A program made the position numbers and the translations under genes. DNA of 40,519 nt from an uncultured Bacteroidales bacterium. Lineage in GTDB: Bacteria; Bacteroidota; Bacteroidia; Bacteroidales; F082. The stretch lies in the NCBI GenBank assembly GCA_947303625.1, contig CAMYYV010000012.1:1-40519 (forward strand), read 5' to 3'. Numbering within the stretch: position 1 is the stretch's first letter; each line of letters starts with the position of its first letter. Shown in pieces: positions 1 through 40,519 of this stretch. The notes beneath the pieces are model-generated. The model was given only the letters and a program-made list of their open reading frames with translations, had not been told where the DNA came from and searched no databases.

Positions 1-2
1 CG

Positions 3-635
3 TTGCATCAACTCCTTGTGGGATCGCTGGTGTTTTTCCTTATCTGGATCAATATAGACACCATCTTTTCTTTGTTACCCAATGGCGGCGTGTTTCGCGC
101 GGGTAAATGGGCTGTTTTGATCTTGTGCTTGAGTCGTCTCGTCAACTCGACGCTCAATGTGGGCACGACGGTGTTGAGTTATTCCAAGATCTACTATTAC
201 TCCTTGTTTTTTACTATTTTGCTGACGGTTTTGGCATGGTGGCTCAATGCCCGCTGGGTGCCTGCCGATGGTGATGCCGAGAAAGGGCTGATCGGTGCGG
301 CCTTCGCCACTTTGGTGGCCTATATGGTGCATTATATCCTGCTCTTGGCCTTGATTCGTTGGAAGATAGGCACCTTGCCCTTGTCGGCCAAACAACTGCT
401 GGTCATAGGTGTCATCGGGGTGATGTTCGGCCTCAATTGGCTTTGGTCGAAGGCACTGACGCCTTGGTTTGTTGGTCAGTTTGGCAAACCAGTGTACGGT
501 TTGGTCATTGACTCTGTTTTGAAAACGACATTGTTCCTCGTGGTGGGACTGGTCGCCGTCTACAAAATTAAGATTTCCCAATCGGTCAACGATGTGATTG
601 ACAAAGGCCTGCAAAAGATTGGCTTGAAACGCTGA
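3..635 (+). CDS. Polysaccharide flippase (Wzx/MATE-like), C-terminal part, 5' end cut by window
   Basis: The reading frame is open to the window edge, so the true start lies outside and only about 210 C-terminal residues are seen. They form about six hydrophobic segments separated by short loops. The layout and the polar, lysine-rich tail fit the last helices of a lipopolysaccharide/O-antigen flippase of the MATE/MOP superfamily, which moves lipid-linked sugar units across the inner membrane. The first codon visible in frame is TTG, but nothing supports it as a start. The gene ends only 10 bases from the stop of a convergent gene. The glycosyltransferases and polyol-phosphate genes downstream support a role in surface polysaccharide export. 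The family call rests on general topology and context, not on a diagnostic motif. Confidence 0.7.
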   Translation: MHQLLVGSLVFFLIWINIDTIFSLLPNGGVFRAGKWAVLILCLSRLVNSTLNVGTTVLSYSKIYYYSLFFTILLTVLAWWLNARWVPADGDAEKGLIGAAFATLVAYMVHYILLLALIRWKIGTLPLSAKQLLVIGVIGVMFGLNWLWSKALTPWFVGQFGKPVYGLVIDSVLKTTLFLVVGLVAVYKIKISQSVNDVIDKGLQKIGLKR

Positions 636-645
636 TGAGGGTTCC

Positions 646-2952
646 TCAAAGTTTGTCGATGTTTAGTTTTGCCCTGCCTATGCCGCGACTTGTCTGTATT
701 TCAATGAGATAGAGTCCGGCATTGAGGTTCTGCAAGGGAATGCTCAAACGCTCGCAGGGAGCGACGCTCTTTTCGATGACACATCGTCCTTGCAGGTCGT
801 ACACATTGACGCGCAAAATGTCTTCCGCCTCAATGGTTACCATGTCATGGGCGGGGTTGGGATAGAGGGCGACGGGGAATACCATCTCATCGATATCGAA
901 GAAGCCCGCATGGATGAGAATCTCGCGTTCGGTATAGCCGCAGCCATTCCATGCCTTGACACGCAGGACGGCATCACCGGGCTCGGTCACCCACAGGGCA
1001 CAATGCAGGCCTGTGATGTCCATCAGCCAGTCAATCCCTTCAAGTTCCCATTCGTAGCGGTCGGCAAAGCCGACAGAGTCGATGGAGTAGAAGTATTGTC
1101 CGAGGATGAGGTCGGTGCTCACATAAACCTCGGTTGGACCTTCAATGGGGCCAACGGCTGCGGGATAAGGCTTGACGGTGTAGTGCAGATGCACGAGTGA
1201 GTCGCATCCGCCAGAGGTGATATAGGTGCTATCATAAACACCTGATTGGGTGAAGTTATGTCCATTCCATGAGAAGCTGCCACAGGCCGTGGTGTCGGCA
1301 TCTGCCTCCATGGCATCGGAGAAGGAAAGATGCAGGGTGACGATGCTGTCGCAGCCTTCAGGCGTGACGAGCTCCTGCACATAGTCGCCAGGTTCGGTGT
1401 AGGTGATGCCATTCCAGGTGTAGCGGTCACAGGCTTCAACCTCCCATTCGTGGGTGAGCGTGCCGATAATGGTGAGATGCAGGGTGACGATACTGTCGCA
1501 GCCGTTGACCTCGAAGGTCTGTTGGTAGTCTCCGCTCTCCTCGTAAGTGGTTTCGTTCCAGGTGTACGACTCGCATTTCCGCTGCCAGAACTCATGTGTG
1601 ACCGTCTGCCCGAGGTTGACTTCAATGTTGTAAAGCGTGTCGCAGCCGTCGGGTGATTCGACGAATTGCTCAAAGTGGCCGCTCTCATTGTAGGTGATGC
1701 CGTGGAAGGTGAAGCTGTCGCAGCCCGTCCCTTCGATGGGTATCTCGGTGGTGGTGCAAGGACTGCAGGGCTCGCTCCATACGGGTCGCACGGAAAAGAG
1801 TTCGTCTTTTTCTTCTTTCCTGATGGCGCCTTCTTGATAAAGGTTGCCACCAAAGTTGACGGTCCAAGCCTCCTGTGCATTGCGCTCGGTACTCGTCCAG
1901 TAATAGTCACCAGATGGCGACGCTCCTCCGTTGGCCACCAACTGCTCTTCGATGTGGGGCAAGGCGGCGAAGAGTTTAGACAATTGGCCGACGGAGGGGA
2001 TGTGCCATCCATCGTCAAAGTCCACATGGCTGGACGCATAATTCGGGTTTAAGGCTTGGGCGGTACGCATCTGCAGGGTGGCATCATAGCCGCAATGCAC
2101 GCCATGCAACTCGTACCAGTCGTTTTCGTAGTTTTGGAGTTCGGTAAGGTCTTGGTTGCTGCCCCATGCATATTTCTGGGGTATATCGTTGAGTGCCACT
2201 AACCAATAGCTGTCGTCTTCTGGCGAGACATAATAGACAATACCCTTTTGCCCTCCTCCAGTGATGACCACATCGCCGATGAGATGGCGTTCCCGTTTTG
2301 CGATGCTGAAATTCCTGATGCTCCTTACGCCGATGGTCGAGGTGTTGTAGTAGTTCCATTTCATGTAGTTGGCAGTACTTCCACCTTCTGAAACCACAAT
2401 GGCATGCATGGCGTCCTGTTCGGTTGAGGACCAATACCAATTGGGATTGGCATGAGCCATGGGTGCTCCGTTGGCCACAGCCATGGATGCATTGACTTCA
2501 TTGACGTAAGCTATCAACCACCGTAACTGTCCGGCAGCAGGAAGATACCATCCATTGTCGAAATCTACCGACCAAGCGGCAGGAAACCAATCTGCTCCAA
2601 ATGTGTTTCTGATGATGGCCGTGTTTTGGTAGCCGTCAAGGTCAAAGAGGTCGTCTCTCGAATAGGTCAGATTAGGCAGTTCTGGGATGTCGAATCCGTC
2701 GTAATAATGATCTGGGCTGACCCAATTGATATCGTCGGCATCGTTGTGCAGGTTGACGGCCCAGCCTTGCTGACCATTGTTGTCCACATAAAAGACCACC
2801 CCCATGGCTGTCTTCCCTGAACTTGGGAACGCCTCGCAACTTAATACACTTCCGTCGGTGCACAGGATGTCGCCAATCTTGACCGTCTGACCCAAGAGGC
2901 AAGCGGGTATCAGCAACAAGACCATAAGGATATGTGAAAGGCGGAGTCTCAT
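646..2952 (-). CDS. T9SS-exported protein with two DUF1566-like domains and GCDS-type repeats
   Basis: The start is the ATG at 2950-2952, because it begins a clear signal peptide (MRLRLSHILMVLLLIPACLLG); the longer frame would run into the neighbouring gene. The 768-residue product has two DUF1566-like modules in its N-terminal half, each with a GW.(L/I)P..GQL core and a Y(W/Y)WxSTE motif followed by a VR.(I/V) motif. About four repeats follow, of the pattern WNG..Y...G.Y......GCDS(I/L)..LHL. A C-terminal type IX secretion sorting domain follows (LYPNPAHD, VYDLQGR, GLYLIEIQT). Such proteins cross the outer membrane by T9SS and are often anchored on A-LPS. The gene lies 2 bases after its larger paralogue, so the two are co-transcribed. 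The ligand is unknown. Confidence 0.85.
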   Translation of the reverse strand: MRLRLSHILMVLLLIPACLLGQTVKIGDILCTDGSVLSCEAFPSSGKTAMGVVFYVDNNGQQGWAVNLHNDADDINWVSPDHYYDGFDIPELPNLTYSRDDLFDLDGYQNTAIIRNTFGADWFPAAWSVDFDNGWYLPAAGQLRWLIAYVNEVNASMAVANGAPMAHANPNWYWSSTEQDAMHAIVVSEGGSTANYMKWNYYNTSTIGVRSIRNFSIAKRERHLIGDVVITGGGQKGIVYYVSPEDDSYWLVALNDIPQKYAWGSNQDLTELQNYENDWYELHGVHCGYDATLQMRTAQALNPNYASSHVDFDDGWHIPSVGQLSKLFAALPHIEEQLVANGGASPSGDYYWTSTERNAQEAWTVNFGGNLYQEGAIRKEEKDELFSVRPVWSEPCSPCTTTEIPIEGTGCDSFTFHGITYNESGHFEQFVESPDGCDTLYNIEVNLGQTVTHEFWQRKCESYTWNETTYEESGDYQQTFEVNGCDSIVTLHLTIIGTLTHEWEVEACDRYTWNGITYTEPGDYVQELVTPEGCDSIVTLHLSFSDAMEADADTTACGSFSWNGHNFTQSGVYDSTYITSGGCDSLVHLHYTVKPYPAAVGPIEGPTEVYVSTDLILGQYFYSIDSVGFADRYEWELEGIDWLMDITGLHCALWVTEPGDAVLRVKAWNGCGYTEREILIHAGFFDIDEMVFPVALYPNPAHDMVTIEAEDILRVNVYDLQGRCVIEKSVAPCERLSIPLQNLNAGLYLIEIQTSRGIGRAKLNIDKL

Positions 2953-2954
2953 GA

Positions 2955-5900
2955 CTATTCGGTTTTCAGCTTCCTTCGGGCGATGCCATAGTCCGTTTGT
3001 ATCTCGATGAGATACAGTTTGGATTCGAGACCCGACAATGACATTTCGATGCGGTCGCTTCGTTCGAAGGACTGCTCCAATAGGCATTGTCCTTGCAAAT
3101 CATACAGCCTGACGCGTCGGATGTCCTCGGCTTCGATGCAGACCTTGTCATGGGCTGGGTTAGGGTAAAGGGCTACGCGGATGCCCCTCTCGTCGAGGTC
3201 GAAGAAGCCTGCATGGATGAGGATCTCGCGTTCAGTGTAGCCACAGCCGTTCCAAGCCTTGACGCGTAGGACGGCATCGCCGGGTTCAGTCACCCAGAGG
3301 GCACACTGCAGGCCTGTAGTATCCATCGGCCAGTCGATACCATCAAGTTCCCATTCGTAATAGTCTGCAAAGCCGACGGAATCGATGGAGTAGTAGTATT
3401 GTCCGAGGATGAGGTCGGTGCTTACATAGACTTCGGTCGGACCTTCAATGGGTCCGATGGCGGCAGGATAGGGGTTGACGGTAAGGTGCAGGTGCACGAG
3501 GGAGTCGCATCCACCAGGAGTGACGAACATGTGGTCGTATTGCCCCGATTGTGTGAGCTCTTGTCCGGCCCAAGAAAAGCTTCCGCAGGCAATGATGTCG
3601 GATTCAACCTCCATGGCTTGGGTAAAGACGAGATGCAGGGTGACGATGCTGTCGCAGCCGTCGACGGATTCGAACTCCTGCACATAGTCGCCAGGCTCGT
3701 CGTAGGTGATGCCGTTCCAAGCGTAGTGGTCGCAGGCCTCTATCGACCATTCGTGAGTGAGCGTCCCGATGATGGTGAGATGGAGAGTGACGATGCTGTC
3801 GCAGCCATCCGCACTTTCAAAGGTTTGCTGGTAGTTGCCACTTTCTGTGTAGGAAGTGCCGTTCCATGTGTATTCTTCACATCTTCTTTTCCAAAACTCG
3901 TGTGTGACAGCCTGCCCAAGGTTGACCTCGATGTTGTAAAGTGTGTCGCAGCCTTCAGGCGACTCGATGAGTTGCTCGTAGTGACCGCTCTCGTCGTAAG
4001 TGATGCCGTTAAAGGTGTATTCGTTGCAACCCGAGCCGACAACATCAACCTCGATTTGGCCGCCAGGATTGTAGGGTTCGCCTTCGGTTGTGATGTAGTA
4101 GGCCTGCTGCAGGAAGTTATTGTAGGGTCGTCGCACTGTGCCGTCATGGGCAGTGAAGACGGTGGCCTTGTCGAAACAGAATGTCGGGATGGTGAGGTCT
4201 TCGTTTACGTTGGTGACATGGTACATGTATTGATTCCAGACGGGGCGGGCCGGCGACCAGTTGCCAGGGCTACCAAAGACATGGAGCCCGCCATAGCCGA
4301 TGTCTTGGTTGTAATCTGTGTCGAGCATGCCTGTAGCGACGATTTCGGCAAAGCCGTCGCCATTGACATCGGCGACAACGGGGTATTCGACACCGGTGCC
4401 TGCCGCCATCTTTCGAGCATAGACATTGTATGGACAAATGGTGTCATTGCCTGTGATGTGGCTCTTGCCGCTGCCGTTCATGATACGGATGTTTCGGTTG
4501 TCGCGATACACAATCTCCATAATGCCATCTTGGTTGAAGTCGAATAGGGTGAGCCCTGTTTGACCAGACCTGTCGTCATGGGAAACCGACCAGATGGTTT
4601 GGAATCCGTTTTGGGTAGTATAGCGCCAGCAAAACAGTTTCTCTGTCGAACCGTTGGGTTGGTCTTCAAGAAGAATCATCTCAGGATGTGGGTCATCGTC
4701 GATGTTGCCTATGGTGACGTAACCTGTGCATCTACAACGGTGCGCTTTTTGGAATAGGATCTGTCCGTTCGATGGCTTGTAGGCATAGAAATAGGTGTCG
4801 TCTATGGTCTGGTCGTTGGTGTTGTCGCGAATCACTAACACTTCGCTTTCGCCGTCTAAGTCGAAGTCGGCTAAGGTGACATGTCCGTCTTGTGAGAATC
4901 CGGTGGGCGGCGTGATAATCTTGTTGACAGTGATGGAGTTAAGCGAAGGATTAGTGCGGCTTATTATGTTGACATTATAAATGGTGTTGCCGCATATCAG
5001 CTCCTGCGTTGCATCTCCAAGAATGTCGTAAGCGAGGGACATAGCGTAGTAGGTGTGGTGTGTGCCATAGTTGGTATGAAGGGGTGACCCTCTGAATCCT
5101 AGACCTTTGTTCCCGTTAGAAGGACCTGAGCAGAGCCATTTCAGCGTGGCAGCATCAAAAATGTCGCTGCCAGAATACACTTCAGGATAGCCGTCGCCGT
5201 TAAAGTCGGCTAATGAGACCATACCATCGCAGGTGGTGGGTCGGTCCGACACATTCAATAGGGTGCCGTCGATGGCGAATGAACGGATTAGCTTGTCATT
5301 GCAACGAACAAAAATGGCGCCTTGCATGCCTCCTCCTTCCGTAGGATAACGACCCAAAGCATAGGCCCCGTTGGAATTGAACACGGTGTCGGGCATGTTG
5401 ATACTCTGCTGCAAACTGAGGTCGTTGCCGTTATACACGTCGATTTTGAACGAGTAATAATTGACGTTGGAATAATGGGCAACCACGATGTCGACTATGC
5501 CATTTCCATCTATATCGCCAACTATAATAGGGGAGTAAGATGCTATATTATTGCTGCCGTTGGTGTAGAGCAACTGAATGTCCCATGGCCTCCCTTGCAA
5601 CGGCTGGTTGCAGTCGGATTCAATGACGTTGTCGGGAAAGGTGGGTACGGGGAGGGGAGGATTGGCGAAACTCAGGTTACGGACAGCCCGCACACGGTGG
5701 TTCGACGTCTTTTCGCGACGGGTGAAATGTCCAGCCCGAACATTGGCACTAGGGTTGCAACTCAAGGTGAAGGCAAGGCTACCGTCAGCCTCCGTACTCG
5801 ACCAATAATCGGCATTGGCGAGTTTGGTGCCGTAAGTTTCTAGCGGGTCTTCGATGAAGGGGAAGGCGCCGAAGAGTTTCGAAAGTTGGCCTGCCGTCGG

Positions 5901-6860
5901 CAGATACCACCCATGCTCATAGTCGACCACGTTGGCAGCCGTGCTTAACCCTGTCTGGTAGGCTCTGATGGTACTAGTGTTAGCCATACCGTCTGTTTCG
6001 ACTAAAAGACTTCCATAAGGTGACGAGCAGGTTTGGTTGGTGAGACCAGGTACGTCATCGTTGCCCCACATCACCGATGTTGAAGCGTCGTTTAAGGCCA
6101 CCATCCAGCCGTCGCTTTGGTCGGGTGTCACATAGAATAGGATGCCTTGGCTGCCATCATCGTTGGTGATGAGGTCACCGATGTGGTAGGTCGGATGAAC
6201 GGGATTCTGTATCTCGAAATCTTTGATTTGCCGCACGCCGATACCGTTGGGAGGATAATTGACATGGTTGTCCTTTACATAGTCGCCAGTGCTGCCGCCA
6301 GAGTTCATGTCGTAGGCGTGGTACTCGGTGACTTCGGTCGACGACCACCAATAATAGTTGTCGTGATAAGGGAATGGGGTGCCACCAACCACTTGCAAGG
6401 ATGCGTTGACTTCAGGCATGTAGGAATAGAGGTAACGCAACTGTCCCGCGCTGGGAAGATACCAGCCATGTTCGTAGTCGACTGCCCAAGCGGCAGGGAA
6501 GTCGGAGCGGTTGCCGTGACTGCGGATGATGCCTGTATTCTCGTTCCCGTTAAGGTCATGCACGGCCTCGCGGGCGTTTGCATAGTTGTTCAGCTCAGGG
6601 AGGTCGTAGCCGTAGTATTCGCTACTGCTCCACTTGATGGATGAGCTTTGGTTGTCGAGTGCGACTGCCCAGCCGTGCGCGTCGGCACCGTCGACATAAA
6701 ACACGATACCGTCGGCAGTCCTTCCTGAGGAGGCGAATTGCTCGGGGCTGACAGTACTCCCGTCGGTACACAGAATGTCACCTATTTTGACGCTTTGCGC
6801 GAAAAGTGTAATAGGCGACAGCATCAAGGAGACTAAAATCAAGTATAGTTGAGATTTCAT
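2955..6860 (-). CDS. Large T9SS-exported protein: DUF1566-like domains, VCBS/FG-GAP repeats, GCDS repeats, sorting tail
   Basis: The 1301-residue protein starts at the ATG at 6858-6860, which opens a signal peptide (MKSQLYLILVSLMLSPITLFAQ region); an in-frame ATG 12 codons upstream lacks this logic. Residues about 20-415 hold two DUF1566-like modules (GWYLPSAGQL, YYWWSSTE, later DYWSSTE). Residues about 430-900 contain at least six VCBS/FG-GAP-like calcium-loop repeats (GDIDGNGIVDIV, ADFNGDGYPEV, FDFNQDGIMEIV, ADVNGDGFAEIV), expected to form a beta-propeller. Residues about 960-1140 hold GCDS(I/L)VTLHL repeats, and the last 80 are a T9SS sorting domain (LYPNPAHD, LYDLQGQ). The ends are near-copies of the downstream gene, so the pair looks like a duplication in which one member gained or lost the propeller. 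It is probably a cell-surface adhesin or glycan binder; that role is inference. Confidence 0.85.
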   Translation of the reverse strand: MKSQLYLILVSLMLSPITLFAQSVKIGDILCTDGSTVSPEQFASSGRTADGIVFYVDGADAHGWAVALDNQSSSIKWSSSEYYGYDLPELNNYANAREAVHDLNGNENTGIIRSHGNRSDFPAAWAVDYEHGWYLPSAGQLRYLYSYMPEVNASLQVVGGTPFPYHDNYYWWSSTEVTEYHAYDMNSGGSTGDYVKDNHVNYPPNGIGVRQIKDFEIQNPVHPTYHIGDLITNDDGSQGILFYVTPDQSDGWMVALNDASTSVMWGNDDVPGLTNQTCSSPYGSLLVETDGMANTSTIRAYQTGLSTAANVVDYEHGWYLPTAGQLSKLFGAFPFIEDPLETYGTKLANADYWSSTEADGSLAFTLSCNPSANVRAGHFTRREKTSNHRVRAVRNLSFANPPLPVPTFPDNVIESDCNQPLQGRPWDIQLLYTNGSNNIASYSPIIVGDIDGNGIVDIVVAHYSNVNYYSFKIDVYNGNDLSLQQSINMPDTVFNSNGAYALGRYPTEGGGMQGAIFVRCNDKLIRSFAIDGTLLNVSDRPTTCDGMVSLADFNGDGYPEVYSGSDIFDAATLKWLCSGPSNGNKGLGFRGSPLHTNYGTHHTYYAMSLAYDILGDATQELICGNTIYNVNIISRTNPSLNSITVNKIITPPTGFSQDGHVTLADFDLDGESEVLVIRDNTNDQTIDDTYFYAYKPSNGQILFQKAHRCRCTGYVTIGNIDDDPHPEMILLEDQPNGSTEKLFCWRYTTQNGFQTIWSVSHDDRSGQTGLTLFDFNQDGIMEIVYRDNRNIRIMNGSGKSHITGNDTICPYNVYARKMAAGTGVEYPVVADVNGDGFAEIVATGMLDTDYNQDIGYGGLHVFGSPGNWSPARPVWNQYMYHVTNVNEDLTIPTFCFDKATVFTAHDGTVRRPYNNFLQQAYYITTEGEPYNPGGQIEVDVVGSGCNEYTFNGITYDESGHYEQLIESPEGCDTLYNIEVNLGQAVTHEFWKRRCEEYTWNGTSYTESGNYQQTFESADGCDSIVTLHLTIIGTLTHEWSIEACDHYAWNGITYDEPGDYVQEFESVDGCDSIVTLHLVFTQAMEVESDIIACGSFSWAGQELTQSGQYDHMFVTPGGCDSLVHLHLTVNPYPAAIGPIEGPTEVYVSTDLILGQYYYSIDSVGFADYYEWELDGIDWPMDTTGLQCALWVTEPGDAVLRVKAWNGCGYTEREILIHAGFFDLDERGIRVALYPNPAHDKVCIEAEDIRRVRLYDLQGQCLLEQSFERSDRIEMSLSGLESKLYLIEIQTDYGIARRKLKTE

Positions 6861-6893
6861 GTCTTTATGTTTCAAATCGTCCAAACTATAGCG

Positions 6894-6901
6894 CAAAGAT
6901 A
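6894..6901 (-). promoter_or_regulatory. Bacteroidota -7 promoter box (TATCTTTG) for the T9SS pair
   Basis: On the minus strand the sequence reads TATCTTTG, an exact match to TAnnTTTG, with its last base 33 bases before the start codon of the large T9SS gene. I see no convincing TTTG at the usual upstream spacing. It lies back to back with a plus-strand box at 6953-6960, making a compact divergent control region. Confidence 0.55.
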
Positions 6902-6952
6902 CTGTATTTTTCTTTTTTTGGGTTTACAATGCAAATTTTTTTGTTTTTTCCA

Positions 6953-6960
6953 TATTTTTG
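6953..6960 (+). promoter_or_regulatory. Bacteroidota -7 promoter box (TATTTTTG) for the polyol-phosphate operon
   Basis: TATTTTTG matches TAnnTTTG and sits 22 bases before the ATG at 6983. The upstream stretch is T-rich, but no TTTG lies at the expected distance, so only the -7 element is supported. Confidence 0.55.
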
Positions 6961-6982
6961 CAACACAAAACAATAGACATAA

Positions 6983-8332
6983 ATGAAGAAGGTCATCACA
7001 TACGGCACTTTTGATATGCTGCATCAGGGTCATATCAATCTGCTCAGGCGTGCCAAGGCCTTGGGCGACTATCTCATTGTGGGCGTCACGAGCGACAGTT
7101 TCGACAAGAACCGTGGCAAGTTGAATGTGCGCAACAACGTGCTTGAAAGGGTAGAGGCGGTGAAGTCGACGGGCTTCGTCGATGAGGTCATCATTGAAGA
7201 CTATGTAGGTCAAAAGATTGACGACATCCAAAAATACGATGTGGATATCTTCGCCATTGGTTCCGATTGGGAAGGTTTGTTCGACTATCTGAAGGAGTAT
7301 TGCGAAGTGGTCTATCTGCCTCGCACGGAAGGCATCTCGTCCACCATGCTTCGGGAAGAGACCCAAGATGAAGTGAGAGTAGGAGTGGTAGGCTGTGGCC
7401 GTGTCGCACGCAAGTTCATCCCGGAGTCGTCTTATGTGAGCGGCATCAAGGTGGTGGCTGCTTATGATACGGATGCGAACGTTTTGCAGAAATATGCTGC
7501 CGACATGAGTGGCGTCAAGCCATGTGCTTCGTTTGTTGCTTTGCTCGAAGAGGTGGATGCCGTGTATGTGGCTACGCCTCATTTGTCGCACTATGATTAT
7601 ATCAAGCAGAGCCTGATGGCTGGAAAACATGTGTTGTGCGAGACGCCGATGGTGTTGCGCGAGGAGCAGGCTAAGAAATTGTTTCAACTCGCAGAAAGCA
7701 GAAACGTGGTCTTGATGGAGGCTAACAAGACGGCCCATTGCCCCGCTTTCAACCATCTGATGGTGATGGTCAAATCAGGTGTGATAGGTCAGGTTGTCGA
7801 TGTAAATGCTTCTCTGTCAAAACTATGGGATGATGATTTAACGTTGCGTGAGTTTAATCCTGACCAGGCAGGCGGTTCCATGTATGAGATGGGTAGTTAT
7901 CCCTTGCTTCCTATTGTCAAGTTGATGGGTGTCCATTATGACGACCTCATCCTCTTCAGCAGGATGAAGGGCGGTGTTGATATGTATACGAAGGGGCTGG
8001 TCCGTTATCCTTCGGCAGTGTGCTCGTTTCAGGTGGGACTTGGCGTGAAGACGGAGGGCAACCTCGTCATCAGCGGCACGAAAGGATATGCCTATGTGCC
8101 CGCACCGTGGTGGAAGACGGACTATTTCGAGTTGCGCTACGAGAATCAGAACGAAAACAAGAAGTTCTTCTACCAGTGGGATGGCGACGGACTTCGCTAT
8201 GAGATACAAGAATTCATCCGTTGTGTCATCGGACACCGTTTCTCGACGGCACGTCTTCGTCGCCATGAAAGCATCTGCATGGCCGAGATGATGCAACGTT
8301 TTACGGAAAGAAAAAACTTGTTTGAGATATGA
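6983..8332 (+). CDS. Cytidylyltransferase (TagD-like) fused to Gfo/Idh/MocA oxidoreductase domain
   Basis: Residues 1 to about 130 are a TagD/GCT-type nucleotidyltransferase: GTFDMLHQGH holds the HxGH nucleotide-binding motif (H14, H17), and RTEGISSTMLRE is the family's C-terminal signature. Such enzymes make CDP-glycerol or a similar CDP-polyol from CTP and a polyol phosphate. From about residue 132 a second enzyme starts with a Rossmann fold (GVVGCGRVA) of the Gfo/Idh/MocA dehydrogenase family, running to residue 449. The usual EKP motif, whose lysine is catalytic, reads ETP here (CETPMVL), so dehydrogenase activity may be altered or lost. The next gene overlaps by four bases and encodes an SDR; LicD and a glycerophosphotransferase follow. 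The order suggests that one polypeptide helps make and activate a polyol phosphate. The exact polyol cannot be read from sequence. Confidence 0.85.
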   Translation: MKKVITYGTFDMLHQGHINLLRRAKALGDYLIVGVTSDSFDKNRGKLNVRNNVLERVEAVKSTGFVDEVIIEDYVGQKIDDIQKYDVDIFAIGSDWEGLFDYLKEYCEVVYLPRTEGISSTMLREETQDEVRVGVVGCGRVARKFIPESSYVSGIKVVAAYDTDANVLQKYAADMSGVKPCASFVALLEEVDAVYVATPHLSHYDYIKQSLMAGKHVLCETPMVLREEQAKKLFQLAESRNVVLMEANKTAHCPAFNHLMVMVKSGVIGQVVDVNASLSKLWDDDLTLREFNPDQAGGSMYEMGSYPLLPIVKLMGVHYDDLILFSRMKGGVDMYTKGLVRYPSAVCSFQVGLGVKTEGNLVISGTKGYAYVPAPWWKTDYFELRYENQNENKKFFYQWDGDGLRYEIQEFIRCVIGHRFSTARLRRHESICMAEMMQRFTERKNLFEI

Positions 8333-9048
8333 AAAACGCAATTGTGACTGGCGCCACGCGAGGCATTGGACTGGCAACGGCCGAAATGCTGCTGAAGGAG
8401 GGCTATCATGTGACAGTGACATACGCCTACGACGAACCCTCGGTTGAGCCCTGCAAGGCACGACTCTCTGCCATCAGCGAGGAATATGAAATTGTTTGGG
8501 CCGACCAAACCAATAAACAGGAGATGCGAGACTTCGCCTGTAAGATGCGTGAGAAAGGCCATATCGATTGCATTGTGTGCAACGCGGGCATGACCCTGCG
8601 AAATAGCTTGAATGACATTATGGAAGAAGACTGGGAACGGGTGATGCAGATGAATGTCAATAGCAACGTCTATCTCATTCGCGACTTGTTTGATGTCATC
8701 CCCGAAAACTCCAGAATCGTGTTTACAGGTTCGCTGATGGGCATCTTGCCTCATAGCGTATCCCTTTCCTATGGTGTGACCAAAGCCGCAGTCATGGCTC
8801 TGGCAAAGAACTTGGTGAAGTGTTTCGAAGGTACGGGAACTACTGTCAATGCCATCGCTCCAGGTTTCGTGGAGACGGAGTGGCAGAAGGACAAACCCTT
8901 GGAGATCAGAAACAATATCTACAACAAGACAGCCATCAAACGTTTCGCTGATCCGTCTGAGATTGCCGATGCGGTCCGTTTTTGCATCAACAATGCTTTT
9001 GTCAACGGTAGTATTATCGAAGTGAGCGGAGGCTATTGTTTCAAATGA
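8329..9048 (+). CDS. Short-chain dehydrogenase/reductase (FabG-like) in the polyol-phosphate operon
   Basis: This 239-residue classical SDR has the nucleotide loop TGATRGIG near residue 8, the NAG motif (CNAGM), a catalytic serine in FTGSLMG, and the YGVTK catalytic Tyr/Lys pair. The tail GSIIEVSGGY is typical of FabG-like SDRs. Its ATG overlaps the stop of the fusion gene in an ATGA junction, implying translational coupling. By analogy with TarJ-type reductases that supply ribitol phosphate next to a cytidylyltransferase, it may reduce a keto-sugar phosphate to the polyol; TarJ itself belongs to a different dehydrogenase family, so this is inference from context. A role in fatty-acid synthesis is less likely here because no fab genes are near. 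Confidence 0.8.
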   Translation: MKNAIVTGATRGIGLATAEMLLKEGYHVTVTYAYDEPSVEPCKARLSAISEEYEIVWADQTNKQEMRDFACKMREKGHIDCIVCNAGMTLRNSLNDIMEEDWERVMQMNVNSNVYLIRDLFDVIPENSRIVFTGSLMGILPHSVSLSYGVTKAAVMALAKNLVKCFEGTGTTVNAIAPGFVETEWQKDKPLEIRNNIYNKTAIKRFADPSEIADAVRFCINNAFVNGSIIEVSGGYCFK

Positions 9049-9057
9049 ATACAGAAG

Positions 9058-9867
9058 ATGGTCGACACTGAGAAGCTTAAAGAAAAGTATTCTCCCGAAG
9101 GCTCTGCCTTGCGCAACCTCCAGCATGAGATGCTGGACGAATTGCTTGTGTTGGACAAAATTTGCAAGGATAATGGTTTGACATACTATCTGAGTAGCGG
9201 CACGGCTTTGGGCGCAGTACGTCATCAAGCGTTTATTCCTTGGGACGACGATCTGGATATTGCACTGCCCAATTCAGACTATAAGAAATTGATCGCTATC
9301 TTGCAGTGCTATGAATCTGATGTTTATGTGCTCCAAGACAGGCATTCAGATTTCAACTATATCAACGGCTTCCCAAAGTTCAGGAAGAAGGAAGGCAATT
9401 TGTTGGGAGCATTTCCGCAAAGAGGAAAGCTCTATAAATACAAAGGGGTAGGAGTGGACATTTTCTGCGTTTCTAAGAATAGTTACGCCCGCGCTTTCGT
9501 CTGCGCTAAACTCCGTGTGGTCCTCTTGCATTATTTGTACAAGATCAAGAACGATGGATTGAGGAGATTGGTGACAAGAGTGCAATGGTTTGTGTACCAA
9601 TGCCTTGTTCCTTTGACATGGCCACTCAACCTTTTTCGAAAGAAAGGCGAGATGCATTACGGACTCGGCCAAGGATATGCACATCATTACTTTTGGGAGA
9701 ACGAGTTGTTCCCTGTTGGTGAGACGATGTTTGAATCAGCTTTGTTCCCCATCCCTCACAATGCTGATGCCTACTTGACGCATGTTTATGGGGATTGGAG
9801 GCAGTTGCCCTCTGAGGAAGATATTTTGAATACGATTCATAACCAAGAACTTATATCTTCGAACTAA
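9058..9867 (+). CDS. LicD family phosphotransferase
   Basis: The 269-residue protein carries the LicD signature at residues about 45-69 (LSSGTALGAVRHQAFIPWDD followed by DLDIAL). These enzymes transfer phosphocholine or polyol phosphate from a CDP-linked donor to cell-surface glycans, and the DDD cluster is the expected metal site. The start is the ATG nine bases after the SDR stop. The stop shares one base with the next ATG (TAATG). Sitting between a cytidylyltransferase and a CDP-glycerol glycerophosphotransferase, it most likely uses the CDP-activated polyol made by the first gene. Phosphocholine use is not excluded, but no choline uptake or choline kinase gene is visible. Confidence 0.88.
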   Translation: MVDTEKLKEKYSPEGSALRNLQHEMLDELLVLDKICKDNGLTYYLSSGTALGAVRHQAFIPWDDDLDIALPNSDYKKLIAILQCYESDVYVLQDRHSDFNYINGFPKFRKKEGNLLGAFPQRGKLYKYKGVGVDIFCVSKNSYARAFVCAKLRVVLLHYLYKIKNDGLRRLVTRVQWFVYQCLVPLTWPLNLFRKKGEMHYGLGQGYAHHYFWENELFPVGETMFESALFPIPHNADAYLTHVYGDWRQLPSEEDILNTIHNQELISSN

Positions 9868-11051
9868 TGAAATTCCTTGCCTATTTGATATGCTACTGCA
9901 TCTATCCGTTTTCTTTCCTTTTCCCACGAAGGAAGAAAAAATGGGCTTTTGGGAGTTTCAGAGGCGCTTTCAACGACAACGCCAAATATCTTTTTATCCA
10001 TGTGTCGGAACAAATGCCAGAAATCAATTGTGCTTGGCTCAGCATCAATAAGGCTGTGGTTCACGAAATCAGGGCAAAGGGGTTGAAAGCGTACTATATC
10101 TTAAGTCCAGCTGGAATTTGGTTTGCTTTGACTTCGAAATACTGGTTTTTCAATGCCTATTCTTCTGACATTATGTTCTGTCTCTCTGGTGGTGCCGTCT
10201 TGGTCAACCTTTGGCATGGGCTGCCGCTGAAACGCATCGAATTCGACATCGACTCTGGATTGTTGGCCGACCGCTTTGTTAAGAAGACCTTGAAAGAACG
10301 GTATTTCCACCCCGAGGTCTTCAAACGGCCCAACTATGTCGTGTCTTCGTCAGAATTGTTTTCTGAGGTGTTTGCTCGTAGTTTCCGCATTCCTCGCGAC
10401 CGATGCCTCGATTTAGGTCTGGCCCGCAACGAGATCCTGACATGGCCAGAAGAAAAAAGGATGGCTTTCATCGATCGTTACGAGCCAACTTTGACGAAGA
10501 ACTTGATGGACCAAATGAAGCGTTTCAGTAGGGTGTTCGTCTATATGCCAACATGGCGCGACTCGCAAAACGATTTCATCGCCGCAGGTTTTGATTTCAA
10601 GGCATTGGAAACAGTTCTGGCCGAGAGTGATTCTTTATTCCTCGTCAAGCCCCATGCCAATACTGTTATTGAATCGACTGCCCTTGATGGCCTCAATCAT
10701 ATCAAACTGCTGCCAGCCACACTTGATGTCTATCCTATCTTGCCCTATACCGATGTGCTCGTCACCGACTATTCTTCCATCATGTACGATTATATTCTGA
10801 TGGAATCCAAAGATGTGATCCTGTATCTCTTTGACTACCAAGAATACATCAGCGAACGGCCCTTCATCTGGTCTTTCGATGAGATGTCATACGGGCATCG
10901 TGCCTACGATTTCGATTCACTATTGAATTTGATACGTGATGCTGGACTTCGTCCTAATGAGGACGCTAAGACTTTGCTGGCAGAGAAATGCTGGGGAGAA
11001 AACCGGAAGGATGCCTGCGAAAAGATAAGCTCATTTTTTAAGCAGGCCTGA
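9867..11051 (+). CDS. CDP-glycerol glycerophosphotransferase family protein (TagB/TagF-like)
   Basis: The 394-residue protein has the family's landmarks: a membrane-proximal hydrophobic start followed by a basic patch (PRRKKKWAFGSF), WHGLPLKRIEFD near residue 117, VFVYMPTWRDS near residue 222, VKPHAN near 260 and TDYSSIMYDY near 300. In Gram-positives such enzymes build or prime poly(glycerol/ribitol phosphate) teichoic acids on the cytoplasmic face. In Gram-negatives relatives add polyol-phosphate to capsules or O-antigens. It starts one base into the LicD stop and its last 21 bases overlap the end of a convergent GT2 gene, so there is no room for a normal terminator. Acceptor and polymer length are unknown. 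Confidence 0.88.
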   Translation: MKFLAYLICYCIYPFSFLFPRRKKKWAFGSFRGAFNDNAKYLFIHVSEQMPEINCAWLSINKAVVHEIRAKGLKAYYILSPAGIWFALTSKYWFFNAYSSDIMFCLSGGAVLVNLWHGLPLKRIEFDIDSGLLADRFVKKTLKERYFHPEVFKRPNYVVSSSELFSEVFARSFRIPRDRCLDLGLARNEILTWPEEKRMAFIDRYEPTLTKNLMDQMKRFSRVFVYMPTWRDSQNDFIAAGFDFKALETVLAESDSLFLVKPHANTVIESTALDGLNHIKLLPATLDVYPILPYTDVLVTDYSSIMYDYILMESKDVILYLFDYQEYISERPFIWSFDEMSYGHRAYDFDSLLNLIRDAGLRPNEDAKTLLAEKCWGENRKDACEKISSFFKQA

Positions 11052-11933
11052 GGTTACTTTACGCCTGAAGGTAAAGAGGATGTTGCCTTTCTCGAATTGG
11101 CCTTTGAAGGCGAAGCTTATCCAAAGGACGGCGGTGCCTCCCCATTTAACAAGTTCAGAGAACAACCGTTTCAGATATTTCCACTTTGAGACGCCCAGTG
11201 TCCTGATTCTCTCACTCATGCCCACGCCTTCTCCCAAGCGTTTGACGTAATCTTTGGTGGTCCGTGAAGGCGGAATCACATGCTGCACCACCACGTCTGG
11301 GAAGTAGTAGATGCTGCCTCCTTGTTGTCGGATGCGCTCAAACAAGTCCTTTTCTTCACCTCCCATGAGGTTCTTTTTGCTGCGTCCCAACTCCGTGTTA
11401 AACACCCCGGTTTTCTTTAGCATAGCTGTTCTAATGCCCATGTTGGCGCCAATAGGGAAGGCCTTTCCTTTGAATGGGCAGACGCTGTCGCCTAAATCAA
11501 TGGCCGAGACCCACGAGTAGTTCCATTTCGAGAGCCATTTCGGAGCCTCTCCCGATTCAAAGACGGGGTTGATTTTTCCACCAAAAGCATCGGCTTCAGG
11601 GTGGGTGTCCAGTTGTTTCTGAAGGTTTTCGAGATAGCCTTCCTGGATGTAAGAATCATCGTCCAAAAAGACCAAAGTGTCGCCATGACTCTCTGCAATG
11701 CCACGGTTGCGGGCAAACGACAGCCCTTGGTTGGTCTCTATGAAATAGCGAAACACGACATTGGGATAGTCGTTTTGGAAACGACTGCACTCTGCCTCGG
11801 TGTTGTCGGTCGACATGTTGTTGACCAAGATGATTTCGTAGGCCTCCGTTGGGAACCCGTTCTCGGCAATGCATCTCAGCGCTCCGTAGAGGTACTTGTC
11901 GCGGTTATATGTGCAGACGATGAGGGAGAGCAT
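11031..11933 (-). CDS. Family 2 glycosyltransferase
   Basis: This 300-residue GT2 begins LIVCTYNRDKYL (nucleotide-binding start of the GT-A fold). The metal-binding acidic cluster FLDDDSY is at about residues 89-95, and GGEEKDLFERI near residue 195 resembles the ED acceptor-site motif. A hydrophobic stretch near the C-terminus (TAVLWISFAF) may sit in the membrane. It would add one sugar from a nucleotide donor to a growing surface glycan. Its start codon lies three bases after the stop of the YfhO-like gene, so the two form an operon read from the promoter at about 14.5 kb. Confidence 0.88.
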   Translation of the reverse strand: MLSLIVCTYNRDKYLYGALRCIAENGFPTEAYEIILVNNMSTDNTEAECSRFQNDYPNVVFRYFIETNQGLSFARNRGIAESHGDTLVFLDDDSYIQEGYLENLQKQLDTHPEADAFGGKINPVFESGEAPKWLSKWNYSWVSAIDLGDSVCPFKGKAFPIGANMGIRTAMLKKTGVFNTELGRSKKNLMGGEEKDLFERIRQQGGSIYYFPDVVVQHVIPPSRTTKDYVKRLGEGVGMSERIRTLGVSKWKYLKRLFSELVKWGGTAVLWISFAFKGQFEKGNILFTFRRKVTSGLLKK

Positions 11934-11936
11934 GGC

Positions 11937-14462
11937 TCATTCTTTGACGGGAGTCTTTTCCTTTCGAAACGATAGGACGATGGCTCCGAGGAGGGCTAGT
12001 AGGATGACTACTGAGCTCACCAGCGACACCACACCGCCCACTTTCCAGATGCGCGGTTCGTAGCGCATCACGATCTCGTGCTTGCCTGCCGGCACCATGG
12101 CGGCACGTAACAGGTAGTCGGCGCGCAGGAGGGGACGCTCCTCGCCGTCGATGCGCATCGTCCAGCCCTTGCTGGTCCATACTTCGGAAAAGACGACCAA
12201 CTTGTCCTCGTTGGCATCGAAGCTGTAGGTTAACTGGTTGGGCTTGTAGTCGGTCAACGTAATGCTGCCCACGCTGTCGGTGGGATGGTAGCCCTTCACT
12301 AAGTCCTCAAACTCCTTGTGGATGATGGCCGTATGGCGCGTGTCGGTGGCAGGCACGGCGTCGAACTCGTCGTTGGGAGTGTCGACGAGGCTGACATTGT
12401 CGACCAACCATGCATTGCCGTAGGCGCATGGGTTGACGAGAGGCTGCTCGTTGCCGTTGTAGATGATGTATTTGGTGTTCAGCATGTTGGTCCATTTCAG
12501 ACGCTCCATGAGCGATGCCAAGTCACCACCCTCGTTAAGGCCCTTAAAGATGCCGTTGAATTGTTGCATCTCGCTACCTAAATAGTTCGTGATGACATCC
12601 TGGTAACGGCGTAGTTTGGCACCCGAATAGCCACCAATCGACTTGTGGAAATATGATGAACTGGCATCGTTGAAGACATTTTTCGTCAAATCAACCACTC
12701 TGAAGTCTAGGCTTTTGTCGTCGAGGATGTATTTGTCGGCGGCTGTGGCTACGAAAGGTTTCTCGGCCTTCGCCTTGTCGACGAAGTTGTCTTTGTTGAG
12801 GTAACGCTTGTCGATTTGGAACATGTCAATGAAGATCAATACGGCCAAGATAGCCATGGCGGGCAAAGCTTTCAACTTGCCTTTGCTACAGAGGAAAACA
12901 GGCACGGCAGCAAGGATGATGAACAGCAGGCTGCGCAAGGCATCCTTGCGGAAGATGGCCACGCGCACATCAACTAAACCTTCTTCTAATACTTGTTGGT
13001 TAAGGTTTATTCCTTGGCTTTTGAAATAGCTGATCAACTGAGCATTGTATTGTGCGTCGGCAATTCCTGAAAAACTGAAGAATGCTTTCGGAGCAATGTA
13101 GAATAGTAAGCAGAATCCTGCCGTGATACCCAAAGCGATGAAAAATTTGGGAAGGTTCTTTTTGAAGTTCTCGGGGTCTTTGACGATTTCGGCCAATCCC
13201 AAGAAGCCTAATAATGGCATGCACACCTCCGCGATGACCAAGGTCATCGATACGGCTCGGAACTTGTCGTAGCCAGGGATGTGATCAATGAAGAAGTCGG
13301 TGAACCACATGAAGTTCTTGCCCCAACTGAGCAGGATGGAGAGGAGCGTGGCAGCGAGCAGGGCCCATTTTAGCTTGCCTTTCACTGTCAAGGCACCCAA
13401 GACGAAGAGGAACACGACGATGGCACCCACATAGACAGGGCCGCTTGTTCCAGGCTGGTCGCCCCAATAGGCACTACTGTTGGCGATGGCAATTTTATAG
13501 TTGCCTTTGATTTTGTCGTTTTTTTCTAAAGCAGGATTGTCGTTTCCAATCACTGCCGATGCGCCGCCCTTGGCGTTGGGGATCATCAGGCTCCAGGTCT
13601 CGCCTTTGCCGTAGCTCCACTGTGTGATATAGTCGCGGTCGAGACCCTTGGTTTGGTTGTCGTCGCTGCTGGCCATCACAGGTTTGCCACGTGTGGTCTC
13701 CTTGCCGTAGTCGTAGTTGGCATACAGGATGGTGAAGTTCGTCATGATGGCAATTACCGCCGCCACCAACAAACAGGCAGAAGCCTTGAAAAAATGACCT
13801 AACTTCTTGTTTTTGATGTCGCTGATGAACTCTGCGATGATGAGGATGATGAGCATCAGCAAAAGGTAATAGGTAATCTGTAGGTGGTTCGACTTCACCT
13901 CGAGCGCCAAGGCGATGGCGGTGAGTACCGATCCCCATAGGTATTTCCCTTTGTAGGCCAAGAGAACGCCAGCCACTACGGGGGCCATATAGGCGATGGC
14001 GAAGGCCTTGGTGTTGTGTCCCGCCCCAATGATGATGAACATGTACGACGAGAAACCGTAGGCTAGCGCTGCCACGAAGCTGACCCATACGCTACAGTCG
14101 AGTACCAACATGAGGATGAAGAAGCCCAACATGCCGATAAACACGGCACCGATGGGACTCGGCAACCCCAACGAGAGTACGGGATGGATCTCGTTGAACA
14201 GGTTGGCATTTTGCCGGGCCGAGATGTTCCATGCTGGCATACCGCCAAACATCGAATTGGTCCATAGGGTGGTCTCGCCTGTGGCCTCGCGGTAGTCGGC
14301 GATCTCTTTCGACATGCCTTTGTACATGCCGATGTCGTGCTGCTGCAGTCGCTTGCCTTCGAGGATGGGGTAGAAATAGATCAAAGTGATGGCGGCAAAG
14401 GCCACGATGCACCCGATGATGGCTATCGTCTTGCCGTGTTTCTGCAAAAACTCGCTTTTCAT
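11937..14462 (-). CDS. YfhO family multi-spanning membrane protein
   Basis: The 841-residue protein starts with a short basic segment and a membrane helix, then PILEGKRLQQHDIG and TLWTNSMFGGMP, which I recognise from Bacteroidota YfhO-family proteins. A dozen or so hydrophobic helices follow, then a soluble C-terminal part of about 250 residues and a last helix. YfhO relatives are GT-C-like membrane enzymes thought to use lipid-linked sugars to glycosylate lipoteichoic acids or other surface polymers. The start is the ATG at 14460-14462, 27 bases downstream of a good -7 box. The link to the neighbouring polyol-phosphate genes is suggestive but unproven. Confidence 0.85.
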   Translation of the reverse strand: MKSEFLQKHGKTIAIIGCIVAFAAITLIYFYPILEGKRLQQHDIGMYKGMSKEIADYREATGETTLWTNSMFGGMPAWNISARQNANLFNEIHPVLSLGLPSPIGAVFIGMLGFFILMLVLDCSVWVSFVAALAYGFSSYMFIIIGAGHNTKAFAIAYMAPVVAGVLLAYKGKYLWGSVLTAIALALEVKSNHLQITYYLLLMLIILIIAEFISDIKNKKLGHFFKASACLLVAAVIAIMTNFTILYANYDYGKETTRGKPVMASSDDNQTKGLDRDYITQWSYGKGETWSLMIPNAKGGASAVIGNDNPALEKNDKIKGNYKIAIANSSAYWGDQPGTSGPVYVGAIVVFLFVLGALTVKGKLKWALLAATLLSILLSWGKNFMWFTDFFIDHIPGYDKFRAVSMTLVIAEVCMPLLGFLGLAEIVKDPENFKKNLPKFFIALGITAGFCLLFYIAPKAFFSFSGIADAQYNAQLISYFKSQGINLNQQVLEEGLVDVRVAIFRKDALRSLLFIILAAVPVFLCSKGKLKALPAMAILAVLIFIDMFQIDKRYLNKDNFVDKAKAEKPFVATAADKYILDDKSLDFRVVDLTKNVFNDASSSYFHKSIGGYSGAKLRRYQDVITNYLGSEMQQFNGIFKGLNEGGDLASLMERLKWTNMLNTKYIIYNGNEQPLVNPCAYGNAWLVDNVSLVDTPNDEFDAVPATDTRHTAIIHKEFEDLVKGYHPTDSVGSITLTDYKPNQLTYSFDANEDKLVVFSEVWTSKGWTMRIDGEERPLLRADYLLRAAMVPAGKHEIVMRYEPRIWKVGGVVSLVSSVVILLALLGAIVLSFRKEKTPVKE

Positions 14463-14488
14463 GTTGGTGAGTGATTAAGTTTAAACTG

Positions 14489-14522
14489 CAAAAGTACAAC
14501 AATTTTGGTTTCTTTCGACAAA
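14489..14522 (-). promoter_or_regulatory. Promoter for the YfhO-GT2 operon
   Basis: On the minus strand the -7 box TACTTTTG (14489-14496) matches TAnnTTTG, and a TTTG (14519-14522) lies 22 bases upstream, close to the Bacteroidota -33/-7 arrangement. Confidence 0.6.
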
Positions 14523-14530
14523 GTTCGTTT

Positions 14531-14566
14531 TTTGGGCGGCCCGTCTGCTTATTTTTAATAACTTTG
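14531..14566 (+). promoter_or_regulatory. Promoter for the GT4-methyltransferase operon
   Basis: TTTG at 14531-14534 and TAACTTTG at 14559-14566 are separated by 24 bases. The -7 box ends 60 bases before the ATG at 14627, leaving a leader of about 50 bases. It is divergent from the YfhO promoter. Confidence 0.55.
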
Positions 14567-14626
14567 CCTCGTTTTGGAGACGGTTGTTAACGTAGCCTCC
14601 TTGCGGACGAATGTGCATAAGTCGTT

Positions 14627-15748
14627 ATGAGTAAGATTCTTATAGTTGGTACAGCCTATCCTTATCGTGGCGGCATCGCGGCGTTCAACGAGCGTCTGGC
14701 CCGCCAGTTTCAGGAAGAAGGCGACGAGGTGGATATCTGGACCTTCACGCTTCAGTACCCCAATTTCCTCTTCCCCGGCAAAACGCAATACTCGGATGCC
14801 CCGGCGCCCGAGGCGTTGACCATCAAGCGTGTTGTCAACTCGGTGAATCCCTTCAACTGGGGGAAGGTGGGCCGCATGATCCGAAAAGGGAACTATGACA
14901 TGGTGGTGTTCGCCTACTGGATGTCGTTTTTTGCGCCGTGCTATGGCTTGATGGCACGAAAGGCCAAGAATACGAAGCACATCGCACTGATCCATAACAT
15001 GATGCCGCATGAAGGCTCAAAGATCGACAAGCTGCTGACACCTTATTTCGTGAAAGCGATGGACGGCTTCGTGGCCCTTTCGAAAGCGGTGGTCGACGAG
15101 GTGGCGCGCCTCGACAAGAAAGGGAAACCTAAGGATTGGGCCCCACATCCTATCTACGACCATTACGGTCCGAGGGAGCCTCGTGAGACCGCCTTGCAAC
15201 ACCTTGGCCTTGACGATAACTACCGTTATCTGCTGTTTTTTGGTCTCGTGCGTGCCTATAAGGGCCTCGACTGGCTTGTCGAAGCCTTCGCTGACGAACG
15301 CTTGGCCGAGTATCCTCTGAAACTGATCGTGGCGGGTGAGTTCTATGATGACAAGACACCCTATGTTGAGAAGATACGGTCGCTTGGCCTGCAGGACAAG
15401 GTTGTTGTCGTCGACCAGTTTGTGTCGGATGATAAGGTAAAAGACTATTTCAATGCCGCTGATATTGTGGTGCAGCCTTACAAGTCGGCCACGCAGAGCG
15501 GTGTCACCCAGGTGGCCTATCATTTCGAGAAGCCGATGCTGGTGACCAATGTGGGCGGCCTCGACGAGATCGTCCCCAATGGCAAGGTCGGCTATGCCGT
15601 CAGCCCCGACCCGAAGAGCATCGCCGATGCCCTAGTCGATTTCTTTGCCAACCAAAGAGAGGCGGAGTTTGTCGCCAATATCGCCGTCGAAAAACAAAAG
15701 TATTCCTGGTCGCGGATGTCGACCACCATCAAGAACCTATTGAAATGA
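14627..15748 (+). CDS. Family 4 (GT-B) glycosyltransferase
   Basis: The 373-residue protein starts ILIVGTAYPYRGGIAAFNE, the donor-independent N-terminal half of a GT-B fold, with the GG loop seen in GT4 enzymes. The C-terminal half has LLFFGLVRAYKGLDWLVEA, a typical donor-binding opening, and the VVQPYKSATQSGVTQVAYHF segment where GT4 proteins carry the E.G...E-type nucleotide-sugar site. GGLDEIVPNGKVGYAV follows. It probably transfers a hexose or similar sugar in lipid-linked glycan assembly. The stop overlaps the next ATG by four bases. Confidence 0.87.
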   Translation: MSKILIVGTAYPYRGGIAAFNERLARQFQEEGDEVDIWTFTLQYPNFLFPGKTQYSDAPAPEALTIKRVVNSVNPFNWGKVGRMIRKGNYDMVVFAYWMSFFAPCYGLMARKAKNTKHIALIHNMMPHEGSKIDKLLTPYFVKAMDGFVALSKAVVDEVARLDKKGKPKDWAPHPIYDHYGPREPRETALQHLGLDDNYRYLLFFGLVRAYKGLDWLVEAFADERLAEYPLKLIVAGEFYDDKTPYVEKIRSLGLQDKVVVVDQFVSDDKVKDYFNAADIVVQPYKSATQSGVTQVAYHFEKPMLVTNVGGLDEIVPNGKVGYAVSPDPKSIADALVDFFANQREAEFVANIAVEKQKYSWSRMSTTIKNLLK

Positions 15749-16515
15749 AAAAGCTGATATCACTCTTCACCAAGATCTTCCCCCGCCAGTGGCTCATTAG
15801 GATGAGCTACCTCTTCAGCTGGCTGATCAGGCCGTTTTATTGGGGTAACAAGGTGGAATGTCCCGTCTGCGGCGGCCACTTCCGCAAGTTCTTGCCCTAT
15901 GGCTATGGCAAGGCGACCGACAATAGGATGTGTCCCAAGTGCCTGTCACTCGAAAGGCACCGCCTGCTGTGGCTCTATCTGAAGGAGAAGACAGATTTCT
16001 TTACCGCACCGCTGAAAGTCTTGCATTTTGCGCCCGAGCAGCCTTTCCTGAAGCGTTTCCGCGCCTTGAAGAACCTTGACTACACCACCGCCGACCTCGA
16101 TTCACCCATTGCCGACCTGCATTTGGATGTCACAAACATTGACCAACCGAGCGACACCTACGACGTGGTCATCTGCAACCATGTGCTGGAGCATGTCAGC
16201 GACGCAAACAAGGCCTTTTCGGAGATCCAGAGGATACTGAAACCCGGTGGCTGGGCCATTCTTTTGGTGCCCATCAACCCCGATGTCGACACCTTCGAGG
16301 ACCCGAGTGTCACCGACCCCAAGGAACGTCAGCGTCTCTTCGGGCAATACGACCATGTGCGCCAGTTCGGCCGCGACTATGGCGACGTGCTGCGCAAGGC
16401 GGGCTTCACCGTGACGGAAGACAGACTGTATTATGAGGTCCCGGAGGAGCAACGCCAAAGGATGCGGCTGGCGCGTAGGGGAGAGGAGATCATCTATAGA
16501 TGTTCATTGTCGTGA
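15745..16515 (+). CDS. Class I SAM-dependent methyltransferase with N-terminal zinc ribbon
   Basis: The 256-residue protein has a short amphipathic N-terminus and then two CxxC pairs (C39/C42 and C63/C66, in VECPVCGG and MCPKCLS) that look like a zinc ribbon. A methyltransferase fold of the type 11 group follows, with DVVICNHVLEHV, ILKPGGWAILLVP and the late YDHVRQFGRDY segment. The usual glycine-rich SAM loop is reduced to LHFAPEQPF, as in this zinc-ribbon subgroup. Coupling to a glycosyltransferase (ATGA overlap) suggests it methylates or caps a glycan; the substrate is unknown. The last two codons before the stop already belong to the palindromic repeat that follows. Confidence 0.82.
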   Translation: MKKLISLFTKIFPRQWLIRMSYLFSWLIRPFYWGNKVECPVCGGHFRKFLPYGYGKATDNRMCPKCLSLERHRLLWLYLKEKTDFFTAPLKVLHFAPEQPFLKRFRALKNLDYTTADLDSPIADLHLDVTNIDQPSDTYDVVICNHVLEHVSDANKAFSEIQRILKPGGWAILLVPINPDVDTFEDPSVTDPKERQRLFGQYDHVRQFGRDYGDVLRKAGFTVTEDRLYYEVPEEQRQRMRLARRGEEIIYRCSLS

Positions 16516-16566
16516 ATTGCGTCCCGCAATTCACAAATAACAAACTGCGGGACGCAGTTTGCGACA
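16508..16566. repeat. Twin-hairpin palindromic element at the end of the methyltransferase gene
   Basis: Two 19-base hairpins lie side by side: GAATTGCG-TCC-CGCAATTC (16514-16532) and AAACTGCG-GGA-CGCAGTTT (16542-16560). Their cores are also reverse complements of each other, and outer arms TGTCG/CGACA (16508-16512, 16562-16566) close the whole 59-base palindrome. The element begins inside the coding sequence and contains the TGA stop. It may act as a terminator or mRNA end-stabiliser, but it has no T-run on the plus strand. Confidence 0.8.
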
Positions 16567-16569
16567 GTG

Positions 16570-16607
16570 AAAAACAACAAAAGGCGAATCCCCAATGGGG
16601 TCGCCTT
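16570..16607 (-). terminator. Rho-independent terminator of rpmH
   Basis: On the minus strand an AAGGCGA/TCGCCTT stem (7 bp) with an inner CCCC/GGGG stem separated by a small bulge is followed by TTTTGTTGTTTTT. It lies 58 bases after the rpmH stop and reads in the rpmH direction. Confidence 0.75.
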
Positions 16608-16664
16608 CGTTACCTTAAATGAGAAATATAACGGCTACCGATATTGACTACGTCAATCTGCGAT

Positions 16665-16811
16665 TTAATACTCGTCAGAGACGGTAAGTTTCTTTCTGCC
16701 TTTGGCTCTTCTACGGGCCAAAACCTTACGGCCGTTAGCCGTCGACATTCTCTCTCTGAAACCGTGTTTGTTTCTACGTTTTCTGTTCGAAGGTTGATAA
16801 GTGCGCTTCAT
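16665..16811 (-). CDS. rpmH: 50S ribosomal protein L34
   Basis: A 48-codon frame reads [20 protein letters not shown] and ends KKLTVSDEY. This is the full L34 pattern: the KRT(Y/F)QPS start, the HGFR.RM.T..GR core and an R/K-rich tail. L34 is a small basic protein of the large ribosomal subunit that contacts 23S rRNA. The length is normal. In many bacteria rpmH sits near dnaA and rnpA; here neither is next to it, as is common in Bacteroidota. A terminator follows and a -7 box lies 56 bases upstream. Confidence 0.98.
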
Positions 16812-16867
16812 CTCTCTATCTATTTATTTGTTACTTTTTTCGCTTAAAGTCCCTTTGAATTGGGCTG

Positions 16868-16875
16868 CAAAAGTA
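16868..16875 (-). promoter_or_regulatory. -7 promoter box (TACTTTTG) for rpmH
   Basis: TACTTTTG on the minus strand matches TAnnTTTG and lies 56 bases before the rpmH start. A TTGG about 19 bases further upstream is a poor -33 element. Confidence 0.5.
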
Positions 16876-16907
16876 CAAAGAATTTCCTTAGCTCCAACAT
16901 TTTTCTT

Positions 16908-16953
16908 GAAAAAAATGCAAAAGGCAAAACCGAAACCGATTCTGCCTTTTGCA
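16908..16953 (-). terminator. Rho-independent terminator of pepD
   Basis: TGCAAAAGGCA (16916-16926) and TGCCTTTTGCA (16943-16953) form a perfect 11-bp stem with a 16-base loop. On the minus strand it is followed by a run of seven T. It starts 20 bases after the pepD stop. Confidence 0.85.
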
Positions 16954-16973
16954 AATTGTTGGTACTTAAACGC

Positions 16974-18440
16974 TTATGCGACCACTTCCTTTTCGGGAAT
17001 GTTTTGCAGCGTCTCAACGATGAAGTCCCAGAAGGGCTGCACGCTCTCAATGAGCAGGGCTTCGTCGGGCGAGTGCGGGTGCACCAGCGTGGGTCCGAAG
17101 CTCACCATGTCCCAGTTCGGGTACTTCGAGCCGAGGATGCCACACTCCAGACCGGCGTGGATGACCATGACCTTGGGCTCCTTGCCGAACTTGCCTTGAT
17201 AGACTTTCTTCATCAGGTTGAGGATGGTTGAGTTGATGTTGGGCTTCCAGCCTGGATAGTCGCCGGTGGAGTAAGCCTCAGCGCCGTTGTCGGTGAGGTT
17301 TTTGCGGATCTGCTCGGCGAGCTTCTCCTTGGCGGCGTCGACGAGGCTGCGGGTCAGTGAGGCCGTAGTGATCTTGCCGTTTTCCATCTTCCAGGTGGCC
17401 AGGTTGCTTGAGGTCTCGGTGGTGCCTTCGAAGTCTTCCGACATGGCAATGACGCCGTTGGGATAGCGGGCGATGGCGCAGAACATGTTGTCTTGCGTCT
17501 TCAGGTCGATGACCTTCTCGGGCATCGCGGCAGGCTCGCAGAGGATGGCCAGGTCGGGCTCTACTTCGGCGAACTCTTCCTTGCAGATGTCCTCATATTC
17601 AGCGGCATATTTTTCGAATTCTTCTTTCTTGTCAGCAGGGACCACGACGATGGCTTCGGCTTCTCTGGGGATGGCGTTACGCAGGCTGCCTCCGTCGATG
17701 GTGGCGAGGCGCAGACCGTATTTCTCGGCTGCCATCAGCAGCATGGCGTTGATCACTTTGTTGGCGTTGGCGCGACCAAGGTTGATGTCCATGCCCGAGT
17801 GGCCACCTTTCAGGCCTTTCACAAAGAGACGGTAGGCTACCATGTCAGCGGGAACGTCCTCGAAGGTGGGCGTCCAGGTGCCGATGTTGTCGATGCCGCC
17901 AGCGCAGCCTACGTAGAGTTCGCCTTCGGTTTCCGAGTCCATGTTCATCAGGATTTCACCTTGCAGCACGCCCGACTTTAGCAGGTTGGCACCCGTCATG
18001 CCGGTCTCTTCGTCGATGGTGAAGAGGGCTTCGATGGGGCCATGCTGCAGGTCGGTGGCTTCGAGGACTGCCATGGCGGCGGCAGCACCTAAGCCGTCGT
18101 CGGCGCCAAGGGTGGTGCCGTTGGCTTTCACCCAGCCGTCTTCGATAAGGGTCTCAATGGGGTCGACTTCGAAATCGTGCACTTTGTCGGCGTTCTTTTG
18201 TGGGACCATGTCGAGGTGGGCCTGCAGGATGACGCCTTTGCGGTTCTCCATGCCTGGGGTGGCAGGCTTGCGCATGATGACGTTGCCGCAGTCGTCGATA
18301 ATGGTTTCAAGGCCATGTTCTTCGCCCCATTGCTTCATGAAGGCAATCACTTTGGCTTCTTTCTTCGAAGGGCGCGGAATCTGAGTGAGACTGTAGAAGT
18401 TTCTCCACACTCCATTCGGTTGCAAATCTTTGATAGTCAT
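16974..18440 (-). CDS. pepD: Cytosol non-specific dipeptidase (aminoacyl-histidine dipeptidase), M20C family
   Basis: The 488-residue protein follows the PepD layout. IPRPSKKEAKVIAFMKQW is at the start. LQAHLDMVPQ supplies the first metal His with its Asp, GTTLGADDGLGAA the bridging Asp, and DEETGMTGA the catalytic and metal Glu residues. MDSETEGELYVGCAGG, SGMDINLGRANA and IHAGLECGIL come later. The enzyme hydrolyses a broad range of dipeptides with two zinc ions in the cytoplasm. Length is normal (E. coli PepD has 485). It is monocistronic, with a strong terminator after it. I saw no clear TAnnTTTG box in the 189 bases before its start. Confidence 0.95.
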   Translation of the reverse strand: MTIKDLQPNGVWRNFYSLTQIPRPSKKEAKVIAFMKQWGEEHGLETIIDDCGNVIMRKPATPGMENRKGVILQAHLDMVPQKNADKVHDFEVDPIETLIEDGWVKANGTTLGADDGLGAAAAMAVLEATDLQHGPIEALFTIDEETGMTGANLLKSGVLQGEILMNMDSETEGELYVGCAGGIDNIGTWTPTFEDVPADMVAYRLFVKGLKGGHSGMDINLGRANANKVINAMLLMAAEKYGLRLATIDGGSLRNAIPREAEAIVVVPADKKEEFEKYAAEYEDICKEEFAEVEPDLAILCEPAAMPEKVIDLKTQDNMFCAIARYPNGVIAMSEDFEGTTETSSNLATWKMENGKITTASLTRSLVDAAKEKLAEQIRKNLTDNGAEAYSTGDYPGWKPNINSTILNLMKKVYQGKFGKEPKVMVIHAGLECGILGSKYPNWDMVSFGPTLVHPHSPDEALLIESVQPFWDFIVETLQNIPEKEVVA

Positions 18441-18602
18441 AATGTTGATTGTTTATTGTTTAACTGATTGCTAGTTGTTGCTTTCGAAGTTGTTGTGTTT
18501 GTTGAAGCGATTGCTTGACAATTATCAATTCAACCTTCGACAATACAACATCAAAAGGTCGGCTAAAATACGGAAATTTTCTCACATTGAAATAAAAAGT
18601 GC

Positions 18603-18610
18603 TATTTTTG
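18603..18610 (+). promoter_or_regulatory. -7 promoter box (TATTTTTG) for the small lipoprotein
   Basis: TATTTTTG matches TAnnTTTG, 19 bases before the ATG at 18630. A TTG at 18587-18589 is closer than usual, so the -33 element is unclear. Confidence 0.55.
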
Positions 18611-18629
18611 CGCCAAATTTCGAAGCAAT

Positions 18630-18989
18630 ATGAAAAAAGTATTACCTCTTCTGTTATTCGTCCTGCTCGTCCTTGCAGGTTGCCAAAGCGGTCCTGCCAC
18701 TTATGAAAAGACCACCAACCCTCGTGAGTTCATTCCCCATGTCGAGAAGTTTGTGAACAAAGTCGACAAGAAGTCGAAACATTACAATGTCGAAGAATGG
18801 GATGCCGCCATTGATCAGTTCATGATAATGAACAAAAACTATGTCGGACTCAAAGGTTCCCTCACCGAGGAAGAGCAGATGCAGTTTGACAATGCTCGCG
18901 TGAAGTTCATGCATGCCATCGATAAAAACGGCTCCGAACAGCTGGCGCTGAAGGTGAAGGAAGAGTACGCCCAAATTATGGGTGACTGA
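18630..18989 (+). CDS. Small lipoprotein of unknown function
   Basis: The 119-residue product has a lipoprotein signal peptide with lipobox LVLAGC, so the mature protein would be lipid-anchored at the cysteine near residue 18. The rest is charged and probably mostly helical, with EEWDAAIDQFMIMNK and TEEEQMQFDNARVKF segments and no cysteines or obvious catalytic motif. The gene stands alone behind its own -7 box and ends 27 bases from the convergent zinc peptidase gene. I do not recognise the family with certainty; similar short helical lipoproteins occur widely in Bacteroidales. Confidence 0.8.
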   Translation: MKKVLPLLLFVLLVLAGCQSGPATYEKTTNPREFIPHVEKFVNKVDKKSKHYNVEEWDAAIDQFMIMNKNYVGLKGSLTEEEQMQFDNARVKFMHAIDKNGSEQLALKVKEEYAQIMGD

Positions 18990-19016
18990 TATCCCTCGAT
19001 TATTCTTGTTGTCTAA

Positions 19017-19697
19017 TTATCTCCTGCTTCCGAGGCCGAGATAATAGAGCAATGAAGCCAGCGACGACAGGGCGGCAACCACATAGGTGCTGGCAGCCCA
19101 ACGCAAGGCTTCGCGTGCTTGCTTGATCTCAATGTCGTCAAGCGAGTTGGATGACTGTAGCCATGCCAGAGCCCGACGCGAGGCGTTGAATTCGACTGGT
19201 AAGGTAATCACGCTGAACAAAAATACCATCGCGAACATGGCGATGCCTACCCAAAACAAGATAGGGGAAACTTTGATGATGAGCAGTCCGATGATGATGA
19301 CAATCATCGACAGTTGCGACGAGAAGTTGACCACTGGCACCAAGGCTGAGCGAAGCTTCAAAGGCCCGTAGCCTACCTCGTGCTGCACGGCATGGCCACA
19401 TTCGTGAGCTGCTACCGCAGCAGCGGCCACGCTGTTGAGCTTGTAGACGTCTTCACTGAGGTTGACGGTCTTCGTCTTAGGGTTGTAATGGTCGGTGAGT
19501 TGGCCCTTAACGCAGGTCACTGTGACGTCGTGGATACCGTGGTCACGGAGCATTCTCTCTGCGATTTGGGCTCCAGTGCGACCACCAGGTGACAACACCT
19601 TTGAATACTTTTTGAACACACTTTTCAATTTCCACTGCACCACCAGCCCGACGATAGCGATGGCGATGATGAGAATCCAGCTCATACCTGATGTCAT
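19017..19697 (-). CDS. YugP-like membrane zinc metallopeptidase
   Basis: The 226-residue protein has an N-terminal helix (WILIIAIAIVGLVVQW), the zinc motif HECGH at residues 98-102, and three hydrophobic segments after it. The order, with GGRTGAQIAERML and the DHYNP element before HECGH, is that of the neutral zinc metallopeptidase family 2 (YugP). The start was taken as the ATG at 19695-19697, 27 bases after a TATCTTTG box; a second ATG four codons later is possible. Substrates are unknown for the family. It is monocistronic. Confidence 0.88.
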   Translation of the reverse strand: MTSGMSWILIIAIAIVGLVVQWKLKSVFKKYSKVLSPGGRTGAQIAERMLRDHGIHDVTVTCVKGQLTDHYNPKTKTVNLSEDVYKLNSVAAAAVAAHECGHAVQHEVGYGPLKLRSALVPVVNFSSQLSMIVIIIGLLIIKVSPILFWVGIAMFAMVFLFSVITLPVEFNASRRALAWLQSSNSLDDIEIKQAREALRWAASTYVVAALSSLASLLYYLGLGSRR

Positions 19698-19724
19698 GTT
19701 TCTTGCTTTTGTTGGTTGATGGTG

Positions 19725-19732
19725 CAAAGATA
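19725..19732 (-). promoter_or_regulatory. -7 promoter box (TATCTTTG) for the zinc peptidase
   Basis: TATCTTTG on the minus strand is an exact TAnnTTTG match, 27 bases before the start. It is divergent from the box at 19788-19795. No clear -33 element was found. Confidence 0.55.
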
Positions 19733-19787
19733 ATGGATTTTTTCGGTTGTTGGGTGAAAAATGTCGGCGACGGATGTTGTTTTTCCC

Positions 19788-19795
19788 TATTTTTG
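19788..19795 (+). promoter_or_regulatory. -7 promoter box (TATTTTTG) for the steroid-reductase-like operon
   Basis: TATTTTTG matches TAnnTTTG and ends 19 bases before the ATG at 19815. No TTTG at the standard spacing was found. Confidence 0.5.
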
Positions 19796-19814
19796 AAAAT
19801 CTTTTTCAACAGAT

Positions 19815-20582
19815 ATGTCGATCCAAGCCTTCTATGTGTTCTTGATTGTCATGGCTGTGGTTGCCTTGGCAGTGTATGTAAGCCTCTTTTTTGTGGATGC
19901 GGGCTATGGCAAGTTCTACAATCCGAAATGGGGCCCTGCTGTCAACAACAAACTGGGATGGGTGCTTATGGAGTCGCCTGTATTCCTAGCCATGTTGCTG
20001 CTGTGGCTGTTCTCCGACCGCCGTGGCGACTTGGTTAGGCTGGCTTTCCTTTTCGTGTTTGAGCTGCACTATATCCAGCGGTCGTTCGTGTTCCCTTTCC
20101 GGATGCGTGGCCATAGTGTGATGCCGCTGTCCATCGTCCTGATGGGCGTCACCTTCAACGTGCTCAATGCCTTGATGCAAGGCGGTTGGATCTTCTATAT
20201 CTCTCCTGACGATTATTATCCTGCCGATTGGCTCACCGACCCGAGGTTTATCGTCGGTTTTCTGGTCTTCATCATTGGGATGTATATCAACATTCAGTCC
20301 GACGACATCATACGCAACCTGCGCAAGGAGGGCGATACCAAGCATTATCTGCCAAAGCAAGGTATGTTCCGCTATGTCACTTCGGCGAATTATTTTGGTG
20401 AGTTTGTCGAATGGGTGGGCTTCGCTATCCTCACGTGGTCGTGGGCGGGTGCCGTGTTTGCTTGGTGGACTTTCGCCAACCTTGCTCCGCGCGCCCATAG
20501 GATATATGATGCCTATAAGGCCGAGTTTGGCGATGAACTTGATACGAAAAAGACAAAACGTTTTATTCCTTTCATTTGGTAA
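19815..20582 (+). CDS. 3-oxo-5-alpha-steroid 4-dehydrogenase (SRD5A) family membrane reductase
   Basis: The 255-residue membrane protein has about six to seven helices. Its C-terminal half matches the steroid 5-alpha-reductase signature: FRYVTSANYFGEFVEWVGFA, then a conserved Arg (APRAHRIYDAYKAEF) and the terminal KRFIPFIW. From memory, human SRD5A2 is 254 residues and ends in a very similar way (IPFIF), so both length and tail agree. Family members use NADPH to saturate a 4,5 double bond next to a 3-keto group; relatives act on polyprenol or enoyl-CoA. It heads a run with an Old Yellow Enzyme and an SDR, which favours steroid or bile-acid reduction. The substrate is not proven. Confidence 0.85.
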   Translation: MSIQAFYVFLIVMAVVALAVYVSLFFVDAGYGKFYNPKWGPAVNNKLGWVLMESPVFLAMLLLWLFSDRRGDLVRLAFLFVFELHYIQRSFVFPFRMRGHSVMPLSIVLMGVTFNVLNALMQGGWIFYISPDDYYPADWLTDPRFIVGFLVFIIGMYINIQSDDIIRNLRKEGDTKHYLPKQGMFRYVTSANYFGEFVEWVGFAILTWSWAGAVFAWWTFANLAPRAHRIYDAYKAEFGDELDTKKTKRFIPFIW

Positions 20583-20594
20583 TTCAATTTGATT

Positions 20595-21824
20595 ATGGAA
20601 TCCCAAATTTTCACTCCTTGTCAAATCGGCCCCGTCACCTTGCGCAACAGGGTGATACGCTCAGCGGCCTTCGAGAATATGGCTTATGGCAACCGTCCCT
20701 CTGACGACTTGTTCAACTACCACACGGCCGTAGCCCGCGGGGGTGTCGGTATGACAACGGTGGCCTACGCTGCTGTCAACCAGTCGGGCTTGTCGTTCGA
20801 CGGACAGCTGTGGATGCGAGAGGAGATCGTCCCCGAGCTACGACGTCTTACTGACTCCGTCCATTCCTATGGCGCCAAGGCTTCCATCCAACTTGGACAC
20901 TGCGGCAATATGACGCATCGAGCCACTTGTGGTTGCAAGCCCGTGGGCGCCTCGGGAGGCTTCAATCTATATTCGCCTACGTTCCATAGGAAACTGAAGA
21001 AAGAAGAGATATACGATTTGGTGAAAGACTTTGGCAAGGCCGTCAACCTGGCACGCGAGGCAGGCTTCGACTGTGTCGAGATCCATGCTGGCCATGGCTA
21101 CCTCATCAGCCAATTCCTGTCGCCTTATACCAACCGTCGTCATGACGAGTTTGGTGGCTCGCTGGACAACCGTATGCGTTTCATGCGACTTGTCATCGAA
21201 GAGGTGATGCGTGCTGCGGGCGACGACATGGCCGTGGTGGTCAAAGTGAACATGCACGACGGTTTCCGTCGCGGCATGCAACGCGAGGAGTGCATCAAAG
21301 TAGCACAAGAGCTCGAACGCCTTGGCGTACATGCCCTCGTGCTCACGGCGGGCTTCGTCAGCAAGGCCCCGATGGAGGTGATGCGTGGCGCCATGCCATT
21401 AAAGACCTTGCGTTATTATATGGATGTGAAGAAGTTCTGGTGGCTGAAGGTAGGCCTTGCCTTGGGCGGTCGTATGGTGATTCCTGCCAGGCCTTTCAGT
21501 GAGGGCTATTTTCTCGACGACGCCAAGGAGTTTCGCTCCGCCTTGAAAATGCCGTTGATTTATGTGGGTGGCATGGTCTCGAAAGACAAGATGGAGGAAG
21601 TGCTCAATTCGGGTTTTGTGGCTTTGCAGATGGCCCGCGCTTTGGTCAACGACACTGACTTCGTTAACAAACTGCAAAGTGGCGAGGTGACGCGCAGCGA
21701 GTGCAAACACTCTAACTACTGCATCGGACGCATGTACACGCTTGAGATGCGTTGTCACCATTGCGTTGAGAATATGCCGTCGAAGCTGCAGAAAGAGATT
21801 GACGAAGCGGAAAGGAAAGGCTGA
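20595..21824 (+). CDS. NADH:flavin oxidoreductase, Old Yellow Enzyme family
   Basis: The 409-residue protein starts at the ATG 12 bases after the SRD5A-like stop; an in-frame TTG two codons earlier is unlikely. It is a single FMN-binding TIM barrel: IGPVTLRNRVIRSA at the start, QLGHCG (H102), the catalytic EIHAGHGYLISQFLSP (H164, H167) and FGGSLDNRMRF. The C-terminal FAD/NADH domain of the long relatives is absent. After the barrel come four cysteines (C370, C376, C387, C390) with spacing unlike the usual CxxCxxxC-x11-C iron-sulfur site of BaiCD/FadH-type enzymes. Known relatives reduce enone double bonds, including 5-beta reduction of 3-keto-4-ene steroids. Its place after a 5-alpha-type reductase fits that role by inference. 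Confidence 0.85.
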   Translation: MESQIFTPCQIGPVTLRNRVIRSAAFENMAYGNRPSDDLFNYHTAVARGGVGMTTVAYAAVNQSGLSFDGQLWMREEIVPELRRLTDSVHSYGAKASIQLGHCGNMTHRATCGCKPVGASGGFNLYSPTFHRKLKKEEIYDLVKDFGKAVNLAREAGFDCVEIHAGHGYLISQFLSPYTNRRHDEFGGSLDNRMRFMRLVIEEVMRAAGDDMAVVVKVNMHDGFRRGMQREECIKVAQELERLGVHALVLTAGFVSKAPMEVMRGAMPLKTLRYYMDVKKFWWLKVGLALGGRMVIPARPFSEGYFLDDAKEFRSALKMPLIYVGGMVSKDKMEEVLNSGFVALQMARALVNDTDFVNKLQSGEVTRSECKHSNYCIGRMYTLEMRCHHCVENMPSKLQKEIDEAERKG

Positions 21825-21891
21825 CCATGACCACTGACCCTGACCCTGACCAGTTTTCCAGCGGTCAGGGTCAGGGTTCTGGGTCAGGGTC
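21821..21891. repeat. Hexamer-word inverted array between the OYE and SDR genes
   Basis: Copies of CTGACC (three in tandem at 21834-21851, with variants before them) face GGTCAG copies (two in tandem at 21863-21874, then degenerate ones). CTGACCCTGACC and GGTCAGGGTCAG form a perfect 12-bp stem with an 11-base loop. The first unit contains the TGA stop of the OYE gene. It could attenuate or stabilise the operon mRNA, since the SDR gene starts 15 bases after it. Confidence 0.8.
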
Positions 21892-21906
21892 GACAAACCA
21901 AAAACT

Positions 21907-22722
21907 ATGAACAAAAGAAAATGGATAAACGGGTTTCAGGAGGCACATGGGCATCGTCCGTGGGCTTTGGTGACGGGTGGCAGCTCGGGCATGGGACTCG
22001 AGTATGCACGCCAGTTAGCAGAAATCGGATGCAACTTACTGCTGGTCAGCAACCAAGAGGTTGAGCTACATCATGCTTCCGAGGAACTGAAACAAGGTCG
22101 GGACATCATAGTCATACCGCATTATCAAAACTTGGCCACTGAGACGGCCGCCGATGAGTTGCTTGCCTATTGTCAGTCGGAGAACCTGCAAATCGATATC
22201 CTCATCAACAACGCGGGCATGTTCTTTTTTGAGGAACTGACCACTGAGAATGAGACCAAGGCATTGACGATGATGTGCTTACATGTCTTGACACCCACTA
22301 GATTGTGCGTCGTTTTCGGTGAGGAGATGAAGAAACGAGGGTACGGATACCTTATTAATATGTCGTCGATGGCGGCCATGCTGCCTTGCCCAGGCATCAC
22401 GATCTACTCGGCCACCAAGGCCTATCTGAAGAGCTTTGGTAAGTCGCTCTATTTCGAGATGCGCCCCCATGGTGTGGGTGTCACCACGGTTTGCCCAGCT
22501 GCCATCGCCACGCCGCTTTACAAATTAAAACCCAGTTTGTTGAAGTTTGGTGTGAAAATTGGAGTGATTGGTACACCACAATGGTTGGTGCGGAAGGCTT
22601 TGAAAGGAATGATGAAGAAGAAAAGGGTGGTGAAGCCGGGCTTCATGAACCTCTATCTGCCTCCTTTGATTGCTATTCTGCCCCATGGATTAGTCAATAA
22701 GTTATGGCAAAAGTACAAGTAA
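21907..22722 (+). CDS. Short-chain dehydrogenase, hydroxysteroid-dehydrogenase-like
   Basis: The 271-residue SDR has TGGSSGMG (residues 23-30), NNAGMFFF near residue 101, SS at 153-154 and YSATK (Y167, K171). It resembles the group that includes 17-beta-HSD12 and very-long-chain ketoacyl reductases, with a C-terminal extension rich in basic and hydrophobic residues (KALKGMMKKKRVV, LPPLIAILPHGLVNKLW) that may bind the membrane. With the two ene-reductases upstream it would complete reduction of a 3-keto-4-ene steroid to a 3-hydroxy product. That scheme is inference; a lipid ketoacyl substrate is the main alternative. Its last 19 bases overlap the next gene. Confidence 0.83.
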   Translation: MNKRKWINGFQEAHGHRPWALVTGGSSGMGLEYARQLAEIGCNLLLVSNQEVELHHASEELKQGRDIIVIPHYQNLATETAADELLAYCQSENLQIDILINNAGMFFFEELTTENETKALTMMCLHVLTPTRLCVVFGEEMKKRGYGYLINMSSMAAMLPCPGITIYSATKAYLKSFGKSLYFEMRPHGVGVTTVCPAAIATPLYKLKPSLLKFGVKIGVIGTPQWLVRKALKGMMKKKRVVKPGFMNLYLPPLIAILPHGLVNKLWQKYK

Positions 22723-23651
22723 CGGTATTGTTTTTATTGGCCTGCCTGACAGTCTCGGCCCAACGCTACGAGAAAGTGCCTTATGGCGATTTCGAGCATT
22801 GGACGGTACGTTATGTCACCGAATCGCAAGTGCTTGGCGGACAGGAGAAAAAACTTTATGTGATAGGACCCACGGACACCATCCGCAGCAACGACCCCTT
22901 CAATTACAAGAACACGATATGGGCTTCGTCGAATGCCCTCGCCAAGGTGATGGGTGTGGTGAAGGTGAGTAACAACGTTACCCCCGACCAGGGTCCAACG
23001 GGAAGATGTGCCAGGTTGGCCACTGAGTTTGCCGAATGCAGGGCGGCGGGACTCATCAATATCAGGGTGCTGGCGGGCGGTTCCATCTATTGGGGCAAAT
23101 TGTTGGAACCAGTGACGGGTGTCAAAGATCCGTTCGCGTTCATGGATTGGGGCATCCCGTTTACGAAACGGCCTAAAGCACTTGTGCTCAACTACAAAGC
23201 AACTATTCCGAATACGGGCAAGTTGGTGAAAGGCACCACGTTCCGGACTACAGAGTTTAATGGATACGACCCTGCCGAGATTCTCTTTATCCTGCAATAC
23301 CGTTGGGAAGACGAGAAAGGCAATATCCATGCGAAGCGAGTGGGGACGGCAGTGTATCACGTCGAAAACAGCACCAATGGTTGGCAACGCAACTTCAGAA
23401 TGCCCATCATCTATGGTGATGCCAGAAAAGTGAAAGGATACCAGCCGTATATGGATTTGCGTTCGGGCGACAAGTCTATGTACGCTTTGAACAAAAAAGG
23501 CAAGAAGAAAGTCATCAAGGAAGAGGCCTGGGCCGAGGCAGATTGTCCGGTCACCCACGCCATCATGATGATCACCTCAAGCAGTCAAGGGGCTTTCGTC
23601 GGTGCTGAGGGCAACGTGCTTTGGGTGGATGAGATCCGCCTGGAGTATTGA
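22704..23651 (+). CDS. Exported PCMD-like protein (putative carbohydrate-metabolism domain)
   Basis: The 315-residue product has a signal peptide (VTVLFLLACLTVSAQ) and a mature part that begins with YGDFEHWTVR, a W-containing opening typical of PCMD-domain proteins of Bacteroidota. Later PNTGKLVKGTT, PAEILFILQYRW, WQRNFRMPI and a closing GNVLWVDEIRLEY resemble the beta-sandwich domains found near glycan-use genes. The match is from memory, so the domain name is tentative. It starts 19 bases inside the SDR gene, so translation is probably coupled, which is odd for a periplasmic or surface protein behind metabolic enzymes. It could bind the operon's substrate; this is speculation. Confidence 0.7.
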   Translation: MAKVQVTVLFLLACLTVSAQRYEKVPYGDFEHWTVRYVTESQVLGGQEKKLYVIGPTDTIRSNDPFNYKNTIWASSNALAKVMGVVKVSNNVTPDQGPTGRCARLATEFAECRAAGLINIRVLAGGSIYWGKLLEPVTGVKDPFAFMDWGIPFTKRPKALVLNYKATIPNTGKLVKGTTFRTTEFNGYDPAEILFILQYRWEDEKGNIHAKRVGTAVYHVENSTNGWQRNFRMPIIYGDARKVKGYQPYMDLRSGDKSMYALNKKGKKKVIKEEAWAEADCPVTHAIMMITSSSQGAFVGAEGNVLWVDEIRLEY

Positions 23652-23657
23652 GTGTTT

Positions 23658-23741
23658 TGGCTTCAGAAAGTATGTCATCCCTGCGCAGGATGGTGCGGTG
23701 GTATGGAATCTATGCTTCCTGAAGCCATCATTTTTCTTTTT
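23658..23741 (+). terminator. Terminator-like palindrome after the PCMD-like gene
   Basis: Outer arms TGGCTTCAG (23658-23666) and CTGAAGCCA (23719-23727) pair perfectly, and inside them CATCCCTGCGCAGGATG forms a second small hairpin. A T-rich run follows from 23730. It starts six bases after the stop codon. Confidence 0.7.
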
Positions 23742-23750
23742 CTAAATTCA

Positions 23751-23785
23751 TTTGAATCGACTTTTCAAAACTTTTTCTATTTTTG
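23751..23785 (+). promoter_or_regulatory. Promoter for the DUF5606-like gene, -7 box inside a perfect inverted repeat
   Basis: TTTG (23751-23754) and TATTTTTG (23778-23785) are 23 bases apart, a good Bacteroidota promoter. The -7 box is bracketed by TTTTCAAAAC (23762-23771) and GTTTTGAAAA (23791-23800), a perfect 10-bp inverted repeat with a 19-base spacer. This could be an operator or a structure at the transcription start. Confidence 0.7.
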
Positions 23786-23810
23786 CAGCCGTTTTGAAAA
23801 ATAATGAACT

Positions 23811-24251
23811 ATGGACTTAAGCAAAATCGTTTCGATATCCGGTAAACCTGGACTGTATGTGGTTAAATCACAAGCCGTTGGTAGGCTTATTGTGGAATCC
23901 GTTCTTGACGGCAAGTGCTCGCCGGCTTTCGCCCGCGAACGCATGAGCTCGCTTGAGGAGATCTCAATCTTCTCGACCGACGATGACCGTCCGCTCAAGG
24001 AAGTCTTCATGATGATCCATGAGAAGATGGGCGATAAGGTCGACTTCGACTATAAGAAGGCTTCAAATGATGAGTTGCGCGAGAAGTTCGCCTTTGTCAT
24101 GCCTGACTACGACGAGGATGCCGTGTATCCATCCGATATGAAGAAGGTCTTCGCTTGGTATCAGATGCTCAACGACAAGGGCCTGCTCGACTTCACCGTG
24201 GAGGAAGAACAACCCGAGACCGAAGCGGAAGCCAAGGAAGAAAAAGAATAA
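23811..24251 (+). CDS. DUF5606-like conserved Bacteroidota protein
   Basis: The 146-residue protein begins LSKIVSISGKPGLYVVKSQA, which I recognise as the opening of the DUF5606 family conserved across Bacteroidota. The N-terminal part is probably a small SH3-like barrel, followed by a helical section (LKEVFMMIHEKM, DMKKVFAWYQML) and a very acidic tail made mostly of Glu. No catalytic motif is visible and the function is unknown. The gene is monocistronic, with its own promoter and a strong terminator. It is probably soluble and cytoplasmic, since there is no signal peptide. Confidence 0.85.
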   Translation: MDLSKIVSISGKPGLYVVKSQAVGRLIVESVLDGKCSPAFARERMSSLEEISIFSTDDDRPLKEVFMMIHEKMGDKVDFDYKKASNDELREKFAFVMPDYDEDAVYPSDMKKVFAWYQMLNDKGLLDFTVEEEQPETEAEAKEEKE

Positions 24252-24277
24252 GTTTTTCATAGGACACATTGATTGGG

Positions 24278-24300
24278 AGCCGCATTTAGCGGCTTTTTTT
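24278..24300 (+). terminator. Rho-independent terminator of the DUF5606-like gene
   Basis: AGCCGC (24278-24283), loop ATTTA, GCGGCT (24289-24294), then seven T. It is a textbook intrinsic terminator 26 bases after the stop. Confidence 0.9.
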
Positions 24301-24301
24301 G

Positions 24302-24309
24302 TATCTTTG
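24302..24309 (+). promoter_or_regulatory. -7 promoter box (TATCTTTG) for pyrK-pyrD
   Basis: TATCTTTG starts one base after the T-run of the terminator and 22 bases before the pyrK ATG. A TTG at 24273-24275, next to the terminator stem, is 26 bases upstream and a weak -33 candidate. Confidence 0.6.
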
Positions 24310-24331
24310 TAGCTCCTAAACGGTCAAAAAT

Positions 24332-25096
24332 ATGACAAAAAAGATAGCTGACTTCACACTAATCGGGAAGCAGGACTTCGGTCGCTCGGTATTGCTGCAG
24401 TTGCGTACGGAACGATCGTTGCCTGAAATTTCGCCTGGACAGTTCGTTCAGGTGCGTGTCGACTGCTCGCCCAGTACCTATCTGCGCCGCCCCATCTCCA
24501 TCCACGACGTGGATATTCGACAAAATGAGATCACGCTGCTGGTACAGCAGGTGGGCGAGGGGACAAGGCATCTGGCAGCAGCCGAAATAGGTGATACCAT
24601 CAATATGGTGCTGCCCTTGGGTAATGGATTCACCCTTCCTGATAAAGGGGAGAAGGTAGCTTTGGTCGGCGGCGGCATCGGTATTGCTCCCTTGTATTAC
24701 TTCGCCAAAGTGCTGAACACGAAGGATATACGGCCCTATTTAATCTTGGGTGGAAAAACAAAAAATGACTTGCTCCGATTGGCTGACTATCAGCAGCTTG
24801 GCGAGACTTATGTGACGACGGAAGACGGCTCACTTGGTGAGAAAGGCTTTGTGACGATGCAATCGGTATGGCAGCAGCAAAACTTCGATAAGATCTACGT
24901 CTGTGGCCCGAAACCCATGATGAAGGCGGTGGCGAAGTTGGCAGCCGAAAAGGACGTCTGGTGTGAGGTGTCATTGGAGAATCTGATGGCTTGCGGCCTT
25001 GGTGCCTGTCTCTGCTGTGTGGAGGACACCGTCGACGGTAACGTGTGCGTCTGCAAGGAAGGTCCGGTATTTAACACAAGGAGGTTGAAATGGTGA
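24332..25096 (+). CDS. pyrK: Dihydroorotate dehydrogenase B, electron-transfer subunit
   Basis: The 254-residue protein has a ferredoxin-reductase-type flavin domain: [11 protein letters not shown] is the FAD-binding RxxS-like motif, and [12 protein letters not shown] starts the NAD-binding part. The tail [15 protein letters not shown]...CVCKEG supplies the 2Fe-2S cysteines (C221, C226, C229 and C241 by the family pattern). PyrK passes electrons from dihydroorotate via FMN, 2Fe-2S and FAD to NAD+. The pyrD ATG lies inside the last codons of pyrK, the usual coupled arrangement. Length is normal for the family. Confidence 0.95.
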
Positions 25097-26004
25097 ACAT
25101 GACGATAGACTTGGGTCGCGGCCTGGTGCTGCGCAACCCTGTGATGACGGCTTCGGGTACCTTTGGCTATGGCGAGGAGTACACCGATTTCGTGGATTTG
25201 TCCCAATTGGGCGGCATCATCGTGAAAGGCACGACGCTCCATCCGCGCGAGGGCAATCCCTATCCGCGCATGGCTGAGACGCCTTCGGGGATGCTCAACT
25301 GTGTCGGATTGCAAAACAAAGGCGTACAATACTTTATCGATACCATTTATCCTCGCATCAAGGACTTCGATACCAACGTGCTGCTCAACCTCTCGGGTTC
25401 CACCTTGGAGGATTATGTGAAAGGCGCCGAGATGGTGGATACCTTGGACAAGATTCCTGCCATCGAGTTGAATGTCTCTTGTCCTAATGTGAAGCAAGGT
25501 GGAATGGCCTTCGGCGTGACCACCACGGGCATTTCGCAAGTCGTCTCCGAGGTGCGTAAGGTGTATCATAAGCATTTGATGGTCAAGTTGTCGCCGAATG
25601 TGACTAATATCGCAGAGATTGCCTTGGCTGCCGAGGCCGCAGGTGCCGACTCGGTGTCGCTTATCAATACCTTGATGGGCATGGCCATTGACGCGGAGAA
25701 GCGCAAGCCGAAGCTATCTGTGATTACAGGTGGCCTGTCAGGTGCCTGCGTGAAGCCTGTGGCCTTGCGCATGGTGTGGCAGGTAGCCAATGCGGTGAAA
25801 ATCCCCGTAGTAGGCTTGGGAGGCATTTCCAGCGCCACCGATGCCGTCGAGTTTATGCTCGCGGGCGCCTCTGCCATCGAAATCGGCACGGCCAATTTCA
25901 TCGATCCTGCCGTCTCAGCGAAGGTTGTATGGGGGATTAACGAATATTGCGAGCGGCATGGATTCCAGAAGGTTACGGAGCTGATTGGGGCTTTGGAAAC
26001 TTAA
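25090..26004 (+). CDS. pyrD: Dihydroorotate dehydrogenase, class 1B catalytic subunit
   Basis: The 304-residue FMN barrel has [13 protein letters not shown], the substrate loop NCVGLQNKG, the class 1 catalytic cysteine in [13 protein letters not shown] (C131), [10 protein letters not shown] and [20 protein letters not shown] for phosphate binding. It oxidises dihydroorotate to orotate in pyrimidine synthesis and forms a heterotetramer with PyrK. The first ATG (25090) overlaps the end of pyrK by seven bases; the ATG at 25099 is an alternative start. The stop overlaps the end of the convergent murB gene by four bases, so neither gene has its own terminator here. Confidence 0.95.
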
Positions 26005-27089
26005 ACAAAATTTACCTCAGGGCTAATTTTTATCCCGAATTTGGCCTCCACGGAATTTTGAATTCTTTGGGCCAAATCTACTATGTCCTGACCTTTCCCG
26101 CCACCATAATGCACCAAAACGAGCGCTTGCTTCTCAAATACGCCCACATGCTCGTTGCGCCAGCCTTTCCAACTTACGGTCTCTGCGTTCTGAGGTCCCT
26201 GAGCCTTCGGTTCCTGAGTTTGTCGAAGGAGTCGAAGGGCCGATGGGCCGCTGTGCTCAATCAGCCACCCCGCTGGAACTTTCACCTTGCCATCAGGCTC
26301 GTCATAGTGTGGCATGTCGGGATAATCCTCTTGCAAAGCATTAAATTGTGCTCTGTCAATGACGGGATTCTTGAAGAAGCTTCCTGCGCTACCAATCTGC
26401 TTCACGTCCGGCAATTTGGCGTCACGAATGTCACAGATGGCGTCGTGGAGCTGCTGCAAGGTCGGACTAACAATGCCATTTTGTTCCAGATAGGCCTTGA
26501 TGTTGCCGTATTCCAGATGGAGTGGGGCGTCTTTCTTCAGCATGAAGTCCACCGAGGTGATGACGTATTGCCCCTTTAGTTCACTTTTGAAAATGCTCTC
26601 GCGGTAGCCAAAAGCACATTCTTCTTTAGTGAAAACTCGTTTGTTGCCCGTGGCTAATTCGATGGCTTCGCATTGCAAAAAGCTGTCTTTCAGTTCCATG
26701 CCGTAGGCGCCGATGTTCTGCACGGGTGCTGCCCCGACTTTACCCGGGATATGGGCGAGGTTCTCTACGCCATGCCAACCCTTGCCGACGCAAAAACGCA
26801 CGAACTCGGGCCAGTCCTCGCCGGCTTGGGCACGGACGATGACGTCGTTTTCGTTTTCCCCAAGGATCTCGACGCCTTTTGTGTTGATGTAAACTACGAG
26901 GCCGTCAAACACCTCCTCTTGGAAGAGAACGTTGTTTCCGCCACTGAGGACAAGGAATCTTTCCTTTTTGAATTCAGGAGTGGTGACGAGTTGGCGCAAC
27001 TCATCGATATCGTTGATTTCGATGAAGTATTTCGCTACTGCATCGAAGCCGAAGCTGTTGTAGGGTTTGAGGCTGACGTTGGTTTTCAT
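26001..27089 (-). CDS. murB: UDP-N-acetylenolpyruvoylglucosamine reductase, type I, with 25-residue in-frame insertion
   Basis: The 362-residue protein makes UDP-MurNAc for peptidoglycan in the cytoplasm. [38 protein letters not shown] (FAD binding), the type I tyrosine loop region (FGYRESIFK), [10 protein letters not shown] with the catalytic serine, and a final EVNFV with the catalytic Glu are all present. Between WLIEHSG and [10 protein letters not shown], where relatives run straight on, there are 25 extra residues encoded by a palindromic repeat (26172-26246). All catalytic motifs lie outside it, so the enzyme may still work. The start is the ATG at 27087-27089, only five bases after a -7 box. 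Confidence 0.95.
26172..26246. repeat. Palindromic repeat inserted in frame inside murB
   Basis: This 75-base segment (exactly 25 codons) interrupts murB. Its core (26191-26240) contains CCTGAG words and GTCGAAGG words in tandem and inverted order (CCTGAGCCTTCGG, CCTGAGTTTGTCGAAGG, AGTCGAAGG). It resembles the dispersed CCTTCGACAAGCTCAGG-type repeats that I recall from many bacterial genomes. No second copy occurs in this window. Confidence 0.75.
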
Positions 27090-27094
27090 GGGTG

Positions 27095-27102
27095 CAAAAA
27101 TA
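27095..27102 (-). promoter_or_regulatory. -7 promoter box (TATTTTTG) for murB, almost touching the start codon
   Basis: On the minus strand TATTTTTG ends five bases before the murB ATG, so a transcript from it would be nearly leaderless. Confidence 0.5.
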
Positions 27103-27144
27103 CACAATAGAAGTGAAAAACCATCGTTTCATCAAAAACATTCG

Positions 27145-27152
27145 TATCTTTG
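27145..27152 (+). promoter_or_regulatory. -7 promoter box (TATCTTTG) for the GT pair, almost touching the start codon
   Basis: TATCTTTG ends four bases before the ATG at 27157. With the murB box it forms a short divergent control region, and both predicted messages would be nearly leaderless. Confidence 0.5.
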
Positions 27153-27156
27153 TCCC

Positions 27157-28272
27157 ATGAAACGCGCCATCGTATCGGTGATTAACGACTTGGTCACGGA
27201 CCAACGGGTCAACAAGTCGTGTCTGGCTTTGCAAAAGGCTGGCTACGAGGTGCTTTTGGTGGGACGGAAGCAGCGTAAGAGTCCGCCAATGGACGAACGC
27301 CCCTACGCCTCGCATCGCATGAAACTGCTTTTCGAGAAGGGGCCATTATTCTATGCCGAATACAACATTCGACTCTTCCTCTTCCTCTTGTTTCATCGAG
27401 CACAATTCATGCTGTCCAACGATTTGGATACCATCTTGCCCAATTATTTTATCTCGCGTGTGAAAGGCATTAAGATGGTTTTCGACAGCCATGAATATTT
27501 CACCGAAACGCCAGAGCTGGTGCATCGTCCCAAGGTGCAGCGCGTGTGGAAGCGGATTGAAGGCTTCGTGGTGCCCAAATTGGATGAGATGATCACGGTC
27601 TGCGACAGCATCGCCGACCTTTTCCGTGAGAAATACGGCGTGAAGGTGCACGTCATCCGCAATATCCCGCCGCGCAAGACCTTGCCTCCGAAAGGCGACA
27701 AGGAAGCTCTGGGCCTGCCAACCGACAAACATCTCTTGATACTGCAAGGTTCTGGCATCAATATCCAACGAGGTGCCGAGGAACTGGTGCGGGCCATGGC
27801 ACTCTTGGACGACTGCTTCTTGATGATCATCGGTGGCGGCGATGTGTTGCCTCTCTTGAAACAGATGGTGGAGGATATGAAGATCACTGACCGTGTTTGC
27901 TTCTTCCCGAGGATGCCTTACCAGCAAATGATGGCCTACACGCAACTCGCCGAGTTAGGCTTCTGCCTCGACAAGGACACCAACCTCAACTATCGCTTTA
28001 GCCTGCCCAATAAACTCTTTGACTTCATCCAAGCAGGTGTGCCCATCGTGGCCTCGCATTTAACTGAAATCGAGAAGATCATCCGACAATACGATCTTGG
28101 CTTGTTCATCGAGAACCATGAGCCTGAGACTATCGCCGCCACCATCTGCGAGGCCTTGTCGGACGAGGCGAGAAGGGCGCAATGGAAACAAAACTTGTCC
28201 GTCGCAGCACAGGATTTGTGTTGGGAGAACGAGGAACAGAAACTGCTTGAAATCTACAGACATTATGAATGA
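27157..28272 (+). CDS. Family 4 (GT-B) glycosyltransferase
   Basis: The start is the internal ATG of MKRAIVSVINDL; the longer frame upstream would run across the promoters and into murB. The 371-residue protein has a GT-B layout: TDQRVNKSCLALQKAGYEV (acceptor half), VFDSHEYFTE, a hinge region near IRNIPP, the donor half ILQGSGINIQRGAEELVRAM, and the nucleotide-sugar segment SLPNKLFDFIQAGVPIVAS, where the family's Glu residues would lie. It probably adds a sugar in surface glycan synthesis. It overlaps the next glycosyltransferase gene by eight bases. Confidence 0.87.
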   Translation: MKRAIVSVINDLVTDQRVNKSCLALQKAGYEVLLVGRKQRKSPPMDERPYASHRMKLLFEKGPLFYAEYNIRLFLFLLFHRAQFMLSNDLDTILPNYFISRVKGIKMVFDSHEYFTETPELVHRPKVQRVWKRIEGFVVPKLDEMITVCDSIADLFREKYGVKVHVIRNIPPRKTLPPKGDKEALGLPTDKHLLILQGSGINIQRGAEELVRAMALLDDCFLMIIGGGDVLPLLKQMVEDMKITDRVCFFPRMPYQQMMAYTQLAELGFCLDKDTNLNYRFSLPNKLFDFIQAGVPIVASHLTEIEKIIRQYDLGLFIENHEPETIAATICEALSDEARRAQWKQNLSVAAQDLCWENEEQKLLEIYRHYE

Positions 28273-29395
28273 TACGGATTATCATCTACATATAATTGCC
28301 TTCGACGTGCCATATCCTGCCAATTACGGCGGAGTCATCGACGTGTTTTATCGTGTGAAGTCACTCATTGAGGCGGGCATTAAGGTGCATCTGCATTGCT
28401 TTGAGTATGGTCGCGGCGAGCAGGAGATTCTGAAACGCTGCCACGAGGTGAAGTATTACAAACGCAACACGTCATTCTCCAAACAGCTGAGCTTCACGCC
28501 GTTCATCGTCAATTCTCGCCGTTCTGAGGCTCTAGTGCAAGATCTGCTGAAGGATGACTATCCCATCCTTTGTGAGGGCTTGCATACCACCGCAGTACTC
28601 CTCGACAAACGCTTGAAAAACAGAAAGATCTATGTCCGTGCCCATAATGTGGAGCATGACTACTACAAAGGCTTGGGCGATACTGAACGATGTGGATGGA
28701 AACGGCTTTTCTATCATGCCGAGGCTTGGAAGCTGCGACGTTACGAGCCTGTGTTGAAGAAGGCTGCTGGCATTTTCGCCATCTCGCAACAGGATGCGGC
28801 GTATTTTGAAAAACAATACAAGAATGTCATCCTTGTTCCGGGCTTCAATGCCGCCGACTCGGTATGCTCGGAGACGGGGAGGGGCGACTATGTGCTGTAT
28901 CACGGTAACCTCTCAGTGCGCGAGAATGAGGACGCTGCCAAGTGGCTGATAGAGAATGTCTTTTCTGAGTTGGACTTGCATTGCGTCGTTTCGGGCTTGA
29001 ACCCTTCCGAAAAACTATTGAAACTGGCCGAGAGATATCCAAATGTCACCTTGGTCGCCAATCCCGACGATGCAGAGATGATTGACCTTTTGCGACAGGC
29101 GCAGGTGAATATTCTGGTGACCAACCAGCCCACGGGATTGAAGCTGAAGTTGTTGAATGCACTGTATAATGGACGCTTCTGCTTGGTCAATGCCGATATG
29201 GTGAAAGGCACATCTTTGGACAGTCTCTGCGTGGTGGCTGACGAGCCGGAGCAGATGATAGCCGAAATCAAAAGGTTGATGGAGGAAGACTTTACGGAAG
29301 AAGACATCGAGGAACGCGACGCCCAGATGCGGCAACTTTATGATAATGAGTCCAATGCGAGGAAAATCATTGAAGCTATAAGCTTTAAGCCGTAA
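28265..29395 (+). CDS. GT-B glycosyltransferase, partner of the preceding gene
   Basis: The start chosen is the ATG at 28265, which overlaps the upstream stop by eight bases; longer frames only duplicate the upstream gene. The 376-residue protein begins HIIAFDVPYPANYGGVIDVF, the acceptor-side GG loop of GT4-like enzymes. It continues with RAHNVEHDYY, a donor half starting YVLYHGNLSVRENEDAAKWL, and GLKLKLLNALYNGRFCLVN in place of the usual E-x7-E segment. The last codons and the stop are part of the heptamer palindrome that follows, so the C-terminal few residues (SFKP) appear to be written by the repeat. Confidence 0.85.
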   Translation: MNDTDYHLHIIAFDVPYPANYGGVIDVFYRVKSLIEAGIKVHLHCFEYGRGEQEILKRCHEVKYYKRNTSFSKQLSFTPFIVNSRRSEALVQDLLKDDYPILCEGLHTTAVLLDKRLKNRKIYVRAHNVEHDYYKGLGDTERCGWKRLFYHAEAWKLRRYEPVLKKAAGIFAISQQDAAYFEKQYKNVILVPGFNAADSVCSETGRGDYVLYHGNLSVRENEDAAKWLIENVFSELDLHCVVSGLNPSEKLLKLAERYPNVTLVANPDDAEMIDLLRQAQVNILVTNQPTGLKLKLLNALYNGRFCLVNADMVKGTSLDSLCVVADEPEQMIAEIKRLMEEDFTEEDIEERDAQMRQLYDNESNARKIIEAISFKP

Positions 29396-29454
29396 GCTAT
29401 AAGCCCGCTTGTTGCTGTCATTTGCTTACGGCTTATGGCTTACAGCTTATAGCT
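29374..29454. repeat. Heptamer-word inverted array at the end of the GT gene
   Basis: The left arm (29374-29404) is four 7-base words, AGCTATA, AGCTTTA, AGCCGTA, AGCTATA, plus AGC. The right arm (29424-29454), read in reverse, is AGCTATA, AGCTGTA, AGCCATA, AGCCGTA plus AGC. The arms match at 27 of 31 positions around a 19-base loop. The left arm includes the end and stop of the GT gene. The right arm ends six bases before the ftsE stop, so it may terminate transcripts from both sides. Confidence 0.85.
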
Positions 29455-29460
29455 CAAAAA

Positions 29461-30138
29461 TCACTCCATCTCCGAACACACCACTGTCCCATTCTTACAA
29501 TTAGCGATGCGGGAAGGGTACTTCTGCATGAGCGTGTAGTTGTGTGTCGCCATCAGTACGGCGGTGCCGCTCTCGCTGATATTGCGTAGCAGTTTCATCA
29601 CCTCTAAGGTCGTGTCGGGGTCGAGGTTGCCTGTGGGTTCGTCGGCGAGGATGACATCGGGAGCGTTGAGTAATGCGCGGGCGATGGCGATGCCTTGCTG
29701 CTCGCCGCCCGACATCTGGTGGGGCATGCTCTTGCGTTTGTCGCTCAATCCCACCATCGCCAGCACCTCGTCGATGCGTCTTGAGATCTCCACGGGGTTG
29801 GTCCAGCCGGTGGCACCCAGCACAAACGAGAGGTTTTTCTCCACGTCTCGGTCGGAGAGCAGCTGGAAGTCTTGGAAGACGATGCCGATCTTGCGGCGCA
29901 AATAAGGTATGTCTTTTCTCTTGAGTTGTGTGAGGTCGTAGCCAGCCACGTGGAAGATGCCGTCGCGGGCGGGCAACTCGCCATACAAGGTCTTGAGCAG
30001 CGATGACTTACCGCTTCCTGTGCGACCGATGAGATAGATGAATTCGCCCTTATGGAGCGTCAGGTTGACATCGCTAAGGACGAGGTTCTCCTGCTGAAAT
30101 ATCGAGGCGTTTTTGATGTCAATGATAGGTTCGGACAT
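29461..30138 (-). CDS. ftsE: Cell-division ABC transporter ATP-binding protein FtsE
   Basis: The start is the ATG at 30136-30138 (MSEPIIDIKNASI); the longer frame upstream is the repeat region. The 225-residue ATPase has Walker A GRTGSGKSS (38-46), a Q-loop (VFQDFQLL), the ABC signature MSGGEQQGIAIARAL, Walker B VILADEPTG and the switch His (MATHNYTL). Within the signature stretch the residue after GEQQ is Gly, where many FtsE proteins have Arg. FtsE works with FtsX at the septum to activate peptidoglycan hydrolases. ftsX is not adjacent, which is usual in Bacteroidota. Confidence 0.9.
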   Translation of the reverse strand: MSEPIIDIKNASIFQQENLVLSDVNLTLHKGEFIYLIGRTGSGKSSLLKTLYGELPARDGIFHVAGYDLTQLKRKDIPYLRRKIGIVFQDFQLLSDRDVEKNLSFVLGATGWTNPVEISRRIDEVLAMVGLSDKRKSMPHQMSGGEQQGIAIARALLNAPDVILADEPTGNLDPDTTLEVMKLLRNISESGTAVLMATHNYTLMQKYPSRIANCKNGTVVCSEME

Positions 30139-30153
30139 ATTGTTATTTATTGA

Positions 30154-30278
30154 GATTCCCTTCGGGAATGGAGTTTTTCGTGTTTTAATCATGCGGCGGC
30201 AAGGATTGCTTATTGAATTGTGGTGCCATATGCCGCCGCGAACAAACATGACACCGTTCGCCATTCCCGAAGGGAATC
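30154..30278. repeat. Twin-hairpin palindromic element between ftsE and the TPM gene
   Basis: GATTCCCTTCGGGAATGG (30154-30171) and its exact reverse complement (30261-30278) flank the intergenic region. Each is itself a small hairpin (ATTCCC-TTC-GGGAAT and ATTCCC-GAA-GGGAAT). Inside lie GCGGCGGCA (30193-30201) and TGCCGCCGC (30231-30239), a second pair of arms. The design is like the element at 16508-16566, although the sequence differs. Confidence 0.8.
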
Positions 30279-30288
30279 TAATTGCAGC

Positions 30289-31047
30289 TTACCAGCTTCC
30301 CGAGGCGCCGCCACCACCGAAGCCGCCGCCGCCGAAACCACCAAACCCTCCGCTGTGTCCTCCTCCGCCGAAGCCTCCTCCTGAGGGGATCCAGATGGTG
30401 CGGGAGCCGCCGCCGGAGTAGTGCTGGCCGCTACCGCCTGAGAACTTGATGAGGATGAATATGATGACAACAATGATAATGAAGATGGTAACCCAGAGTG
30501 GGGTGCCCTTGTTGTAATCGTCTTGTGAGAACTTGCCCGAGCAGAGGTCCATGATCACGTCGACGGCTTTTTCGATGCCTTTGTAATAGTGGCCTTCCTT
30601 GAATTCAGGAATCATCTCTTTCTCGATGATTTTTTTTGCCGTGGCATCGGTGACGTAAGGCTCCATGCCATAGCCAGGGCTGATGTCGACGTAGCCTTTT
30701 TGGGTGCCTTTCTTGGGCTTCACGAGGATGACCAAACCGTTGCCCTTGTCTTTTTGTCCTACACCCCAGCTGTGTCCGATCTTCGTGGCATATTCGTGGA
30801 TGTCGTAGCCCTGCAAGTCATCGACGAGCATGACGAGAATCTGGGTGGAGGTGCTGTCGTTGTAGGCAACCAGTTTGTCCTCTAAATATCTGGTTTGTAT
30901 GGATGTCAGCGTGCCCGTGTAATCGTTCACCAGTCGTGGCGGGTTGGATGGAGTGGGTAACTGGGCTTGTGCCGTCGTGCCGAACGAAATCAGCATGATG
31001 AGCAAGCTGAGCAACAGGAAGGAAATAGGTCTATTAGTTGTTTTCAT
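30289..31047 (-). CDS. TPM-domain exported membrane protein, YgcG-like
   Basis: The 252-residue protein has a signal sequence (FLLLSLLIMLISFGTTAQAQ), a TPM domain that begins LVNDYTGTLTSIQTRYLEDK and contains YVDISPGYGMEPYVTDATA, a single membrane helix (WVTIFIIIVVIIFILI) and a tail made of Gly, Ser, Phe and His repeats ending GGGGASGSW. That layout is typical of YgcG-type proteins, which often sit with LemA. No lemA is present here. The start is the ATG at 31045-31047, which overlaps the upstream TPM gene by 14 bases. The role is unknown; TPM domains have been linked to photosystem repair in plants and to membrane-stress genes in bacteria. Confidence 0.88.
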   Translation of the reverse strand: MKTTNRPISFLLLSLLIMLISFGTTAQAQLPTPSNPPRLVNDYTGTLTSIQTRYLEDKLVAYNDSTSTQILVMLVDDLQGYDIHEYATKIGHSWGVGQKDKGNGLVILVKPKKGTQKGYVDISPGYGMEPYVTDATAKKIIEKEMIPEFKEGHYYKGIEKAVDVIMDLCSGKFSQDDYNKGTPLWVTIFIIIVVIIFILIKFSGGSGQHYSGGGSRTIWIPSGGGFGGGGHSGGFGGFGGGGFGGGGASGSW

Positions 31048-31477
31048 AGGAGATGTCATCGGGGATTTCGTTGATGTCGTCGGATTGGTAGGGGAAGTAG
31101 GTCTTCAGCTTCTCGCCGCAACGTTGGATGCCTTGTTCGAGTCCCTCGGCGAAACGACCTTCTTTGAAATGGCTCTGCATCAGGTCCTTCACGTCGTTCC
31201 AAAAGCCGTCTTCCACCACTTTGTTGATGCCTTCGTCGCCGAGGATGGCGAACTTGTGGTCGTGGACGGCCAAGTAGATAAGCACGCCGTTACGCAATTT
31301 GGTCTTGTTGAGTTTCAGACGCTTGAAGACAGTGAGACTCCGTTTCTCCACATTGCCTCGACAGTGGTTTTCGATGTGCACTTTGATCTCGCCTGAGGTG
31401 TTGAGTTCGGCCTTCCTGATGGCTTCCACCACGCGGCGGTCTTCCTCGTGATTCAGTATGGTGATGGCGTTGGACAT
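31034..31477 (-). CDS. TPM-domain cytoplasmic protein
   Basis: The start taken is the ATG at 31475-31477 (MSNAITILNHEED), 20 bases after a -7 box. The 147-residue protein has the TPM pattern VVEAIRKAELNTSGEIKVHI, LRNGVLIYLAVHDHKFAILGDEGIN and HFKEGRFAEGLEQGI, with no signal peptide. It is the short, soluble partner that commonly precedes a YgcG-like protein. The two genes overlap and are co-transcribed. The function is unknown. Confidence 0.88.
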   Translation of the reverse strand: MSNAITILNHEEDRRVVEAIRKAELNTSGEIKVHIENHCRGNVEKRSLTVFKRLKLNKTKLRNGVLIYLAVHDHKFAILGDEGINKVVEDGFWNDVKDLMQSHFKEGRFAEGLEQGIQRCGEKLKTYFPYQSDDINEIPDDISYENN

Positions 31478-31497
31478 TTTTTTTGTTTCTTTGGGTG

Positions 31498-31505
31498 CAA
31501 AAATA
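31498..31505 (-). promoter_or_regulatory. -7 promoter box (TATTTTTG) for the TPM pair
   Basis: TATTTTTG on the minus strand matches TAnnTTTG, 20 bases before the TPM start. No clear -33 element was found. Confidence 0.5.
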
Positions 31506-31544
31506 ATCATTTTCCAATAATTCGCATACGGAAGACGTTCTGTC

Positions 31545-31593
31545 GTTAATTTTTTGTTTCTTTGCAAGGTTAAACAATAAAACACGAATTACT
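31545..31593 (+). repeat. Leader sequence shared by two variable-tail lipoprotein genes (copy 1)
   Basis: The leader of this gene and that of the third gene in the array (33133-33180) align well: both have TTTTGTTTCTT, a GCAA and AAACAA element, and AAAACAC before the start. Similarity continues into the signal peptide, including an identical 16-base stretch (GCCTTGATGCTGATGA at 31621 and 33208). This points to duplication with the control region. The TTTCTTTG here is close to, but not, a TAnnTTTG box. Confidence 0.65.
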
Positions 31594-32379
31594 ATGAACA
31601 AAACTTTAAAGACGATTGCGGCCTTGATGCTGATGACTTTAGCTCTAATTGCCGCAGGATGTGGTTCAAAAAACTCCAATAAAGAAACTAAAAACGGTGA
31701 AGTCGAAAACACAAAGGTTGAAAATGAAGCAGTGGCCAATCCCGGCGAGGTTAAAAGCGTTGCTGAAGGCGAGGTCTACAATGGACATGCTTTCGTCGAT
31801 CTAGGCTTGCCAAGTGGCACGCTTTGGGCGACTTGCAATGTTGGCGCAGATAAGCCGGAGGACTACGGCGACTACTATGCTTGGGGTGAAACTACGGTAA
31901 AACCCTCGTACGATTGGGTGAATTATAAGTATTGTGAGGGCGGTGAGTCAAACCAACTGACTAAGTATTGCAGTTCTTCGGAAGATGGGTTTAAAGGCTT
32001 TAACGATAAACTGAACACCTTGGATCCGGCTGATGATGCTGTGACGGCCAATTGGGGCGATGGATGGTGCATGCCTACCGAGGCACAGTGGAGGGAATTG
32101 TTAGACAACACCACCTGCACTTGGACGACGTTTAATGGGGTGAAAGGCCGTCTCATGACTGCCGCTAATGGAGGTAGCCTCTTCCTGCCTGCTGCCGGTT
32201 TCCGCAGTAATGAGCTTCAAGATACTGAAAAGAATGCTTTCTATTGGTCGAGTTCGCTTTGCATTGATGTACCAAGCCGTGCAAGGTATTTTTATTTTTA
32301 CGATTCTGAGGCTTTTGACATGGATGAAGATGCCCGCTATTACGGTTATCCGGTTCGCGCCGTGCGTTCCAAAGAATGA
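31594..32379 (+). CDS. Lipoprotein with Fibrobacter-succinogenes-major-paralogue-like domain (variable tail 1)
   Basis: The 261-residue product has a lipobox ending at C23 (ALIAAGC) and an acidic, Asn/Glu-rich linker. A domain follows with DLGLPSGTLWATCNVGA, PEDYGDYYAWGE, GWCMPTEAQWREL and NGGSLFLPAAG; I recognise it as the FSMD/TIGR02145 type, related to C-type-lectin-fold modules. The last 45 residues run from FYWSSS to VRAVRSKE. Between these anchors the sequence differs strongly from its neighbours and is rich in Tyr, Asp, Phe and Arg. It is probably a lipid-anchored surface binding protein. It heads a set of four related plus-strand genes. Confidence 0.82.
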   Translation: MNKTLKTIAALMLMTLALIAAGCGSKNSNKETKNGEVENTKVENEAVANPGEVKSVAEGEVYNGHAFVDLGLPSGTLWATCNVGADKPEDYGDYYAWGETTVKPSYDWVNYKYCEGGESNQLTKYCSSSEDGFKGFNDKLNTLDPADDAVTANWGDGWCMPTEAQWRELLDNTTCTWTTFNGVKGRLMTAANGGSLFLPAAGFRSNELQDTEKNAFYWSSSLCIDVPSRARYFYFYDSEAFDMDEDARYYGYPVRAVRSKE

Positions 32380-32420
32380 GCTGTTTTATTATGCGGTATC
32401 AAGCAATTAAGTGATTGATT

Positions 32421-33134
32421 ATGAATGGCCTGTTGAAGATCATGGCTACCATGATGCTATTGATGGTTGTTGCAGTGAGTTGCAACAAACCGGAAGCGTC
32501 GGATGATGGAGGGAACGAAAATGGCAATGAGCTCAATGACCATGAATTCGTTGACCTTGGCTTGCCGAGCGGTATCTTGTGGGCTACCTGTAACGTTGGA
32601 GCTGACGCGGCTGAGGGATTTGGCGACTTCTTTGCCTGGGGCGAGACCGAAACCAAGGAACTCTATGATTGGAAGAGCTACAAATACGGAGTTTTCTTCT
32701 ATGAACGTTATGAGTTGAACAAATACTGCACCGATTCGGTTTATGGACAAAACGGATTTGTGGACCATCTGACCCTTTTGGAACCCAATGATGATGCAGC
32801 CAAGGTTTGTTGGGGCGCGGATTGGCGCATGCCCACCATAGAGGAATGGGAGGAATTGTTCCTGAATACGACGGGCACTTGGGTTGTGCAAAATGGTGTG
32901 AATGGGTGGCTTTTAACTGCTTCCAATGGAAACAGTGTCTTCCTGCCCGCTGCCGGCTACTGGTGGGATGGCGTGTATAATGCAAACTTGGGCCTCTACT
33001 GGTCGAGTTCGATTAACAAGGAGTATCCGTACCGTGCGTGGAGTTTCCACTTCAATTCGGACAGCAGCCATCTTTGCGGTAGCAGCGACCGAAACAGGGG
33101 ACAGACGGTGCGGGCGGTTTGCTTGGGGAAGTAA
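32421..33134 (+). CDS. Lipoprotein with FSMD-like domain (variable tail 2)
   Basis: The start is the ATG at 32421; a TTG two codons upstream is not needed. The 237-residue product has a lipobox ending at C21 (VVAVSC), then the same domain as its neighbour: EFVDLGLPSGILWATCNVGA, DFFAWGETE, DWRMPTIEEWEEL and NGNSVFLPAAGY. Its tail runs LYWSSS to VRAVCLGK with a different set of residues between, rich in Ser, Arg, Asn and His (SSHLCGSSDRNRG). It lies 41 bases after the first gene. It is probably surface exposed; the ligand is unknown. Confidence 0.82.
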   Translation: MNGLLKIMATMMLLMVVAVSCNKPEASDDGGNENGNELNDHEFVDLGLPSGILWATCNVGADAAEGFGDFFAWGETETKELYDWKSYKYGVFFYERYELNKYCTDSVYGQNGFVDHLTLLEPNDDAAKVCWGADWRMPTIEEWEELFLNTTGTWVVQNGVNGWLLTASNGNSVFLPAAGYWWDGVYNANLGLYWSSSINKEYPYRAWSFHFNSDSSHLCGSSDRNRGQTVRAVCLGK

Positions 33135-33180
33135 TTTATTTTGTTTCTTCGCAATGTCAAACAACTAAAACACAACAGAT
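33133..33180 (+). repeat. Leader sequence shared by two variable-tail lipoprotein genes (copy 2)
   Basis: Second copy of the leader described at 31545-31593, here between the second and third array genes: TTTTGTTTCTT, GCAATG, AAACAACTAAAACAC, then the ATG at 33181. The shared signal-peptide coding stretch starts at 33208. Confidence 0.65.
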
Positions 33181-34005
33181 ATGAGCAGAACATTGAAGGC
33201 AATAGCAGCCTTGATGCTGATGATGGTTTTTGCGGAAGGCTGTCAAAAACCTGATGATGGAGGAAATGACCCTGAGCAACCGGTTGTTGGACTGTTTTCG
33301 ATCAATGACAGTACTAGGGTGTGCTTTTCACCAGGCAATCTGCAATACCAAGCCTCAACTGATACATGGCGCTTTGCCGAACATCAATGGGATTATATCG
33401 GAGAGGGCAACGCCAATATCTCTGAAACCTACGATGGTTGGATTGACCTTTTTGGTTGGGGAACGGGTGACCATCCAACGGATACCTCAACTTATATGGA
33501 GCCTGTTGTCTATGGCACTTTTGCAGATTGGGGCGATAATTCTATTCAAAATTGGATTGGCCCTGAATGTCAATGGCGGACTCTTGAATGGATGGATTGG
33601 CATTATTTGTTATTCATCCGAAATACTGATTCGGGTATTCGTTTTTCTACCGCGACGGTTAATGGTATTAAAGGTTTGATATTGTTACCTGATGATTGGG
33701 ATATGTCCATTTATGGTTTTCTTAACTTCAATAATCAAGTAAATGAGTCAGAAGAGAACATTATTACGTTGCAAGAATGGGAAATAATAGAAAGGAAGGG
33801 CGCTATTTTTATGCCTAATGCAGGGATTCGGCTTGGGACAACGGTAAAATGGATCCAAGATTATGGTTTATATTGGATAGCTGGACCATCCGATCCAATT
33901 GCTTATGTGTTTTATGTTCAGTGTGCAGGAAAAATGGTGGGACTGCCCAATTATTGTCCCCGATATGCAGGGTTGTCCGTACGCCTTGTCCGAAATGCCG
34001 AATAA
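33181..34005 (+). CDS. Lipoprotein of the FSPGNLQY type (variable tail 3)
   Basis: The 274-residue product has the same style of signal peptide as the first array gene (LKAIAALMLM) and a lipobox ending at C21. The mature part is another subfamily: CFSPGNLQYQAST, WRFAEHQWDYIG, GWIDLFGWGTG, NGIKGLILLPDDW, then LYWIAG and a tail ending GLSVRLVRNAE. I recall this pattern from gut Bacteroidales surface proteins, some with hypervariable C-termini. The 11 bases GTACGCCTTGT encoding the VRLV anchor (33979-33989) recur exactly in the TIR gene (35145-35155). The gene is AT-richer than the flanking housekeeping genes. Confidence 0.8.
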   Translation: MSRTLKAIAALMLMMVFAEGCQKPDDGGNDPEQPVVGLFSINDSTRVCFSPGNLQYQASTDTWRFAEHQWDYIGEGNANISETYDGWIDLFGWGTGDHPTDTSTYMEPVVYGTFADWGDNSIQNWIGPECQWRTLEWMDWHYLLFIRNTDSGIRFSTATVNGIKGLILLPDDWDMSIYGFLNFNNQVNESEENIITLQEWEIIERKGAIFMPNAGIRLGTTVKWIQDYGLYWIAGPSDPIAYVFYVQCAGKMVGLPNYCPRYAGLSVRLVRNAE

Positions 34006-34198
34006 TGAAAATCCCTGCGATACCAAATGGCATTGTAGAGATTTCTTTGATGATCCGTCAATAAAGCAACCCAAACATCCATAGCGGGATTTTATTTCCA
34101 TAGCCCACTTCGGTTTCGTCAATGGCCATTGATGCTGTTTTCAGCTGGGAAAAGAAGTAAAATAATTCTGTGTGTTCATGGTTGATTGTTTTTCTTTC

Positions 34199-34206
34199 TA
34201 TTTTTG
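34199..34206 (+). promoter_or_regulatory. -7 promoter box (TATTTTTG) for the TIR-FSMD gene
   Basis: TATTTTTG matches TAnnTTTG and ends 20 bases before the ATG at 34227. The 221-base gap after the third lipoprotein gene otherwise holds only a weak AATCCC/GGGATT pairing and no convincing gene. Confidence 0.55.
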
Positions 34207-34226
34207 CCACGAAAAACAGATTCGTT

Positions 34227-35171
34227 ATGCACCACGACATATTTATCAGTTATTCAAGCAAGCAGAAAAGTATTGCAGATGGTGTTTGCCATTATTTGGA
34301 GGAGAATGGTTTCAAATGTTGGATGGCTCCGCGTGATATTCCTGTTGGGAGTGAATACGGCGATTTGATAGAAGAAGCCATTAAAGCTTGTAAGGCAGTT
34401 GTTCTGGTGTTTTCAGAAGCAGCTTCCATTTCCAAATGGGTTAAAGGGGAAATCAATGTTGCTTTTACCGAAGACAAACCAATCTTGCCTTTTAGAGTGG
34501 ATGAAACGGAGATTAAGGGCGGATTTAGGGTAATGTTGAATCAAATGCACTGGATTGATGCCTATCCACATTATGTTGACAGATTGCCCGATTTGTTGAA
34601 TTCCATTTCTGGTTTGCTTGGCAGACATTCGAAAAATGTGAATGTCGAACGTGACATACTAAAAACAATAGGAGGTAAGCCAAATCGTTCCGAAAAGCCT
34701 GCAAATTCCTTTAATGGCCATGAATATGTAGATTTAGGTCTACCTAGCGGTACACTTTGGGCAACCTGCAATGTGGGCTCCAGTAAACCCGAAGATTACG
34801 GTGATTATTATTCTTGGGATGAAGGTAGTAGAGTTGCTGCTCAGTGGGGTAATGGTTGGAGTATGCCAACTAAGGAACAATGGAATGAATTGAAAGGATA
34901 TGCGAAAAGTATATGGACAACAAAAAACGGGGTGAAGGGTAGATTGTTCTCTGCAAGCAATGGACAAAGTCTTTTCCTACCCGCTGCTGGTAACCGTTAC
35001 GGTGGTAGTCTATGCGGTGTGGGCAGACGATGCTATTACTGGTTGGGCTCGCTTTATACGGATCGCCCGAACTTCGCTTGGGGTCTTGACATCAGTTCGC
35101 ATAGTTGCGACATGAACTACAACTACTATAGCAGCGGTTTCTCTGTACGCCTTGTTTGCTCCTCGCATTAG
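34227..35171 (+). CDS. TIR domain fused to FSMD-like variable C-terminal domain
   Basis: The start is the ATG that opens MHHDIFISYSSKQ; no signal peptide is present, so the protein is cytoplasmic, unlike its three neighbours. Residues 1 to about 135 are a TIR domain: FISYSS, CWMAPRDIPVGSEY (BB-loop region), and SISKWVKGE with W71 and the putative NADase glutamate E75. After a linker, residues about 165-314 are an FSMD-like domain (YVDLGLPSGTLWATCNVGSS, GWSMPTKEQWNEL, NGQSLFLPAAGN). It is shorter by about 60 residues in the middle than in the lipoproteins. The tail runs YYWLGS to GFSVRLVCSSH. TIR enzymes in bacteria often cleave NAD+ in antiphage defence after a sensor is triggered. Here the lectin-like domain would be the sensor, which is inference. 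Confidence 0.85.
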   Translation: MHHDIFISYSSKQKSIADGVCHYLEENGFKCWMAPRDIPVGSEYGDLIEEAIKACKAVVLVFSEAASISKWVKGEINVAFTEDKPILPFRVDETEIKGGFRVMLNQMHWIDAYPHYVDRLPDLLNSISGLLGRHSKNVNVERDILKTIGGKPNRSEKPANSFNGHEYVDLGLPSGTLWATCNVGSSKPEDYGDYYSWDEGSRVAAQWGNGWSMPTKEQWNELKGYAKSIWTTKNGVKGRLFSASNGQSLFLPAAGNRYGGSLCGVGRRCYYWLGSLYTDRPNFAWGLDISSHSCDMNYNYYSSGFSVRLVCSSH

Positions 35172-35273
35172 AACTAACCTTTTATCGTTACTGGCTCCGC
35201 GGACAGGGCCGAGTTCATCGCGTTATCCCAAAGTCTCGCTGCTTTGTTGGAATTTCTTTTCCCCAAAAAGACA

Positions 35274-35331
35274 ATGACCGCTTCAACAATCGTCAAAGCG
35301 GTCATGGTCATAGTCACAAGTCATAGTCAGA
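35274..35331 (-). terminator. Hairpin and GTCATR word array at the end of htpG
   Basis: ATGACCGCTT (35274-35283) and AAGCGGTCAT (35296-35305) form a perfect 10-bp stem. In the htpG direction the stem is followed by TTGTCTTTTTGGGG, so it can serve as a terminator. Between the stem and the htpG stop lie tandem words on the plus strand (GTCATG, GTCATA, GTCACAA, GTCATA, GTCAGA), which on the coding strand read TGACTA/TGACCA-like units. These resemble the TGACC words at 21821-21891. Confidence 0.75.
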
Positions 35332-37254
35332 TTACAACTTTTCAAGATTTCTCTTCACAAACTCGCTCAAATCCTTGCCCTTAAGCAAGTTTTTCGAGAG
35401 CAAAGCGAGGTCGTAAATCTGCCGGATGGTGGCTTCCTGAGCGGCTTCGTCTTTGTCCAAAAGGCCGGTGATAACGGGGCTGTTCGTGTTGAGCATCAGC
35501 GTGTAGCTGTCGGGCATCGAGCCGTAGAACGACATGGGGCCGCCGCCCATCTGTTCCATCTCCTTCATACGGCGCATCCACTCGTTTTGGGTGACCTCCA
35601 CGGGAGCGGCTTCGGCACCTTCGTTGCTGAACTCCACGTTGAACTTCACCTTGTCGATGACCTTCTCGAAGGCGGCCTTCACGGTCTCTTTCTGCTTGTC
35701 GTCGAGGCCCGAGGCGGCTTCTTTGTCGTCCTTCACGATGAGTTTGTCGATGGTGTTGGAGTCGACGCGGGCAAACATCGCGCGGTTGTCATCGCCCTTT
35801 TCGCCTTCTTTCTGTTCGTAGGCACTGATGAAATGCGGGTCGAGGATGCCGTCCATCATCAACACGTTGTAGCCCTTCGCCTTGGCGTTCTCGATGTTGG
35901 TGTATTGGTCGTCCTTGTCGGTGGCGTAGAGGTAGACGAGGAACTTGTCCTTGTTGGTCTGTTGGTCCTTGATGAGGGCCTTATACTCCTCGATGGTGTA
36001 GTATTTGTCGTCGGTGTCCTTGAAGAGGAAGAATTTCTCGGCGCGTTCGTAAAACTTCGGGTCGCTCATCATACCGTATTCGATGAACACGCGAATGTCG
36101 TCCCAGTTCTTCTGGTAGGCCTCGCGGTCTTTCTTGAAGAGCTCTTCTAGTTTCTCGGCCACTTTCTTGGTGATGTAGGTCGAGATCTTCTTCACGTTCT
36201 GGTCGCTTTGCAGGAAGGAGCGGCTGACGTTCAGCGGGATGTCGGGCGAGTCGATGACGCCGTGCAGCAGCGAGAGGAACTCGGGCAGGATGCCTTCCAC
36301 CGAGTCGGTGACGAAGACCTCGTTGCAGTAGAGTTGGATCTTGTTGCGCTGGAACTCGTAGCGGTTCTTCACCTTCGGGAAATAGAGGATGCCCGTGAGG
36401 TTGAAGGGGTAGTCCACGTTGAGGTGGATGTGGAACAGCGGCTCGCCGAAGTTCATCGGGTAGAGCGTGTGGTAGAAGTCGTTGTATTCCTCGTCCTTGA
36501 TGTCGGTCGGGGCTTTCTTCCACAGCGGGGCCACGTCGTTGATGATCCAAGGCTTCTCCACTTCCTTGGTCTTGGGTTTGCCGTCCTTGTCGGTCTCGCC
36601 TTCGATTTCCTCCTGCACTTTCTTGGTGCCGAATTGAATCGGGATGGGCAAGAACTTGCAGTATTTGTTGAGCAGTTCACGGATGCGGCCTTCTTCGAGG
36701 AACTCGGCGGAGTCGTCACTGATATAAAGGATGACATCGGTGCCGCGGTCGCCCTTGGGGATTTCGTTCATGGTGTACTCGGGGCTGCCGTCGCACTCCC
36801 AGATGACGCCGTTAGCGCCTTCTTCCTTGCAGGACTTCGAAATCAGCGACACCTTCGAGGAGACCATGAAGGCGGAGTAGAAGCCCAGTCCGAAGTGGCC
36901 GATGATGTTGGCGGCTTCGGCTTCGCTCTGGGTCTTGAACTTGGCGATGAACTCCTCCGCACCTGAGAAGGCGATTTGGTTGATGTACTTATCCACCTCT
37001 TCGGCGTTCATGCCGATACCTCTATCTCGCACGGTGAGGGTCTTTTTCTTCTTGTCGACTTCCACCTTGATGGTGAGGTCGCCCAGCTCGCCCTTGAACT
37101 CGCCCGAGGCGGCCAAGGCTTTCAGTTTTTGCGTGGCATCCACGGCATTGCTGATGATTTCGCGCAGGAAGATCTCCTGGTCCGAATACAAGAATTTCTT
37201 GATGACAGGGAAAATGTTTTCTGTCTTTACTCCAATGTTACCGGTAGTTTGCAT
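35332..37254 (-). CDS. htpG: Molecular chaperone HtpG (Hsp90)
   Basis: The 640-residue protein has the GHKL ATPase signatures: FLREIISNAVDA (catalytic Glu and Mg-binding Asn), DRGIGM and GHFGLGFYSAFMVSS. The middle domain has NVSRSFLQSD with the arginine that contacts ATP, and there is a C-terminal dimerisation region with a Met/Gly-rich GGGPMSFYGS segment. HtpG is an ATP-driven cytoplasmic chaperone. The gene is GC-rich compared with the TIR genes on either side and looks native. Its leader is made of tandem ATTTCA-type words. Confidence 0.97.
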   Translation of the reverse strand: MQTTGNIGVKTENIFPVIKKFLYSDQEIFLREIISNAVDATQKLKALAASGEFKGELGDLTIKVEVDKKKKTLTVRDRGIGMNAEEVDKYINQIAFSGAEEFIAKFKTQSEAEAANIIGHFGLGFYSAFMVSSKVSLISKSCKEEGANGVIWECDGSPEYTMNEIPKGDRGTDVILYISDDSAEFLEEGRIRELLNKYCKFLPIPIQFGTKKVQEEIEGETDKDGKPKTKEVEKPWIINDVAPLWKKAPTDIKDEEYNDFYHTLYPMNFGEPLFHIHLNVDYPFNLTGILYFPKVKNRYEFQRNKIQLYCNEVFVTDSVEGILPEFLSLLHGVIDSPDIPLNVSRSFLQSDQNVKKISTYITKKVAEKLEELFKKDREAYQKNWDDIRVFIEYGMMSDPKFYERAEKFFLFKDTDDKYYTIEEYKALIKDQQTNKDKFLVYLYATDKDDQYTNIENAKAKGYNVLMMDGILDPHFISAYEQKEGEKGDDNRAMFARVDSNTIDKLIVKDDKEAASGLDDKQKETVKAAFEKVIDKVKFNVEFSNEGAEAAPVEVTQNEWMRRMKEMEQMGGGPMSFYGSMPDSYTLMLNTNSPVITGLLDKDEAAQEATIRQIYDLALLSKNLLKGKDLSEFVKRNLEKL

Positions 37255-37302
37255 ATTTCAAGATTTTAAATTTCAAAATTTCACGATTTCTAATTTCAAG
37301 AT
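37255..37302 (-). repeat. Tandem short-word repeat in the htpG leader
   Basis: Directly upstream of the htpG start the sequence is a degenerate tandem of about 7-8 bases built from ATTTCAA, GATTTTA, AATTTCA, AAATTTC and GATTTC words (plus strand). It occupies the ribosome-binding region of htpG. No standard -7 box was found between it and the start codon. Confidence 0.6.
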
Positions 37303-37303
37303 T

Positions 37304-37399
37304 GGCCGATGGCTTATGGCTCCTGGCCTATGGCAGCTTCATGAAAGGCATTGATTTCAAGCCTTGGTTGAAGCGGCCATAGGCTATAGGCCATCGGCC
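37304..37399. repeat. Heptamer-word inverted array between htpG and the TIR-WD40 gene
   Basis: The left arm (37304-37334) is GGCCGAT, GGCTTAT, GGCTCCT, GGCCTAT plus GGC. The right arm (37373-37399), read in reverse, is GGCCGAT, GGCCTAT, AGCCTAT, GGCCGC. It is the same four-word architecture as the array at 29374-29454, with different letters. It lies between divergent genes, so a simple terminator role is unlikely. Confidence 0.8.
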
Positions 37400-37457
37400 A
37401 TTGTCAAATTGTGTGCCATTTGGAAAACTGACATTTTGGCAAGGATTCATGGACGGT

Positions 37458-37490
37458 TTTGGTATTGTGTTGCTTATTTACTTACATTTG
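37458..37490 (+). promoter_or_regulatory. Promoter of the TIR-WD40 gene
   Basis: TTTG (37458-37461) and TACATTTG (37483-37490) are 21 bases apart, a good -33/-7 pair. The -7 box ends 20 bases before the ATG at 37511. Confidence 0.7.
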
Positions 37491-37510
37491 CAGCATAGTA
37501 ATTTAGAAGT

Positions 37511-39949
37511 ATGGAGAACACAAAAGAATATATAGCATTTATTAGTTATCAGCGAAAAGATGAAGAATGGGCTGAATGGCTTCAACATCAGTTGGAACAC
37601 TATCGTCTGCCATCAAACATTCTTGAGGGACATCCAGAATTGCCTCACGAAATAAGGCCTTTGTTTCGTGATGCAACAGAACTATCAGGAGGTATATTGT
37701 CTAAAGAAATCAAATTGGCACTTGAGAATTCTCACTATCTCATTGTGATTTGTTCTCCCAATTCCTCGAAATCTGTGTGGGTAAATAAGGAAGTACAGAC
37801 ATTCATTGATATGGGAAAGCTGGAGTATATCATTCCGTTTATTGTTGATGGCATTCCTTATGCTCAATCTGAAGCAGAATGTTTTGTTCCTGCTCTTGCC
37901 AGTTTGCGAGGACAAGAACAGGAGTTACTAGGTATTAGTATTTCAGAAATGGGTCGAGAAGTAGCCTCTATTAAGGTTGTAGCTAGAATGCTCAACCTTC
38001 GATTTGATATGCTTTGGCAGCGATATGAGCGAGAGAAAGAGGAAGAACGAAAGAAACTAATTGAGACAAATAACAAAATCCGAAGGAATCAGGCTAGATT
38101 CATTTCAGAAAAAGTATTAGATCTTGTAGAAGAGAAAAACTCTTATACGGGGTGCCTTCTCGCATTGGAGGTGTTGCCAACAGCTTCTAATTCCGATTAT
38201 CCTTATACACCTGAAGCAGAAAGAGCATTTAGAATAGCGATTCAAAAGAACAGTGCTTTGTTGCATGGGCATAGTATATGTGTAAACACAGCTGTTTTCA
38301 ACAAAAACCGCAGATGGATTCTATCCGCAGCTGTGGATAAGACGATAAGATTGTGGGATGTTTATTCGGGAACATGCTTCAGGGTTTTTTCTGGGCACTC
38401 CGATGATGTAACGTCTGCTGTTTTCTTTGATAATGAGAAAAAGATTATTTCCGTTTCTAAAGACTGCACGATACGGGTTTGGGATATTCAGTTAGGTGTC
38501 TGTGAAAAGGTTATAGAAGGCCATCAAGAGATGATAACATCTGTTAGTCTCAATAGTGATGAGAGCTGTTTTGTCACCACTTCCAACAAGATCATAAAGC
38601 TATGGGACGCTTTTTCTGGAGAATGTCTAAATACTTTGTTCGGCCATGAAGATTGGGTCAATGATGCCAAATTCAGCCTTGACAATCAACTGATTGTGTC
38701 GGCATCAAGTGATAATACAATCCGAATATGGGCGGTTTCTGGTGAATGTGTAAAGGTGTTTAAAGGACCAGAAGAGGTTGACTGGGCATTAAAAGCTCAT
38801 TTTAATCATGAAGGAACAACTATTGAAAGCCTTTTTTCAGATGCACTTGGCTATGAATATGCGATTGACTGGAATTTCATTACAGGTGATATCATTGATA
38901 AGAAATTCATTGATTCATCTGATGAAACGCAGGAAAAAATGTCTGATGTTGTTCCCAAAGGCTGTGATGTGCATTTTTGGAAAGAAGATTCTGAATTATG
39001 TCAAGGCATACTGCAAGGTCATGCCAATATAGTAAACTCTGTTAGTTTCAGTTCCGATGGGAAATACGTTGTTTCAACATCAGACGATAAGACTGTAAAA
39101 ATATGGGATCTTGAAAACTATAAATGTATTGTGACTTTGGAAGGACATACAAGTTACACAAAGACTGCGGTATTCAGTCCAGACGAAAGTCTTGTTCTTT
39201 CTACCTCCTCGGACAAAACTGCAAAGCTTTGGGATGTGAAAACTGGTGAATGCCTTAATACATGGGGGGCGTTGAAAGGCAATTGGGCTTATTCTGCAGC
39301 ATTCAGCCCTAATGGTGAATTTTTCGCAATTGCCACCTATGAAGGCATAGAGTTGTATTACACGAGAAGTAGGGCATTAATTAAAAAGATATATACTTCT
39401 TCCTCTTATGTGGCTTTTAGTCATGATGGTAAGCAATTGGCATCTGCTTGCAATAACTATGGAATTCGATTATTTAATATTGATAGTGGAAGGTGTGTTC
39501 AGACATTTGCCCACAATGTGCGAACATCGCTTGTGGCTTTTTGCACAAATAGTAATTGTTTGGTGTCTATTACTGACCATAAACTATGTTTATGGGATTT
39601 GAATGACAATAGTTGTTCGCGGACTTATGATATTTCAGTAGAACACATTTCGCTTAATCCAAAGGATAAAAGATGCGTTTATACATCTAGTAGGTTATTT
39701 GGTAATAACTCTCTTCATGTTTTGGATTTAATATCAGGTAGAAAGATTCAGACGTTTGACGGACATACAAGCATTGTGAGTTCAGTCGCTTTTAATCCTC
39801 AAGGTGATAGGATCGCATCGGGGTCATGGGACTATAGCATCAGAATATGGGAAAGTCCTACGTTAAGTGTGTTGGTAGAAAAAGCCAAAGAACGTTTCAA
39901 AGACCGTCCGCTTACACCCGAGGAACGTCGCCAGTATTATTTGGAATGA
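37511..39949 (+). CDS. TIR domain protein with WD40 beta-propeller repeats
   Basis: The 812-residue protein opens with a TIR-like domain (about 1-165): AFISYQRKDEEWAEWLQ, then SSKSVWVNKEV, where W90 and E94 correspond to the W and catalytic Glu of TIR NADases. A charged coiled-coil-like stretch (RYEREKEEERKKLIETN) and a helical linker (GCLLALEVLP, PEAERAFRIAI) follow, a linker type that often precedes WD40 arrays. From about residue 250 there are about 12 recognisable WD40 blades (GHS..V...., IRLWDV, IRVWDI, IKLWDA, VKIWDL, AKLWDV, IRIWES). The fifth has an insertion and the eighth to eleventh are degenerate, so two propellers are possible. It ends TPEERRQYYLE. It is AT-rich beside htpG, which suggests transfer. 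It is a likely sensor-effector in defence or signalling; the trigger is unknown. Confidence 0.88.
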   Translation: MENTKEYIAFISYQRKDEEWAEWLQHQLEHYRLPSNILEGHPELPHEIRPLFRDATELSGGILSKEIKLALENSHYLIVICSPNSSKSVWVNKEVQTFIDMGKLEYIIPFIVDGIPYAQSEAECFVPALASLRGQEQELLGISISEMGREVASIKVVARMLNLRFDMLWQRYEREKEEERKKLIETNNKIRRNQARFISEKVLDLVEEKNSYTGCLLALEVLPTASNSDYPYTPEAERAFRIAIQKNSALLHGHSICVNTAVFNKNRRWILSAAVDKTIRLWDVYSGTCFRVFSGHSDDVTSAVFFDNEKKIISVSKDCTIRVWDIQLGVCEKVIEGHQEMITSVSLNSDESCFVTTSNKIIKLWDAFSGECLNTLFGHEDWVNDAKFSLDNQLIVSASSDNTIRIWAVSGECVKVFKGPEEVDWALKAHFNHEGTTIESLFSDALGYEYAIDWNFITGDIIDKKFIDSSDETQEKMSDVVPKGCDVHFWKEDSELCQGILQGHANIVNSVSFSSDGKYVVSTSDDKTVKIWDLENYKCIVTLEGHTSYTKTAVFSPDESLVLSTSSDKTAKLWDVKTGECLNTWGALKGNWAYSAAFSPNGEFFAIATYEGIELYYTRSRALIKKIYTSSSYVAFSHDGKQLASACNNYGIRLFNIDSGRCVQTFAHNVRTSLVAFCTNSNCLVSITDHKLCLWDLNDNSCSRTYDISVEHISLNPKDKRCVYTSSRLFGNNSLHVLDLISGRKIQTFDGHTSIVSSVAFNPQGDRIASGSWDYSIRIWESPTLSVLVEKAKERFKDRPLTPEERRQYYLE

Positions 39950-39969
39950 TATACTAAACTGTATTTGAA

Positions 39970-40519
39970 ATGAACAGCGAAATCTACGAATTCTACAACA
40001 ACGGCGCGGAAATAGGGCGCTTGGAGCGTGGCCTGGGCAAGGTGGAGTTTCATCGCACGAAGGAGATTCTGGCGCGCTATGTCGACACAGGTAAGGTGAT
40101 CTACGACATCGGCGGCGGCATTGGGATGTATGCGGCTTGGTTGGCTAAGAATGGCAACGAGGTGCATCTCATCGAGCTGGCGGAGAAGGCCGTGGAGTAT
40201 GCCAAGGCTAATATGATGCAGGATTGCAGTTTCGTTGCCGAGACGGGTGACGCACGTCACATCAACCGCCCCGATGAAAGCGCCGATGTGGTGCTGCTGA
40301 TGGGGCCGCTGTATCATCTGCGCGATAGGAAAGACCGTATGCAGACACTGCGCGAGTCGTTGCGTGTGTTGAAGAAAGGAGGCCTCTTGGTGGCCGCTGG
40401 CATCTCCAAGTTCAGTTCCATGACATGGGCCTTGTCGGTCTATGGCGAGAAGAAGAACGAGAATCTCGTGGAATTCCTCGACGACCCTGTGTTTTTCAAC
40501 ATGATCAAAGGCGAGATGA
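39970..40519 (+). CDS. Class I SAM-dependent methyltransferase, 3' end cut by window
   Basis: A frame starts at the ATG 20 bases after the TIR-WD40 stop (MNSEIYEFYNNGAEIGRLER) and is open to the window edge, giving 183 residues. It has the SAM-binding motif IYDIGGGIGMYAAWLA, the acidic end of the second strand (HLIELAEKAVEYA), GDARHI and the DVVLLMGPLYHL segment of type 11/12 methyltransferases. The substrate is not readable. Codon use returns to the GC-richer style of the housekeeping genes, so although it follows the TIR-WD40 gene closely on the same strand it may not be part of the same system. Confidence 0.85.
   Translation, partial: MNSEIYEFYNNGAEIGRLERGLGKVEFHRTKEILARYVDTGKVIYDIGGGIGMYAAWLAKNGNEVHLIELAEKAVEYAKANMMQDCSFVAETGDARHINRPDESADVVLLMGPLYHLRDRKDRMQTLRESLRVLKKGGLLVAAGISKFSSMTWALSVYGEKKNENLVEFLDDPVFFNMIKGEM

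Follow-up and report, generated by a model that had tools for sequence, protein, structure and literature searches.

The tandem genes at this locus raise the question of how neighboring proteins with a shared domain come to have C-terminal tails that hardly agree with one another. Here, we analyzed a window of 40,519 nucleotides (the whole stretch of DNA considered; contig CAMYYV010000012.1 of an uncultured Bacteroidales bacterium), in which a preliminary description had read four such genes as possible targets, or relics of targets, of a diversity-generating retroelement (DGR).

Four tandem genes with FISUMP-like domains

The four tandem ORFs, identified by reading and alignment, all lie on the plus strand (Table 1). 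The conserved domain reported earlier for three of them was confirmed by alignment: LPSG(T/I)LWATCNVG and FLPAAG are common to genes 1, 2, and 4, and gene 3 is without the first motif and carries FMPNAG in place of the second. The tail running from YW to VRAV or VRLV, described for every gene, was likewise seen by alignment, and a tail HMM recovered all four copies. Because the scores for FISUMP/Fib_succ_major (TIGR02145, PF09603) stay below the curated cut-off (TIGR02145 E values of 0.0056 for gene 2 and 3.1e-06 for gene 4; gene 1 in Table 1), the domain is called FISUMP-like. Gene 3 had no match in Pfam or NCBIfam. The signal peptide and lipobox of gene 1 were assigned by eye; for gene 4, the ATG used in Table 1 is a likelier start than the ORF opening. 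An AlphaFold model of gene 4 was set aside (pLDDT, 43).

As in DGR variable proteins, the window genes have a domain of the C-type lectin fold, and the variable region is C-terminal, with the window tails aligning to the variable regions of congeneric DGRs.

Table 1. Features of the four-gene array and its 3' end, in window coordinates
Feature	Position	Strand	Description	Evidence or remark
Gene 1	31594..32379	+	Lipoprotein-like, FISUMP-like domain	TIGR02145 E 1.9e-05, below cut-off
Gene 1 tail	32200..32364	+	Ends VRAV	Alignment; 17/20 NNY at template-adenine columns
Gene 2	32415..33134	+	Lipoprotein-like, FISUMP-like; apparently frozen orthologue group	Lcl_C E 1.5e-07, below cut-off
Gene 2 tail	32958..33119	+	Ends VRAV	Conserved in 12 other species
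Gene 3	33181..34005	+	Lipoprotein-like, distant FISUMP-like variant	Alignment, tail HMM
Gene 3 tail	33826..33990	+	Ends VRLV	Largely conserved in three orthologues
Gene 4	34227..35171	+	TIR-FISUMP-like protein	ORF opens at 34170
TIR domain of gene 4	34239..34565	+		PF13676, 81.3 bits vs cut-off 28
Gene 4 tail	34992..35156	+	Ends VRLV	19/20 NNY codons at template-adenine columns
DGR 3' element remnant (AGAACTAACCTTT...)	35170..35195	+	Without hairpin	Overlaps end of gene 4 stop codon

DGRs in the same genus and the search of the source genome

The proposal that this kind of domain serves as a DGR target was borne out within the genus, where DGRs with the same tail in their template were found. 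Seven tail-encoding templates, with AAY codons at 20 columns, occur in six genomes, and the mismatches between template and variable repeat fall at template A in 19/20, 20/21, 22/22, 29/30, 24/30, and 18/34 cases. Genome G034 has two RVT_1 matches, one of which shows an SP motif, and G001, G009, and G040 contain SQ-motif reverse transcriptases (RTs). Truncated DGR accessory genes, as stubs matching 42 to 83 of 179 residues, were present in six genomes. In G034, G057, and G012, the accessory-gene breakpoint is common and the tails are different.

The genome-wide search for an RT and a template, which the preliminary description had called for, found neither in the source genome, whose assembly is 77% complete. 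In this assembly, RVT_1 had no match, and the RT of G033, used as query, had none at E ≤ 10. The template search, which was backed by a positive control, returned at E < 0.01 FISUMP-like genes or tails, none of them AAY-rich. For the DGR accessory gene, the best match in the window and five stretches of the source genome had an E value of 0.033.

Hairpin and 3' element

In congeners, a covarying hairpin lies 3' of the tails. Thirteen of its 27 pairs changed on both sides, which was reached in 0/500 shuffles; further pair types, one of five measures, were no higher than in shuffles (141/500). The hairpin consists of three stacked segments, and its loop fits GRNA (GGCA, GGTA, GGGA) in 8 of the 13 aligned hairpins, a set (A3) chosen by eye, with one of its two sources covering 130 of 172 domains. 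In the loci searched, the hairpin model matched 17 distinct places, each counted once after merging opposite-strand matches and repeats in overlapping loci, and every one lies 35 to 62 bp after such a tail. Eleven were already in A3; the six new ones are an orphan at C1 of the source genome itself, a TIR gene of G025, G019, C113 of G016, C26 of G021, and G048. Two intact hairpins lie at C1 of the source genome. Rfam at gathering cut-offs gave nothing in three loci, and the exact pattern of the 3' element was absent from the viral contigs searched. The hairpin may also serve as a terminator.

The model had no match in the window, and no window gene has the downstream hairpin. Downstream of gene 4, part of the 3' element is retained, but without the hairpin.

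Conservation and divergence of the tails

The statement that tail residues hardly agree is correct for comparisons among the four paralogues. In orthologues from other species, however, genes 2 and 3 have conserved tails, which show no hypervariation between those species. On sequence comparison, both genes look frozen. Among 13 gene 2 sequences, pN/pS was 0.10 at template-adenine columns, 0.38 in the rest of the tail, and 0.20 upstream, making these columns the most conserved part of the gene, in a group where pS is near saturation and the members are best DNA matches, which favors copies with matching tails. The combination that the preliminary description had named as speaking against it, namely no DGR and variation that is spread evenly or mainly synonymous, was found between species for genes 2 and 3 (no DGR in the 77%-complete assembly, and mainly synonymous tail variation), but not for gene 4. 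Compared with its syntenic relative, gene 4 differs at 28/40 first and second bases of the template-adenine columns, and in 4/20 of these columns the third base switched between Y and R. No template seen is close to gene 4 (positions 1 and 2 of template columns, 22/40; elsewhere also 21/72 and 20/36). For gene 1, no tail-covering orthologue was among the DNA matches listed.

These data bear on whether diversification continues in trans, from a DGR located in the 23% of the genome missing from the assembly or carried by a phage or another element within the population. We consider this unlikely. The incomplete genome, the strong difference of gene 4 from its relative, the presence of the same RT type on predicted phage contigs, and the intact hairpins at C1 would allow it, but the template was not found even though the query retrieves C1, C86, and gene 2 relatives, an RT of the G033 kind has matches in just 15 of the 99 genomes of the genus, the window is without a hairpin match, and genes 2 and 3 are conserved. 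Of the preliminary proposal, current targeting by an element elsewhere in the genome is therefore unsupported (no RT or template in the 77%-complete assembly and no hairpin in the window), while relics fit the pooled codon trace described below and the 3'-element fragment of gene 4.

Codon trace at template-adenine columns

The codons at 35100-35135 (CAT AGT TGC GAC ATG AAC TAC AAC TAC TAT AGC AGC) have T or C in third position in 11 of 12 cases, as described previously. By itself this run is weak evidence, because N, Y, H, D, and C residues force most of it. Template-adenine columns were compared with control columns in genes 1, 2, and 4. In single genes, the excess of NNY codons was marginal for gene 1 (p 0.047) and not significant for gene 2 (16/19, p 0.058) or gene 4 (p 0.079; counts for genes 1 and 4 in Table 1). 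Significance for the window genes comes from pooling (52/59 versus 44/72; Fisher p=0.0004), and a shift of the columns by -1 also gives an excess. For all nine FISUMP-like genes tested in the source genome, the values were 156/174 versus 139/225 (p=7e-11).

Y third bases were then set against expectation, leaving out duplicates, template rows, and domains in which fewer than 45 of the final 60 columns were occupied. The set of genus genomes other than DGR genomes still includes the SQ-motif RT genomes G001, G009, and G040; therefore, we relied on a strict set of 14 genes from 8 genomes that are at least 90% complete and without RVT_1 match. Y third bases at template columns reached 44/54 in the source genome (expected, 0.63), 102/118 in the strict set (0.67), and 49/79 in the outgroup (0.57). 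Random sets of 20 other columns matched the source-genome excess in 10/2000 draws and the strict-set excess in 0/2000. When the template columns were shifted by -1, the excess persisted, exceeding the true one in the source genome (0.257 versus 0.189) and reaching 0.161 versus 0.198 in the strict set. Control columns rich in N/Y/H/D/C/F showed no excess in RT-less sets (strict set, +0.07, interval touching zero), and the DGR-genome set had a small excess (0.07) at other tail columns too. Residue choice alone as the cause of the NNY run was ruled out by the control columns, with the excess at the -1 shift as a caveat.

The near-identical pair L029/L134 differs at 23/38 codon positions 1 and 2 and at 1/19 third positions, with 0/134 third-base differences upstream; some pairs differ at third bases as well (L124/L157, 10/20). 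Genes in genomes where no such RT was found retain the DGR trace in Y third bases, position 1-2 differences between pairs, the hairpin, and accessory stubs.

Reshuffling of the tails by gene conversion between paralogues, with DGR action confined to the far past, is an improbable source of this pattern. The paralogues are many per genome, two C1 tails of the source genome have nearly identical 3' flanks, and the breakpoint shared by G034, G057, and G012, but not their tails, would suit it. However, conversion would copy tracts including third bases and anchors instead of confining changes to positions 1 and 2, and the L134 tail had no recognizable donor in G034. Ordinary fast evolution of a lectin-like domain, with N, Y, D, H, and S favored at binding positions and DGR likeness due to family descent, would account for the many forced Y third bases, the excess at the -1 shift, and the slow tail evolution of genes 2 and 3, but is very improbable given the lack of excess at N/Y/H/D/C/F-rich columns in the RT-less sets, the pairs that retain third bases while positions 1 and 2 change, and the accessory stubs and hairpins flanking congeners' genes.

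Origin and possible fate of the tails

The window tails are most likely the products of lost or absent DGRs, with some of them now fixed receptors. They would serve as binding sites at the C termini of FISUMP-like proteins, which have the C-type lectin fold, and their variable positions would have been written by DGRs. Reverse transcription of the template RNA would randomize the bases at template adenines, and the resulting cDNA would home to the gene's 3' end, adjoining the hairpin. In the lineage of the source genome, the RT and template would be gone, or would have been supplied only temporarily, and targets that had lost the hairpin would have become locked. Genes 2 and 3 may have been locked long ago and maintained by purifying selection, and would therefore be fixed receptors on lipoproteins; for gene 3, this history is presumed. 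Gene 4, where just the first part of the 3' element survives, would have been diversified later than genes 2 and 3. In its product, a sensor of this kind may be joined to a TIR effector, in which case ligand binding would plausibly switch TIR signaling or NAD+ cleavage.

More tentatively, the DGRs of this genus might be hit-and-run mutators, whose cassettes of receptor gene and long covarying hairpin outlive the RT. Such cassettes could be rediversified in trans once phages or other elements bring in an RT and template, and hairpin loss could lock winning sites, which would then persist as germline-like receptors, some of them intracellular TIR sensors. This reading, which is possible but as a whole doubtful, fits the common accessory-gene breakpoint with different tails in the three genomes named above.

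Silent third bases together with a 3' hairpin provide a way to recognize DGR-made binding sites after loss of the element. As binding sites of this origin can be fixed and come under selection, the frequency of permanent receptors arising from programmed diversification should be testable. The pairing of TIR effectors with DGR-type sensors in gut-type Bacteroidales suggests a possible link to bacterial immunity.

Comparison with known systems

In the literature consulted, no earlier report was found of the multispecies scale, the long hairpin, the eroded cassettes, or the freezing. According to Ye 2014 (PMC4159848), listed DGR variable proteins include 47 with DUF1566 and 9 with Fib_succ_major. 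They resemble the window genes in the kind of domain, the C-terminal variable region, and changes at template adenines, but their identification relied on pairs of template and variable repeat, whereas here the searches gave neither a template nor an RT, and some genes appear frozen.

As described in PMC4891356, Treponema denticola isolates without RT or template have leftover DGR targets, most with lipoprotein signals, that mismatch known templates mostly at adenines. That case concerns isolates of one species, whereas many species of a genus are involved here, in which accessory genes are truncated, hairpins have decayed, and orthologues are conserved.

TIR-containing DGR targets appear in reports on Thiohalocapsa DGR 2 (PMC10907252) and cyanobacteria (PMC7517822) and, like gene 4, combine TIR with a C-type-lectin variable domain. 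The Thiohalocapsa target is there given an extra CHAT domain and a DGR that is present, whereas gene 4 encodes a short TIR-FISUMP-like protein in a genome where no RT was found. Finally, known DGR hairpins and those described here are both GC-rich and downstream of the variable region, but the known ones have stems of 7 to 10 bp at a spacing of 4 to 34 bp, compared with 27 pairs located 35 to 62 bp after the tail in this genus.

DGR templates encoding the tails in the genus

Within the genus, there is strong support for a DGR ancestry of these tails. The tail (the C-terminal stretch from YW to VRAV/VRLV) is encoded with AAY codons by 7 templates from 6 genomes, and a reverse transcriptase (RT) like that of genus genome G033 was detected (E<=1e-20) in 15 of 99 genus genomes. 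Template-variable mismatches fell at template adenines in 19/20 and 20/21 cases in G033, 22/22 in G063, 29/30 in G067, and 24/30 in G026; a second G067 locus gave 18/34. The RTs of G033, G026, and G058 share an SQ motif with those of three viral contigs. Viral contigs L224-L226, two of which are nearly identical to each other, carry the same DGR RT type and template-variable pairs in a C-terminal domain; over the best 70-base stretch, 13/13, 9/10, and 11/11 of the mismatches fall at A. One DGR target in G033 is a protein kinase fusion, and its locus additionally encodes another kinase, a PP2C phosphatase, and a caspase-like protein. At L055, L066, L067, L069, L070, L113, and L115-L118, more template-variable pairs were seen whose mismatches lie mostly at adenines; these are apparently other DGRs of the genus and their targets.

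Variation in near-identical gene pairs

Several otherwise near-identical pairs differ at codon positions 1-2 of the template columns (the 20 alignment columns where half or more of the templates have AAY) and retain the third base. Between L029 (G057) and L134 (G034), 23/38 bases at positions 1-2 and 1/19 third bases differ there; upstream, 0/134 third bases and 8/268 others do. For L123 and L141, the template-column counts were 23/40 and 0/20. Some pairs also differ at third bases, such as L124/L157 (10/20). When the L134 tail was searched in G034, listed as 100% complete, itself and two weaker paralogues were recovered, and no template.

Third bases (T or C, Y) were counted only at residues able to take any third base. 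At template columns, genes of DGR genomes had Y in 55/59 cases; the count was 44/54 for the window's own genome (expected 0.63) and 102/118 for genomes without an RVT_1 match (expected 0.67; 14 genes from 8 genomes, each >=90% complete). Outgroup loci gave 49/79 (expected 0.57), an excess whose interval includes zero. Control columns showed no clear Y excess in the RT-less sets, and codons ending in Y in window genes 1, 2, and 4 pooled made up 52/59 at template columns versus 44/72 at control columns (p=0.0004). Columns shifted by -1 also showed a Y excess, in the own genome exceeding that of the true columns, which counts against the third-base trace as a DGR signal. Under a loose pattern split by 3' element (the post-tail segment including the hairpin), Y reached 130/136 in 20 genes having it (expected 0.70), 433/532 in 71 without it (0.67), 111/140 in 20 with part of it (0.65), and 95/136 in 18 outgroup or viral genes (0.67).

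Eroded cassettes and frozen genes

The gene order in G033 is target, hairpin, accessory gene, template, RT. In G034, G057, G012, G016, G019, and G008, downstream of the gene lie the hairpin and a partial accessory open frame matching just 42-83 of 179 accessory residues; the G033-like RT was absent from these six at E<=1e-20, and other RVT_1 matches were present in G008, G016, and G034. One accessory-gene breakpoint is common to G034, G057, and G012; the G034 and G057 tails differ. The hairpin comprises 27 pairs, 13 of which have changed in both partners, and 95.1% of cells are paired; four of the five measures gave 0/500 shuffles. Scanning 67 + 86 loci (1.04 Mb, partly overlapping) with its model yielded 17 distinct places, every one 35-62 bp after a FISUMP-like tail and 6 of them absent from the model-building set. 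A second 3' element class, AGAATAAA..GCGAAGCG.ATTCAATTTATT and then a CCGTCGGG/CCCGACGG-type hairpin, sits after genes of another DGR lineage (L106, L107, L109, and L018).

Gene 2 had 12 orthologues (66-74% identity), picked as best DNA matches and then confirmed by BLASTP, in which HLCGSSDRN.GQ is retained almost unaltered. For these 13 sequences, pN/pS was 0.10 at template columns, 0.38 at other tail columns, and 0.20 upstream, with pS near saturation and a choice by best DNA match that favours copies with matching tails; thus, the set proves one frozen lineage, not freezing in every relative. In another frozen group, made up of four species, the value was 0.09, and the gene 3 tail is largely conserved in three orthologues.

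The window genes and their genome

The preliminary description had suggested that an RT and template might lie elsewhere; whole-assembly searches found neither. The RVT_1 profile (0 matches) and a genus DGR RT (0 at E<=10) were used as queries, and the gene 4 tail as DNA gave nothing above noise except itself. Because the assembly is incomplete, this is no proof of absence. The G033 template matched gene 2 and two other contigs with FISUMP-like genes or tails, C1 (twice) and C86, the remainder being noise; a comparable query in G033 recovered its template and both variable regions.

No hairpin follows any window gene. At the gene 4 stop codon, 26 bases of the 3' element remain, including a 13-mer with 0.03 matches expected in the window; more remains at C86, and the element is whole after two tails at C1. 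On contig L163 (labelled Prevotella sp. RGIG7581), a TIR-FISUMP-like gene lies next to the htpG end that is also present in the window (89% over 435 bp). Its TIR part is 75% identical to that of gene 4, and at template columns 28/40 first and second bases differ, the third-base class having changed at 4/20. G047 and G025 have TIR-FISUMP-like genes too. The G047 tail shares 73% identity with a G067 template (31/48 mismatches at A, 20/20 codons ending in Y), and a weaker hairpin match (29.6 bits) comes after the gene in G025.

Coordinates of the window genes and of neighbouring features at compared loci
Sequence	Position	Strand	Feature
Window	31594-32379	+	Gene 1
Window	32415-33134	+	Gene 2
Window	33181-34005	+	Gene 3
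Window	34227-35171	+	Gene 4, TIR-FISUMP-like
Window	37511-39949		Another TIR-like gene (812 aa), carrying WD40 repeats, downstream of htpG
L076 (C1)	156-5085		Other proteins with YWSS...RVRPIRK-type tails, clustered upstream of the C1 genes
L076 (C1)	5049-6442		Orphan FISUMP-like tail without core domain, then full FISUMP-like gene; nearly identical 3' flanks with hairpin
L053 (G033)	2257-9753		DGR locus, kinase-FISUMP-like target and SQ-motif RT; resembles a signalling or conflict module
L163	9-797		Gene of FGE-sulfatase type, immediately upstream of the TIR-FISUMP-like gene; family also used as DGR target

DGR ancestry is well supported for the gene 4 tail and moderately supported for those of genes 1 and 2; the shared anchors suggest it for gene 3. 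Judging from fold and domain, the proteins may act as receptors, and the TIR domain may signal. A target would become locked through loss of the hairpin, as the decay observed here and the BPP-1 work (PMC3240598) suggest.

Comparison with known systems

The literature covered, which takes in few subscription journals, showed no earlier report of a multi-species family stranded without RT or template in which accessory stubs occur together with a long covarying hairpin and former variable sites are conserved. As reported previously, Fib_succ_major and DUF1566 are DGR targets (PMC4159848), some targets contain TIR (PMC10907252, PMC7517822), and leftover targets occur without RT or template (PMC4891356); further background is in PMC7159879, PMC8144416, PMC6642488, and PMC8867640. 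PMC7517822 also suggests that the diversification parts are possibly discarded after a good variant arises.
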